Source: Lentibacillus cibarius (GTDB lineage: Bacteria; Bacillota; Bacilli; Bacillales; Amphibacillaceae). Taken from it: a DNA stretch of 49,419 bases. Positions 1 to 49,419 of the stretch are shown in pieces. Where the stretch lies: positions 1 to 49,419 of the forward strand of contig NZ_VCIA01000002.1 of NCBI RefSeq assembly GCF_005887555.1. The letters run 5' to 3'. Within the stretch, counting starts at the first letter, position 1; every line of letters starts with the position of its first letter. A program made the position numbers and the translations under genes. The notes below the pieces were generated by a model, which was not told the origin of the DNA, searched no databases, and saw only the letters and a program-made list of their open reading frames with translations.

Positions 1-402
1 GTCGTTGCTCATTTTGTGTTCCAACAGGAAAAGGAGGTCCATTTAAAAAGGAGACAGGCTGATTAACATAGATTGTTTCGCTGTGTGCTCTTGGGTTGGG
101 AAGAGCAACATGGTAAGTGGCAAATGAGCTGGGCTGCCAGCTGCATGCACCCGCATGATATTTGCCATTGGTACAGGCAACATGCCCACTCGCAGAGAAT
201 GTACCAGCAGAGCACTCATCATTCATGTCATATGCACGCATACCGTTATGCTTCGTCCGGGGCCTGTCTCTTTGTCTATGATTCAGGCAAAGAGACAGGC
301 CCGCAACCTCGAATAAGAGCCATCGTTACGAGGCTGCGCCCGGATTGTTTGTCCGGGGATGGCCGAGGAAGATGGTTGCCGTCGTCCGGGGTATGTCTTT
401 TT
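1..402 (+). ncRNA. Structured leader A, 3' half (first pass, truncated by window start)
   Basis: This is the 3' half of the non-coding leader described at 26215-27016. The window opens inside it. Against the second pass it lacks about a dozen single bases, for example in the GTTGCTCTT hairpin near 86-110 and in the run of C after the long hairpin near 300. These losses break stems that are perfect in the second pass, so I treat them as sequence errors. The open frame across it is not conserved in the paralogous leader B. Confidence 0.6.
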
Positions 403-558
403 TGATAGAGTCAAAGTTTCTATGCATTCACAAGCTTTTTAAACACCCTTTGTGAAGATTCTATTTTCAATAGGATGTTTCCTATTTACTTGATTTCAGA
501 AACGCTCACAATAGATTTGTGTTGATTATGGACCATTTATGACAAAAGGAGAGATATT

Positions 559-1507
559 ATGTCAGAGAAACCAAAAGGTAAATCTCCGATTCAGGCACAG
601 GCAGACAAGTTATTTAAGCATACACGGTCAGGTTCCTATGGAACCCGTGCCAGATATCGGGGCAGCTGCAAGCAATTTTTATCGTTTGTCCACGAGGCAT
701 TTAAGATGAAAAATCTGCGCAATCTGCAGGATAAGCACGTGGTAGCGTTATCCAAGCAAGGCAGGAAGCCGGCGTCGCAACCAAAACGATACGCAATGAT
801 CTGGGGGCGATACGCTACCTGCATGATATGGTTCCTCATGCCAAACATGAACTGGCTTCCAATAATGAGCTGGAAAAGCAGCATGGATTGAACTCGATTC
901 GGAAGCAAAAGGGATCGTTCCTGGACAAATGAAGAATATAACAATATGTATGCTTTTGCGGATAAACAAAGCCGGGGAGATGGGACTGAACAACGGACAG
1001 CTTGTGATGGGCGGGATACAATGGTTTTAAGTCGTACCATGGGACTGCGGTGGCGGAAGCCGTGGCCATGCACCGTTCACAGGCTGAAAACGCCCTCCGG
1101 ACGGGAATTTATCACGTCAAAAACGAAGCAAAGAACGGCAAACATCGGCAAGTGCCCTTTCCCAAGAAGCGAAGAACGTGCTGACCGAGCGTCTGCGGAC
1201 GGTGGAACGTGGTGAAAAAATATTTGTGCAACCGACTGAAAAAACCCATCATGCGATCAATCGAATTGAGAAATACCTCGGTCGGCACCGGGAAAACGTC
1301 GAGACGCAGGAAGGACGGGAAAGGCGTTCCCATGATGATGGCTATAACAAACTCACGTTTCATGGCCTGCGTTATAACTATGTGCAGGACCGGATGAATC
1401 GGGAGATGCTGCATGGCCGTCGTTTCCGGGAAGCAGCAGCTATGGTCACCAAAGAGGTCGGGCATGAGAGGATTAATGTCATAAATACGTATTTGGGAAA
1501 AACATAA
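559..1507 (+). pseudogene. Tyrosine recombinase A, first pass, frameshifted (probably sequencing error)
   Basis: This is the same gene as the intact 317-aa recombinase at 27178-28131, with an identical start and Shine-Dalgarno. Five single-base losses disrupt the frame: a T near 747, a G near 887, a G near 909, a G near 1049 and a C near 1158. All are in homopolymers and all lie in the first 1.2 kb. The HxxR box and the terminal GH...Y region are still readable near 1360-1500. The broken state is probably not biological. Confidence 0.8.
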
Positions 1508-1561
1508 CTCTTGTTAATGTGTTTGGATGGGTTAAGGATGATGAAATAAATGATTGTTTCC

Positions 1562-1735
1562 CCGCGCGTACGCGCGCGAGATATTTATTTTTATAATACT
1601 TTATTACCTTTATTACCTTGTCGGCATTTTTTAGGTTGTCATATCAGAGGGTATAGCGATTTACTGTAATTTTTACCCCCCGATACTGTAATTTTTACCC
1701 CCCGATACTGTAATTTTTACCCCCTTTTACCTGTA
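1562..1735 (+). repeat. Replication origin A: alternating CG tract and three 22-bp iterons (first pass)
   Basis: Upstream of rep A are three tandem 22-bp direct repeats starting at 1663, 1685 and 1707, with core ACTGTAATTTTTACCCCC; the third diverges at its end. Such iterons are the usual binding sites of Rep_3-type initiators. About 85 bp before them, in AT-rich DNA, is an alternating CG tract (1563-1578) containing the palindrome CGCGCGTACGCGCG. Between iterons and rep, 1748-1766 is an inverted repeat (TTACATTA, 3 nt, TAATGTAA) that could be the Rep autorepression operator. The second pass has the same at 28287-28352. Confidence 0.85.
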
Positions 1736-1820
1736 ATATATTGATTTTTACATTATATTAATGTAATTTATTTAAAAGAGGAATTACATATCAGGCGTAG
1801 TTAGATATGGAGGTCGTATT

Positions 1821-2812
1821 TTGGGTAGGAACAGTAAAACTGAACACTTAATTGATTATTCGAACACAATCAAAAAAAGCAATGAGTTATCGATGGCAAA
1901 ACTGAATCAGGGATTGACATTAAATCAAATGCAGTTGTTGGCTTATGCGATCTTTTCCACACAACAAAATGGAAAAACGGAATTCAGGAAGTATGAATTC
2001 CAAGATAAGTTTGGAATAAAAGATTATAAAACAGATGACGCTTATGAGGATAGCGATAAAGTTTCTACTCTTAGATTCAGCACTCAAGATTTAGAAAATG
2101 ATAAATTCAGCTTTACCAATGTTTTTAGTTCTATTGAATATGAGAATGGTCACTTCACATTTGAATGGAATAAAAAAATGATTCCTTATATTCTGGAGCT
2201 GAAAAAGAAGTACGTATTGACGGATTTGACCATTACTTCCAATTTTAAAAGTGGGTTCAGCTGGATTTTATATGATTATTTGAAAGCGCATTATGGTTAC
2301 TGGCATAAGGAAATATCTAAAGATGCCTTGATGAATTTATTGCAGTAGAGGATAAGAAATCATATCAAAAAAGTACCGCGTTATTTAAAAATGCAGTGTT
2401 GAATATTGCTATTAGTGAAATAAACGAATTCACAGAGTTGGAAGCATGGTATACCCAAACGAAAATAGGCAATAAAATAACAGGATTCACGCTGCACTGG
2501 TCCACTGACAAACAGGTTGCAGGGGCAACAGATAAACAAATATCCCTATTGCGCGAAATTCATGATGAAGTGGAGAGAAGAATGTTTGATTATCTTGCTT
2601 TGGAAAATTCAAAGAACCGGGATATGGCCAGAACATACATCATTAGAATCAAGGACATAGATCGACAGGTAAATGAAACATTAACATCAAAACAAGCAAA
2701 TGAATTTATTCAGGAAGAAAAAGAATTGTACGGGTATCTGCAAGATCTTCTTGAAAATGACGGACAGGAAAGAGACACATCCGTTTATTATAACTGGCTG
2801 GAAGAGGACTGA
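1821..2812 (+). pseudogene. Rep A replication initiator, first pass, frameshifted by one missing T
   Basis: Identical to the intact rep at 28445-29437 except for one lost T in a TTT run near 2340, which splits the 330-aa frame into 175 and 138 residue parts. It is a probable sequencing error at the low-coverage end. The start is a TTG at 1821, 8 nt after GGAGG. See the intact copy for the domain description. Confidence 0.85.
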
Positions 2813-2895
2813 GTATATACATACTCCATATAGAAAGATTATATTGCCATTTTATCCTGTTTTTTAATAGGTTGCGAGTGTACCAATACAATAAA

Positions 2896-3028
2896 AAGCA
2901 TGTGCCACGTGTACGCCAACCTGTATGCCAGATGTACGCCATCGTAATAAAAAATGTCCCTGCGGAAAAACAGGCTCTGCCTAGTTTCCCCAGCTTTTGT
3001 GGGGACAATTTCTCCTTATCCTGTTCAA
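2896..3028 (+). repeat. Repeat R1a: conserved 130-bp structured intergenic element
   Basis: This non-coding block downstream of rep A recurs, diverged, at 12135-12270 downstream of the Xer-like gene. Shared parts are TGTGCCACGTGTAC, a second GTACGCC, a small AGGC/GCCT hairpin, a CCCC...GGGG hairpin and the end TCCTTATCCTGTTCAA. In the other copy the first hairpin extends to CCAGGC/GCCTGG. The function is unknown; a single-strand origin, a partition site or a protein-binding array are possible. Confidence 0.6.
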
Positions 3029-3155
3029 TATTTTATTCCCTGTTTTTAGCAGTAGTTGGAAGACAATTCTATCTTGAAGATAGTATGGTTAGCTTAAAGC
3101 TATTTTAAAGCATTTTCAGAGCGTTTTTAACGTTATATAGTGTTTTGGTCATGCA

Positions 3156-3198
3156 ATCAATTGAAAGCACTTACAGATGCTTTCAATTGATTTTTTTG
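3156..3198 (+). terminator. Intrinsic terminator downstream of rep A
   Basis: A perfect 14-bp stem (ATCAATTGAAAGCA paired with TGCTTTCAATTGAT) with an 8-nt loop is followed by seven T. It lies about 340 nt after the rep A stop and probably ends the rep transcript. The second-pass copy is at 29781-29823. Confidence 0.8.
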
Positions 3199-3272
3199 GT
3201 GCATTTCTATCCAATAAACGTCTTTTAGTGATGCAGCATAAAAGAAACAGTTTTTTAAGTATGGCAGGGAAC

Positions 3273-3361
3273 AATCACTCGAGTTAGAAGCGAGTGCCCA
3301 TTTATACGCAGTGGTTTAAACTGCTGTAAAAAATGGGTTTCCTTCAGGGGCTTAAAAGTTA
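3273..3361 (+). repeat. Repeat R2a: two-hairpin element
   Basis: An ACTCG/CGAGT hairpin is followed by an outer CCCATTT/AAATGGG stem enclosing GCAGT/ACTGC, then a CAGGGGCTT tail. Related copies are at 20182-20271 (after rep B) and on the minus strand at 26006-26104, with a degraded one at 15895-15960. Stems are kept while loops vary, which suggests selection on structure. Possible roles are a single-strand origin or an RNA processing site. Confidence 0.6.
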
Positions 3362-3560
3362 GAAAAGAGCATAAGGGAATAAGGTGGACCCCATCGTCAA
3401 GACACAAATTTTATAAAAATAAGGTGGGGTTATCATTGTTTTCCCTTTCCCATCTTACTAACCAGCTCTTTCCTGTGTCAGGTTCTGTCAAGGGCGTATT
3501 TCCCCTTGACAGGTTCTGGCACAGGAAAGATAATTGCGCCAAGATGGAAAGGATAACGGA

Positions 3561-3764
3561 CTATCTGAAATAAATAGATGCTGGTGTTTGATAATCTAAT
3601 GATTGATGAGGCCGTTCATGATTATAAAGGTTCATGTAGTCTCTTATATTGCTTCTGGCTGCTCTTGGGGAGCCATAGTCTTTTAAATAGACTTCTTCGT
3701 ACTTAAGGCTTCTCCAAAAGCGTTCGATCATGATATTATCCAATGCCCGGCCTCTTGAGTCCAT
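3561..3764 (-). pseudogene. IS3-family orfB, 3' fragment (transposase C-terminus)
   Basis: The last about 67 residues of an IS3-type DDE transposase. They start at the conserved MDSRGRALDN and include the catalytic glutamate context IERFWRSLKYEEVYL and the ending YNHERPHQSLDYQTPASIY. The matching N-terminal part is at 5445-6062, and removing the inserted element would rejoin them in frame (EHPSIQI then SMDSRG). The gene is therefore split and probably inactive. Confidence 0.9.
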
Positions 3765-3778
3765 GCTGATCTGTATGG

Positions 3779-5457
3779 AGTATGTGTCAATCTTTTCTCG
3801 ATGTGGTTGTCACACCAATATATTTGGCACTCTATTTTTGTACACGTTTTCCGGCTACCGCGCTGTCGCTTGGTGGCCTGCATGTTTTCGTCACGTTCCA
3901 AAACCCGGAACCTGACAAAAACATGCAGGGTATTACCTAAAACTCTTCATCAAGTTTCCTATCGCTGATGAATGGGCTGTATATAAACTGATGGAACCTT
4001 CTTTTGCGCCAATCGATGGGCGTGTTGGCTGATTCAAATACTCCGTCATGCGAACGGTCTTTTCAACGTCTCGCTGCTTGCGTGCGCTTCGTTTTTGGGA
4101 TGTGAGATAAACATCCCGCAACGTGTTATTGAGGATACCCTGTTTTACTTTCACCATAGCTTCACTGCCTTCTACGCTCCAATGCATCCCCCGTCTTTTC
4201 ATCCGGAAAGAAACGCGACGCTGATTGGATTCCATAGCCCCTAAGCCTCGTGCGTCTTCTGGCGGGTCTTCCACTTTCTCACGCCAGTCAAAAATACGAT
4301 CCCAATTGTGCTGAATGTAAGTTCGAAAACCGTTTACCTTTTCTACCTGTTTTGCGTTTTCCAGGGTACTTTCGTATGTATCCAGCCAAAGTATGAACTG
4401 TTGCCAATCGTGTTGTTTTAACGCTTTTCTTATCCCGTCCTTAAATTCACTCTTTTCACCGCCTAATGCCCGATTTAACGCCTGAGCTACATGGTAAGCG
4501 TCAAGTTGATTCAACACGGGATAACGGGACTGGGAAAAGGCTTCCTGGAACCGTTCAGCTGTGTAGCCCTGCCCGCCATCACTATTTGTCACAACCTGCG
4601 TATTCTCCAGCGAATAACCATGGGCCGCATATGACTGCACCTCTTTCCAAAAGTCATCAGTCGGCTTCGTTGTCATGATTACGTGTTGATTGCTGAGTGA
4701 GACCCGTTTGCCATTTTTGACCCAGCCTTCATGCATAATCGCATGCCGGACCTCATGGCTTTTCTTTTTCTTTGTAGAACGGACAAAAACGCCATCTGCC
4801 TCTGTATATAAATAGTCAACTTCTTTTCCCTCCGGAAGGGACGCTGCTTCCTCCAGTTCAGCCGCCAGTTCCACATCAGCCTGGGACTGCGCATCTCCAA
4901 CACGCTTCACGATACTCCCGACTGTTTGATGACTCATCGTTACGGGGGTCCATTCCTTCAAAGTTTGGACTGATGCACGATACGTGCTCTCACTAGCCAA
5001 TTCAGCCACTTTTACCTCCGTCAGGGGACTGTATCGTTGACTTTTCCGAAGACCAGCCCACTCATCAAAGGGATAGTGAGAATCACCTTTCAGGTCATGC
5101 ATTAATGTATGCCGAAAACGAACTGCCCCAAACGTGAATTGAACCGTTTTCCAATCTTCACGCTCGACAGTCCAGCCCAACTTCTGTTTCTCAGCTTTAA
5201 TCACCTTATTAATCTGTGTGAACACTTCCCCCATCTGGGAAGCAAACACCTCATACATATAGAGTCGAATGCTTTCTTCCAAATCAACTAAGTTGTTTGT
5301 TTCCTTTATTAATGCGTATAATCTTGATATAATAGTTTCCATGAGAAGGCCTCTTTCGAAATGTATTTGCCCGTCAAAGCATACATTTATGATAGAGTGC
5401 CTTCTCTTTTTTGACTAGAAAATTGCCTCAGGTGGCCCCGAGAATTATTTTACACAT
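3779..5457 (-). mobile_element. ISLre2-family insertion sequence nested in IS3 orfB
   Basis: The string ATCTGTATGG occurs at both junctions (3769-3778 and 5458-5467) and once in the reconstructed orfB, so it is a target duplication of about 8-10 bp. Inner ends share (T)ATGTGT followed by an A-rich stretch as short imperfect inverted repeats. The element is about 1.68 kb with one transposase. A hairpin built on CCTGCATGTTTT / AAAAACATGCAGG near 3880-3930 follows the transposase stop and may terminate it. Confidence 0.85.
3933..5342 (-). CDS. ISLre2-family (UPF0236) transposase
   Basis: A 469-aa protein, the full length expected for the ISLre2/UPF0236 group. It has the family's N-terminal all-helical region, a central block (YTEADGVFV, then VTNSDGGQGY near residue 255) with acidic residues likely to belong to the DDE site, and the late region with GLGAMESNQRRVSFRMKRRG. 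ATG at 5342 is the only in-frame start near the element's end. It is complete and identical in both passes, so it may be active. Neighbours are the two halves of the IS3 orfB it interrupts. Confidence 0.9.
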   Translation of the reverse strand: METIISRLYALIKETNNLVDLEESIRLYMYEVFASQMGEVFTQINKVIKAEKQKLGWTVEREDWKTVQFTFGAVRFRHTLMHDLKGDSHYPFDEWAGLRKSQRYSPLTEVKVAELASESTYRASVQTLKEWTPVTMSHQTVGSIVKRVGDAQSQADVELAAELEEAASLPEGKEVDYLYTEADGVFVRSTKKKKSHEVRHAIMHEGWVKNGKRVSLSNQHVIMTTKPTDDFWKEVQSYAAHGYSLENTQVVTNSDGGQGYTAERFQEAFSQSRYPVLNQLDAYHVAQALNRALGGEKSEFKDGIRKALKQHDWQQFILWLDTYESTLENAKQVEKVNGFRTYIQHNWDRIFDWREKVEDPPEDARGLGAMESNQRRVSFRMKRRGMHWSVEGSEAMVKVKQGILNNTLRDVYLTSQKRSARKQRDVEKTVRMTEYLNQPTRPSIGAKEGSISLYTAHSSAIGNLMKSFR

Positions 5458-6062
5458 ATCTGTATGGATGGATGCTCCTTTAAAAGACTAATATATTTTG
5501 GGCTGGTGAAATGACTGCCTTGGTCACTGTTAAATATTTCTGGTATACCAACCGTGAATGCACGTTGTACGGCATCCAGGACAAAGTCAATTGCCAGCGT
5601 CTGATCTAATTCCCAGCTGATAATGTAGCGAGAATACCAATCGATAATGGCCGTTAGATACATCCAGCTGTTATACAGGCGAATGTATGTTATGTCAATG
5701 CTCCAGACTTGATTGGGACGGGTAATCGTCACTCCTTTCAACAGATATGGATAAATACGGTGCTGCAGATTGCGTTTACTCAAATTAGGACCCGGATAAA
5801 TGGCTTGTATACCCATTTCACGCATGTGACGTTGCACTCTTTTACGGTTGATATTCACTCCTTTATTCTTTAGTATTTCATTAATCTTGCGTGAGCCAAA
5901 AAACGGGTGTTTGGTATAAATCTCATCAATCTGATGTTTAATGGCAACCTCTTCCGGTGACGGCTGAACATGCTTGTAGTAAAGGCTGGAACGATTGATC
6001 CCAAGCAGGTCGGCCTGCCAAGAGATGGGCAGTTCAGGATCATCCCAGTCCACCATTTCCAT
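5445..6062 (-). pseudogene. IS3-family orfB, 5' part (transposase N-terminus and most of the DDE core)
   Basis: The HTH_21-like start (LLGINRSSLYY), then the integrase core with WSIDITYIRL (first D), DWYSRYIISWEL (second D region) and SDQGSHFTSPKYI. The frame runs into the nested element after EHPSIQI and ends with foreign residues. Translation in the intact IS would come by -1 frameshifting from orfA at a run of nine A (minus strand, near 6096-6104). The catalytic glutamate is on the detached 3' part, so it is inactive. Confidence 0.88.
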
Positions 6063-6072
6063 GCGTTCCCGT

Positions 6073-6369
6073 CTAGTCGTTGTAGATGCCAGATTTTTTT
6101 TTGATCCACGACAATTGCGTGGTTAACTTACCAACCTCCGAATAGAGGCTTTCCAGCTTTTCTTCATAGTCAGCTTTCATTTTTTCCAAGTCTTTGTTTT
6201 GTTTCTCAAAGACCTGTGGCATTTCTTGCAGGAACTGCGTTTTCCATTTATGAAGCTGGTTCACATGAATCCCATGTTCCGAAGCAATCTGACTCATTGC
6301 CTTTTCTTCCTTCAAGATTTCCAACACGATTTGTGATTTGAATTCTGGTGTATATCTTTTGCGTTTCAT
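6073..6369 (-). CDS. IS3-family orfA (HTH protein), intact in first pass
   Basis: A 98-aa OrfA: HTH_Tnp_1-type N-terminus (KRKRYTPEFKSQIVLEIL), helix-turn-helix around IASEHGIHVNQLHKWK, then a leucine-rich coiled coil ending LTTQLSWIKKKSGIYND. The run of A coding the lysines is the likely frameshift site into orfB. The second pass lacks one C (near 32757) and truncates this frame to 81 aa; the longer version fits the family. Confidence 0.85.
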   Translation of the reverse strand: MKRKRYTPEFKSQIVLEILKEEKAMSQIASEHGIHVNQLHKWKTQFLQEMPQVFEKQNKDLEKMKADYEEKLESLYSEVGKLTTQLSWIKKKSGIYND

Positions 6370-6502
6370 ATACCTACCTTAACATCTCCTTTTTTCGTGT
6401 CTAAAATCTTGGGTCCATTATAGAAAACTGATATCACATTCGTGCTATCCTTGGCAGAGCCAAGTTTTTTGGTGATATCGTTATTTTTGAAGTTGTGCAG
6501 AC

Positions 6503-6610
6503 TTTGTACATGGTATAGCGTTTATTTGTACATAGTTTGTACATATCGTGAACGGCGTGTGGATACGGGCTAGTTCAATCTAGGTCATGTCTGCCTAACT
6601 TCAAGTTAGG
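6503..6610 (+). promoter_or_regulatory. TTTGTACAT triplet and CCTAACTT palindrome upstream of the DUF3967 gene
   Basis: TTTGTACAT occurs at 6503-6511, 6525-6533 and 6536-6544, spaced 22 and 11 bp, that is on one face of the helix. A perfect palindrome CCTAACTT-C-AAGTTAGG follows at 6594-6610. The MerR-like gene starts at 6746. I infer operators, possibly for that protein. Between 6418 and 6503 there is only a nested hairpin (GATATCAC...CTTGGC-AGA-GCCAAG...GTGATATC). Confidence 0.5.
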
Positions 6611-6745
6611 GCGTTCTGAAGTCAATATAATAATTCTGATAGGCGTTTTACTTATAACGAATAGTCATTCCTTAAAGCTTCTTTGTGTTATATGTTTACG
6701 TTATACCGTTGTAACGCTAGAATGAATAGCAAAGGCGGTGAGCGT

Positions 6746-7297
6746 ATGAAGGTCTATAATCCGGGAGATATAGCAGATTTATTAAAGCTTAAAGTCAGCA
6801 CGATACGCAAGTACAGTATCATGCTGGAAGAATTGGGATATACGTTTGAAAAGAATAACCGGAATCAGCGTTATTATACGGATGCAGACATCATAACGTT
6901 GCGGAAACTTGTAACGTTTAAGGATAACGGCATGACGCTGGGAGAATCGGCAGAGGCTGTTATTCTGTGGCATAATGGGAACGAATCAGAGCAGGAAGGC
7001 ATAACGCCATATCAGACTGACACACACAACGATACGAAGCCGCATAATGACGACATAATGGAATTAAAAAGCATGATACATAAACAGAATGAACTTATAG
7101 AAGGGCTGACAAAGCGGCTGGACGAGCAGCAGGAATACATAGATCAGCGACTGGAAGAACGTGATAAAGCGTTAATGCAGTCCATTAATGAATCACTGGA
7201 AACGCGAAAGCAGATAGCTGCAGAAAATAATAAGGAAAACAACAAAGGATTCTTTCATAAGTTATTTAAACGAGGTAGCAAAGGAAGCTCTAGTTGA
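6746..7297 (+). CDS. MerR-like HTH protein with DUF3967-type C-terminus
   Basis: An earlier in-frame ATG (6683) exists, but ATG 6746 follows GGCGGTGAG and begins the conserved MKVYNPGDIADLL, so I choose it (183 aa). Residues 1-70 form a MerR-type winged helix (IADLLKLKVSTIRKYSIMLE, then NNRNQRYYTDADI). A linker and a long coiled coil (about 100-165) lead to EERDKALMQSINESLETRK, typical of DUF3967 proteins on Bacillus plasmids, and a basic tail (FHKLFKRGSKGS). The layout resembles RacA-like DNA-binding/anchoring proteins; a role in plasmid maintenance or regulation is inferred. No ParA is encoded in the window. Confidence 0.7.
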   Translation: MKVYNPGDIADLLKLKVSTIRKYSIMLEELGYTFEKNNRNQRYYTDADIITLRKLVTFKDNGMTLGESAEAVILWHNGNESEQEGITPYQTDTHNDTKPHNDDIMELKSMIHKQNELIEGLTKRLDEQQEYIDQRLEERDKALMQSINESLETRKQIAAENNKENNKGFFHKLFKRGSKGSSS

Positions 7298-7521
7298 CAA
7301 TGAAAACAAGAGTATAGCCACTTTACAATATGTCTTAATCTATTGCGGATTGTTTCTTCTGAACAACCTAACATACGTTCAACAAAATTTAATGGTCAAA
7401 TGTGTCTGTAATTAACTTAATTTAGAGAGTGATGCATTCATTAAAATAAAATACATGGTTTTACTTTACGGCAACTTTATATGGAGAAGCGGAAATAATA
7501 GTTAGGGGGAAAGAAGTAATT

Positions 7522-7812
7522 ATGTCTAATAACTTGAAAGAATTTCATTTATGGATTCCATTATTACTGATGGGTATCAACGTTATTTCAGTTGGTTTCA
7601 TGGTTGAGGAATTAATAGATGCCTCACCTCCGAACTACGGTGCACCACTATTGTTCTTAACACCTATATTTGGTTTAATTTCTTTGTCTTATATTAGTCA
7701 TTATGCAACAAAAAAGAACACGCTTTTAATATGGCTATTACAGGGGTTAAATTGTTTTTTTACTATATTCCCTTTAATTGTTTTAATAATTTTTACATTA
7801 ATCATGATTTAA
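7522..7812 (+). CDS. Small hydrophobic membrane protein, 96 aa
   Basis: ATG follows TTAGGGGGAAAG. There are three hydrophobic segments (about residues 10-30, 43-62 and 70-95), separated by a short acidic loop and KKNT. No family is recognised. It stands alone between the DUF3967 gene and a shared terminator facing the PLA2-like operon. Immunity protein for the neighbouring cysteine-rich products is one possibility but rests only on position. The 224 nt before it hold no further gene that I can see. Confidence 0.6.
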   Translation: MSNNLKEFHLWIPLLLMGINVISVGFMVEELIDASPPNYGAPLLFLTPIFGLISLSYISHYATKKNTLLIWLLQGLNCFFTIFPLIVLIIFTLIMI

Positions 7813-7903
7813 AGTAAATGGGCGCTTTTCCCTAAATAAGCATTCTCTTGAGCTGGAGTAAAACTCAGACATTTCTATAAAGAGGAATTTACACCTTGAA
7901 TTT

Positions 7904-7934
7904 AAAAAACGCTACGATTAGTAGCGTTTTTTTT
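7904..7934. terminator. Bidirectional intrinsic terminator
   Basis: AAAAAACGCTAC-GATTA-GTAGCGTTTTTTTT: a stem with A run on one side and T run on the other, between the convergent 96-aa gene and the PLA2-like gene. It can end both transcripts. Confidence 0.88.
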
Positions 7935-7938
7935 AAAT

Positions 7939-8682
7939 TTAGCCAAATAAACATCTAAGAGAACTTGGTGTAAATACTTCCCTAATACTCGCTGCTGCAA
8001 CTGTTGTATGCCCAGCTACACATTCTATCAATCTTTTATCGCAACATGAATCCCAATCCCCGTAAGTTTTCCAACAGTTATCATGAGCTACACAACAATC
8101 ATCAGTGTCATTAATAGGAGTCCCTCCACCATGATCCAGATCATATCCGCAATTACCACCACAATGTTGGTAACCCCCTGGGAGACAGCCATCACCTGTG
8201 AACCATGATTGTGTTTCTATTTGATCGTTAAATAAATTTCCAGATTTATAATTTTTATTATCTGGTAATTCTTCATAGTCATCACTAAAAGCTAGTTTAT
8301 TTAATTCAGTGTTCTTTTGGTTATTTTGAACCTTGCCTCCATCATATAAATACTCATGTAATGCATTTGAGTTTGGTTGCAAAATTTGTCCGAAATAGTG
8401 ATCCTGAACATTGGGCAATTCATTATAGAGAATGCTTATATTTTCCTTTTCATCTACTAAATGAAGAATTGAAGAGCTAAAAAAGTGCATGTTGTCTTCT
8501 TCTCGGAATTCAGCATCAAATACATATGCCTTTCTAGGGTTTAAATCATTAACTTCAAAACTTTTTTGATTTTGCATAGTTGCAATAAGATTTTTAAAAG
8601 GCTCCTTTTCGTATAGTTCATTGAGCTTTTGATTTAATTCCTTTCCTCGTAAGTGTTTTCCATCAATCAAATTTCCAATCAC
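7939..8682 (-). CDS. Phospholipase A2-like cysteine-rich protein, 247 aa
   Basis: Start GTG at 8682 after AAAGGATGA. The C-terminal 85 residues hold ten cysteines and a PLA2 signature: a glycine/cysteine loop like the calcium-binding loop (YQHCGGNCG, 171-179), then CCVAHDNCW at 196-204 with the His200-Asp201 pair, then a CC and further Cys. The N-terminal 160 residues have no cysteine, no clear signal peptide and no family I recognise, so it may be a propeptide or targeting domain. Known bacterial PLA2-like proteins hydrolyse phospholipids or act as toxins; activity here is not proven. It is the last gene of the tRNA-Cys/peptide/PLA2 unit, 38 nt after the peptide gene. Confidence 0.75.
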   Translation of the reverse strand: MIGNLIDGKHLRGKELNQKLNELYEKEPFKNLIATMQNQKSFEVNDLNPRKAYVFDAEFREEDNMHFFSSSILHLVDEKENISILYNELPNVQDHYFGQILQPNSNALHEYLYDGGKVQNNQKNTELNKLAFSDDYEELPDNKNYKSGNLFNDQIETQSWFTGDGCLPGGYQHCGGNCGYDLDHGGGTPINDTDDCCVAHDNCWKTYGDWDSCCDKRLIECVAGHTTVAAASIREVFTPSSLRCLFG

Positions 8683-8720
8683 CTTAAATCATCCTTTCTT
8701 ATTTGTACATACTGTTAACA

Positions 8721-8897
8721 CTAAGTCCAATTGTCTCCACTACATCCACATTCTCCGAATTCCCAAAGTTCACCTGACACATGATAATAAGTTGCTAAAC
8801 AGCCTCGTAAATGACAACAGTCACGGCTTGATGAACACATACCACCTGATGTTTTTGCTTTTTTAGAAACATTTTTTTTATTCTGTTCACTTTTCAT
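8721..8897 (-). CDS. 58-aa cysteine-rich peptide
   Basis: ATG 8897 sits 6 nt after AAAGGAGGG, a near-perfect ribosome site, and the frame ends in TAG at 8721. A lysine/asparagine-rich N-terminus of about 18 residues (MKSEQNKKNVSKKAKTSGG) precedes a compact six-cysteine region: C21, C27-C28, C33, C50, C52 (C-x5-CC-x4-C-x16-C-x-C). There is no hydrophobic signal sequence, so the basic part may be a leader for a dedicated exporter or the peptide may be freed by lysis. It lies between tRNA-Cys and the PLA2-like gene. A toxin, bacteriocin or PLA2 partner is inferred; no family is recognised. Confidence 0.7.
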   Translation of the reverse strand: MKSEQNKKNVSKKAKTSGGMCSSSRDCCHLRGCLATYYHVSGELWEFGECGCSGDNWT

Positions 8898-8922
8898 TTT
8901 AACCCTCCTTTGATTGGTTTTT

Positions 8923-8997
8923 TGGAGGTGGCACTCGGGATCGAACCGAGGATTAAGGTTTTGCAGACCTTTGCCTTAACCGCTTGGCTATGCCACC
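8923..8997 (-). tRNA. tRNA-Cys (GCA), CCA encoded
   Basis: All arms fold: acceptor GGTGGCA/TGCCACC, D stem GCC/GGC, anticodon stem AAGGT/ACCTT with loop CTGCAAA (anticodon GCA), T arm CTCGG-TTCGATC-CCGAG, discriminator U73 as required for tRNA-Cys, then encoded CCA. It is 25 nt upstream of the six-cysteine peptide and immediately downstream of a candidate sigma-specific promoter (9015-9045), in the same direction. A plasmid tRNA-Cys feeding cysteine-rich genes is the likely logic. Confidence 0.95.
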
Positions 8998-9014
8998 AAA
9001 TGCTGTGTGTTACA

Positions 9015-9045
9015 TAAAGAGTTATGAAGGGGCTAAAAAACAACC
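9015..9045 (-). promoter_or_regulatory. Candidate SigO-like promoter of the tRNA-Cys / peptide / PLA2 unit
   Basis: Reading leftward, GGTTGTTTTTT begins at 9045 and TCTTTA begins at 9020, exactly 25 nt later. The same pair and spacing precede the amidase, the 30-aa/YvrJ-like genes and the sigma gene. TCTTTA ends 18 nt before the tRNA. Confidence 0.6.
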
Positions 9046-9071
9046 ACTTTTCAATATTTTTGTTAAAAATT

Positions 9072-9513
9072 TTATCCCACAGCTTTTAAAATACTTTTAG
9101 CAATGGCTGTACTTAATTCCCTCACAAAGGAGGGCTGCTTTAAATGCCACGTATCCACCGCCGAATCCAGAAATAAGTTTTCCAGCAGAATGGCCGGCAT
9201 GTCGGTTTCTCGAAGAACCGAAAAATCGGCTTCTTTTTTGCCTCTGTCCCGTAGACTATACGAAGCATAAAACTCCATGATAGATGCGTGTATGATACGC
9301 TGAATGTCGCCGGTTTTGGTATGGCGGAATCCTGGATAAATATAACTCTCGAACCCTTCTCCTCCACCGGCGTTATGATGGAAAGATACAAACAGATCGG
9401 CATTATGAGCATTGGCCATGCTGGTTCGCTCGCTTAGTCCCACAAAAGTATCCTCCGTCCTGACGTTCCGGGGTCATATCCTCCGTGGCCGGCATCCAAC
9501 ACAATCACTGTCA
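9072..9513 (-). pseudogene. N-acetylmuramoyl-L-alanine amidase (Amidase_3 type), internally deleted
   Basis: ATG 9513 follows AAGGGAGGTG and encodes MTVIVLDAGHGGYDPGTSGR, the first zinc-binding stretch of Amidase_3 enzymes. The frame then stops, but another frame resumes with DTFVGLSERTSMANA, SFHHNAGGGEGFE (second zinc histidine) and ILLENLFLD. The roughly 35 residues expected between these blocks are missing, so a short internal deletion probably caused the frameshift. Both passes agree, so this is real decay. It would have cleaved peptidoglycan, as a phage-like lysis gene. It keeps its own promoter (9538-9568). Confidence 0.85.
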
Positions 9514-9537
9514 TAAAAACACCTCCCTTTTTTCTTA

Positions 9538-9568
9538 TAAAGAAAAGGAAGGAGGCAAAATATCAACC
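9538..9568 (-). promoter_or_regulatory. Candidate SigO-like promoter of the amidase remnant
   Basis: Leftward GGTTGATATTTTG begins at 9568 and TCTTTA at 9543, spacing 25 nt, identical to the three related promoters of the block. It starts just after the stop of the 82-aa gene. Confidence 0.6.
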
Positions 9569-9570
9569 GT

Positions 9571-9819
9571 TTATTCCTTTTTTTCCTGTTCATCTGCTAC
9601 AAAAGCATCGCCACAAGGTACGGTCAGTTCCCGAGAGAAAGCGAAGCCGTTATCAGCGAGTTCAGCCTGTATGGCTTTGATCTTTTTAGCTAATAACACG
9701 CACATATCCTGATAAAATGCCTCATCTTCCCGGGAACAAGAGTCCAAATGCTTGGCCATGGTTAGATAAGTCGTTAATATACGATAATAGCGTTGAATGG
9801 CTTGTTCATGACAAATCAT
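9571..9819 (-). CDS. Hypothetical 82-aa helical protein in the YvrJ-like operon
   Basis: Starts at ATG after GAAAGGGGAAAAGAAG, 16 nt after the YvrJ-like stop, so probably co-transcribed. It is predicted helical: an amphipathic first half (YYRILTTYLTMAKHLDS), a second helix (LLAKKIKAIQAEL) and a charged tail ending EQEKKE. No transmembrane segment and no family recognised. Its place between a small membrane protein and an amidase suggests a lysis or export accessory role; this is inference. Confidence 0.65.
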   Translation of the reverse strand: MICHEQAIQRYYRILTTYLTMAKHLDSCSREDEAFYQDMCVLLAKKIKAIQAELADNGFAFSRELTVPCGDAFVADEQEKKE

Positions 9820-9835
9820 CTTCTTTTCCCCTTTC

Positions 9836-9997
9836 TCATTTCCTATGGTTTCGAATCAGTTCTTTCAGTTCGTCCAGCGTATCGGATAAGTTATTGATCT
9901 TCTTTTCAAAACGCAGCAACAAGTAAGCTGCAATAAAAATAGGGAACCCCACATTTTCCAATAAGGACGTCCAAGCCGATAAGTCAGTCGACATCAT
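9836..9997 (-). CDS. YvrJ-family small membrane protein, 53 aa
   Basis: MMSTDLSAWTSLLENVGFPI, one membrane segment (GFPIFIAAYLLLRF), then a charged coil (EKKINNLSDTLDELKELI). This is the YvrJ arrangement: NVGFPI, a single helix, then EKK..L. In B. subtilis yvrJ is a SigO/RsoA target, and here the gene lies opposite a SigO/RsoA-like pair. Similar single-span proteins are found beside amidases in phage-like lysis cassettes. The start overlaps the end of the 30-aa ORF by 14 nt, suggesting translational coupling. Confidence 0.75.
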   Translation of the reverse strand: MMSTDLSAWTSLLENVGFPIFIAAYLLLRFEKKINNLSDTLDELKELIRNHRK

Positions 9998-10076
9998 TGA
10001 TTCCTTCTTTGGACGGAAATTCCCATGCCGCCACCTTTTTCCGAGGCCGTTTCATTACCCAGTCATGACATTGCAT
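9984..10076 (-). CDS. 30-aa basic small ORF at the head of the YvrJ-like operon
   Basis: ATG 10076 follows AAAGGAGGAAGCACCT, a strong ribosome site, and lies 22 nt after the candidate promoter's TCTTTA. The peptide is basic (MQCHDWVMKRPRKKVAAWEF...) and overlaps the YvrJ-like start. It may be a genuine small protein or a leader whose translation sets YvrJ-like expression. No family recognised. Confidence 0.5.
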   Translation of the reverse strand: MQCHDWVMKRPRKKVAAWEFPSKEGINDVD

Positions 10077-10098
10077 AGGTGCTTCCTCCTTTCTTATC

Positions 10099-10129
10099 TA
10101 AAGAAGCAAAAAGACGTTCAAAATCAACC
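10099..10129 (-). promoter_or_regulatory. Candidate SigO-like promoter of the 30-aa / YvrJ-like / 82-aa operon
   Basis: Leftward GGTTGATTTTGAAC begins at 10129 and TCTTTA at 10104, 25 nt apart, as in the three sister sites. It is placed in the divergent gap facing the sigma-factor gene. Confidence 0.6.
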
Positions 10130-10212
10130 TTTTTTCAAAAAATCCTGTATCCGAACATAAACAAATGCTAATATAGATTTATAGAACGTTTGTTCCCTTT
10201 TTTTCGATAAGT

Positions 10213-10243
10213 GGTTTATTTTTGGGACTTTCATGTCTCTTTA
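10213..10243 (+). promoter_or_regulatory. Candidate autoregulatory promoter of the sigma gene
   Basis: GGTTTATTTTTGGG begins at 10213 and TCTTTA at 10238, again 25 nt apart. It lies inside the longest open frame but upstream of the GTG start preferred at 10262. A positive feedback loop by the encoded sigma factor is inferred. Confidence 0.55.
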
Positions 10244-10261
10244 AATCATGAGGTGATATGT

Positions 10262-10879
10262 GTGAAGGAAAACGACGAGCGATGTCATGAGAAATGCCTA
10301 GCATTCCGGCAGAACCATCCTGAATTCTTTCAGCAGCCGATCATTCAATCGTTTTTACAGGACGAAACCCATTACAAACTTGTGAAACGGGCTATCTGTT
10401 CACCGACTCAGCAAAACATGAAACAAGTGAACGAGGCGTTCCAGACGTTTTATAAACATGTGAAAACGCTGACGTATTTATCGAATGTCATTCACTATAA
10501 TGCGATGAACTTTGATAAAGCCAAGAAAAAACATCGCTATCGCGAAACCTTAACATTGGATCAACCATTGCATGAGGAAAACGATGGGGCTACACACAAG
10601 GACATGCTTTACCAGTCATCGCCGGATATCGCCGACATGATTGCCTGTGAGACAGTGACGGACTGTGTGGAAGACCCCCAATTATATCAAGCCATCGAAA
10701 CCCTGACGCCCAAACAGAAAAGCATTTTAACGCACAAATACGTGCATGGCGTACAAAACAACAACATAGCTGATTTATTCAACGATTCACCGCAAAACGT
10801 ATCCAAGTTGCATCGAAAAGCACTGCAAAAACTAGAAAACCATCTAAAAAAGGAGCAAGATGGCCATGACAACAGCTGA
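10262..10879 (+). CDS. SigO-like alternative sigma factor (sigma-70 family), 205 aa
   Basis: Start GTG 10262, 6 nt after GAGGTG; a longer frame from 10211 would read through the candidate promoter, so I reject it. The middle (TFYKHVKTLTYLSNVIHY, then KKKHRYRETLTLDQPL) looks like the reduced sigma core of YvrI/SigO and UviA-like factors. The C-terminus is a region 4 helix-turn-helix (LTPKQKSILTHKYVHGV, IADLFNDSPQNVSKLHRKAL). It overlaps the next ORF by 20 nt. By analogy with B. subtilis SigO it would need the RsoA-like partner to bind core polymerase and transcribe the opposite YvrJ-like operon. Confidence 0.75.
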   Translation: MKENDERCHEKCLAFRQNHPEFFQQPIIQSFLQDETHYKLVKRAICSPTQQNMKQVNEAFQTFYKHVKTLTYLSNVIHYNAMNFDKAKKKHRYRETLTLDQPLHEENDGATHKDMLYQSSPDIADMIACETVTDCVEDPQLYQAIETLTPKQKSILTHKYVHGVQNNNIADLFNDSPQNVSKLHRKALQKLENHLKKEQDGHDNS

Positions 10880-11057
10880 CGTGGAACAAGCTTTAAAAAC
10901 GTTGGAGCCTAAAATCCAAAAGTCGCTCCATCAAACCGAACAACAGAACCGAGAGGATCTGGAACAGGAGCTAAAAACGAAAATCACGGAATGCTTCTAC
11001 AATGATGTTTTTGAACAGGCGCCGGGATTTTGGGAGTTTGCCGAGCAATTTGATTAA
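10860..11057 (+). CDS. RsoA-like co-sigma / HTH_16-type protein, 65 aa
   Basis: ATG 10860 after AAAAGGAGCAAG, overlapping the sigma gene end. The protein is a short helical unit: LEPKIQKSLHQTEQQNREDL followed by EQELKTKITECFY. This matches the start of sigma region 2-like HTH_16 domains (...PLIKK...DEDLYQEL..KL..). In B. subtilis RsoA supplies the missing part for SigO. Size, position and pattern fit, but the sequence is short, so the assignment is moderate. Confidence 0.6.
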   Translation: MAMTTADVEQALKTLEPKIQKSLHQTEQQNREDLEQELKTKITECFYNDVFEQAPGFWEFAEQFD

Positions 11058-11118
11058 TACCTAGTTCTCGTTCTCATTTTTATGCTAAAACAGGGAATGA
11101 TCAACTTATGTATTGGGT

Positions 11119-11306
11119 AAGGGTGTCATTTGAGTGACGCCCTTGTATAATTAACAAGGCAATATTAATGTTCAGTAAGGGTTAATGAGGTGGGAAAGGT
11201 TCCCCACGCGCTACACATTGTGTCATTACCAGAGATGCAGGTTGCCGTCTGCCATTAACCTTTACTATGAACGGCAGCCCCTTTCTTTCGAGAGAGGGGC
11301 TTTTTC
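11119..11306 (+). ncRNA. Candidate structured small RNA ending in an intrinsic terminator
   Basis: A possible promoter (GTGTCA at 11123, 17 nt, TATAAT at 11146) is followed by about 150 nt rich in stems. There is an outer pairing GTAAGGGTTAATG with CATTAACCTTTAC, an inner GTGGGAA/TTCCCCAC, a pairing GGTTGCCGT with ACGGCAGCC, and a terminator GCCCCTTTCT-TTCG-AGAGAGGGGC plus T5 (11277-11305). The TTGCCGT pairing and the outer stem could be alternative folds, as in attenuators. No coding frame is seen. The role is unknown. Confidence 0.5.
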
Positions 11307-11418
11307 TTGATGGGAGCAATTTTCACCTATAATTTAATCCAAAATGAAACGAAAATCCACGCTGTTCCATCTTTTTTATCATTAAAAATGTAATAAAATA
11401 GTTAAAAGCATACATTTT

Positions 11419-11445
11419 AAACCTTGGTTTATCAAGGTTTTTATT
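11419..11445 (+). terminator. Small hairpin with T-rich tail upstream of the Xer-like gene
   Basis: AAACCTTG / CAAGGTTT stem followed by TTTATTTT. It isolates the Xer-like promoter region from upstream transcription. At the paralogous Xer-like gene a TTGACA -35 box replaces it. Confidence 0.45.
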
Positions 11446-11450
11446 TTATC

Positions 11451-11480
11451 ATAACTATAAATGTACTATTTTATGGTTAT
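11451..11480 (+). promoter_or_regulatory. Dif-like inverted repeat / operator upstream of Xer-like gene A
   Basis: Two 11-bp arms, ATAACTATAAA and TTTATGGTTAT (10 of 11 matched as inverted repeats), flank TGTACTAT. The same 30 bp occur at 22925-22954 before the paralog. Arm and spacer size fit a Xer/dif-type core site. The arms also overlap the probable -10 region, so an autorepression operator is the alternative. Confidence 0.5.
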
Positions 11481-11517
11481 ATATTATATTTCAATACATA
11501 AATGGAGAGGGGAAACC

Positions 11518-12108
11518 ATGGCCAAAAACGAACGGATTATCAATGTGCAGCCGTTACGAACAAAAGAGGAAATCGACGAAATGAAATTGGCCATCAAACG
11601 GGGCAACAAAGGGACACCTAAAAGGCCGGAGCTTGCTCAGCGCGATGTATTAATCTTTCTGGTCGGTATTAACACGGGTCTGCGTGTAAATGATATCATT
11701 CGGCTCAAAGTCGGTGATGTAAAGGGAAAGAATCAGTTTATTATTTACGAGGGCAAAACAAATAAGCGCCGTGAAGTTAATATTTCAATGCTGCAGAGCG
11801 AAATAGCGCGCTATACAGAAGGCAGACATCCAGACGAATACCTGTTCAAAAGTCAAAAGGGCGACGGTCACATTACGACAACGCAAGTCTATCGAATACT
11901 GGACGCTGCAGCTGATTTTTTAGATCGGGATGATGTTGGCACGCACACCATGCGGAAAACGTTCGGTTATCACCATTACAAGCAATTTAAAGACGTGGCC
12001 ATTCTGCAGGAAATCTTCAATCATGCAGCGCCAAGCATTACGAAGCGCTATATCGGTATCCGACAAGATGAGATTGACGATACACTGAACGATTTTAGAT
12101 TGGGCTAG
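11518..12108 (+). CDS. Xer-like tyrosine recombinase A, 196 aa (catalytic domain only)
   Basis: ATG 11518 follows GGAGAGGGGAAACC; an upstream in-frame ATG lacks such a site and lies in the promoter. Catalytic residues are all present: R56 (NTGLRVND), K80 (EGKTNKRRE), H143 and R146 (HTMRKTFGYHHY), H169 (IFNHAAPS), Y178 (KRYIG). The usual N-terminal core-binding domain is missing. Such short integrases are common on Bacillota plasmids and may resolve multimers or cointegrates. About 90% identical to the gene at 22992. Confidence 0.85.
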   Translation: MAKNERIINVQPLRTKEEIDEMKLAIKRGNKGTPKRPELAQRDVLIFLVGINTGLRVNDIIRLKVGDVKGKNQFIIYEGKTNKRREVNISMLQSEIARYTEGRHPDEYLFKSQKGDGHITTTQVYRILDAAADFLDRDDVGTHTMRKTFGYHHYKQFKDVAILQEIFNHAAPSITKRYIGIRQDEIDDTLNDFRLG

Positions 12109-12134
12109 AGGGCTAAGCGATTGGCAGAGTCACT

Positions 12135-12270
12135 AAAAAGTATGTGCCACGTGTACCCCATAAAGGGCGCCAAATGTACGCCTTGGCTCAAAAATATGAC
12201 ATCATGGAAAAACCAGGCACTGCCTGGGTCCCCGACTTGTGTGGGGACATTTTCCCCTTATCCTGTTCAA
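12135..12270 (+). repeat. Repeat R1b: second copy of the 130-bp structured element
   Basis: Same order of motifs as 2896-3028: TGTGCCACGTGTAC, GTACGCC, CCAGGC-ACT-GCCTGG, CCCC...GGGG, TTATCCTGTTCAA. The first hairpin is longer here by matching changes on both sides. It fills most of the gap between the Xer-like gene and the HTH gene. Confidence 0.6.
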
Positions 12271-12300
12271 CACGAAAATGAATGATCGTTTGACTTTAAT

Positions 12301-12340
12301 GCAACAAATGTTTTAATATAATTATAACAACAATTGTTGT
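12301..12340 (+). promoter_or_regulatory. Operator pair before the HTH gene
   Basis: GCAACAAATGTTTTAAT at 12301 and the perfect palindrome ACAACAATTGTTGT at 12327-12340. They belong to a family of palindromes with the pattern ACAA then TTGT found around both HTH genes (also 12928, 12964, 14437, 24830-24970, 25541). Confidence 0.6.
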
Positions 12341-12364
12341 AATATGAGCAAGGGGGGAATTCCA

Positions 12365-12922
12365 TTGAAAACGTACACGGTTGAAACGGCTTTTGACCTT
12401 TTAAAAGATTATAAAATAACCACGCATATCGAAAGCGTCCGTAGATGGCTGCGGGAAGGAAAAATCAAAGGGACTCCGCCAAAATCCCGTAAAGAAGGCT
12501 GGCTGATTCAAGAAGAGGATCTCCTGCATTTCATACAATCCCGACTGCCGGACGAGATCCCCGTTGCGTCACCTCATACAACAACTGATGTAAAAGGAAC
12601 GGACCGCGAGGCAATTCGGGCTGAGATGTGGTGGGAATTAGTGCGAAAAAACATCTTTGAAGATTTGCTGGAAGTGAAGAAAACGCAAGTGCGTGATGCG
12701 GTCAATCACATGGGGCTTTCAAAAACATTTGAAAGGGATGCATGGGGAATCATTCAGGAACACAAACGTGGGTATGCCAGCCCCAGAATTCCTTATTTAC
12801 TGGACGCTGCCTTATTTAATGGCCAGCGTATTATGCTGGATACGACCTACGAAAACAAAGACGAACAGGTTGTGTTTGCGGTGCTGGAATATTTGCGTCA
12901 AAAGAAAACTAAAGCCATTTAA
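12365..12922 (+). CDS. HTH DNA-binding protein A, 185 aa
   Basis: TTG 12365 follows AAGGGGGGAATTCC; the ATG at 12344 has no ribosome site, and the TTG start makes the length equal to the paralog (24982-25539). Residues 1-60 form an excisionase/MerR-like HTH (AFDLLKDYKITTHIESVRRWLREGKIKGTPPKSRKEGWLI). The rest, with EMWWELVRKNIFEDLLEVKK and GYASPRIPYLLDAALFNGQR, is not a family I can name. ACAA/TTGT palindromes before and after the gene are its likely targets. Partition or copy-control is possible; no other partition gene is evident. Confidence 0.65.
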   Translation: MKTYTVETAFDLLKDYKITTHIESVRRWLREGKIKGTPPKSRKEGWLIQEEDLLHFIQSRLPDEIPVASPHTTTDVKGTDREAIRAEMWWELVRKNIFEDLLEVKKTQVRDAVNHMGLSKTFERDAWGIIQEHKRGYASPRIPYLLDAALFNGQRIMLDTTYENKDEQVVFAVLEYLRQKKTKAI

Positions 12923-12925
12923 AAT

Positions 12926-12981
12926 AAATACAACAGTTATTGTATTAATATTGTATTAAATTATTACAATAACTGTTGTAT
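12926..12981. repeat. Long inverted repeat between the HTH gene and mazF
   Basis: TACAACAGTTATTGTA (12928-12943) and its reverse complement TACAATAACTGTTGTA (12964-12979) form nearly 20-bp arms around an AT-rich spacer with another TTGTATTA. It may be a double operator of the HTH protein, a bidirectional terminator of the convergent genes, or both. Confidence 0.65.
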
Positions 12982-13012
12982 TACAGATGGATATTCTTTT
13001 CAATTCCTATGT

Positions 13013-13357
13013 TTATTCCTGATGCTCTTCGTACAAATAGGTATGTATCACCTGAACAACCTTATTGACAAGGTCGTTAGGTGCTTTTCCTGCAATGCGT
13101 GCTTTTCTTTTTTTCCAATCTAAATTTTTGATTTGATCACTAATGATGACACCCTCAACTGCCAAACCTTTCGGAACAGGAATATGAAATCCCCAATTCC
13201 TTTCTGTTCGACTGATGGGACAAACGGACGCATACCCTGTGACCTCATTAAACTTCTTTGGTGATAGCACAATGGCGGGGCGATGCCCTGCTTGTTCTGT
13301 TCCTGCCTGGGGATTAAAGTCTAAATAAATGACATCCCCTCTATCTGGAACCTGCAT
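13013..13357 (-). CDS. mazF: MazF/PemK-type toxin (mRNA interferase)
   Basis: ATG 13357 is 1 nt after the antitoxin stop and is preceded by GGAAGGGAAG; it gives 114 aa, the family length. Diagnostic motifs: DRGDVIYLDFNPQAGTEQ, HRPAIVLSP, VCPISRTERNWGFHIPV, ISDQIKNLDWKKRKA. MazF proteins cut mRNA at short sequences and are bound by the upstream antitoxin. It resembles E. coli MazF/ChpB closely. A fragment of a second mazF is at 25650-25817. Confidence 0.92.
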   Translation of the reverse strand: MQVPDRGDVIYLDFNPQAGTEQAGHRPAIVLSPKKFNEVTGYASVCPISRTERNWGFHIPVPKGLAVEGVIISDQIKNLDWKKRKARIAGKAPNDLVNKVVQVIHTYLYEEHQE

Positions 13358-13358
13358 A

Positions 13359-13592
13359 TTAAATGTCTTCCCTTCCCACTGGTTGCTCGAAAAATTCCTC
13401 GTGTGGATTATTACCTGAACATTGCGATAACAATTCATCTAATGTCGGCTTATCATTGGCAGGTCTAATGATGATCTCGTTTGTGCCTTCTATAACGTTT
13501 ATTTCTGTCCCATTCGCAATGTCATACTTTTGAGCTAATTTAAAAGGTAAACGGACACCAATGCTATTGCCCCATTTTTGTGCAGTCGTCAT
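13359..13592 (-). CDS. mazE: MazE/AbrB-type antitoxin of mazF
   Basis: Start ATG 13592, 7 nt after AAAGGAG (a longer frame to 13625 is disfavoured). The 77-aa protein has the SpoVT/AbrB swapped-hairpin fold: TTAQKWGNSIGVRLPFKLAQKY and GTEINVIEGTNEIIIRP, then an acidic tail ending in EQPVGREDI that would bind MazF. Its stop is 1 nt before the mazF start. Autoregulation is expected. Promoter DNA upstream is AT-rich (13630-13670). Confidence 0.9.
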   Translation of the reverse strand: MTTAQKWGNSIGVRLPFKLAQKYDIANGTEINVIEGTNEIIIRPANDKPTLDELLSQCSGNNPHEEFFEQPVGREDI

Positions 13593-13823
13593 GGCATACA
13601 CTCCTTTGTGAGAATCTAAGTTCATTATAGCACTCCCTTTTCATTTTGTATATATTAGTATACACATAATTCAGGGAAATGATTCATACATCTTAGCTTT
13701 TAAATGCTGACAGCGCTATATTTCTTATCAGCGTTTTATCCTTTTTTTCGAATATATGATACAATGAGTTCAACAGTTCATACCGTTGTACTTTTGTATT
13801 AATCAAACAGGAAGGGGAAACAT

Positions 13824-14150
13824 ATGATGGCAGAAACGACAGAAAGAAGAGGTGCCGCCATGAAACCAGAACATGTACGGTTCAAACGAAAATCACAAGT
13901 AACGGTTCCCCGTGAGATTGTGGAAGCCTTAGATCTGCACGAAGGTGATGATCTCCAGGTCCGTCTGGAAAATGGCAAAATCGTGTTTGTGCCGATGGTT
14001 TCCATTCCAAAGGATCAAGCATGGTTTTGGTCTGAACAATGGCAAAAGGAAGAGCAGGAAGTTGAGGAACACATTAAAGCCGGCCGTCTAACGGAATCGA
14101 AAAGTCTGGACGAGACACTAAACGATCTTGATGACATGTCAAAGGAGTAA
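13824..14150 (+). CDS. AbrB-family antitoxin of the second TA pair, 108 aa
   Basis: ATG after CAGGAAGGGGAAACAT. N-terminal AbrB hairpin (VRFKRKSQVTVPREIVEALDLHEGDDLQVRLENGKIVFVP), then a helical acidic tail (EEQEVEEHIKAGRL, LDETLNDLDD) typical of antitoxins. Followed 7 nt later by the toxin. A TACAAT -10 lies near 13763. Confidence 0.85.
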   Translation: MMAETTERRGAAMKPEHVRFKRKSQVTVPREIVEALDLHEGDDLQVRLENGKIVFVPMVSIPKDQAWFWSEQWQKEEQEVEEHIKAGRLTESKSLDETLNDLDDMSKE

Positions 14151-14157
14151 CGGACCA

Positions 14158-14421
14158 TTGAATTTTCGCAGACAACCGCGCTTTGATAAAAATTTCGCTG
14201 CACTTGACGGTCAATCACAAAAGGCGATCAAGAAAGCACTTCGCTTCCTGGCTCATGATTGGCATCACCCTTCCCTCCGAACAAAGAAGATGGAGGGTTG
14301 GGATTACATATTTGAAGCAAGTGCCAATATGGATATACGCCTAACCTTTCACTTTGAAAAGCCGGATACCATTGTTTTAAGGAACTGCGGGCACCATGAT
14401 CGAACGTTAAAAAACCCATAG
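14158..14421 (+). CDS. RelE/HigB-like toxin of the second TA pair, 87 aa
   Basis: TTG 14158 is preceded by AAAGGAGTAACGG at the end of the antitoxin gene; the ATG upstream lies inside the antitoxin. Family marks: PRFDKNFAALDGQSQKAIKKALRFLA, the kinked KKMEGWDYIFEAS, MDIRLTFHFE and the ending VLRNCGHHDRTL. RelE-family toxins are ribosome-dependent or free mRNA endonucleases. Identical in both passes. Confidence 0.85.
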   Translation: MNFRRQPRFDKNFAALDGQSQKAIKKALRFLAHDWHHPSLRTKKMEGWDYIFEASANMDIRLTFHFEKPDTIVLRNCGHHDRTLKNP

Positions 14422-14433
14422 TTTCGTTAAATT

Positions 14434-14637
14434 TAACACAACAAACATTGCATTAATTTATTACAATGTTTAGGTGTTCTTTATTGTTTCAGGTATAAAA
14501 AGGGTCTATTAATCTATCAAAACCCACTGTGCGTATTTTAATCGGCAGATTTGGATATAAACCTAAGCGAGTGGGTTACAAGCTTTTAGACACTTTAAAA
14601 GCTAAAATCGAAAGGAATTTAAGATAAAATGTGTTAT
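14434..14637 (+). repeat. Gap with ACAA/TTGT site and repeat R3a
   Basis: ACAACAAACATTGCATTAAT with a downstream TACAATGTTT (14437-14470) is another member of the operator family. R3a (14481-14533) carries TGTTTCAGGTAT then GTCTATTAATCTATCAAAA and CACTGTGCG. R3 recurs at 15712-15772 and 25862-25921. I see no gene here. Confidence 0.5.
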
Positions 14638-14802
14638 TTAAGTCCTGTTTCTTTGCCATTTCACCAATATATACACCAAAGTTATGAGTGCAAACGCAAA
14701 AATTAATTGATATCCATATTCAGGAAAAACAGCAAGCGAAGCAGTAAAAAGAATAATAACTATAGCCATTAATATTGTTTCAATTGGTTTATAGTTTTTC
14801 AT
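14638..14802 (-). CDS. Small membrane protein, 54 aa
   Basis: ATG 14802 follows GGGAGAGAATCACC. There are two hydrophobic spans (TILMAIVIILFTASLAVF and YQLIFAFALITLVYILV) around a short YG turn, ending WQRNRT. It is downstream of and collinear with the secreted 215-aa protein, separated by a hairpin. The size and layout resemble bacteriocin immunity proteins or small holins; this is inference. Confidence 0.65.
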   Translation of the reverse strand: MKNYKPIETILMAIVIILFTASLAVFPEYGYQLIFAFALITLVYILVKWQRNRT

Positions 14803-14838
14803 GGTGATTCTCTCCCAAACATAAGTATAATATAAGTT

Positions 14839-14868
14839 AGATACGGTGATTTTAAGATCACCGTATCA
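14839..14868 (-). terminator. Hairpin between the secreted-protein and 54-aa genes
   Basis: GATACGGTGAT / ATCACCGTATC, an 11-bp perfect stem just past the secreted-protein stop. There is no long T run, so it may be a partial terminator or a processing/stability hairpin that sets the ratio of the two products. Confidence 0.5.
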
Positions 14869-14875
14869 TATTGTT

Positions 14876-15523
14876 TTAGTACCCAGGTGGCATACTTCTA
14901 AATTCGTGAGTTGCGCTACCAATATATCCAGTATAATTACTATGCTCATATGCTCGCACAACATTTTTCATATCTCCATAATTTTCAGTATCCCAATATT
15001 GTGTTTTTTCTTGCCATATAGTAGGTGTAGCCATAGAAAAAACTGAAGAAGCTAGTGTTGTGACTGCCCCAGTTATTGGGCTCCCCAAGAAAGAAGCAAT
15101 AAGTCCTGCGATTTCTGTTACCATAGCTTTGTCAACATCCGTAGAAGTTCTGTAAGTACCGAGTTGCTCCCAAGAAGAAGAAATCGTTGCTGAATTTTCA
15201 TTGTGTGGTTCGACCTTTTCAATTTCAGTGACAACTTCGCCATTCATATATATTTTATTGTCTTTTTGTTCAATGATAGTCTTCTTTCCATTTTGTTTAG
15301 CAACATAATATTCTCTATCCCCGTTTTTAACCCATTCTAACGTTCCATTCCCTGATTTACTTTTTGTATTAGCTTTCACTTCAACTTTTTGATAATTATC
15401 TGTCCTTTCAAGAGTAGTTAAAGTTACATTTTTACTTGAGTCATTTGTAGACGCAAATGATTGAAGTGGAATCATTGTAAAAACTAAAAGTACAGCTAAT
15501 CCAATGGATAACAACCTTTTCAA
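14876..15523 (-). CDS. Secreted protein of unknown function, 215 aa, possible large bacteriocin
   Basis: TTG 15523 follows GAGAGGAGATTTATCA; the upstream frame to 15565 lacks a site. A clear Sec signal peptide is present (basic KR, then LLSIGLAVLLVFTMIPL, cleavage after SFA-S near residue 24). The mature part has a charged first half (VEVKANTKSKSGNG, KIYMNGEVV) and a second half with a glycine/alanine-rich hydrophobic stretch (EIAGLIASFLGSPITGAV), which could insert in membranes, then an aromatic tail. No family is recognised for certain. The following two-span gene suggests a toxin/immunity pair. Confidence 0.65.
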   Translation of the reverse strand: MKRLLSIGLAVLLVFTMIPLQSFASTNDSSKNVTLTTLERTDNYQKVEVKANTKSKSGNGTLEWVKNGDREYYVAKQNGKKTIIEQKDNKIYMNGEVVTEIEKVEPHNENSATISSSWEQLGTYRTSTDVDKAMVTEIAGLIASFLGSPITGAVTTLASSVFSMATPTIWQEKTQYWDTENYGDMKNVVRAYEHSNYTGYIGSATHEFRSMPPGY

Positions 15524-15988
15524 TGATAAATCTCCTCTCAATATTAATTTTAAAGGCGCCTTCAACTGCAGTGTACTAAAAATTTACAATATTTTATATA
15601 TCTAATATGAAATTTGGATCTAACGTCCTAATAGAATACAAAAAATACTAAAAGGTAAGAGAAAGGTACATAATGTCCTTAAAGACGATTTCAAGGGGCA
15701 TAGAAAGTGTTTTTTATTGTTTCAGGTATTAAGTCTATTAATCTATCAAAAATTCACTGTCCGCTTTCTCTGTGGCTTCCTCAGCTCAAAATCTATTGTG
15801 ATACAACCCGCAATCGTAATATGTATTTTTGCACTACCTTTTGATTAAGTGAATCTCATTTGCAAACAAGTCGCAGAAGAGGTTTTAATTTTACAAGCCC
15901 CTGCAGGTAATTTTTGCGGTAGCAAAAAACTAAAGATCGAGCGAATCAGCGAGTGATTATTTTTTATATGGTTTTGTTTTTGTATGTA
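15524..15988. other. Gap holding R3b and a degraded R2 copy
   Basis: R3b at 15712-15772 (TTGTTTCAGGTATTAAGTC... TCACTGTCCGC) and a decayed minus-strand R2 at 15895-15960 (AGCCCCTGCAGG...GCGAGTGATT). The upstream part is AT-rich promoter DNA of the secreted-protein gene. No coding frame can be supported. Confidence 0.5.
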
Positions 15989-16285
15989 TTAAGAGTTCAT
16001 AAAATGCTTTAACTCTTGATAAAAGGTCTCCCGGGTTCCGGCTAAAATAACAACAATTAATTCCCCTGTGTCATTTTCAGCGATCCGATAGGCCAACCGA
16101 TACTGTGTTCCTTTGTATGGAATATTGTAAGAATAAATACCGGCTAAATCCCCTGTCTTTGGTTCTCCGACATAAGGATTTAGCCGGATATGATGAATCG
16201 CTTCGTCAAATTGTTTTTTAAGTGGTTTTTCTTTGAGTTTTTTAAAGTAGCGTTTGGCTGGATTCAAGTACGCAACAGGTAACAT
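15989..16285 (-). CDS. RelE/ParE-type toxin of the third TA pair (copy A)
   Basis: ATG 16285 with AAGGGAGTGA in front, at the end of the antitoxin gene; 98 aa. Motifs: LNPAKRYFKKLKEKPLKKQFDEAI, the GDLAGIYSYNIPYKGTQYRLAYRI core and the ending VVILAGTRETFYQELKHF. It belongs to the RelE/ParE superfamily. A paralog about 80% identical is at 24484-24780, in the opposite orientation in the circle. Confidence 0.85.
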   Translation of the reverse strand: MLPVAYLNPAKRYFKKLKEKPLKKQFDEAIHHIRLNPYVGEPKTGDLAGIYSYNIPYKGTQYRLAYRIAENDTGELIVVILAGTRETFYQELKHFMNS

Positions 16286-16290
16286 GAAGG

Positions 16291-16698
16291 TCACTCCCTT
16301 ACATCACCAAATAGGGATTCTGTTTCTTCGTCACCTGTTCCTGTAAACTGTTGAGCAACCTCATCTGCCTCAGTTATTAAAGATTCAACAGCAGGACGAA
16401 TTTGAGCTTTTCGCTTTTGAAAGCATTTCAAAAGCTGTTCTCCTTCGTATCCCTCTTGAATAAGATCCTTTAAAATTTCCTGGGAGAAATCAGCGTCTGT
16501 TGGTGCCGGGCGCAATACAATTTCATCACCACGCAACTCGCAAATAAGGGATTCCGTCATTCCTAATTTCTCATAAAAACGCTTAGGAATCGTGATTTGT
16601 CGTTTTTCAGACACACTAATCTGTTTCGCCCCAGATGGTTGAGGTCTCATCATAGTCTCTCCTTCACTTTTTCGAATTGCATCTGCCTTTATAACCAT
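16291..16698 (-). CDS. AbrB-family antitoxin of the third TA pair (copy A), 135 aa
   Basis: ATG 16698 follows AAAGGAGTGG (the track-length frame to 16728 is less likely). AbrB hairpin KQISVSEKRQITIPKRFYEKLG / CELRGDEIVLRPAP, then a helical acidic tail ending ETESLFGDVRE. The stop is next to the toxin's ribosome site. The start region matches its paralog at 24071. Confidence 0.85.
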   Translation of the reverse strand: MVIKADAIRKSEGETMMRPQPSGAKQISVSEKRQITIPKRFYEKLGMTESLICELRGDEIVLRPAPTDADFSQEILKDLIQEGYEGEQLLKCFQKRKAQIRPAVESLITEADEVAQQFTGTGDEETESLFGDVRE

Positions 16699-16781
16699 AG
16701 TATGCCACTCCTTTGCAGAAAGATACACATTTCTTTGTTCTTTGTTTTATTTTATCATGAGATAGTAGAAAATAAAAAGAT

Positions 16782-16812
16782 ATTGACATCTATTCCCAAC
16801 TTGATAGGATAA
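16782..16812 (+). promoter_or_regulatory. Promoter candidate for leader B
   Basis: TTGACA at 16782 and TAGGAT about 16 nt later. It would start transcription near 16815, just before the conserved leader, with no coding start for about 880 nt. Confidence 0.5.
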
Positions 16813-16857
16813 AGATATATAATATTTTATTAGTTGCTTATTTAGCAGAATTCATCA

Positions 16858-17665
16858 CACCTTCACTTTAGAAGGAGATTCGATCTAAGTATCCTTTGGT
16901 TTAAGGATGAGTTTTCCATTAACTCTTGTTTTAAGGGAGAAGATGGATCGACGGCAATGGCAACACCGTCACAAAAGCCGCGTTTGCGCCTTGGGCTAAT
17001 AATCTAAGGGTCGTTGAAACAGGCAAAGGTTTGATTTAAAAATTTAGAAGTGGCGTGTGTCGTTTTTAAATGTATGTGCTATTTTTGGCTGGTAACGTGC
17101 AACAAACCGCCAGTAACCACCAGGGTTGATAGTGCCAAAAAGAGAATGATTCAAAAGCAATCGAGCGTCTAACGACGGTCGATATTTTTATGCTTAAAAG
17201 ACAATTAAAAAGGCGAACACGTAAAGCAAGGACGCTACTCAGCCCGTCGTTGCTCATTTTGTGTTCCAAACAGGAAAGGGAGGTTCATTTAAAAAGGAGA
17301 GAGGCTGATTAACATAGATTGTTTCGCTGTGTTGCTCTTGGGTTGGGAAGAGCAACATGGTAAGTGGCAAATGAGCTGGCCTGCCAGCTACATGCACCCG
17401 CATGATATTTGTCATTGGTACAGGGCAGCATGCCCACTCGCAAGAGAACGTACCAGCAGATCACTCATCGTTAATTTCATATTTGCTAAGCTGCAACATT
17501 TTGTTGATGCGGAAGGCGGCGGTCTCTTTGCCGGGATTTATTTTAAATAAATCCCGGCAAAGAGACCGCCGCCGGACACCTCAGCTGAAAACGAACACGC
17601 CAAGCGTTACACCGATTTCCGTTTTTGAGGAGATGCTGAGGACAACGTTATTTGCAGACGTCCGA
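16858..17665 (+). ncRNA. Structured leader B: candidate large non-coding RNA
   Basis: About 800 nt, roughly 80-90% identical to leader A over most of its length, with no shared reading frame. Conserved stems include CCTTC/GAAGG, GACGG/CCGTC, ATCGA-CGTC/GACG-TCGAT, GTTGCTCTT/AAGAGCAAC (17331-17356), AGCTGG/CCAGCT and CATGC/GCATG. Near the 3' end is a 59-nt near-perfect palindrome (17515-17573). Stem CCTCAGC/GCTGAGG here is CCTCG/CGAGG in leader A, a paired change. It ends GTCCGAGGTATGTC, just before the recombinase B ribosome site. It could be a free RNA or a regulatory 5' leader. Confidence 0.65.
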
Positions 17666-17697
17666 GGTATGTCCATTTTGCAAAAGGAGGAGTTTAG

Positions 17698-18642
17698 ATG
17701 GCGAAAGGAAAATCACCAATTCAAGCACAGGCTGACAAGTTATTTAAGCATACAAGGTCAGGATCCTACGGAACACGTGCCAGATATCAGGGCAGCTGCA
17801 AGCAATTTTTACAGTTTGTTCATGAGGAATTTAAGATGAAGAACTTACGCAACCTTCAGGATAAACATGTCGTGGCCTTTATCCATGCAAGACAGGATGC
17901 AGGGATAACAACCAAGACGATCAAGAACGATCTGGGGGCAATACGGTATCTCCATGACATGGTTCCTAATGCCAAACATGAACTGACTTCTAATGATGAA
18001 CTGGAAAGGCAACATGGGATTGAACTTGAAACAGAAGCAAAAGGCGACCGTTCCTGGACAAACGAAGAATACAACAATATGTATGCTTTTGCTGATGAGC
18101 AAAGCAAAGAAGGTGGGGCTGAACAACGGACAGCTTGTGATGTACGGGATACGTTTGTTTTAAGTCGTACCATGGGATTGCGTGTGGCTGAGGCTGTGGC
18201 TATGCACCGTTCACAAGCTGAAAACGCACTCCGGACTGGCGTTTATCAAGTAAAAAATGAAGCAAAAAACGGTAAGCACCGCCAAGTGCCCCTTTCTTCG
18301 GAAGCGAGGGAAATGCTGACCGAGCGACTGCAATCTGTCGAGCGTGGTGAAAAGATCTTTGTGCAACCGACAGAAAAAACGCATCGCGCGATTAACCGAA
18401 TCGAAAAATATCTTGGGCGTCACCGTAATAAATTCGAGACACAGGAAGGCCGAGAAAGGCGTTCCCATGAAGGTGGCTATAACAGACTCACTTTTCATGG
18501 CCTGCGTTATAATTATGTACAGGATCGGCTGAACTGGGAAATGTTGCATGGACGAAACTTTCGGCATGCAGCAAAAATCATCACGAAAGAAGTCGGGCAT
18601 AACCGACTGGAAGTTATTAATGTTTATTTGGGTAAAAAATGA
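17698..18642 (+). CDS. Tyrosine recombinase B, 314 aa
   Basis: ATG 17698 after AAAAGGAGGAG. About 85% identical to recombinase A. N-terminal SAM-like core-binding region (LFKHTRSGSYGTRARYQGSCKQF) then the catalytic domain: R in TMGLRVAEAVA, lysine hairpin NGKHRQVPL, HGLRYNYVQ (HxxR), VGHNRLEVINVYLG (H and Tyr). All active residues are present. It lies between leader B and the rep B origin, the same order as in replicon A, so it is probably part of the replicon's own maintenance or resolution machinery. Confidence 0.9.
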   Translation: MAKGKSPIQAQADKLFKHTRSGSYGTRARYQGSCKQFLQFVHEEFKMKNLRNLQDKHVVAFIHARQDAGITTKTIKNDLGAIRYLHDMVPNAKHELTSNDELERQHGIELETEAKGDRSWTNEEYNNMYAFADEQSKEGGAEQRTACDVRDTFVLSRTMGLRVAEAVAMHRSQAENALRTGVYQVKNEAKNGKHRQVPLSSEAREMLTERLQSVERGEKIFVQPTEKTHRAINRIEKYLGRHRNKFETQEGRERRSHEGGYNRLTFHGLRYNYVQDRLNWEMLHGRNFRHAAKIITKEVGHNRLEVINVYLGKK

Positions 18643-18687
18643 TGTTTCTGTCTATGTTGAGAAGTTTTTAAATTAAGGAGATAGTAT

Positions 18688-18877
18688 CGCGCACGCGCGC
18701 ATATTTATTATCTTTTAAAGATTTTATTATATTAATTATATTGTCTCCATCTTTAATGTTGACATATCAGGGATCATAGCGATTTATTAAAACTTTTTGT
18801 CGGGTTTATTAAAACTTTTTGTCGGGTTTATTAAAACTTAGTTTAAATAAAGTTGCATTTGTAAAAGACAAAAAGTT
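18688..18877 (+). repeat. Replication origin B: CG tract, 22-bp iterons and inverted iteron
   Basis: Two full 22-bp direct repeats (18783-18804, 18805-18826; TTTATTAAAACTTTTTGTCG plus GG) and a partial third. Their sequence differs from the A iterons, so the two Rep proteins probably have different specificities. A CG-alternating tract at 18688-18700 and the string ATAGCGATTTA before the iterons are shared with origin A. GACAAAAAGTT at 18867-18877 is the iteron core inverted, a typical Rep operator. Confidence 0.85.
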
Positions 18878-18908
18878 ATAATTCAAAAATAGGAGGGGGA
18901 CTCTCTTT

Positions 18909-19901
18909 ATGAAAAATAATAAGGAACAAACAATTGACTATGAATCTAGTATTAGGAAAAGTAATGAGCTTTCGATGGCTAAGTTGAATCATGGGCTAAC
19001 ATTGAATCAAATGCAGTTGTTGGCTTATGCAATTTATTCAACCCAAAAAGATAGTAAAAGGAATATTTTCAACAAGGCTAGTTTTGAACAAAAGTTTGGT
19101 CTTGGTGAGTATCGAACAGAACATGCGAATGAAGATACTAAAAAGCTATATGAATTAGGATTTGCAACAGTAAACTTAGAAGAAGATGAATTTGACTACT
19201 TAAGAGTTTTCCAACGTATTACATATAAAAAAGGAATATTCTCTTTTAAGTGGGCTGATGATATGCTCCCTCATATTTTAGAATTAAAAGATAATTATGT
19301 GATGACAGATTTATCTATTGCAGCTAAATTTAAAAGTAGCTTTTCCTGGACATTATACGAATATTTGAAAGCGCATTATGGTTATTGGCATAAGGAATTG
19401 TCAAAAAAATCTCTTATGCGACTTTTCGGTATTGAAAATGTTAAAAGTTATCAAAGCAATACATCATTGTTAAAAACTAAAGCGCTTAATTTAGCAATTG
19501 ATGAAATCAATCAATATACAGAATTTGAAGTTTGGTATAAAGAAATAAAATCCGGACGAAAGATAACGGGATTTCAAATACATTGGTCTACCGGAAAGCG
19601 TAAAGCGGGTGCTACAGATAAACAATTAACGTTATTGCGTGAAATCAATGATGAAGTTGAGAGAAAGATGTTTGATTACCTCGCTTTAGAAAACTCAAAA
19701 AGTCGGGACATGGCTAGAAGATACATCATTAGGATTAAGGAAATAGACCGACAGGTAAATGAAAAATTAACATCAAAACAAGCAAATGTATTTATTCAGG
19801 AAGCAAAAGAATTATATAGGTGTTTGCAGGATCTCCTTGAAAATGACGGACAGGAAAGAGACACATCCATCTATTTTAACTGGCTGGAAGATGAGGAATG
19901 A
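18909..19901 (+). CDS. Rep B replication initiator (Rep_3 family), 330 aa
   Basis: ATG after ATAGGAGGGGGA. Two winged-helix domains: the first with SNELSMAKLNHGLTLNQMQLLAYAIYST, the second around FKSSFSWTLYEYLKAHYGYWHKELS and KSYQSNTSLLKTKALNLAIDEINQYT. The C-terminal 100 residues (ATDKQLTLLREINDEVERKMFDYLALE...) are close to Rep A, suggesting exchange. It binds the iterons just upstream to start theta replication. Intact here; the second-pass copy has an extra A. Confidence 0.92.
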   Translation: MKNNKEQTIDYESSIRKSNELSMAKLNHGLTLNQMQLLAYAIYSTQKDSKRNIFNKASFEQKFGLGEYRTEHANEDTKKLYELGFATVNLEEDEFDYLRVFQRITYKKGIFSFKWADDMLPHILELKDNYVMTDLSIAAKFKSSFSWTLYEYLKAHYGYWHKELSKKSLMRLFGIENVKSYQSNTSLLKTKALNLAIDEINQYTEFEVWYKEIKSGRKITGFQIHWSTGKRKAGATDKQLTLLREINDEVERKMFDYLALENSKSRDMARRYIIRIKEIDRQVNEKLTSKQANVFIQEAKELYRCLQDLLENDGQERDTSIYFNWLEDEE

Positions 19902-20463
19902 GTGAATACATACAAAAAGTGTATATCGTTATTGCTGTTTTTAACTCTTTGAATTAAACAGTAATTGGAAGATAAATCTATCTTTAAGATAGTACCAATA
20001 GCTTTAAACTATTTAAGAGCCTTTGCTGGATGTTTTTTACGTTAGATGATATAACGTCATCAAAGAAATTAAAAGCGCTCACAAATGCATTAAAATGATT
20101 TTTTGACGCATTTATAATCAGTTGAACGGTTTTAAAAAGAAACGGCTTTTTTAGTCCTAAAAAGAGTGAACGGCAAAGAAAAATCACTCGAGTTAAACGA
20201 GAGTGCCCATTTACACGCAGTGGTTAAACTGCTGTATGAAATGGGGGTTTCCTGCAGGGGCTTTAAAGTTAGAAGAACATAAGGGAAAATTGATATCACC
20301 AAAGGTAATATACTAGGCAAAGCCTCCCTTGTATCACAACTAATTCTTAAAGTGATAATTCGAACCGAAAATGTAATAGTTAAAGCAGGGCTGTGTGTCG
20401 ACTTTATTCCATTTCAGTAGGAAGTTTATCAGCCGGTACAGAAATGCCCTCAGATCATTTAAA
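19902..20463 (+). other. rep B downstream region: weak terminator, R2b, empty-site homology
   Basis: Parallels the region after rep A: CTATCTT-T-AAGATAG palindrome near 19978, a degraded hairpin before GATTTTTT near 20097, R2b (20182-20271), then AAGGGAAAATTGATATCAC, which corresponds to the two flanks of the IS3 element in replicon A joined together. No gene is supported. Confidence 0.55.
20182..20271 (+). repeat. Repeat R2b: two-hairpin element after rep B
   Basis: ACTCG...CGAG hairpin, then CCCATTT/AAATGGG enclosing GCAGT/ACTGC and CTGCAGGGGCTTT. It has the same order and similar distance from rep as R2a. Confidence 0.6.
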
Positions 20464-20555
20464 CCTGAATTATTCACAAAAACACTCTGGTATAGCTTAA
20501 CCCCTTGATTGTCAGGTTGTTTGACCAAATCATATATTCATCTAATAAATGAAAA

Positions 20556-20614
20556 AGAACCCCTTTTTCTGTTACAGTTAAAGTACCAACAGAAACCAAC
20601 AGAAAGGGGTTCTT
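20556..20614 (+). promoter_or_regulatory. Hairpin hiding the transposase ribosome site
   Basis: AAGAACCCCTTTTTCTGTT pairs with AACAGAAAGGGGTTCTT; the AAAGGGG of the second arm is the Shine-Dalgarno for the TTG at 20618. Readthrough transcripts would fold and block translation, a known way for insertion sequences to limit transposase made from outside promoters. Confidence 0.65.
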
Positions 20615-20617
20615 ATA

Positions 20618-21934
20618 TTGGCTACTTTACCGCAAATAACGCTTGATTTCAACCGTCAAATTAAATTGTCGCATGATGGGGGTGACCTGTCATCGGATAC
20701 CGGTGAATTCCTGTTTCGGGAATTTGACGAAACTATTGGTTTCACCCGGACATTGGCGAAATATCTGGTGCTGAACGACGAAAGACACTACCATATTCAT
20801 GCCAATCAGGACTTATTGCGTCAAAAAATCTACCAGATCATTGCCGGATACGATGGCGATGATGCCGCCGATCAACTGACAAATGATCCTGTCCTGACAC
20901 AAATTATTGGGACGAAAGCTCTGGCTTCTCAGCCTAGTCTGTCACGCTTTCTTGAACGATTTGATGCCAACTCGATTGATCAACTGAATCAGGCCAATCA
21001 GGACCTGTTGGACAGGGTGCACCGATACAGGGCGTCCGATGCCCTGATCCTGGACTTGGATTCCACCCACGCTGATACCTACGGTAATCAGGAAGCAGCG
21101 AATTACAACACCCATTATGGAACCGTTGGGTTCCATCCTTTGGTGGCTTTTGACGGGATCACAGGTGACTTTGTGAAAGCAGATCTACGTCCGGGCAGTG
21201 TCTATACGTCCAATGGGGTGGTTGATTTTATCGAACCTGTTATACAGCACTATAATAACGTGTTTCCGACAACCACACCGTTCCTGCGCGGTGACAGCGG
21301 TTTTGCCGTTCCAGCCCTGTATGAGCTGTGTGAACGTGAATCCGTGTTTTACGTGATTCGTTTGAAAGCCAACCCTGCTTTGAAGCGCATTGCAGCCGAA
21401 CTTCATCCCAATACGACACCAGCCGATGCCACGCAAACCGAGTGCTATTATGAGACCATACACTATCAGGCTGGGTCCTGGTCCCAACCAAGAAAAGTGG
21501 TCATCCAATCCATTCGTCCGGCAGGTGAATTGCTTTTCACGCATGGGTTTTTTGTCACGAACTTGGGTGACACATTTTCACCTGAAACGATTGTCCAGTC
21601 CTACAAGCAAAGAGGGACAATGGAAAACTATATCAAGGAAGCAAAAAATGGCTTTTATATGGATCGTATGAGCAGTCATGACTTTCAAGTCAACCAGGTT
21701 AGAATGATGTTGAGCCTGTTGGCCTATAATTTAACCAATTGGCTGCGCACGCTTTGCTTCCCCGATGGTCACCAGAACATGCAGATCCAGACCATTCGCA
21801 CAAAGTTGATCAAGGTAGCCAGCAAGCTGGTTCGATCGGGACGATCGTTTTACTTCAAACTGGCTTCCAGCTTTGTCTATCCGAAACTTTTTTGGCAGGT
21901 GCTGCAACGAATACAGGCTATGAAGCCGACATAA
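20618..21934 (+). CDS. IS1380-family transposase, 438 aa
   Basis: TTG start after AAAGGGG in the attenuator hairpin. DDE features of the IS1380 group: ALILDLDSTHADTYGNQEAANYN (first D), FLRGDSGFAVPALYE (second D), and YKQRGTMENYIKEAKNGFYMDR (catalytic E). The length is normal for the family. Intact here but frameshifted three times in the second pass near the contig end. Confidence 0.93.
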   Translation: MATLPQITLDFNRQIKLSHDGGDLSSDTGEFLFREFDETIGFTRTLAKYLVLNDERHYHIHANQDLLRQKIYQIIAGYDGDDAADQLTNDPVLTQIIGTKALASQPSLSRFLERFDANSIDQLNQANQDLLDRVHRYRASDALILDLDSTHADTYGNQEAANYNTHYGTVGFHPLVAFDGITGDFVKADLRPGSVYTSNGVVDFIEPVIQHYNNVFPTTTPFLRGDSGFAVPALYELCERESVFYVIRLKANPALKRIAAELHPNTTPADATQTECYYETIHYQAGSWSQPRKVVIQSIRPAGELLFTHGFFVTNLGDTFSPETIVQSYKQRGTMENYIKEAKNGFYMDRMSSHDFQVNQVRMMLSLLAYNLTNWLRTLCFPDGHQNMQIQTIRTKLIKVASKLVRSGRSFYFKLASSFVYPKLFWQVLQRIQAMKPT

Positions 21935-22213
21935 GACGGTAAAAATATAGTGTAAAAATATAGGTCATTTTTTAAAGCCCAAGCCCAGACACAGGAGACG
22001 TATGTCCAAAATCGGCAGTAAGCTGATGATATCGCCATGTTTTAGTTGCTTTGGTTCTATTTTCACGATTTTGGAATCCAAGAACGCTGGTGCAGCGTTC
22101 AATTTACCATAATGGCGTTTTAGTTTTGAGCTGTGAATAATTCAGGTTATAGACATCGCATCCTAAACTGTCTAGAATTATTATGAGAACTACATCATAA
22201 GGTGGGGTTATAA

Positions 22214-22444
22214 TTGGAAAAATATATTGCAGCAATATTTACATGCTCAGGACTAATAATTATTGCTTTGTCTGGCATCGGAAAAATTCTTATGGTTGGC
22301 TTGCCAGATTTTTATCCAGCTCATGAAACAAGTAGCTATATCCCATTAATTACATTCATAGTTGGGATTATGATTTTACTTATTGGACTATCGTTCTATA
22401 TAAAGAAAGTTTTATTCTATGACTTATCTAAAAACAATAATTAA
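22214..22444 (+). CDS. Small membrane protein, 76 aa
   Basis: TTG start 7 nt after AGGTGGGG. Two hydrophobic spans (AAIFTCSGLIIIALSGIGKIL and YIPLITFIVGIMILLIGLSFYI) and a basic tail. No family recognised. It lies just outside the IS1380 end; possibly an orphan immunity-like or stress membrane protein. Present in both passes. Confidence 0.6.
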   Translation: MEKYIAAIFTCSGLIIIALSGIGKILMVGLPDFYPAHETSSYIPLITFIVGIMILLIGLSFYIKKVLFYDLSKNNN

Positions 22445-22483
22445 CATGAATGGAGAAGTATCTCGGCCGTCACAGAGATATAT

Positions 22484-22602
22484 GCAAGACATAGAAAGGT
22501 GGAGAAAGAGGGCCATGAATGATCGTGACCATAACGGGATTTACCTTTCATGGCTTGCGTTATAACTATCTGCAGGATTGGATTAACCGCGAAATGCTAG
22601 GG
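22484..22602 (+). pseudogene. Relic of a third A/B-type tyrosine recombinase
   Basis: About 40 codons are recognisable with frame breaks: ARHRKVEKEG, then TGFTFHGLRYNYLQDWINREML, corresponding to the RHRENVETQEG and LTFHGLRYNYVQDRMNREML segments of recombinase A (residues 244-286). The HxxR box is retained. It shows that a third recombinase of this type once lay here, next to the Xer-like gene. Confidence 0.75.
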
Positions 22603-22616
22603 AAAACTTGGGTATC

Positions 22617-22773
22617 TTTGCCCAACGCCCCTAAAAGGTGTATTTCAGAATATTTAAACTCACATTGAACCTTGTCAAAATGGCTGCACCTCTTTTGCAG
22701 TACTTCAAAATGAATTATGTTGTGTATTTGAAACATAAAAAGCTAGATTTAAAGCATGTTTCACAAAGTGTAC
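22617..22773 (+). repeat. Left arm of a ~160-bp inverted repeat around Xer-like gene B
   Basis: Begins TTTGCCCAACGCCCCTAAAA and runs through CTTCAAAATGAATTATGTTG to AAAGTGTACGTTT. It matches the reverse complement of 23782-23941 at roughly 75-80%. No coding frame. Confidence 0.7.
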
Positions 22774-22924
22774 GTTTATAAACGGATTCATTCCTGCCAT
22801 GTCAAAAGGCTAATTTTCCTCTCATTCGAAAGAGAAATTAGCCTTTACGTATTTACTTCCGGCGCAGAATAGCGACTAAAAAAGCGTAAAATAGCAATTA
22901 AATTGACAGGGTTTTTATTTTATC

Positions 22925-22954
22925 ATAACTATAAATGTACTATTTTATGGTTAT
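22925..22954 (+). promoter_or_regulatory. Dif-like inverted repeat / operator upstream of Xer-like gene B
   Basis: Identical 30 bp to 11451-11480, in the same orientation. Here it is preceded by TTGACA (22903-22908), placing the left arm over the -10 region of a strong promoter. Confidence 0.5.
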
Positions 22955-22991
22955 ATATTACATTTCAATACATAAATGGAGAGGGGAAACC

Positions 22992-23582
22992 ATGGCCAAA
23001 AACGAACGGATTATCAATGTGCAGCCGTTACGAACCAAAGAGGAAATCGACGAAATGAAGCTGGCTATTAAACGAGGCAATAAAGGGGCACCCAAGCGCC
23101 CGGAGTTGGCCCAGCGTGACGTTCTGATCTTCCTTATCGGCATTAACACCGGGTTACGCGTGAATGACATCATCCGGCTGACCGTCGGTGATGTGAAGGG
23201 AAAGAATCAGTTTGTGATGTACGAAGGCAAGACGGCTAAACGACGTGAGGTCAATGTAAGCATGCTTCAGGATGAAATTGAACGCTATACAGAATGCCGA
23301 CACCCGGGCGAATCCCTGTTTAAAAGCCAAAAGGGTGACGGCCATATCACGACAACGCAGGTCTACCGAATACTGGATGATGCAGCTGACTTTCTGGGGC
23401 GTGATGATGTTGGCACGCATACCATGCGAAAAACATTTGGGTATCACCATTACAAGCAATTTAAAGACGTGGCCATTCTGCAGGAGATATTCAACCATGC
23501 CCAGCCAAGCATCACCAAGCGTTATATCGGGATCCGGAAGGATGAGATCGACGACACTTTGAACGATTTCCGATTAGGGTAA
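22992..23582 (+). CDS. Xer-like tyrosine recombinase B, 196 aa
   Basis: ATG 22992 after GGAGAGGGGAAACC. Same length, start region and catalytic set as gene A: R56, K80, H143, R146, H169, Y178. The two proteins differ by about 10%, mostly away from active residues, while about 90 bp upstream are almost identical. It sits inside a 160-bp inverted repeat. Likely acts on the adjacent inverted-repeat site. Confidence 0.85.
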   Translation: MAKNERIINVQPLRTKEEIDEMKLAIKRGNKGAPKRPELAQRDVLIFLIGINTGLRVNDIIRLTVGDVKGKNQFVMYEGKTAKRREVNVSMLQDEIERYTECRHPGESLFKSQKGDGHITTTQVYRILDDAADFLGRDDVGTHTMRKTFGYHHYKQFKDVAILQEIFNHAQPSITKRYIGIRKDEIDDTLNDFRLG

Positions 23583-24070
23583 GGGCGTCATAAGTTTTCA
23601 GGAATTAAATCTCATGGATAATCGTTATTTGGGTGTTTTTGCCCGTCCCCTCGAAAAGGTCCAATTCAAAATACTCTGACTAATTACCATGCTCTTAGAA
23701 TGTTGCAAAGATGCGGTGTTTGCCCGTTTTTTCTCAAAGGGTGGGGATCAGAGTTGCTTGAATTACAAACTAGCCTTTCAAAAAGTATACTTTTTGAAAG
23801 ATGCTTTAAACCAAGCTTTTTGCATTTCAAAAATACAACATAATTCATTTTGAAGTATTGCAAAAGGGGCGTAACCATTTTGACAAAGTTCAATTTAAAT
23901 TTGAATATTCCGAAATAGACCTTTTAGGGGCGTTAGGTAAAAACACCCTATTTATCCTTTGGGGGCTTTTGTTATGCTGTTTCTCTGTTTTTTGACGGAT
24001 AGTATGATAAAATGAAACAAAGAAAAAAGAACAAAGAAATAAGTTTCTTTTGACACAAGGAGGGCATACT
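23583..24070 (-). repeat. Right arm of the inverted repeat (23782-23941) and flanking gap
   Basis: On the minus strand, CCTAACGCCCCTAAAAGG through CTTCAAAATGAATTATGTTG to AAAGTATACTTTTT mirrors the left arm. A third, poorer copy in plus orientation starts near 23636 (TTTGCCCGTCCCCTCGAAAA). An AT-rich promoter region for the AbrB gene lies at 23990-24060. No gene seen. Confidence 0.65.
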
Positions 24071-24478
24071 ATGACTATGGATATGAATGTCATTCATAAG
24101 CATGGGAGGGAAACAAACATGGGACCTCAACCTGCCGCATCTAAACACATTCGTGTATCAGAAAAACGGCAAATTACGATTCCCAAACGTTTTTTCGAGC
24201 AATTGGGGATTGAGGAATCCCTCATTTGCGAGCTACGTGGCGATGAAATTGTGCTCCGTCCAGCTCCAACTGATGAAGATTTTTCAGAGGACATTTTGAA
24301 AGATCTCTTACAAGAGGGTTATGAAGGGGACCAACTTCTCACGGAATTTCAAAAACGCAAAGCCCAAATTCGTCCAGCTGTGGAAACGTTAATCGCCGAA
24401 GCTGATCAAGCTGCCCAACAGTTTACAGGAACAGGTGACGAAGAAACAGAATCCCTATTTGGTGATGTAAGGGAGTGA
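24071..24478 (+). CDS. AbrB-family antitoxin, third TA pair (copy B), 135 aa
   Basis: ATG 24071 after CAAGGAGGGC. Same length and layout as copy A at 16291-16698: KHIRVSEKRQITIPKRFFEQLG hairpin, CELRGDEIVLRPAP, and an identical acidic ending ETESLFGDVRE. It pairs with the toxin that follows. Carrying both copies may give cross-protection between the two replicons. Confidence 0.85.
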   Translation: MTMDMNVIHKHGRETNMGPQPAASKHIRVSEKRQITIPKRFFEQLGIEESLICELRGDEIVLRPAPTDEDFSEDILKDLLQEGYEGDQLLTEFQKRKAQIRPAVETLIAEADQAAQQFTGTGDEETESLFGDVRE

Positions 24479-24483
24479 GTTTC

Positions 24484-24780
24484 GTGTTACCCGTTACGTA
24501 TTTGAATCCAGCTAAACGTTATTTTAAAAAACTCAAAGAAAAACCACTCAAAAAACAGTTTGATCATGCTATTCAGACAATCCGGCTGAATCCCTATGCT
24601 GGAGACCTTAAGACGGGGGATTTAGCCGGTATTTATACTTACGCCATCCATTACAATGGAACGCAGTATCGGTTGGCTTACCAGATTTCCGAAAATGATG
24701 ATGGCGAACTCATTATTATCATTTTGGCCGGCAGTCGTGAAGCTTTTTACCAAACATTGAAACGGTATATGAAGGGCTAA
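24484..24780 (+). CDS. RelE/ParE-type toxin, third TA pair (copy B), 98 aa
   Basis: GTG 24484 after AAGGGAGTGA, 5 nt after the antitoxin stop; the start is equivalent to copy A. LNPAKRYFKKLKEKPLKKQFDHAI, GDLAGIYTYAIHYNGTQYRLAYQI and IILAGSREAFYQTLKRY are conserved. Plasmid-stabilising toxin by family. Confidence 0.85.
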   Translation: MLPVTYLNPAKRYFKKLKEKPLKKQFDHAIQTIRLNPYAGDLKTGDLAGIYTYAIHYNGTQYRLAYQISENDDGELIIIILAGSREAFYQTLKRYMKG

Positions 24781-24826
24781 TATTTACCTCCCCCCGCCAT
24801 TCGCCATTTATGAGAATGAAATCTGA

Positions 24827-24968
24827 TTTAATACAACTTATGTTGTGAAATGATTAATGCAACAAACATTGTCTTAAGACACCGACGTCATCTTAAGATA
24901 TTTTTACAATAAATGTTGCATGAACAGCCGCACTTGTTATACTTATATTAATACAACATTTATTGCAA
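24827..24968 (+). promoter_or_regulatory. Cluster of four ACAA/TTGT operator sites before HTH gene B
   Basis: TACAACTTATGTTGTG, GCAACAAACATTGTC, TTACAATAAATGTTGCAT and ATACAACATTTATTGCA lie within 140 bp, with a CTTAAGA...TCTTAAG inverted pair between them. The density is higher than needed for simple autorepression and resembles a centromere-like array. Confidence 0.6.
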
Positions 24969-24981
24969 AGGATGGATGACA

Positions 24982-25539
24982 ATGTATAATGTTGAGGACG
25001 CCTTTTCCCTGTTAAAAACCTACAAAATCACGACTCACATGGAAAGCGTCCGCCGATGGCTGCGGGAAGGCACCATCAAAGGAATTCCGCCTAAATCCCG
25101 CAAAGAAGGGTGGCTGATTCGGGAAGATGATCTCCTGCAGTTCATAAAATCCCGCATGCCGGATGATACCCCTGTTGTTTTATTCAATACAACAAATGAT
25201 GCAAAAGAAACAGACCGCGAGGCCATTCGGGCTGAGATGTGGTGGGAATTAGTAGGGAAAAACATATTTGAGGATGTTCTGGACGTAAAAAAAGCCCACG
25301 TGCGTGATGCTGTGGCGCATATGGGGCTGTCCAAAGCGTTTGAAACCTACGCATGGGAAAGTATCCGTGAGCATAAACGAGGGTATGCCACTCCCAGAAT
25401 TCCCTATTTACTGGACGCTGCCTTGTTTGACGGTCGGCGCATTTTGCTGGATACGACCTACGAAAGCAAAGACGAACAGATTATGTTTGCGGTGCTGGAG
25501 TACCTGCGTCAAAAGAAGATAAAGCCATTTAAAACCTAA
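24982..25539 (+). CDS. HTH DNA-binding protein B, 185 aa
   Basis: ATG 24982, 8 nt after AAAGGATGG; an ATG 6 nt earlier is too close to the ribosome site. About 80% identical to HTH protein A and equal in length. HTH: AFSLLKTYKITTHMESVRRWLREGTIKGIPPKSRKEGWLI; later EMWWELVGKNIFEDVLDVKK and GYATPRIPYLLDAALFDGRR. Followed by another palindrome (TACAACAATTATTGTA at 25541). It probably binds these sites to regulate itself and perhaps plasmid maintenance. Confidence 0.65.
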   Translation: MYNVEDAFSLLKTYKITTHMESVRRWLREGTIKGIPPKSRKEGWLIREDDLLQFIKSRMPDDTPVVLFNTTNDAKETDREAIRAEMWWELVGKNIFEDVLDVKKAHVRDAVAHMGLSKAFETYAWESIREHKRGYATPRIPYLLDAALFDGRRILLDTTYESKDEQIMFAVLEYLRQKKIKPFKT

Positions 25540-25649
25540 TACAACAATTATTGTATTAATACTTCTAGGGAAGGTGATATTCTCATTCTCCTGCAATCCT
25601 TTCTGGTCACCTGTGAAAAAGACAAAAAAGGATTTTTATGTGGCTTCTG

Positions 25650-25817
25650 TTTATTCATAATGTTCTTCAAACAAATAGGTATGTATCACTTAAACAACCT
25701 AATTAACAAGGTCATTCGGTGCCTTTTCTACAATGCGTTCCTGTCTTTTTTCCAAGCTAAATTTTTGATTAGATTACTAATGATGATTCCCTCGGAAAGT
25801 GATTTATACATCCTGTA
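25650..25817 (-). pseudogene. mazF remnant (3' end only)
   Basis: Collinear with the last about 45 codons of mazF at 13013-13160, then jumps after TGATGATTCCCTC to DNA matching the region upstream of mazE near 13675. A deletion removed mazE and most of mazF from this paralogous segment and left a scar. Confidence 0.8.
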
Positions 25818-25861
25818 ATAAGAAGGCTTTTATAAAGCCGTTTTAAAGGGGTTACAAAACG

Positions 25862-26104
25862 TTTTTTTAATTCAGGTATGAAAGGTCTATTAGTCTATTA
25901 AAAACCACTGTGCGCTTTCTGTGTATTTCATAAGGATGCTAGTGTTTAATGGCATGGTTTTTACAAATCTATCACAACCAAAAAAATGATCTTGTTATTT
26001 ATCCATAAGCCCCTGCAGGAAACCCATGTTAAACGCTGTTATTTTTGTGAAAAAATCACTGCGTATAAATGGGTACTCGCTTTTGACTCGAGTGATTTTT
26101 CTTA
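25862..26104 (-). repeat. R3c and inverted R2c
   Basis: R3c (25862-25921, plus orientation; TTCAGGTATGAAAGGTCTATT...CACTGTGCG). R2c at 26006-26104 reads on the minus strand: ACTCGAGTCAAAAGCGAGT, then CCCATTTATACGCAGTG...ATGGG and CTGCAGGGGCTTA. R2c has lost the inner stem seen in R2a and R2b. No gene in 25818-26214. Confidence 0.55.
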
Positions 26105-26214
26105 GCTAAAGGTGGTATTTATATGTGCTGGTTTTTTCATGCAATGGTTCATGATGGCTTGTTATCATGGGAGAAATAATGCTATGATTGACGTATAAGA
26201 CTATTGTTTTTAAG

Positions 26215-27016
26215 CTGCTATGGAAGCAGACGTCGTCACCCCTTCACTTGAGAAGGAGATTCGGCATAAGGATAAGGCTTCCATGAACTCTCGTTTTAGG
26301 GAGAAGATGGATTGGACGGTACTGGTAACTCCGTCACAAAAGTCGCGTTTGCGCCTTGGGCTAATAATCTGAGGATCGTTGAAACAGGCAAAGGTTTATT
26401 TAAAAATAGAAGTGGCGTGTGTCGTTTTCAAATGGGTGTCCTATGTTTGGCTGGCAACGTGCAATAACCCGCCAGTAACCGCTAGGGTTGATAGGGCTGA
26501 CAAGAGAATGGTTCAAAGGCAATCGAGCGTCTAACGACGGTCGATATTTTTATTCTTAAAAGACAATTAAAAAGGCGAACACGTAAAGCAAGGACGATAC
26601 TCAGCCCGTCGTTGCTCATTTTGTGTTCCAAACAGGAAAAGGAGGTCCATTTAAAAAGGAGACAGGCTGATTAACATAGATTGTTTCGCTGTGTTGCTCT
26701 TGGGTTGGGAAGAGCAACATGGTAAGTGGCAAATGAGCTGGGCTGCCAGCTGCATGCACCCGCATGATATTTGCCATTGGTACAGGGCAACATGCCCACT
26801 CGCAAGAGAATGTACCAGCAGAGCACTCATCATTCATGTCATATGCACGCATACCGTTATGCTTCGTCCGGGGCCTGTCTCTTTGTCTATGATTCAGGCA
26901 AAGAGACAGGCCCCGGCAACCTCGAATAAGAGCCATCGTTACGAGGGCTGCGCCCGGATTGTTTGTCCGGGGATGGCCCGAGGACGACGATGGTTGCCGT
27001 CGTCCGGGGTATGTCT
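26215..27016 (+). ncRNA. Structured leader A: candidate large non-coding RNA (complete)
   Basis: The counterpart of leader B (16858-17665). Blocks such as AAAGTCGCGTTTGCGCC...GGGCTAATAATCT and CATTTTGTGTTCCAAACAGG are nearly invariant. Hairpins: 26693-26718 (9-bp stem, GGGTTGGG loop), AGCTGG/CCAGCT, CATGC/GCATG. The 3' domain has an 18-bp stem (26868-26885 with 26899-26916) that shares TCTCTTTG with leader B but differs outside it with matching changes on both arms. GGCAACC/GGTTGCC and CCTCG/CGAGG close the domain. It ends GTCCGGGGTATGTC then a T run. A weak promoter (TTGTTA...TATGAT) lies near 26159-26188. Confidence 0.68.
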
Positions 27017-27177
27017 TTTTTGATAGAGTCAAAGTTTCTATGCATTCACAAGCTTTTTAAACACCCTTTGTGAAGATTCTATTTTCAATAGGATGTTTCC
27101 TATTTACTTGATTTCAGAAACGCTCACAATAGATTTGTGTTGATTATGGGACCATTTATGACAAAAGGAGAGATATT

Positions 27178-28131
27178 ATGTCAGAGAAACCAAAAGGTAA
27201 ATCTCCGATTCAGGCACAGGCAGACAAGTTATTTAAGCATACACGGTCAGGTTCCTATGGAACCCGTGCCAGATATCGGGGCAGCTGCAAGCAATTTTTA
27301 TCGTTTGTCCACGAGGCATTTAAGATGAAAAATCTGCGCAATCTGCAGGATAAGCACGTGGTAGCGTTTATCCAAGCAAGGCAGGAAGCCGGCGTCGCAA
27401 CCAAAACGATACGCAATGATCTGGGGGCGATACGCTACCTGCATGATATGGTTCCTCATGCCAAACATGAACTGGCTTCCAATAATGAGCTGGAAAAGCA
27501 GCATGGGATTGAACTCGATTCGGAAGCAAAAGGGGATCGTTCCTGGACAAATGAAGAATATAACAATATGTATGCTTTTGCGGATAAACAAAGCCGGGGA
27601 GATGGGACTGAACAACGGACAGCTTGTGATGGGCGGGATACAATGGTTTTAAGTCGTACCATGGGACTGCGGGTGGCGGAAGCCGTGGCCATGCACCGTT
27701 CACAGGCTGAAAACGCCCTCCGGACGGGAATTTATCACGTCAAAAACGAAGCAAAGAACGGCAAACATCGGCAAGTGCCCCTTTCCCAAGAAGCGAAGAA
27801 CGTGCTGACCGAGCGTCTGCGGACGGTGGAACGTGGTGAAAAAATATTTGTGCAACCGACTGAAAAAACCCATCATGCGATCAATCGAATTGAGAAATAC
27901 CTCGGTCGGCACCGGGAAAACGTCGAGACGCAGGAAGGACGGGAAAGGCGTTCCCATGATGATGGCTATAACAAACTCACGTTTCATGGCCTGCGTTATA
28001 ACTATGTGCAGGACCGGATGAATCGGGAGATGCTGCATGGCCGTCGTTTCCGGGAAGCAGCAGCTATGGTCACCAAAGAGGTCGGGCATGAGAGGATTAA
28101 TGTCATAAATACGTATTTGGGAAAAACATAA
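27178..28131 (+). CDS. Tyrosine recombinase A, 317 aa (intact copy)
   Basis: ATG after ACAAAAGGAGAGATATT. Core-binding N-terminal region (about 10-100; LFKHTRSGSYGTRARYRGSCKQF, LRNLQDKHVVAFIQARQ) and catalytic domain with R165 (TMGLRVAEAVA), the lysine hairpin near 193-201, H270 and R273 (FHGLRYNYVQ), H304 (VGHERINVI) and Tyr313. It resembles integrases found beside rep on Bacillaceae plasmids; substrates are unknown, possibly the long hairpin of the leader or a res-like site for multimer resolution. It is preceded by 160 nt of AT-rich DNA after leader A. Confidence 0.9.
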   Translation: MSEKPKGKSPIQAQADKLFKHTRSGSYGTRARYRGSCKQFLSFVHEAFKMKNLRNLQDKHVVAFIQARQEAGVATKTIRNDLGAIRYLHDMVPHAKHELASNNELEKQHGIELDSEAKGDRSWTNEEYNNMYAFADKQSRGDGTEQRTACDGRDTMVLSRTMGLRVAEAVAMHRSQAENALRTGIYHVKNEAKNGKHRQVPLSQEAKNVLTERLRTVERGEKIFVQPTEKTHHAINRIEKYLGRHRENVETQEGRERRSHDDGYNKLTFHGLRYNYVQDRMNREMLHGRRFREAAAMVTKEVGHERINVINTYLGKT

Positions 28132-28186
28132 CTCTTGTTAATGTGTTTGGATGGGTTAAGGATGATGAAATAAATGATTGTTTCCC

Positions 28187-28390
28187 CGCGCGTACGCGCG
28201 CGAGATATTTATTTTTATAATACTTTATTACCTTTATTACCTTGTCGGCATTTTTTAGGTTGTCATATCAGAGGGTATAGCGATTTACTGTAATTTTTAC
28301 CCCCCGATACTGTAATTTTTACCCCCCGATACTGTAATTTTTACCCCCTTTTACCTGTAATATATTGATTTTTACATTATATTAATGTAA
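28187..28390 (+). repeat. Replication origin A (second pass)
   Basis: Same as 1562-1766: CG tract at 28187-28202, iterons at 28287, 28309 and 28331, inverted repeat TTACATTA/TAATGTAA at 28372-28390. Confidence 0.85.
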
Positions 28391-28444
28391 TTTATTTAAA
28401 AGAGGAATTACATATCAGGCGTAGTTAGATATGGAGGTCGTATT

Positions 28445-29437
28445 TTGGGTAGGAACAGTAAAACTGAACACTTAATTGATTATTCGAACACAATCAAAAA
28501 AAGCAATGAGTTATCGATGGCAAAACTGAATCAGGGATTGACATTAAATCAAATGCAGTTGTTGGCTTATGCGATCTTTTCCACACAACAAAATGGAAAA
28601 ACGGAATTCAGGAAGTATGAATTCCAAGATAAGTTTGGAATAAAAGATTATAAAACAGATGACGCTTATGAGGATAGCGATAAAGTTTCTACTCTTAGAT
28701 TCAGCACTCAAGATTTAGAAAATGATAAATTCAGCTTTACCAATGTTTTTAGTTCTATTGAATATGAGAATGGTCACTTCACATTTGAATGGAATAAAAA
28801 AATGATTCCTTATATTCTGGAGCTGAAAAAGAAGTACGTATTGACGGATTTGACCATTACTTCCAATTTTAAAAGTGGGTTCAGCTGGATTTTATATGAT
28901 TATTTGAAAGCGCATTATGGTTACTGGCATAAGGAAATATCTAAAGATGCCTTGATGAATTTATTTGCAGTAGAGGATAAGAAATCATATCAAAAAAGTA
29001 CCGCGTTATTTAAAAATGCAGTGTTGAATATTGCTATTAGTGAAATAAACGAATTCACAGAGTTGGAAGCATGGTATACCCAAACGAAAATAGGCAATAA
29101 AATAACAGGATTCACGCTGCACTGGTCCACTGACAAACAGGTTGCAGGGGCAACAGATAAACAAATATCCCTATTGCGCGAAATTCATGATGAAGTGGAG
29201 AGAAGAATGTTTGATTATCTTGCTTTGGAAAATTCAAAGAACCGGGATATGGCCAGAACATACATCATTAGAATCAAGGACATAGATCGACAGGTAAATG
29301 AAACATTAACATCAAAACAAGCAAATGAATTTATTCAGGAAGAAAAAGAATTGTACGGGTATCTGCAAGATCTTCTTGAAAATGACGGACAGGAAAGAGA
29401 CACATCCGTTTATTATAACTGGCTGGAAGAGGACTGA
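28445..29437 (+). CDS. Rep A replication initiator (Rep_3 family), 330 aa (intact copy)
   Basis: TTG start 28445, 8 nt after GGAGG. Two winged helices: SNELSMAKLNQGLTLNQMQLL (about 15-40) and the second domain around SNFKSGFSWILYDYLKAHYG and STALFKNAVLNIAISEINE. The C-terminal region ATDKQISLLREIHDEVERRMF is almost the same as in Rep B, while the middle, which should read the iterons, differs more. That fits the different iteron sequences at the two origins. It starts theta replication of replicon A. Confidence 0.93.
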   Translation: MGRNSKTEHLIDYSNTIKKSNELSMAKLNQGLTLNQMQLLAYAIFSTQQNGKTEFRKYEFQDKFGIKDYKTDDAYEDSDKVSTLRFSTQDLENDKFSFTNVFSSIEYENGHFTFEWNKKMIPYILELKKKYVLTDLTITSNFKSGFSWILYDYLKAHYGYWHKEISKDALMNLFAVEDKKSYQKSTALFKNAVLNIAISEINEFTELEAWYTQTKIGNKITGFTLHWSTDKQVAGATDKQISLLREIHDEVERRMFDYLALENSKNRDMARTYIIRIKDIDRQVNETLTSKQANEFIQEEKELYGYLQDLLENDGQERDTSVYYNWLEED

Positions 29438-29520
29438 GTATATACATACTCCATATAGAAAGATTATATTGCCATTTTATCCTGTTTTTTAATAGGTTGC
29501 GAGTGTACCAATACAATAAA

Positions 29521-29653
29521 AAGCATGTGCCACGTGTACGCCAACCTGTATGCCAGATGTACGCCATCGTAATAAAAAATGTCCCTGCGGAAAAACAGGC
29601 TCTGCCTAGTTTCCCCAGCTTTTGTGGGGACAATTTCTCCTTATCCTGTTCAA
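29521..29653 (+). repeat. Repeat R1a (second pass)
   Basis: Identical to 2896-3028. Confidence 0.6.
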
Positions 29654-29780
29654 TATTTTATTCCCTGTTTTTAGCAGTAGTTGGAAGACAATTCTATCTT
29701 GAAGATAGTATGGTTAGCTTAAAGCTATTTTAAAGCATTTTCAGAGCGTTTTTAACGTTATATAGTGTTTTGGTCATGCA

Positions 29781-29823
29781 ATCAATTGAAAGCACTTACA
29801 GATGCTTTCAATTGATTTTTTTG
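29781..29823 (+). terminator. rep A terminator (second pass)
   Basis: 14-bp perfect stem plus seven T, identical to 3156-3198. Confidence 0.8.
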
Positions 29824-29897
29824 GTGCATTTCTATCCAATAAACGTCTTTTAGTGATGCAGCATAAAAGAAACAGTTTTTTAAGTATGGCAGGGAAC

Positions 29898-29986
29898 AAT
29901 CACTCGAGTTAGAAGCGAGTGCCCATTTATACGCAGTGGTTTAAACTGCTGTAAAAAATGGGTTTCCTTCAGGGGCTTAAAAGTTA
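29898..29986 (+). repeat. Repeat R2a (second pass)
   Basis: Identical to 3273-3361. Confidence 0.6.
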
Positions 29987-30185
29987 GAAAAGAGCATAAG
30001 GGAATAAGGTGGACCCCATCGTCAAGACACAAATTTTATAAAAATAAGGTGGGGTTATCATTGTTTTCCCTTTCCCATCTTACTAACCAGCTCTTTCCTG
30101 TGTCAGGTTCTGTCAAGGGCGTATTTCCCCTTGACAGGTTCTGGCACAGGAAAGATAATTGCGCCAAGATGGAAAGGATAACGGA

Positions 30186-30389
30186 CTATCTGAAATAAAT
30201 AGATGCTGGTGTTTGATAATCTAATGATTGATGAGGCCGTTCATGATTATAAAGGTTCATGTAGTCTCTTATATTGCTTCTGGCTGCTCTTGGGGAGCCA
30301 TAGTCTTTTAAATAGACTTCTTCGTACTTAAGGCTTCTCCAAAAGCGTTCGATCATGATATTATCCAATGCCCGGCCTCTTGAGTCCAT
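30186..30389 (-). pseudogene. IS3 orfB 3' fragment (second pass)
   Basis: Same as 3561-3764; carries the catalytic glutamate region, cut off from the rest by the nested element. Confidence 0.88.
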
Positions 30390-30403
30390 GCTGATCTGTA
30401 TGG

Positions 30404-32082
30404 AGTATGTGTCAATCTTTTCTCGATGTGGTTGTCACACCAATATATTTGGCACTCTATTTTTGTACACGTTTTCCGGCTACCGCGCTGTCGCTTGGTG
30501 GCCTGCATGTTTTCGTCACGTTCCAAAACCCGGAACCTGACAAAAACATGCAGGGTATTACCTAAAACTCTTCATCAAGTTTCCTATCGCTGATGAATGG
30601 GCTGTATATAAACTGATGGAACCTTCTTTTGCGCCAATCGATGGGCGTGTTGGCTGATTCAAATACTCCGTCATGCGAACGGTCTTTTCAACGTCTCGCT
30701 GCTTGCGTGCGCTTCGTTTTTGGGATGTGAGATAAACATCCCGCAACGTGTTATTGAGGATACCCTGTTTTACTTTCACCATAGCTTCACTGCCTTCTAC
30801 GCTCCAATGCATCCCCCGTCTTTTCATCCGGAAAGAAACGCGACGCTGATTGGATTCCATAGCCCCTAAGCCTCGTGCGTCTTCTGGCGGGTCTTCCACT
30901 TTCTCACGCCAGTCAAAAATACGATCCCAATTGTGCTGAATGTAAGTTCGAAAACCGTTTACCTTTTCTACCTGTTTTGCGTTTTCCAGGGTACTTTCGT
31001 ATGTATCCAGCCAAAGTATGAACTGTTGCCAATCGTGTTGTTTTAACGCTTTTCTTATCCCGTCCTTAAATTCACTCTTTTCACCGCCTAATGCCCGATT
31101 TAACGCCTGAGCTACATGGTAAGCGTCAAGTTGATTCAACACGGGATAACGGGACTGGGAAAAGGCTTCCTGGAACCGTTCAGCTGTGTAGCCCTGCCCG
31201 CCATCACTATTTGTCACAACCTGCGTATTCTCCAGCGAATAACCATGGGCCGCATATGACTGCACCTCTTTCCAAAAGTCATCAGTCGGCTTCGTTGTCA
31301 TGATTACGTGTTGATTGCTGAGTGAGACCCGTTTGCCATTTTTGACCCAGCCTTCATGCATAATCGCATGCCGGACCTCATGGCTTTTCTTTTTCTTTGT
31401 AGAACGGACAAAAACGCCATCTGCCTCTGTATATAAATAGTCAACTTCTTTTCCCTCCGGAAGGGACGCTGCTTCCTCCAGTTCAGCCGCCAGTTCCACA
31501 TCAGCCTGGGACTGCGCATCTCCAACACGCTTCACGATACTCCCGACTGTTTGATGACTCATCGTTACGGGGGTCCATTCCTTCAAAGTTTGGACTGATG
31601 CACGATACGTGCTCTCACTAGCCAATTCAGCCACTTTTACCTCCGTCAGGGGACTGTATCGTTGACTTTTCCGAAGACCAGCCCACTCATCAAAGGGATA
31701 GTGAGAATCACCTTTCAGGTCATGCATTAATGTATGCCGAAAACGAACTGCCCCAAACGTGAATTGAACCGTTTTCCAATCTTCACGCTCGACAGTCCAG
31801 CCCAACTTCTGTTTCTCAGCTTTAATCACCTTATTAATCTGTGTGAACACTTCCCCCATCTGGGAAGCAAACACCTCATACATATAGAGTCGAATGCTTT
31901 CTTCCAAATCAACTAAGTTGTTTGTTTCCTTTATTAATGCGTATAATCTTGATATAATAGTTTCCATGAGAAGGCCTCTTTCGAAATGTATTTGCCCGTC
32001 AAAGCATACATTTATGATAGAGTGCCTTCTCTTTTTTGACTAGAAAATTGCCTCAGGTGGCCCCGAGAATTATTTTACACAT
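30404..32082 (-). mobile_element. ISLre2-family element (second pass)
   Basis: Same as 3779-5457, flanked by the repeated ATCTGTATGG. Confidence 0.85.
30558..31967 (-). CDS. ISLre2-family transposase (second pass), 469 aa
   Basis: Identical protein to that at 3933-5342, which is described in full. That both passes are intact and identical in the middle of the contig supports the reading that defects elsewhere come from sequence error. Confidence 0.9.
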   Translation of the reverse strand: METIISRLYALIKETNNLVDLEESIRLYMYEVFASQMGEVFTQINKVIKAEKQKLGWTVEREDWKTVQFTFGAVRFRHTLMHDLKGDSHYPFDEWAGLRKSQRYSPLTEVKVAELASESTYRASVQTLKEWTPVTMSHQTVGSIVKRVGDAQSQADVELAAELEEAASLPEGKEVDYLYTEADGVFVRSTKKKKSHEVRHAIMHEGWVKNGKRVSLSNQHVIMTTKPTDDFWKEVQSYAAHGYSLENTQVVTNSDGGQGYTAERFQEAFSQSRYPVLNQLDAYHVAQALNRALGGEKSEFKDGIRKALKQHDWQQFILWLDTYESTLENAKQVEKVNGFRTYIQHNWDRIFDWREKVEDPPEDARGLGAMESNQRRVSFRMKRRGMHWSVEGSEAMVKVKQGILNNTLRDVYLTSQKRSARKQRDVEKTVRMTEYLNQPTRPSIGAKEGSISLYTAHSSAIGNLMKSFR

Positions 32083-32687
32083 ATCTGTATGGATGGATGC
32101 TCCTTTAAAAGACTAATATATTTTGGGCTGGTGAAATGACTGCCTTGGTCACTGTTAAATATTTCTGGTATACCAACCGTGAATGCACGTTGTACGGCAT
32201 CCAGGACAAAGTCAATTGCCAGCGTCTGATCTAATTCCCAGCTGATAATGTAGCGAGAATACCAATCGATAATGGCCGTTAGATACATCCAGCTGTTATA
32301 CAGGCGAATGTATGTTATGTCAATGCTCCAGACTTGATTGGGACGGGTAATCGTCACTCCTTTCAACAGATATGGATAAATACGGTGCTGCAGATTGCGT
32401 TTACTCAAATTAGGACCCGGATAAATGGCTTGTATACCCATTTCACGCATGTGACGTTGCACTCTTTTACGGTTGATATTCACTCCTTTATTCTTTAGTA
32501 TTTCATTAATCTTGCGTGAGCCAAAAAACGGGTGTTTGGTATAAATCTCATCAATCTGATGTTTAATGGCAACCTCTTCCGGTGACGGCTGAACATGCTT
32601 GTAGTAAAGGCTGGAACGATTGATCCCAAGCAGGTCGGCCTGCCAAGAGATGGGCAGTTCAGGATCATCCCAGTCCACCATTTCCAT
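32070..32687 (-). pseudogene. IS3 orfB 5' part (second pass)
   Basis: Same as 5445-6062; two of three catalytic acids present, interrupted after EHPSIQI. Confidence 0.88.
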
Positions 32688-32747
32688 GCGTTCCCGTCTA
32701 GTCGTTGTAGATGCCAGATTTTTTTTTGATCCACGACAATTGCGTGG

Positions 32748-33041
32748 TTAACTTACCAACTCCGAATAGAGGCTTTCCAGCTTTTCTTCATAGTCAGCTT
32801 TCATTTTTTCCAAGTCTTTGTTTTGTTTCTCAAAGACCTGTGGCATTTCTTGCAGGAACTGCGTTTTCCATTTATGAAGCTGGTTCACATGAATCCCATG
32901 TTCCGAAGCAATCTGACTCATTGCCTTTTCTTCCTTCAAGATTTCCAACACGATTTGTGATTTGAATTCTGGTGTATATCTTTTGCGTTTCATATACCTA
33001 CCTTAACATCTCCTTTTTTCGTGTCTAAAATCTTGGGTCCA
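32748..33041 (-). pseudogene. IS3 orfA, second pass, truncated by a one-base loss
   Basis: Identical to the 98-aa OrfA at 6073-6369 up to ESLYSE; then one C is missing near 32757 and the frame ends at residue 81 (start ATG 32993). The interval given includes the 48-nt terminal region up to the IS end. The loss also removes the route into the frameshift site. It lies mid-contig, so it could be real heterogeneity between molecules rather than an edge error. Confidence 0.7.
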
Positions 33042-33126
33042 TTATAGAAAACTGATATCACATTCGTGCTATCCTTGGCAGAGCCAAGTTTTTTGGTGAT
33101 ATCGTTATTTTTGAAGTTGTGCAGAC

Positions 33127-33234
33127 TTTGTACATGGTATAGCGTTTATTTGTACATAGTTTGTACATATCGTGAACGGCGTGTGGATACGGGCTAGTTC
33201 AATCTAGGTCATGTCTGCCTAACTTCAAGTTAGG
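33127..33234 (+). promoter_or_regulatory. TTTGTACAT triplet and palindrome (second pass)
   Basis: Same as 6503-6610: three TTTGTACAT boxes in helical phase and CCTAACTT-C-AAGTTAGG. Confidence 0.5.
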
Positions 33235-33369
33235 GCGTTCTGAAGTCAATATAATAATTCTGATAGGCGTTTTACTTATAACGAATAGTCATTCCTTAAA
33301 GCTTCTTTGTGTTATATGTTTACGTTATACCGTTGTAACGCTAGAATGAATAGCAAAGGCGGTGAGCGT

Positions 33370-33921
33370 ATGAAGGTCTATAATCCGGGAGATATAGCAG
33401 ATTTATTAAAGCTTAAAGTCAGCACGATACGCAAGTACAGTATCATGCTGGAAGAATTGGGATATACGTTTGAAAAGAATAACCGGAATCAGCGTTATTA
33501 TACGGATGCAGACATCATAACGTTGCGGAAACTTGTAACGTTTAAGGATAACGGCATGACGCTGGGAGAATCGGCAGAGGCTGTTATTCTGTGGCATAAT
33601 GGGAACGAATCAGAGCAGGAAGGCATAACGCCATATCAGACTGACACACACAACGATACGAAGCCGCATAATGACGACATAATGGAATTAAAAAGCATGA
33701 TACATAAACAGAATGAACTTATAGAAGGGCTGACAAAGCGGCTGGACGAGCAGCAGGAATACATAGATCAGCGACTGGAAGAACGTGATAAAGCGTTAAT
33801 GCAGTCCATTAATGAATCACTGGAAACGCGAAAGCAGATAGCTGCAGAAAATAATAAGGAAAACAACAAAGGATTCTTTCATAAGTTATTTAAACGAGGT
33901 AGCAAAGGAAGCTCTAGTTGA
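33370..33921 (+). CDS. MerR-like / DUF3967-type protein (second pass), 183 aa
   Basis: Identical to 6746-7297, with the same preferred ATG after GGCGGTGAG. N-terminal winged helix, coiled coil, basic tail. Confidence 0.7.
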   Translation: MKVYNPGDIADLLKLKVSTIRKYSIMLEELGYTFEKNNRNQRYYTDADIITLRKLVTFKDNGMTLGESAEAVILWHNGNESEQEGITPYQTDTHNDTKPHNDDIMELKSMIHKQNELIEGLTKRLDEQQEYIDQRLEERDKALMQSINESLETRKQIAAENNKENNKGFFHKLFKRGSKGSSS

Positions 33922-34145
33922 CAATGAAAACAAGAGTATAGCCACTTTACAATATGTCTTAATCTATTGCGGATTGTTTCTTCTGAACAACCTAACATAC
34001 GTTCAACAAAATTTAATGGTCAAATGTGTCTGTAATTAACTTAATTTAGAGAGTGATGCATTCATTAAAATAAAATACATGGTTTTACTTTACGGCAACT
34101 TTATATGGAGAAGCGGAAATAATAGTTAGGGGGAAAGAAGTAATT

Positions 34146-34436
34146 ATGTCTAATAACTTGAAAGAATTTCATTTATGGATTCCATTATTACTGATGGGTA
34201 TCAACGTTATTTCAGTTGGTTTCATGGTTGAGGAATTAATAGATGCCTCACCTCCGAACTACGGTGCACCACTATTGTTCTTAACACCTATATTTGGTTT
34301 AATTTCTTTGTCTTATATTAGTCATTATGCAACAAAAAAGAACACGCTTTTAATATGGCTATTACAGGGGTTAAATTGTTTTTTTACTATATTCCCTTTA
34401 ATTGTTTTAATAATTTTTACATTAATCATGATTTAA
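34146..34436 (+). CDS. Small hydrophobic membrane protein, 96 aa (second pass)
   Basis: Identical to 7522-7812; three hydrophobic segments, unknown function. Confidence 0.6.
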   Translation: MSNNLKEFHLWIPLLLMGINVISVGFMVEELIDASPPNYGAPLLFLTPIFGLISLSYISHYATKKNTLLIWLLQGLNCFFTIFPLIVLIIFTLIMI

Positions 34437-34527
34437 AGTAAATGGGCGCTTTTCCCTAAATAAGCATTCTCTTGAGCTGGAGTAAAACTCAGACATTTCT
34501 ATAAAGAGGAATTTACACCTTGAATTT

Positions 34528-34558
34528 AAAAAACGCTACGATTAGTAGCGTTTTTTTT
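34528..34558. terminator. Bidirectional terminator (second pass)
   Basis: Identical to 7904-7934. Confidence 0.88.
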
Positions 34559-34562
34559 AAAT

Positions 34563-35306
34563 TTAGCCAAATAAACATCTAAGAGAACTTGGTGTAAATA
34601 CTTCCCTAATACTCGCTGCTGCAACTGTTGTATGCCCAGCTACACATTCTATCAATCTTTTATCGCAACATGAATCCCAATCCCCGTAAGTTTTCCAACA
34701 GTTATCATGAGCTACACAACAATCATCAGTGTCATTAATAGGAGTCCCTCCACCATGATCCAGATCATATCCGCAATTACCACCACAATGTTGGTAACCC
34801 CCTGGGAGACAGCCATCACCTGTGAACCATGATTGTGTTTCTATTTGATCGTTAAATAAATTTCCAGATTTATAATTTTTATTATCTGGTAATTCTTCAT
34901 AGTCATCACTAAAAGCTAGTTTATTTAATTCAGTGTTCTTTTGGTTATTTTGAACCTTGCCTCCATCATATAAATACTCATGTAATGCATTTGAGTTTGG
35001 TTGCAAAATTTGTCCGAAATAGTGATCCTGAACATTGGGCAATTCATTATAGAGAATGCTTATATTTTCCTTTTCATCTACTAAATGAAGAATTGAAGAG
35101 CTAAAAAAGTGCATGTTGTCTTCTTCTCGGAATTCAGCATCAAATACATATGCCTTTCTAGGGTTTAAATCATTAACTTCAAAACTTTTTTGATTTTGCA
35201 TAGTTGCAATAAGATTTTTAAAAGGCTCCTTTTCGTATAGTTCATTGAGCTTTTGATTTAATTCCTTTCCTCGTAAGTGTTTTCCATCAATCAAATTTCC
35301 AATCAC
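34563..35306 (-). CDS. Phospholipase A2-like protein (second pass), 247 aa
   Basis: Identical to 7939-8682: ten cysteines in the last 85 residues, CCVAHDNCW active-site motif. Confidence 0.75.
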   Translation of the reverse strand: MIGNLIDGKHLRGKELNQKLNELYEKEPFKNLIATMQNQKSFEVNDLNPRKAYVFDAEFREEDNMHFFSSSILHLVDEKENISILYNELPNVQDHYFGQILQPNSNALHEYLYDGGKVQNNQKNTELNKLAFSDDYEELPDNKNYKSGNLFNDQIETQSWFTGDGCLPGGYQHCGGNCGYDLDHGGGTPINDTDDCCVAHDNCWKTYGDWDSCCDKRLIECVAGHTTVAAASIREVFTPSSLRCLFG

Positions 35307-35344
35307 CTTAAATCATCCTTTCTTATTTGTACATACTGTTAACA

Positions 35345-35521
35345 CTAAGTCCAATTGTCTCCACTACATCCACATTCTCCGAATTCCCAAAGTTCACCTG
35401 ACACATGATAATAAGTTGCTAAACAGCCTCGTAAATGACAACAGTCACGGCTTGATGAACACATACCACCTGATGTTTTTGCTTTTTTAGAAACATTTTT
35501 TTTATTCTGTTCACTTTTCAT
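35345..35521 (-). CDS. 58-aa cysteine-rich peptide (second pass)
   Basis: Identical to 8721-8897, again with AAAGGAGGG before the ATG. Confidence 0.7.
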   Translation of the reverse strand: MKSEQNKKNVSKKAKTSGGMCSSSRDCCHLRGCLATYYHVSGELWEFGECGCSGDNWT

Positions 35522-35546
35522 TTTAACCCTCCTTTGATTGGTTTTT

Positions 35547-35621
35547 TGGAGGTGGCACTCGGGATCGAACCGAGGATTAAGGTTTTGCAGACCTTTGCCT
35601 TAACCGCTTGGCTATGCCACC
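35547..35621 (-). tRNA. tRNA-Cys (GCA) (second pass)
   Basis: Identical to 8923-8997, full cloverleaf with encoded CCA. Confidence 0.95.
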
Positions 35622-35638
35622 AAATGCTGTGTGTTACA

Positions 35639-35669
35639 TAAAGAGTTATGAAGGGGCTAAAAAACAACC
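35639..35669 (-). promoter_or_regulatory. Candidate SigO-like promoter, tRNA-Cys unit (second pass)
   Basis: Identical to 9015-9045. Confidence 0.6.
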
Positions 35670-35695
35670 ACTTTTCAATATTTTTGTTAAAAATT

Positions 35696-36137
35696 TTATC
35701 CCACAGCTTTTAAAATACTTTTAGCAATGGCTGTACTTAATTCCCTCACAAAGGAGGGCTGCTTTAAATGCCACGTATCCACCGCCGAATCCAGAAATAA
35801 GTTTTCCAGCAGAATGGCCGGCATGTCGGTTTCTCGAAGAACCGAAAAATCGGCTTCTTTTTTGCCTCTGTCCCGTAGACTATACGAAGCATAAAACTCC
35901 ATGATAGATGCGTGTATGATACGCTGAATGTCGCCGGTTTTGGTATGGCGGAATCCTGGATAAATATAACTCTCGAACCCTTCTCCTCCACCGGCGTTAT
36001 GATGGAAAGATACAAACAGATCGGCATTATGAGCATTGGCCATGCTGGTTCGCTCGCTTAGTCCCACAAAAGTATCCTCCGTCCTGACGTTCCGGGGTCA
36101 TATCCTCCGTGGCCGGCATCCAACACAATCACTGTCA
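35696..36137 (-). pseudogene. Amidase remnant (second pass)
   Basis: Identical to 9072-9513, including the internal deletion and frame change, so the decay is genuine. Confidence 0.85.
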
Positions 36138-36161
36138 TAAAAACACCTCCCTTTTTTCTTA

Positions 36162-36192
36162 TAAAGAAAAGGAAGGAGGCAAAATATCAACC
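36162..36192 (-). promoter_or_regulatory. Candidate SigO-like promoter, amidase (second pass)
   Basis: Identical to 9538-9568. Confidence 0.6.
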
Positions 36193-36194
36193 GT

Positions 36195-36443
36195 TTATTC
36201 CTTTTTTTCCTGTTCATCTGCTACAAAAGCATCGCCACAAGGTACGGTCAGTTCCCGAGAGAAAGCGAAGCCGTTATCAGCGAGTTCAGCCTGTATGGCT
36301 TTGATCTTTTTAGCTAATAACACGCACATATCCTGATAAAATGCCTCATCTTCCCGGGAACAAGAGTCCAAATGCTTGGCCATGGTTAGATAAGTCGTTA
36401 ATATACGATAATAGCGTTGAATGGCTTGTTCATGACAAATCAT
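36195..36443 (-). CDS. Hypothetical 82-aa protein (second pass)
   Basis: Identical to 9571-9819. Confidence 0.65.
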   Translation of the reverse strand: MICHEQAIQRYYRILTTYLTMAKHLDSCSREDEAFYQDMCVLLAKKIKAIQAELADNGFAFSRELTVPCGDAFVADEQEKKE

Positions 36444-36459
36444 CTTCTTTTCCCCTTTC

Positions 36460-36621
36460 TCATTTCCTATGGTTTCGAATCAGTTCTTTCAGTTCGTCCA
36501 GCGTATCGGATAAGTTATTGATCTTCTTTTCAAAACGCAGCAACAAGTAAGCTGCAATAAAAATAGGGAACCCCACATTTTCCAATAAGGACGTCCAAGC
36601 CGATAAGTCAGTCGACATCAT
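36460..36621 (-). CDS. YvrJ-family small membrane protein (second pass), 53 aa
   Basis: Identical to 9836-9997: NVGFPI, single membrane helix, charged coil. Confidence 0.75.
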   Translation of the reverse strand: MMSTDLSAWTSLLENVGFPIFIAAYLLLRFEKKINNLSDTLDELKELIRNHRK

Positions 36622-36700
36622 TGATTCCTTCTTTGGACGGAAATTCCCATGCCGCCACCTTTTTCCGAGGCCGTTTCATTACCCAGTCATGACATTGCAT
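36608..36700 (-). CDS. 30-aa basic small ORF (second pass)
   Basis: Identical to 9984-10076. Confidence 0.5.
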   Translation of the reverse strand: MQCHDWVMKRPRKKVAAWEFPSKEGINDVD

Positions 36701-36722
36701 AGGTGCTTCCTCCTTTCTTATC

Positions 36723-36753
36723 TAAAGAAGCAAAAAGACGTTCAAAATCAACC
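36723..36753 (-). promoter_or_regulatory. Candidate SigO-like promoter, YvrJ-like operon (second pass)
   Basis: Identical to 10099-10129. Confidence 0.6.
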
Positions 36754-36836
36754 TTTTTTCAAAAAATCCTGTATCCGAACATAAACAAATGCTAATATAG
36801 ATTTATAGAACGTTTGTTCCCTTTTTTTCGATAAGT

Positions 36837-36867
36837 GGTTTATTTTTGGGACTTTCATGTCTCTTTA
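36837..36867 (+). promoter_or_regulatory. Candidate autoregulatory sigma promoter (second pass)
   Basis: Identical to 10213-10243. Confidence 0.55.
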
Positions 36868-36885
36868 AATCATGAGGTGATATGT

Positions 36886-37503
36886 GTGAAGGAAAACGAC
36901 GAGCGATGTCATGAGAAATGCCTAGCATTCCGGCAGAACCATCCTGAATTCTTTCAGCAGCCGATCATTCAATCGTTTTTACAGGACGAAACCCATTACA
37001 AACTTGTGAAACGGGCTATCTGTTCACCGACTCAGCAAAACATGAAACAAGTGAACGAGGCGTTCCAGACGTTTTATAAACATGTGAAAACGCTGACGTA
37101 TTTATCGAATGTCATTCACTATAATGCGATGAACTTTGATAAAGCCAAGAAAAAACATCGCTATCGCGAAACCTTAACATTGGATCAACCATTGCATGAG
37201 GAAAACGATGGGGCTACACACAAGGACATGCTTTACCAGTCATCGCCGGATATCGCCGACATGATTGCCTGTGAGACAGTGACGGACTGTGTGGAAGACC
37301 CCCAATTATATCAAGCCATCGAAACCCTGACGCCCAAACAGAAAAGCATTTTAACGCACAAATACGTGCATGGCGTACAAAACAACAACATAGCTGATTT
37401 ATTCAACGATTCACCGCAAAACGTATCCAAGTTGCATCGAAAAGCACTGCAAAAACTAGAAAACCATCTAAAAAAGGAGCAAGATGGCCATGACAACAGC
37501 TGA
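36886..37503 (+). CDS. SigO-like sigma factor (second pass), 205 aa
   Basis: Identical to 10262-10879; GTG start after GAGGTG, region 4 HTH at the C-terminus. Confidence 0.75.
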   Translation: MKENDERCHEKCLAFRQNHPEFFQQPIIQSFLQDETHYKLVKRAICSPTQQNMKQVNEAFQTFYKHVKTLTYLSNVIHYNAMNFDKAKKKHRYRETLTLDQPLHEENDGATHKDMLYQSSPDIADMIACETVTDCVEDPQLYQAIETLTPKQKSILTHKYVHGVQNNNIADLFNDSPQNVSKLHRKALQKLENHLKKEQDGHDNS

Positions 37504-37681
37504 CGTGGAACAAGCTTTAAAAACGTTGGAGCCTAAAATCCAAAAGTCGCTCCATCAAACCGAACAACAGAACCGAGAGGATCTGGAACAGGAGCTAAAA
37601 ACGAAAATCACGGAATGCTTCTACAATGATGTTTTTGAACAGGCGCCGGGATTTTGGGAGTTTGCCGAGCAATTTGATTAA
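37484..37681 (+). CDS. RsoA-like 65-aa protein (second pass)
   Basis: Identical to 10860-11057, overlapping the sigma gene by 20 nt. Confidence 0.6.
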   Translation: MAMTTADVEQALKTLEPKIQKSLHQTEQQNREDLEQELKTKITECFYNDVFEQAPGFWEFAEQFD

Positions 37682-37742
37682 TACCTAGTTCTCGTTCTCA
37701 TTTTTATGCTAAAACAGGGAATGATCAACTTATGTATTGGGT

Positions 37743-37930
37743 AAGGGTGTCATTTGAGTGACGCCCTTGTATAATTAACAAGGCAATATTAATGTTCAGT
37801 AAGGGTTAATGAGGTGGGAAAGGTTCCCCACGCGCTACACATTGTGTCATTACCAGAGATGCAGGTTGCCGTCTGCCATTAACCTTTACTATGAACGGCA
37901 GCCCCTTTCTTTCGAGAGAGGGGCTTTTTC
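37743..37930 (+). ncRNA. Candidate structured small RNA with terminator (second pass)
   Basis: Identical to 11119-11306. Confidence 0.5.
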
Positions 37931-38074
37931 TTGATGGGAGCAATTTTCACCTATAATTTAATCCAAAATGAAACGAAAATCCACGCTGTTCCATCTTTTT
38001 TATCATTAAAAATGTAATAAAATAGTTAAAAGCATACATTTTAAACCTTGGTTTATCAAGGTTTTTATTTTATC

Positions 38075-38104
38075 ATAACTATAAATGTACTATTTTATGG
38101 TTAT
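38075..38104 (+). promoter_or_regulatory. Dif-like inverted repeat (second pass)
   Basis: Identical to 11451-11480. The second-pass copy of the B site lies beyond the window end. Confidence 0.5.
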
Positions 38105-38141
38105 ATATTATATTTCAATACATAAATGGAGAGGGGAAACC

Positions 38142-38732
38142 ATGGCCAAAAACGAACGGATTATCAATGTGCAGCCGTTACGAACAAAAGAGGAAATCGA
38201 CGAAATGAAATTGGCCATCAAACGGGGCAACAAAGGGACACCTAAAAGGCCGGAGCTTGCTCAGCGCGATGTATTAATCTTTCTGGTCGGTATTAACACG
38301 GGTCTGCGTGTAAATGATATCATTCGGCTCAAAGTCGGTGATGTAAAGGGAAAGAATCAGTTTATTATTTACGAGGGCAAAACAAATAAGCGCCGTGAAG
38401 TTAATATTTCAATGCTGCAGAGCGAAATAGCGCGCTATACAGAAGGCAGACATCCAGACGAATACCTGTTCAAAAGTCAAAAGGGCGACGGTCACATTAC
38501 GACAACGCAAGTCTATCGAATACTGGACGCTGCAGCTGATTTTTTAGATCGGGATGATGTTGGCACGCACACCATGCGGAAAACGTTCGGTTATCACCAT
38601 TACAAGCAATTTAAAGACGTGGCCATTCTGCAGGAAATCTTCAATCATGCAGCGCCAAGCATTACGAAGCGCTATATCGGTATCCGACAAGATGAGATTG
38701 ACGATACACTGAACGATTTTAGATTGGGCTAG
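38142..38732 (+). CDS. Xer-like tyrosine recombinase A (second pass), 196 aa
   Basis: Identical to 11518-12108. Confidence 0.85.
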   Translation: MAKNERIINVQPLRTKEEIDEMKLAIKRGNKGTPKRPELAQRDVLIFLVGINTGLRVNDIIRLKVGDVKGKNQFIIYEGKTNKRREVNISMLQSEIARYTEGRHPDEYLFKSQKGDGHITTTQVYRILDAAADFLDRDDVGTHTMRKTFGYHHYKQFKDVAILQEIFNHAAPSITKRYIGIRQDEIDDTLNDFRLG

Positions 38733-38758
38733 AGGGCTAAGCGATTGGCAGAGTCACT

Positions 38759-38894
38759 AAAAAGTATGTGCCACGTGTACCCCATAAAGGGCGCCAAATG
38801 TACGCCTTGGCTCAAAAATATGACATCATGGAAAAACCAGGCACTGCCTGGGTCCCCGACTTGTGTGGGGACATTTTCCCCTTATCCTGTTCAA
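38759..38894 (+). repeat. Repeat R1b (second pass)
   Basis: Identical to 12135-12270. Confidence 0.6.
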
Positions 38895-38988
38895 CACGAA
38901 AATGAATGATCGTTTGACTTTAATGCAACAAATGTTTTAATATAATTATAACAACAATTGTTGTAATATGAGCAAGGGGGGAATTCCA

Positions 38989-39546
38989 TTGAAAACGTAC
39001 ACGGTTGAAACGGCTTTTGACCTTTTAAAAGATTATAAAATAACCACGCATATCGAAAGCGTCCGTAGATGGCTGCGGGAAGGAAAAATCAAAGGGACTC
39101 CGCCAAAATCCCGTAAAGAAGGCTGGCTGATTCAAGAAGAGGATCTCCTGCATTTCATACAATCCCGACTGCCGGACGAGATCCCCGTTGCGTCACCTCA
39201 TACAACAACTGATGTAAAAGGAACGGACCGCGAGGCAATTCGGGCTGAGATGTGGTGGGAATTAGTGCGAAAAAACATCTTTGAAGATTTGCTGGAAGTG
39301 AAGAAAACGCAAGTGCGTGATGCGGTCAATCACATGGGGCTTTCAAAAACATTTGAAAGGGATGCATGGGGAATCATTCAGGAACACAAACGTGGGTATG
39401 CCAGCCCCAGAATTCCTTATTTACTGGACGCTGCCTTATTTAATGGCCAGCGTATTATGCTGGATACGACCTACGAAAACAAAGACGAACAGGTTGTGTT
39501 TGCGGTGCTGGAATATTTGCGTCAAAAGAAAACTAAAGCCATTTAA
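38989..39546 (+). CDS. HTH DNA-binding protein A (second pass), 185 aa
   Basis: Identical to 12365-12922; TTG start after AAGGGGGG. The operator palindrome lies just upstream at 38951-38964. Confidence 0.65.
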   Translation: MKTYTVETAFDLLKDYKITTHIESVRRWLREGKIKGTPPKSRKEGWLIQEEDLLHFIQSRLPDEIPVASPHTTTDVKGTDREAIRAEMWWELVRKNIFEDLLEVKKTQVRDAVNHMGLSKTFERDAWGIIQEHKRGYASPRIPYLLDAALFNGQRIMLDTTYENKDEQVVFAVLEYLRQKKTKAI

Positions 39547-39549
39547 AAT

Positions 39550-39605
39550 AAATACAACAGTTATTGTATTAATATTGTATTAAATTATTACAATAACTGT
39601 TGTAT
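39550..39605. repeat. Long inverted repeat (second pass)
   Basis: Identical to 12926-12981. Confidence 0.65.
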
Positions 39606-39636
39606 TACAGATGGATATTCTTTTCAATTCCTATGT

Positions 39637-39981
39637 TTATTCCTGATGCTCTTCGTACAAATAGGTATGTATCACCTGAACAACCTTATTGACAAGGTCG
39701 TTAGGTGCTTTTCCTGCAATGCGTGCTTTTCTTTTTTTCCAATCTAAATTTTTGATTTGATCACTAATGATGACACCCTCAACTGCCAAACCTTTCGGAA
39801 CAGGAATATGAAATCCCCAATTCCTTTCTGTTCGACTGATGGGACAAACGGACGCATACCCTGTGACCTCATTAAACTTCTTTGGTGATAGCACAATGGC
39901 GGGGCGATGCCCTGCTTGTTCTGTTCCTGCCTGGGGATTAAAGTCTAAATAAATGACATCCCCTCTATCTGGAACCTGCAT
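39637..39981 (-). CDS. mazF: MazF/PemK-type toxin (second pass)
   Basis: Identical to 13013-13357. Confidence 0.92.
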   Translation of the reverse strand: MQVPDRGDVIYLDFNPQAGTEQAGHRPAIVLSPKKFNEVTGYASVCPISRTERNWGFHIPVPKGLAVEGVIISDQIKNLDWKKRKARIAGKAPNDLVNKVVQVIHTYLYEEHQE

Positions 39982-39982
39982 A

Positions 39983-40216
39983 TTAAATGTCTTCCCTTCC
40001 CACTGGTTGCTCGAAAAATTCCTCGTGTGGATTATTACCTGAACATTGCGATAACAATTCATCTAATGTCGGCTTATCATTGGCAGGTCTAATGATGATC
40101 TCGTTTGTGCCTTCTATAACGTTTATTTCTGTCCCATTCGCAATGTCATACTTTTGAGCTAATTTAAAAGGTAAACGGACACCAATGCTATTGCCCCATT
40201 TTTGTGCAGTCGTCAT
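39983..40216 (-). CDS. mazE: MazE/AbrB-type antitoxin (second pass)
   Basis: Identical to 13359-13592. Confidence 0.9.
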   Translation of the reverse strand: MTTAQKWGNSIGVRLPFKLAQKYDIANGTEINVIEGTNEIIIRPANDKPTLDELLSQCSGNNPHEEFFEQPVGREDI

Positions 40217-40447
40217 GGCATACACTCCTTTGTGAGAATCTAAGTTCATTATAGCACTCCCTTTTCATTTTGTATATATTAGTATACACATAATTCAGGG
40301 AAATGATTCATACATCTTAGCTTTTAAATGCTGACAGCGCTATATTTCTTATCAGCGTTTTATCCTTTTTTTCGAATATATGATACAATGAGTTCAACAG
40401 TTCATACCGTTGTACTTTTGTATTAATCAAACAGGAAGGGGAAACAT

Positions 40448-40774
40448 ATGATGGCAGAAACGACAGAAAGAAGAGGTGCCGCCATGAAACCAGAACATGT
40501 ACGGTTCAAACGAAAATCACAAGTAACGGTTCCCCGTGAGATTGTGGAAGCCTTAGATCTGCACGAAGGTGATGATCTCCAGGTCCGTCTGGAAAATGGC
40601 AAAATCGTGTTTGTGCCGATGGTTTCCATTCCAAAGGATCAAGCATGGTTTTGGTCTGAACAATGGCAAAAGGAAGAGCAGGAAGTTGAGGAACACATTA
40701 AAGCCGGCCGTCTAACGGAATCGAAAAGTCTGGACGAGACACTAAACGATCTTGATGACATGTCAAAGGAGTAA
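40448..40774 (+). CDS. AbrB-family antitoxin, second TA pair (second pass)
   Basis: Identical to 13824-14150. Confidence 0.85.
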   Translation: MMAETTERRGAAMKPEHVRFKRKSQVTVPREIVEALDLHEGDDLQVRLENGKIVFVPMVSIPKDQAWFWSEQWQKEEQEVEEHIKAGRLTESKSLDETLNDLDDMSKE

Positions 40775-40781
40775 CGGACCA

Positions 40782-41045
40782 TTGAATTTTCGCAGACAAC
40801 CGCGCTTTGATAAAAATTTCGCTGCACTTGACGGTCAATCACAAAAGGCGATCAAGAAAGCACTTCGCTTCCTGGCTCATGATTGGCATCACCCTTCCCT
40901 CCGAACAAAGAAGATGGAGGGTTGGGATTACATATTTGAAGCAAGTGCCAATATGGATATACGCCTAACCTTTCACTTTGAAAAGCCGGATACCATTGTT
41001 TTAAGGAACTGCGGGCACCATGATCGAACGTTAAAAAACCCATAG
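40782..41045 (+). CDS. RelE/HigB-like toxin, second TA pair (second pass)
   Basis: Identical to 14158-14421, TTG start after AAAGGAG. Confidence 0.85.
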   Translation: MNFRRQPRFDKNFAALDGQSQKAIKKALRFLAHDWHHPSLRTKKMEGWDYIFEASANMDIRLTFHFEKPDTIVLRNCGHHDRTLKNP

Positions 41046-41261
41046 TTTCGTTAAATTTAACACAACAAACATTGCATTAATTTATTACAATGTTTAGGTG
41101 TTCTTTATTGTTTCAGGTATAAAAAGGGTCTATTAATCTATCAAAACCCACTGTGCGTATTTTAATCGGCAGATTTGGATATAAACCTAAGCGAGTGGGT
41201 TACAAGCTTTTAGACACTTTAAAAGCTAAAATCGAAAGGAATTTAAGATAAAATGTGTTAT

Positions 41262-41426
41262 TTAAGTCCTGTTTCTTTGCCATTTCACCAATATATACAC
41301 CAAAGTTATGAGTGCAAACGCAAAAATTAATTGATATCCATATTCAGGAAAAACAGCAAGCGAAGCAGTAAAAAGAATAATAACTATAGCCATTAATATT
41401 GTTTCAATTGGTTTATAGTTTTTCAT
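41262..41426 (-). CDS. Small membrane protein, 54 aa (second pass)
   Basis: Identical to 14638-14802. Confidence 0.65.
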   Translation of the reverse strand: MKNYKPIETILMAIVIILFTASLAVFPEYGYQLIFAFALITLVYILVKWQRNRT

Positions 41427-41499
41427 GGTGATTCTCTCCCAAACATAAGTATAATATAAGTTAGATACGGTGATTTTAAGATCACCGTATCATATTGTT

Positions 41500-42147
41500 T
41501 TAGTACCCAGGTGGCATACTTCTAAATTCGTGAGTTGCGCTACCAATATATCCAGTATAATTACTATGCTCATATGCTCGCACAACATTTTTCATATCTC
41601 CATAATTTTCAGTATCCCAATATTGTGTTTTTTCTTGCCATATAGTAGGTGTAGCCATAGAAAAAACTGAAGAAGCTAGTGTTGTGACTGCCCCAGTTAT
41701 TGGGCTCCCCAAGAAAGAAGCAATAAGTCCTGCGATTTCTGTTACCATAGCTTTGTCAACATCCGTAGAAGTTCTGTAAGTACCGAGTTGCTCCCAAGAA
41801 GAAGAAATCGTTGCTGAATTTTCATTGTGTGGTTCGACCTTTTCAATTTCAGTGACAACTTCGCCATTCATATATATTTTATTGTCTTTTTGTTCAATGA
41901 TAGTCTTCTTTCCATTTTGTTTAGCAACATAATATTCTCTATCCCCGTTTTTAACCCATTCTAACGTTCCATTCCCTGATTTACTTTTTGTATTAGCTTT
42001 CACTTCAACTTTTTGATAATTATCTGTCCTTTCAAGAGTAGTTAAAGTTACATTTTTACTTGAGTCATTTGTAGACGCAAATGATTGAAGTGGAATCATT
42101 GTAAAAACTAAAAGTACAGCTAATCCAATGGATAACAACCTTTTCAA
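41500..42147 (-). CDS. Secreted protein, 215 aa (second pass)
   Basis: Identical to 14876-15523, signal peptide included. Confidence 0.65.
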   Translation of the reverse strand: MKRLLSIGLAVLLVFTMIPLQSFASTNDSSKNVTLTTLERTDNYQKVEVKANTKSKSGNGTLEWVKNGDREYYVAKQNGKKTIIEQKDNKIYMNGEVVTEIEKVEPHNENSATISSSWEQLGTYRTSTDVDKAMVTEIAGLIASFLGSPITGAVTTLASSVFSMATPTIWQEKTQYWDTENYGDMKNVVRAYEHSNYTGYIGSATHEFRSMPPGY

Positions 42148-42612
42148 TGATAAATCTCCTCTCAATATTAATTTTAAAGGCGCCTTCAACTGCAGTGTAC
42201 TAAAAATTTACAATATTTTATATATCTAATATGAAATTTGGATCTAACGTCCTAATAGAATACAAAAAATACTAAAAGGTAAGAGAAAGGTACATAATGT
42301 CCTTAAAGACGATTTCAAGGGGCATAGAAAGTGTTTTTTATTGTTTCAGGTATTAAGTCTATTAATCTATCAAAAATTCACTGTCCGCTTTCTCTGTGGC
42401 TTCCTCAGCTCAAAATCTATTGTGATACAACCCGCAATCGTAATATGTATTTTTGCACTACCTTTTGATTAAGTGAATCTCATTTGCAAACAAGTCGCAG
42501 AAGAGGTTTTAATTTTACAAGCCCCTGCAGGTAATTTTTGCGGTAGCAAAAAACTAAAGATCGAGCGAATCAGCGAGTGATTATTTTTTATATGGTTTTG
42601 TTTTTGTATGTA

Positions 42613-42909
42613 TTAAGAGTTCATAAAATGCTTTAACTCTTGATAAAAGGTCTCCCGGGTTCCGGCTAAAATAACAACAATTAATTCCCCTGTGTCATTT
42701 TCAGCGATCCGATAGGCCAACCGATACTGTGTTCCTTTGTATGGAATATTGTAAGAATAAATACCGGCTAAATCCCCTGTCTTTGGTTCTCCGACATAAG
42801 GATTTAGCCGGATATGATGAATCGCTTCGTCAAATTGTTTTTTAAGTGGTTTTTCTTTGAGTTTTTTAAAGTAGCGTTTGGCTGGATTCAAGTACGCAAC
42901 AGGTAACAT
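42613..42909 (-). CDS. RelE/ParE-type toxin, third TA pair copy A (second pass)
   Basis: Identical to 15989-16285. Confidence 0.85.
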   Translation of the reverse strand: MLPVAYLNPAKRYFKKLKEKPLKKQFDEAIHHIRLNPYVGEPKTGDLAGIYSYNIPYKGTQYRLAYRIAENDTGELIVVILAGTRETFYQELKHFMNS

Positions 42910-42914
42910 GAAGG

Positions 42915-43322
42915 TCACTCCCTTACATCACCAAATAGGGATTCTGTTTCTTCGTCACCTGTTCCTGTAAACTGTTGAGCAACCTCATCTGCCTCAGTTA
43001 TTAAAGATTCAACAGCAGGACGAATTTGAGCTTTTCGCTTTTGAAAGCATTTCAAAAGCTGTTCTCCTTCGTATCCCTCTTGAATAAGATCCTTTAAAAT
43101 TTCCTGGGAGAAATCAGCGTCTGTTGGTGCCGGGCGCAATACAATTTCATCACCACGCAACTCGCAAATAAGGGATTCCGTCATTCCTAATTTCTCATAA
43201 AAACGCTTAGGAATCGTGATTTGTCGTTTTTCAGACACACTAATCTGTTTCGCCCCAGATGGTTGAGGTCTCATCATAGTCTCTCCTTCACTTTTTCGAA
43301 TTGCATCTGCCTTTATAACCAT
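42915..43322 (-). CDS. AbrB-family antitoxin, third TA pair copy A (second pass)
   Basis: Identical to 16291-16698. Confidence 0.85.
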   Translation of the reverse strand: MVIKADAIRKSEGETMMRPQPSGAKQISVSEKRQITIPKRFYEKLGMTESLICELRGDEIVLRPAPTDADFSQEILKDLIQEGYEGEQLLKCFQKRKAQIRPAVESLITEADEVAQQFTGTGDEETESLFGDVRE

Positions 43323-43481
43323 AGTATGCCACTCCTTTGCAGAAAGATACACATTTCTTTGTTCTTTGTTTTATTTTATCATGAGATAGTAGAAAATAAA
43401 AAGATATTGACATCTATTCCCAACTTGATAGGATAAAGATATATAATATTTTATTAGTTGCTTATTTAGCAGAATTCATCA

Positions 43482-44289
43482 CACCTTCACTTTAGAAGGA
43501 GATTCGATCTAAGTATCCTTTGGTTTAAGGATGAGTTTTCCATTAACTCTTGTTTTAAGGGAGAAGATGGATCGACGGCAATGGCAACACCGTCACAAAA
43601 GCCGCGTTTGCGCCTTGGGCTAATAATCTAAGGGTCGTTGAAACAGGCAAAGGTTTGATTTAAAAATTTAGAAGTGGCGTGTGTCGTTTTTAAATGTATG
43701 TGCTATTTTTGGCTGGTAACGTGCAACAAACCGCCAGTAACCACCAGGGTTGATAGTGCCAAAAAGAGAATGATTCAAAAGCAATCGAGCGTCTAACGAC
43801 GGTCGATATTTTTATGCTTAAAAGACAATTAAAAAGGCGAACACGTAAAGCAAGGACGCTACTCAGCCCGTCGTTGCTCATTTTGTGTTCCAAACAGGAA
43901 AGGGAGGTTCATTTAAAAAGGAGAGAGGCTGATTAACATAGATTGTTTCGCTGTGTTGCTCTTGGGTTGGGAAGAGCAACATGGTAAGTGGCAAATGAGC
44001 TGGCCTGCCAGCTACATGCACCCGCATGATATTTGTCATTGGTACAGGGCAGCATGCCCACTCGCAAGAGAACGTACCAGCAGATCACTCATCGTTAATT
44101 TCATATTTGCTAAGCTGCAACATTTTGTTGATGCGGAAGGCGGCGGTCTCTTTGCCGGGATTTATTTTAAATAAATCCCGGCAAAGAGACCGCCGCCGGA
44201 CACCTCAGCTGAAAACGAACACGCCAAGCGTTACACCGATTTCCGTTTTTGAGGAGATGCTGAGGACAACGTTATTTGCAGACGTCCGA
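43482..44289 (+). ncRNA. Structured leader B (second pass)
   Basis: Identical to 16858-17665, including the 59-nt palindrome (44139-44197). Confidence 0.65.
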
Positions 44290-44321
44290 GGTATGTCCAT
44301 TTTGCAAAAGGAGGAGTTTAG

Positions 44322-45266
44322 ATGGCGAAAGGAAAATCACCAATTCAAGCACAGGCTGACAAGTTATTTAAGCATACAAGGTCAGGATCCTACGGAACAC
44401 GTGCCAGATATCAGGGCAGCTGCAAGCAATTTTTACAGTTTGTTCATGAGGAATTTAAGATGAAGAACTTACGCAACCTTCAGGATAAACATGTCGTGGC
44501 CTTTATCCATGCAAGACAGGATGCAGGGATAACAACCAAGACGATCAAGAACGATCTGGGGGCAATACGGTATCTCCATGACATGGTTCCTAATGCCAAA
44601 CATGAACTGACTTCTAATGATGAACTGGAAAGGCAACATGGGATTGAACTTGAAACAGAAGCAAAAGGCGACCGTTCCTGGACAAACGAAGAATACAACA
44701 ATATGTATGCTTTTGCTGATGAGCAAAGCAAAGAAGGTGGGGCTGAACAACGGACAGCTTGTGATGTACGGGATACGTTTGTTTTAAGTCGTACCATGGG
44801 ATTGCGTGTGGCTGAGGCTGTGGCTATGCACCGTTCACAAGCTGAAAACGCACTCCGGACTGGCGTTTATCAAGTAAAAAATGAAGCAAAAAACGGTAAG
44901 CACCGCCAAGTGCCCCTTTCTTCGGAAGCGAGGGAAATGCTGACCGAGCGACTGCAATCTGTCGAGCGTGGTGAAAAGATCTTTGTGCAACCGACAGAAA
45001 AAACGCATCGCGCGATTAACCGAATCGAAAAATATCTTGGGCGTCACCGTAATAAATTCGAGACACAGGAAGGCCGAGAAAGGCGTTCCCATGAAGGTGG
45101 CTATAACAGACTCACTTTTCATGGCCTGCGTTATAATTATGTACAGGATCGGCTGAACTGGGAAATGTTGCATGGACGAAACTTTCGGCATGCAGCAAAA
45201 ATCATCACGAAAGAAGTCGGGCATAACCGACTGGAAGTTATTAATGTTTATTTGGGTAAAAAATGA
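44322..45266 (+). CDS. Tyrosine recombinase B (second pass), 314 aa
   Basis: Identical to 17698-18642. Confidence 0.9.
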   Translation: MAKGKSPIQAQADKLFKHTRSGSYGTRARYQGSCKQFLQFVHEEFKMKNLRNLQDKHVVAFIHARQDAGITTKTIKNDLGAIRYLHDMVPNAKHELTSNDELERQHGIELETEAKGDRSWTNEEYNNMYAFADEQSKEGGAEQRTACDVRDTFVLSRTMGLRVAEAVAMHRSQAENALRTGVYQVKNEAKNGKHRQVPLSSEAREMLTERLQSVERGEKIFVQPTEKTHRAINRIEKYLGRHRNKFETQEGRERRSHEGGYNRLTFHGLRYNYVQDRLNWEMLHGRNFRHAAKIITKEVGHNRLEVINVYLGKK

Positions 45267-45311
45267 TGTTTCTGTCTATGTTGAGAAGTTTTTAAATTAA
45301 GGAGATAGTAT

Positions 45312-45501
45312 CGCGCACGCGCGCATATTTATTATCTTTTAAAGATTTTATTATATTAATTATATTGTCTCCATCTTTAATGTTGACATATCAGGGATCA
45401 TAGCGATTTATTAAAACTTTTTGTCGGGTTTATTAAAACTTTTTGTCGGGTTTATTAAAACTTAGTTTAAATAAAGTTGCATTTGTAAAAGACAAAAAGT
45501 T
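45312..45501 (+). repeat. Replication origin B (second pass)
   Basis: Same as 18688-18877; iterons at 45407 and 45429. Confidence 0.85.
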
Positions 45502-45532
45502 ATAATTCAAAAATAGGAGGGGGACTCTCTTT

Positions 45533-46526
45533 ATGAAAAATAATAAGGAACAAACAATTGACTATGAATCTAGTATTAGGAAAAGTAATGAGCTTTCGAT
45601 GGCTAAGTTGAATCATGGGCTAACATTGAATCAAATGCAGTTGTTGGCTTATGCAATTTATTCAACCCAAAAAGATAGTAAAAGGAATATTTTCAACAAG
45701 GCTAGTTTTGAACAAAAGTTTGGTCTTGGTGAGTATCGAACAGAACATGCGAATGAAGATACTAAAAAGCTATATGAATTAGGATTTGCAACAGTAAACT
45801 TAGAAGAAGATGAATTTGACTACTTAAGAGTTTTCCAACGTATTACATATAAAAAAGGAATATTCTCTTTTAAGTGGGCTGATGATATGCTCCCTCATAT
45901 TTTAGAATTAAAAGATAATTATGTGATGACAGATTTATCTATTGCAGCTAAATTTAAAAGTAGCTTTTCCTGGACATTATACGAATATTTGAAAGCGCAT
46001 TATGGTTATTGGCATAAGGAATTGTCAAAAAAATCTCTTATGCGACTTTTCGGTATTGAAAATGTTAAAAGTTATCAAAGCAATACATCATTGTTAAAAA
46101 CTAAAGCGCTTAATTTAGCAATTGATGAAATCAATCAATATACAGAATTTGAAGTTTGGTATAAAAGAAATAAAATCCGGACGAAAGATAACGGGATTTC
46201 AAATACATTGGTCTACCGGAAAGCGTAAAGCGGGTGCTACAGATAAACAATTAACGTTATTGCGTGAAATCAATGATGAAGTTGAGAGAAAGATGTTTGA
46301 TTACCTCGCTTTAGAAAACTCAAAAAGTCGGGACATGGCTAGAAGATACATCATTAGGATTAAGGAAATAGACCGACAGGTAAATGAAAAATTAACATCA
46401 AAACAAGCAAATGTATTTATTCAGGAAGCAAAAGAATTATATAGGTGTTTGCAGGATCTCCTTGAAAATGACGGACAGGAAAGAGACACATCCATCTATT
46501 TTAACTGGCTGGAAGATGAGGAATGA
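45533..46526 (+). pseudogene. Rep B, second pass, frameshifted by one extra A
   Basis: Identical to 18909-19901 except for an additional A in an A run near 46164, which gives 231-aa and 134-aa frames. The first pass is intact. It lies in the error-prone last 3.3 kb, so it is probably an artefact. Confidence 0.85.
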
Positions 46527-46806
46527 GTGAATACATACAAAAAGTGTATATCGTTATTGCTGTTTTTAACTCTTTGAATTAAACAGTAATTGGAAGATAA
46601 ATCTATCTTTAAGATAGTACCAATAGCTTTAAACTATTTAAGAGCCTTTGCTGGATGTTTTTTACGTTAGATGATATAACGTCATCAAAGAAATTAAAAG
46701 CGCTCACAAATGCATTAAAATGATTTTTTGACGCATTTATAATCAGTTGAACGGTTTTAAAAAGAAACGGCTTTTTTAGTCCTAAAAAGAGTGAACGGCA
46801 AAGAAA

Positions 46807-46896
46807 AATCACTCGAGTTAAACGAGAGTGCCCATTTACACGCAGTGGTTAAACTGCTGTATGAAATGGGGGTTTCCTGCAGGGGCTTTAAAGTTA
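46807..46896 (+). repeat. Repeat R2b (second pass)
   Basis: Identical to 20182-20271. Confidence 0.6.
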
Positions 46897-47088
46897 GAAG
46901 AACATAAGGGAAAATTGATATCACCAAAGGTAATATACTAGGCAAAGCCTCCCTTGTATCACAACTAATTCTTAAAGTGATAATTCGAACCGAAAATGTA
47001 ATAGTTAAAGCAGGGCTGTGTGTCGACTTTATTCCATTTCAGTAGGAAGTTTATCAGCCGGTACAGAAATGCCCTCAGATCATTTAAA

Positions 47089-48768
47089 CCTGAATTATTC
47101 ACAAAAACACTCTGGTATAGCTTAACCCCTTGATTGTCAGGTTGTTTGACCAAATCATATATTCATCTAATAAATGAAAAAGAACCCCTTTTTCTGTTAC
47201 AGTTAAAGTACCAACAGAAACCAACAGAAAGGGGTTCTTATATTGGCTACTTTACCGCAAATAACGCTTGATTTCAACCGTCAAATTAAATTGTCGCATG
47301 ATGGGGGTGACCTGTCATCGGATACCGGTGAATTCCTGTTTCGGGAATTTGACGAAACTATTGGTTTCACCCGGACATTGGCGAAATATCTGGTGCTGAA
47401 CGACGAAAGACACTACCATATTCATGCCAATCAGGACTTATTGCGTCAAAAAATCTACCAGATCATTGCCGGATACGATGGCGATGATGCCGCCGATCAA
47501 CTGACAAATGATCCTGTCCTGACACAAATTATTGGGACGAAAGCTCTGGCTTCTCAGCCTAGTCTGTCACGCTTTCTTGAACGATTTGATGCCAACTCGA
47601 TTGATCAACTGAATCAGGCCAATCAGGACCTGTTGGACAGGGTGCACCGATACAGGGCGTCCGATGCCCTGATCCTGGACTTGGATTCCACCCACGCTGA
47701 TACCTACGGTAATCAGGAAGCAGCGAATTACAACACCCATTATGGAACCGTTGGGTTCCATCCTTTGGTGGCTTTTGACGGGATCACAGGTGACTTTGTG
47801 AAAGCAGATCTACGTCCGGGCAGTGTCTATACGTCCAATGGGGTGGTTGATTTTATCGAACCTGTTATACAGCACTATAATAACGTGTTTCCGACAACCA
47901 CACCGTTCCTGCGCGGTGACAGCGGTTTTGCCGTTCCAGCCCTGTATGAGCTGTGTGAACGTGAATCCGTGTTTTACGTGATTCGTTTGAAAGCCAACCC
48001 TGCTTTGAAGCGCATTGCAGCCGAACTTCATCCCAATACGACACCAGCCGATGCCACGCAAACCGAGTGCTATTATGAGACCATACACTATCAGGCTGGG
48101 TCCTGGTCCCAACCAAGAAAAGTGGTCATCCAATCCATTCGTCCGGCAGGTGAATTGCTTTTCACGCATGGGTTTTTGTCACGAACTTGGGTGACACATT
48201 TCACCTGAAACGATTGTCCAGTCCTACAAGCAAAGAGGGACAATGGAAAACTATATCAAGGAAGCAAAAAATGGCTTTTATATGGATCGTATGAGCAGTC
48301 ATGACTTTCAAGTCAACCAGGTTAGAATGATGTTGAGCCTGTTGGCCTATAATTTAACCAATTGGCTGCGCACGCTTTGCTTCCCCGATGGTCACCAGAA
48401 CATGCAGATCCAGACCATTCGCACAAAGTTGATCAAGGTAGCCAGCAAGCTGGTTCGATCGGGACGATCGTTTTACTTCAAACTGGCTTCCAGCTTTGTC
48501 TATCCGAAACTTTTTGGCAGGTGCTGCAACGAATACAGGCTATGAAGCCGACATAAGACGGTAAAAATATAGTGTAAAAATATAGGTCATTTTTTAAAGC
48601 CCAAGCCCAGACACAGGAGACGTATGTCCAAAATCGGCAGTAAGCTGATGATATCGCCATGTTTTAGTTGCTTTGGTTCTATTTTCACGATTTTGGAATC
48701 CAAGAACGCTGGTGCAGCGTTCAATTTACCATAATGGCGTTTTAGTTTTGAGCTGTGAATAATTCAGG
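47089..48768 (+). mobile_element. IS1380-family element (second pass)
   Basis: Same element as 20464-22146, about three bases shorter through homopolymer losses. Confidence 0.85.
47243..48556 (+). pseudogene. IS1380-family transposase, second pass, frameshifted
   Basis: Same as the intact 438-aa gene at 20618-21934, but single T losses near 48174, 48203 and 48514 break the frame into 321-aa, 100-aa and shorter parts. Probably sequencing error near the contig end. Confidence 0.88.
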
Positions 48769-48835
48769 TTATAGACATCGCATCCTAAACTGTCTAGAAT
48801 TATTATGAGAACTACATCATAAGGTGGGGTTATAA

Positions 48836-49066
48836 TTGGAAAAATATATTGCAGCAATATTTACATGCTCAGGACTAATAATTATTGCTTTGTCTGGCAT
48901 CGGAAAAATTCTTATGGTTGGCTTGCCAGATTTTTATCCAGCTCATGAAACAAGTAGCTATATCCCATTAATTACATTCATAGTTGGGATTATGATTTTA
49001 CTTATTGGACTATCGTTCTATATAAAGAAAGTTTTATTCTATGACTTATCTAAAAACAATAATTAA
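48836..49066 (+). CDS. Small membrane protein, 76 aa (second pass)
   Basis: Identical to 22214-22444. Confidence 0.6.
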   Translation: MEKYIAAIFTCSGLIIIALSGIGKILMVGLPDFYPAHETSSYIPLITFIVGIMILLIGLSFYIKKVLFYDLSKNNN

Positions 49067-49105
49067 CATGAATGGAGAAGTATCTCGGCCGTCACAGAGA
49101 TATAT

Positions 49106-49224
49106 GCAAGACATAGAAAGGTGGAGAAAGAGGGCCATGAATGATCGTGACCATAACGGGATTTACCTTTCATGGCTTGCGTTATAACTATCTGCAGGAT
49201 TGGATTAACCGCGAAATGCTAGGG
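49106..49224 (+). pseudogene. Recombinase relic (second pass)
   Basis: Same as 22484-22602, with the TFHGLRYNYLQ segment. Confidence 0.7.
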
Positions 49225-49238
49225 AAAACTTGGGTATC

Positions 49239-49395
49239 TTTGCCCAACGCCCCTAAAAGGTGTATTTCAGAATATTTAAACTCACATTGAACCTTGTCAA
49301 AATGGCTGCACCTCTTTTGCAGTACTTCAAATGAATTATGTTGTGTATTTGAAACATAAAAAGCTAGATTTAAAGCATGTTTCACAAAGTGTACG
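49239..49395 (+). repeat. Left arm of the Xer-flanking inverted repeat (second pass)
   Basis: Same as 22617-22773 minus one A near 49330; the window ends shortly after, before the Xer-like gene. Confidence 0.65.
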
Positions 49396-49419
49396 TTTAT
49401 AAACGGATTCATTCCTGCC

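Follow-up and report, generated by a model that had tools for sequence, protein, structure and literature searches.

The stretch of DNA analysed here (the window, 49,419 nucleotides) belongs to a plasmid carried by a halophilic relative of Bacillus, and its central features are the genes for a SigO-like sigma factor and an RsoA-like partner, together with three units that are read leftward from them (Table 1). The plasmid unit measures 26.6 kb and is held almost twice by the window, with positions 1-22798 recurring as 26608-49419 at 99.9% identity and with no difference between both copies over the 3,600 bases surrounding the regulon. Because plasmid DNA recurs in the contig, the eight motif matches in the window represent four distinct sites, and the notion of two independent regulons was rejected. 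A second plasmid on contig C3 was likewise rejected, as C3 aligns to the plasmid with 0 mismatches and 77 gaps over 4,832 columns and is a noisy copy of it.

Table 1. Features of the sigma factor locus, in window coordinates
Feature	Position	Strand	Remarks
Phospholipase-A2-like protein, 247 aa	7939..8682	-	first 165 aa cysteine-free; 10 cysteines in the remaining stretch of about 82 aa
58-aa cysteine-rich peptide	8721..8897	-	C-x5-CC-x4-C-x16-C-G-C
tRNA-Cys (GCA), CCA encoded	8923..8997	-	ARAGORN; Rfam 66.4 bits
GGTTGT-N19-TCTTTA, before tRNA-Cys	9015..9045	-	17 nt from last base of TCTTTA to tRNA first base
N-acetylmuramoyl-L-alanine amidase (Amidase_3), two reading frames	9072..9514	-	pieces 9434-9514 and 9072-9443
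GGTTGA-N19-TCTTTA, before amidase	9538..9568	-	23 nt to ATG at 9514
82-aa protein downstream of YvrJ	9571..9819	-	no family match
YvrJ-family small protein, holin-like	9836..9997	-	PF12841, 54 bits (above the cut-off of 29.5)
30-aa ORF, heads YvrJ operon	9984..10076	-	Shine-Dalgarno upstream; no family match
GGTTGA-N19-TCTTTA, before 30-aa/YvrJ operon	10099..10129	-	22 nt to 30-aa ATG
GGTTTA-N19-TCTTTA, before sigma gene (putatively autoregulatory)	10213..10243	+	18 nt from TCTTTA to GTG at 10262
SigO-like sigma factor, 205 aa	10262..10879	+	Sigma70_r4_2, 32.9 bits; Pfam sees region 4 only
RsoA-like partner, 65 aa	10860..11057	+	overlaps sigma gene end
Second copy of the four promoter-like pairs	35639..36867	.	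plasmid repeats within contig

The sigma factor also matches the NCBIfam sigma70-ECF profile over residues 54-195 (44.9 bits, cut-off 42.9). The alignment begins at position 37 of the 165 in this profile, so some of the N-terminal half may be sigma-like too. Its small partner reaches 50 bits against the NCBIfam model sigO_reg_RsoA (cut-off 100), for which reason it is named RsoA-like rather than RsoA, and 65.8 against PRK14082 (cut-off 86). Compared with the SigO-type system of locus L156, the sigma factor is 32% identical over 191 aa and the RsoA-like protein 46% over 54 aa. No match to the sigma factor was found among phage records at E<=1e-5; PHROG families of unknown function are nevertheless matched, at 81 bits by the sigma factor and at 41.7 bits by its RsoA-like partner, and thus relatives of the pair do occur in virus collections. 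A skipping-rope RNA 3' of the RsoA-like gene was dropped as a component of the module, having not been found in 12 relatives searched.

Among the leftward units, the holin-like YvrJ protein has a weak match to a PHROG lysis/holin family (22.4 bits), and an ORF similar to its 82-aa neighbor, and likewise of 82 aa, follows the same motif in a related locus (L065). The two amidase pieces, searched apart against PF01520, score 77.7 and 20.5 bits (cut-off 27), and the split is either a broken gene or an assembly error, found in both copies. Cysteine patterns similar to that of the 58-aa peptide occur at 7 more distinct loci. The phospholipase-A2-like (PLA2-like) protein contains a calcium loop and an HD motif, with the His-Asp pair set within DxCCxxHDxC; across 20 such sequences, 13 positions are invariant in addition to the initial Met, and the profile of the group matches solved phospholipases A2 over profile positions 160-208 (best E=9e-10). 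Nothing in NCBIfam matches these 20 proteins. The window member scores below the Pfam cut-offs of PF00068 and PF08398 (18.3 bits against 32.1 and 18.8 bits against 23.9, respectively), as do 9 of the 10 members scanned, hence the label "PLA2-like". These proteins resemble venom enzymes, and packages of this kind are seen again in related bacteria.

The preliminary description of this DNA had reported four GGTT/TCTTTA pairs upstream of these units, and all four lie where it had placed them; in each, the first T of TCTTTA comes 25 nt after the first G. When the window was scanned with GGTT(G/T)(A/T)-N19-TCTTTA, eight matches were obtained against 0.09 expected by chance, a number reached in none of 100 dinucleotide shuffles, and within the 26.6-kb plasmid unit the pair is indeed restricted to the four named places. 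A regularity absent from that description is the near-constant interval that separates the last base of TCTTTA from the beginning of each of the four units (17-23 nt; Table 1). If the pair before the sigma gene is used as a promoter, the leader of the sigma transcript would be only about 11 nt, a point against this use. This pair carries GGTTTA; in the nearest genome relative (L010/L065), the sigma gene is preceded by a GGTTGA version. Across the whole genome the pattern has 12 matches (8 on this contig, 2 on contig C3, and 2 in the 3.6-Mb chromosome) versus 3 for its reversed control, and the stricter RGTTGW-N19-TCTTTAT has 5 sites, on plasmid contigs only, versus 2. A chromosomal yvrJ gene (C1:1722252, locus L135) has no motif within the 16.5 kb read.

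Certainly, a motif derived from four places in an AT-rich sequence could have arisen from chance or T-rich composition, or the four sites could be copies of a single duplicated promoter. Since the motif was read post hoc from the window, its evidential weight rests on other loci. Outside the window, 115 related loci contain GGTTG-N20-TCTTTA 47 times, versus 0-6 times at each of 31 other spacings. At that distance after GGTTG[TA], the most frequent 6-mers in these loci are TCTTTA (45), CCTTTA (15), and ACTTTA (9), compared with 7, 4, and 5 summed over six other offsets, and those preceding TCTTTAT are GGTTGT (33), AGTTGT (6), and TATTGT (6), compared with 1, 1, and 4. The refined consensus is (G/A)GTTG(T/A)-N19-(T/C/A)CTTTATA. 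Together with the expectation of 0.09 for the window, this enrichment at one spacing and the shuffles led us to reject a chance origin, whereas the four spacers, which all differ from one another, argue against duplication; either explanation is now highly improbable.

The positions of the sites were examined in a sample of 110 loci, made up of 19 loci from PLSDB (out of 28 records), 70 regions at the stronger sigma matches listed, 20 at RsoA matches (out of 51 genomes), and the window itself; these loci are not independent by descent. Within these loci, which were chosen by sigma or RsoA similarity, sigma genes are found in 109, RsoA-like genes in 108, and YvrJ genes in 95, and because the module gene profiles drew on members of this very sample, such counts include the seeds. 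Three loci (L056, L064, and L165) were left out of the counts of sites, tRNAs, and co-occurrence. In the remaining 107 there are 69 sites with a gap of 20-22, the window's four included, and they often lie 14-45 nt upstream of a start. A nearest module gene could be given for 39 of them: sigma 14, S8 peptidase 5, rsoA 5 (the rsoA-yvrJ operons of five close relatives), tRNA-Cys 4, glutaredoxin 4, yvrJ 3, amidase 2, and PLA2-like 2. Thus, the expectation that the motif would be recovered mainly before YvrJ-like genes was not borne out, with yvrJ accounting for 3 of the 39 assigned sites versus 14 for sigma. The proposal that the motif is a candidate sigma factor site is supported: other genera have it in their SigO/RsoA-like modules too, where it precedes sigma, rsoA, yvrJ, and further module genes and keeps a single rigid spacing. 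The regulon is very probably as it was first described, and larger than it first appeared.

It is conceivable that the motif belongs to another regulator, be it a sigma factor of the host or some DNA-binding activator, for which it is a promoter or operator, and that the plasmid sigma gene is merely one of its targets. Such a scenario would be consistent with the 30 of 69 sites that have no recognised module gene downstream and with the module-bearing loci in which the motif is missing, 62 of the 107 having no site with a gap of 20-22. However, the motif consists of two short, asymmetric blocks that keep a rigid spacing and often lie 14-45 nt ahead of a start, an arrangement of the sigma type rather than that of a symmetric operator, and the strict pattern has no match in the 3.6-Mb host chromosome. 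On a tree of the sigma factors, the motif is present in 29 of 101 rows and its clustering exceeds that of all 500 shuffles; the 15 changes needed suggest that specificity drifts or that the pattern is too strict. Loci found through the PLA2 profile, away from sigma matches, also bear upon this question. Nine of the ten such regions were counted, the tenth being a short chromosomal host protein, and as the profile was built from sigma-near loci, how near its matches lie to sigma genes is given no weight here. These nine loci hold four exact sites at gap 21, distributed over three loci, versus none at gaps 20 and 22 and 0-2 at every other gap. The three loci with exact sites (L188, L194, and L195) lie on other contigs of genomes with a sigma relative, whereas no exact site is present in L193 and L196, the two loci from genomes that do not appear in the list of sigma matches. 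In another of the nine, L192, an RsoA-like ORF adjoins the PLA2-like gene. Control by a different regulator is therefore unlikely, and we favor, with a probability of roughly 0.78, the reading in which the sigma factor encoded among the four pairs uses them as its promoters, as the best explanation of the whole.

Another recurrent component is the tRNA. The plasmid tRNA-Cys is 82% identical to the host chromosomal tRNA-Cys, which sits in a cluster of 14 tRNA genes. In the 107 loci, 19 of 24 tRNAs are of the Cys isotype. PLA2-like and tRNA-Cys genes occur together in 14 loci, PLA2 only in 7, tRNA only in 3, and neither in 83 (p=5e-10, related loci weighted equally), and the same four classes for glutaredoxin hold 15, 8, 2, and 82 loci, weighted likewise. 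Glutaredoxin and S8 peptidase have no match on the window plasmid, though they are markers of the tRNA-Cys modules of relatives. A scan for the motif plus tRNA-Cys in one genome per species (84,980 species), which was not sigma-based, returned six matches: one false (tRNA-Gln), four within SigO/RsoA/YvrJ modules, and one before a PLA2-like gene in the same genus, such that all five true tRNA-Cys matches lie in module or PLA2 settings. Two of the matches (L209 and L212) come from genomes already in the sample (G191 and G008) and two others (L208 and L210) resemble L159 by eye, which leaves L211, from Rummeliibacillus stabekisii, as the most independent. Here, five GGTTG sites precede five units within 8 kb, tRNA-Cys among them, and a sixth match of the GGTTTA type falls within a 680-aa gene on the opposite strand. 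The combined motif and tRNA pattern was absent from viral_contigs.

The presence of a tRNA at the head of a predicted transcript, behind a very short leader, both in the window and in several relatives, could also have a different origin. Even with real, sigma-driven promoters, the tRNA-Cys might be a processing signal, with RNase P/Z cleavage releasing the mRNA that follows it. It might also be the relic of an integration site or supplement the decoding of cysteine codons in general. Elsewhere the tRNA lies between other genes or away from the PLA2-like gene, and an exact motif is found within 90 nt upstream of 5 of 22 tRNA-Cys genes and a near-match before another 5, while the other 12 have neither just upstream. 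Conversely, a signal or relic needs no set isotype, whereas here Cys predominates and its partners are cysteine-rich proteins and glutaredoxin, and a search of 12 relatives gave 14 tRNA matches with scores of 48.8-71.3 bits, the gathering score being 29. We consider these other roles for the tRNA less probable, though they retain some appeal; they are compatible with the promoter part of the favored reading.

Returning to the favored reading, in which the encoded sigma factor uses the four promoters, several inferences can be made regarding its functionality. Region 4 of the SigO-like protein would read GGTTG and the RsoA-like partner the -10 element TCTTTATA, with both proteins acting jointly on core RNA polymerase. 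From the putative promoter at 10213, the pair would raise its own level, and from the other predicted transcription starts it would switch on the holin-like YvrJ operon, the cell-wall amidase, and a transcript headed by tRNA-Cys. The latter presumably continues into the cysteine-rich peptide and then the PLA2-like protein, in which case tRNA-Cys would be made together with cysteine-rich, probably exported proteins, allowing cysteine decoding to keep pace, while YvrJ and the amidase would ready membrane and wall for release. A regulon under a two-part sigma factor very probably joins release genes and tRNA-Cys with cysteine-rich proteins. More tentatively, and with odds slightly short of even, the mobile, self-amplifying sigma factor may command a payload plus the tRNA that decodes it, forming a toxin or bacteriocin cassette with its own decoding capacity. 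In such a cassette, a sigma-switched tRNA-Cys and holin-like and wall-cutting proteins (in relatives, also glutaredoxin and a peptidase) would be produced simultaneously with PLA2-like enzymes and small CC/CGC proteins. The tRNA-Cys in these modules offers a directly testable case in which an alternative sigma factor would drive a tRNA for the sake of one specific product, and the readable promoter code makes regulons predictable by a simple pattern. Furthermore, the modules point to an apparently undescribed cysteine-rich group of PLA2-like proteins and small CC/CGC peptides; no report of such a system or group was found in the open-licence literature searched, mostly at listing level.

Several features of the system are reminiscent of known ones. 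Like secreted phospholipases A2, the window protein has a calcium loop and DxCCxxHDxC, and unlike them it carries a long cysteine-free N-terminal part of unknown family. The TcdR/UviA group is characterized by a CTCTTT-like -10, and UviB is holin-like. As with this group, the window combines a small sigma factor with a small neighboring gene; however, its -35 is GGTTG, Pfam detects region 4 only, and a second small protein is present. These group 5 sigma factors of Clostridium are reported to control a bacteriocin or toxin, uviAB pairs the sigma factor with small UviB, whose role the paper gives as unknown, and TcdR/UviA unites regions 2 and 4 in a single protein whose -35 is TTTACA (PMC4031146). 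SigN (ZpdN) of the B. subtilis plasmid pBS32 is described as plasmid-encoded and self-activating, with a mostly plasmid-restricted regulon that ends in cell death (PMC6751061). Its promoters, judged by eye from rows of Table 2 of that paper, share a TTTACGTTT ... CCAGATATAA-like sequence unlike the window motif, and the SigN consensus was consequently rejected as the identity of the motif; the words SigO and RsoA are absent from its main text (PMC6751061). Like SigN, the window sigma factor is plasmid-encoded and, judging by the motif before its own gene, probably self-activating.

SigO-RsoA is tied to acid stress and has been known chiefly as a single odd two-part sigma factor of B. subtilis. 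The window system shares with it a homologous sigma factor, a small RsoA-like gene alongside, and a YvrJ gene in the candidate regulon, and on the midpoint-rooted sigma tree the four SigO-type rows are nested within the broader set. The initial assignment of a SigO-like sigma factor with an RsoA-like partner thus stands by protein family and neighborhood and fails by promoter. In four B. subtilis-type SigO loci, GTTKAC-N16-18-CAYTTA was read by eye before sigO, yvrJ, and oxdC, and the GGTTG/TCTTTA motif was not seen before any of these genes; a common promoter was therefore rejected, and the window protein is termed SigO-like rather than SigO. No oxdC was noticed in the list of ORFs near the window regulon. 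SigO-RsoA (YvrI-YvrHa) is reported to be a two-subunit sigma factor whose regulon includes YvrJ, in agreement with the preliminary description, and whose targets include oxalate decarboxylase (PMC8103513). Unlike SigO-RsoA, the window system is plasmid-borne and adds an amidase, tRNA-Cys, and cysteine-rich proteins, and with relatives of its sigma factor on plasmids of several Bacillaceae genera, the relatives of SigO-RsoA appear as a widespread family.

A pattern scan of the window recovered four distinct GGTT(G/T)(A/T)-N19-TCTTTA pairs, each shortly upstream of a transcription unit, at the positions where the preliminary description had proposed promoters of a plasmid-encoded SigO-like sigma factor. 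Shuffled sequence does not explain the motif, as eight matches were seen window-wide versus 0.09 expected and 0 of 100 shuffles reached eight. Nor are the four sites copies of one duplicated promoter, a scenario ruled out because their spacers are unlike one another. The chromosome contains two matches to the loose pattern, with a reversed control giving three over the entire genome, and none to RGTTGW-N19-TCTTTAT.

Features of the window, related loci (L) and host genome (G000)
Feature	Position	Strand	Remarks
Site, sigma gene	10213–10243	+	18 nt to GTG
Site, 30-aa ORF	10129–10099	-	22 nt to ATG
Site, amidase	9568–9538	-	23 nt to ATG
Site, tRNA-Cys	9045–9015	-	17 nt to tRNA
Sigma protein	from 10262		GTG start; 205 aa; Pfam region 4
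Leftward operon			30-aa ORF, YvrJ protein, 82-aa protein
Amidase	9072–9514	-	split over two frames in both repeat copies
Last unit			tRNA-Cys (Rfam 66.4 bits), 58-aa cysteine-rich peptide, 247-aa protein
Cysteine-containing protein	9571–9819	-	beside module, as in L065, L066, L195; 61–82 aa; likeness by eye
Peptide family, window member	8721–8897	-	others: L052 (near-copy L064), L053, L061, L081, L084, L131, L192
Recombinase-like genes (by eye)	11461–12108; 22935–23582	+; +	one plasmid unit; 84% DNA identity
Skipping-rope RNA (Rfam, 56.9 bits)	11180–11260	+	downstream of RsoA-like gene; none in 12 relatives searched
Repeat copies	1–22798; 26608–49419		99.9% identity
Secreted-type protein, 131–137 aa (alike by eye), behind exact motif	L047 8682–9086; L070 from near 4117; L211 4259–4672	+; -; -	
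L211 module	1–8000		sigma/YvrJ/RsoA-like/glutaredoxin operon, then units each with own motif copy; one such unit region ABC-transporter-like (by eye)
tRNA-Cys, L066	1501–1574		in module; called with anticodon ACA, not GCA
Second tRNA-Cys, L050	2455–2528		odd-looking, 48.8 bits; in tandem behind a good one
Short PLA2-like gene	G000 C1:2894808–2894954		chromosomal

The sigma protein has no Pfam region 2 match, and the NCBIfam sigma70-ECF profile covers its residues 54–195. The RsoA-like protein, encoded by the adjacent gene, scores 50 bits to the NCBIfam RsoA model (cut-off 100), and the YvrJ protein 54 bits (cut-off 29.5), with a weak PHROG holin match besides. The two-frame amidase is either a broken gene or an assembly error common to both copies. 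The final ~82 residues of the 247-aa protein hold a phospholipase A2 (PLA2)-type calcium loop and DxCCxxHDxC; the 58-aa peptide has no family match in Pfam, NCBIfam or PHROG, and profile searches matched neither glutaredoxin nor S8 peptidase on the window plasmid.

Judging from motif, spacing and gene context in related loci, support for the proposed sigma regulon reaches far outside the window. A sigma search of 199 related genomes gave at least 146 with a match at E≤0.001, many being ordinary sigma factors with weak scores; among the matches listed, the best relative (68%) belongs to a genome of the same genus, G008. The sigma also matches 28 PLSDB plasmid records, and no phage record at E≤1e-5. 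Profile searches of 110 loci found sigma in 109, RsoA-like in 108, YvrJ in 95, glutaredoxin in 24, S8 peptidase in 24, PLA2-like in 22 and Amidase_3 in 15.

In these relatives, the two halves recur at one rigid spacing. GGTT-N21-TCTTTA occurs 14 times in 29 genome loci versus 0.42 on average when the spacing is changed, and five times in 15 plasmid loci versus 1.05 (maximum 4). GGTTG-N20-TCTTTAT occurs 40 times in 107 loci including the window (0–3 at each of 31 other spacings), and GGTTG-N20-TCTTTA 47 times in 115 loci without it (0–6 at each other spacing). Fixing either half recovers the same code across the 115 loci: behind GGTTG(T/A) the second half reads TCTTTA 45, CCTTTA 15 and ACTTTA 9 times, and before TCTTTAT the first reads GGTTGT 33, AGTTGT 6, TATTGT 6 and GGTTGA 4 times. 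At 57 sites TCTTT is followed by A (82%), T (77%) and A (63%), and the consensus is therefore (G/A)GTTG(T/A)-N19-(T/C/A)CTTTATA.

Sites with 20–22 bases between the motif halves number 69, spread over 45 of 107 loci, and 39 could be assigned to a module gene, taken as the closest profile match on their own strand with the site −40 to 400 nt before it: sigma 14, S8 peptidase 5, rsoA 5 (all from five loci closely related to each other), tRNA-Cys 4, glutaredoxin 4, yvrJ 3, amidase 2 and PLA2-like 2; 30 were unassigned. By eye, the first Shine-Dalgarno-preceded ORFs behind exact sites also encode lysozyme-, LysM- and peptidoglycan-binding-like proteins and small secreted-type proteins.

Two tests had a starting point other than the sigma search. 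The first used nine PLA2-like loci lying apart from the sigma matches already known, seven of them from genomes with a sigma match; these nine contain four exact sites at gap 21 in three loci (all within those seven), versus none at gaps 20 and 22 and 0–2 at each other gap; tRNA-Cys is present in three of the nine. One locus, L194 of G008, repeats the window order of motif, tRNA-Cys and PLA2-like gene, with the G008 sigma gene on a separate contig. A scan of 84,980 species, one genome each, for the motif ahead of a tRNA-Cys-like sequence returned six records, five being tRNA-Cys by ARAGORN; the sixth, from Turneriella, was ruled out as a tRNA-Gln without module genes at its locus. At four loci (L208, L209, L210 and L211), the 8 kb include matches to sigma, RsoA-like, YvrJ and glutaredoxin genes (glutaredoxin weak in L208), and the fifth tRNA-Cys record is the Lentibacillus salicampi PLA2 locus (L212). 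As to independence, the genomes of L209 and L212 were already in the sample, and L208 and L210 look like L159 by eye. The L211 locus, from Rummeliibacillus stabekisii, has five GGTTG sites, each ahead of its own unit: a 130-aa ORF, a 680-aa ORF, a 137-aa secreted-type protein, the PLA2-like gene and tRNA-Cys. One more match, of GGTTTA type, falls within the 680-aa gene on the opposite strand.

Genomes typically encode several dozen tRNAs, of which one or two are tRNA-Cys. In 107 loci, 19 of 24 tRNA genes are Cys, from 17 loci. The host chromosomal tRNA-Cys, one of 14 clustered tRNA genes, is 82% identical to the plasmid copy. Of the 107 loci, 14 have both a PLA2-like gene and tRNA-Cys, 7 the PLA2-like gene only, 3 the tRNA only and 83 neither (Fisher p=5e-10). 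The corresponding counts (both, first alone, second alone, neither) are 15, 8, 2 and 82 for glutaredoxin/tRNA-Cys, 17, 6, 4 and 80 for glutaredoxin/PLA2, and 13, 8, 11 and 75 for PLA2/S8, all four comparisons being uncorrected for kinship; the four traits are spread over several sigma-tree branches. Within 90 nt upstream of 22 tRNA-Cys genes (the 107 loci plus the nine PLA2-found loci), five have the exact motif (window, L057, L066, L130, L194), five a near-match and 12 neither. Wherever a tRNA-Cys has the exact motif, 14–23 nt separate the two. Three motif-less genes (L048, L061, L070), close behind a sigma, rsoA or glutaredoxin gene, may be co-transcribed with it; for others, a promoter of this type is not apparent.

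All twenty PLA2-like proteins agree at 13 positions apart from the start Met, including CG..C and D.CC..HD.C, and the profile made from them hits phospholipases A2 of solved structure (best E=9e-10, profile positions 160–208). They are named PLA2-like because nine of ten members scanned miss the Pfam cut-offs. Most PLA2-profile matches belong to a separate, short (~100 aa) chromosomal family, found in G000 and many relatives, whose members have no counterpart of the plasmid protein's N-terminal part. The second putative product is a family of peptides carrying C-x5-CC-x(4,6)-C-x(14,17)-C-(G/S/D)-C near the C-terminus, a loose pattern that also matched 11 other, seemingly unrelated frames; its loci have tRNA-Cys or PLA2-like genes, or the peptide lies behind the motif.

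The 3.66-Mb genome comprises three contigs, and the window is the whole of the second. Given its 22,798-base repeat, the window represents a single plasmid of ~26.6 kb present in nearly two copies, letter-identical over the regulon region; several further stretches of the plasmid unit are diverged duplicates. Contig C3 (13.8 kb) differs from the same plasmid stretch by 77 gaps and no mismatches over 4,832 columns, as would be expected of an unpolished copy. Plasmid size and copy claims based on this assembly are unsafe.

Presumably, the sigma/RsoA-like pair would read the two motif blocks, raise its own expression and switch on the holin-like, wall-cutting and tRNA-Cys/cysteine-rich units simultaneously; such self-amplifying, joint activation is probable. 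A close comparison is SigO-RsoA of Bacillus subtilis. The window sigma is 32% identical over 191 residues to that of the B. subtilis-type locus L156, and the RsoA-like protein 46% over 54 residues to its RsoA, which scores 162.7 bits. However, in four loci taken as SigO-type by an RsoA over cut-off (L101, L156–L158), the TCTTTA motif is absent before sigO, yvrJ and oxdC, where GTTTAC...CATTTA, GTTTAC...CACTTA and GTTGAC...CACTTA were seen by eye instead. Given these different promoters and an RsoA score below cut-off, the window pair is best named SigO/RsoA-like. SigN of plasmid pBS32 is described as a self-activating plasmid sigma factor that can lead to cell death (PMC6751061). In Clostridium UviA/UviB, a bacteriocin is under a small sigma factor, beside a gene whose role is reported as unknown (PMC4031146); the window system parallels UviA/UviB in logic rather than being a member.
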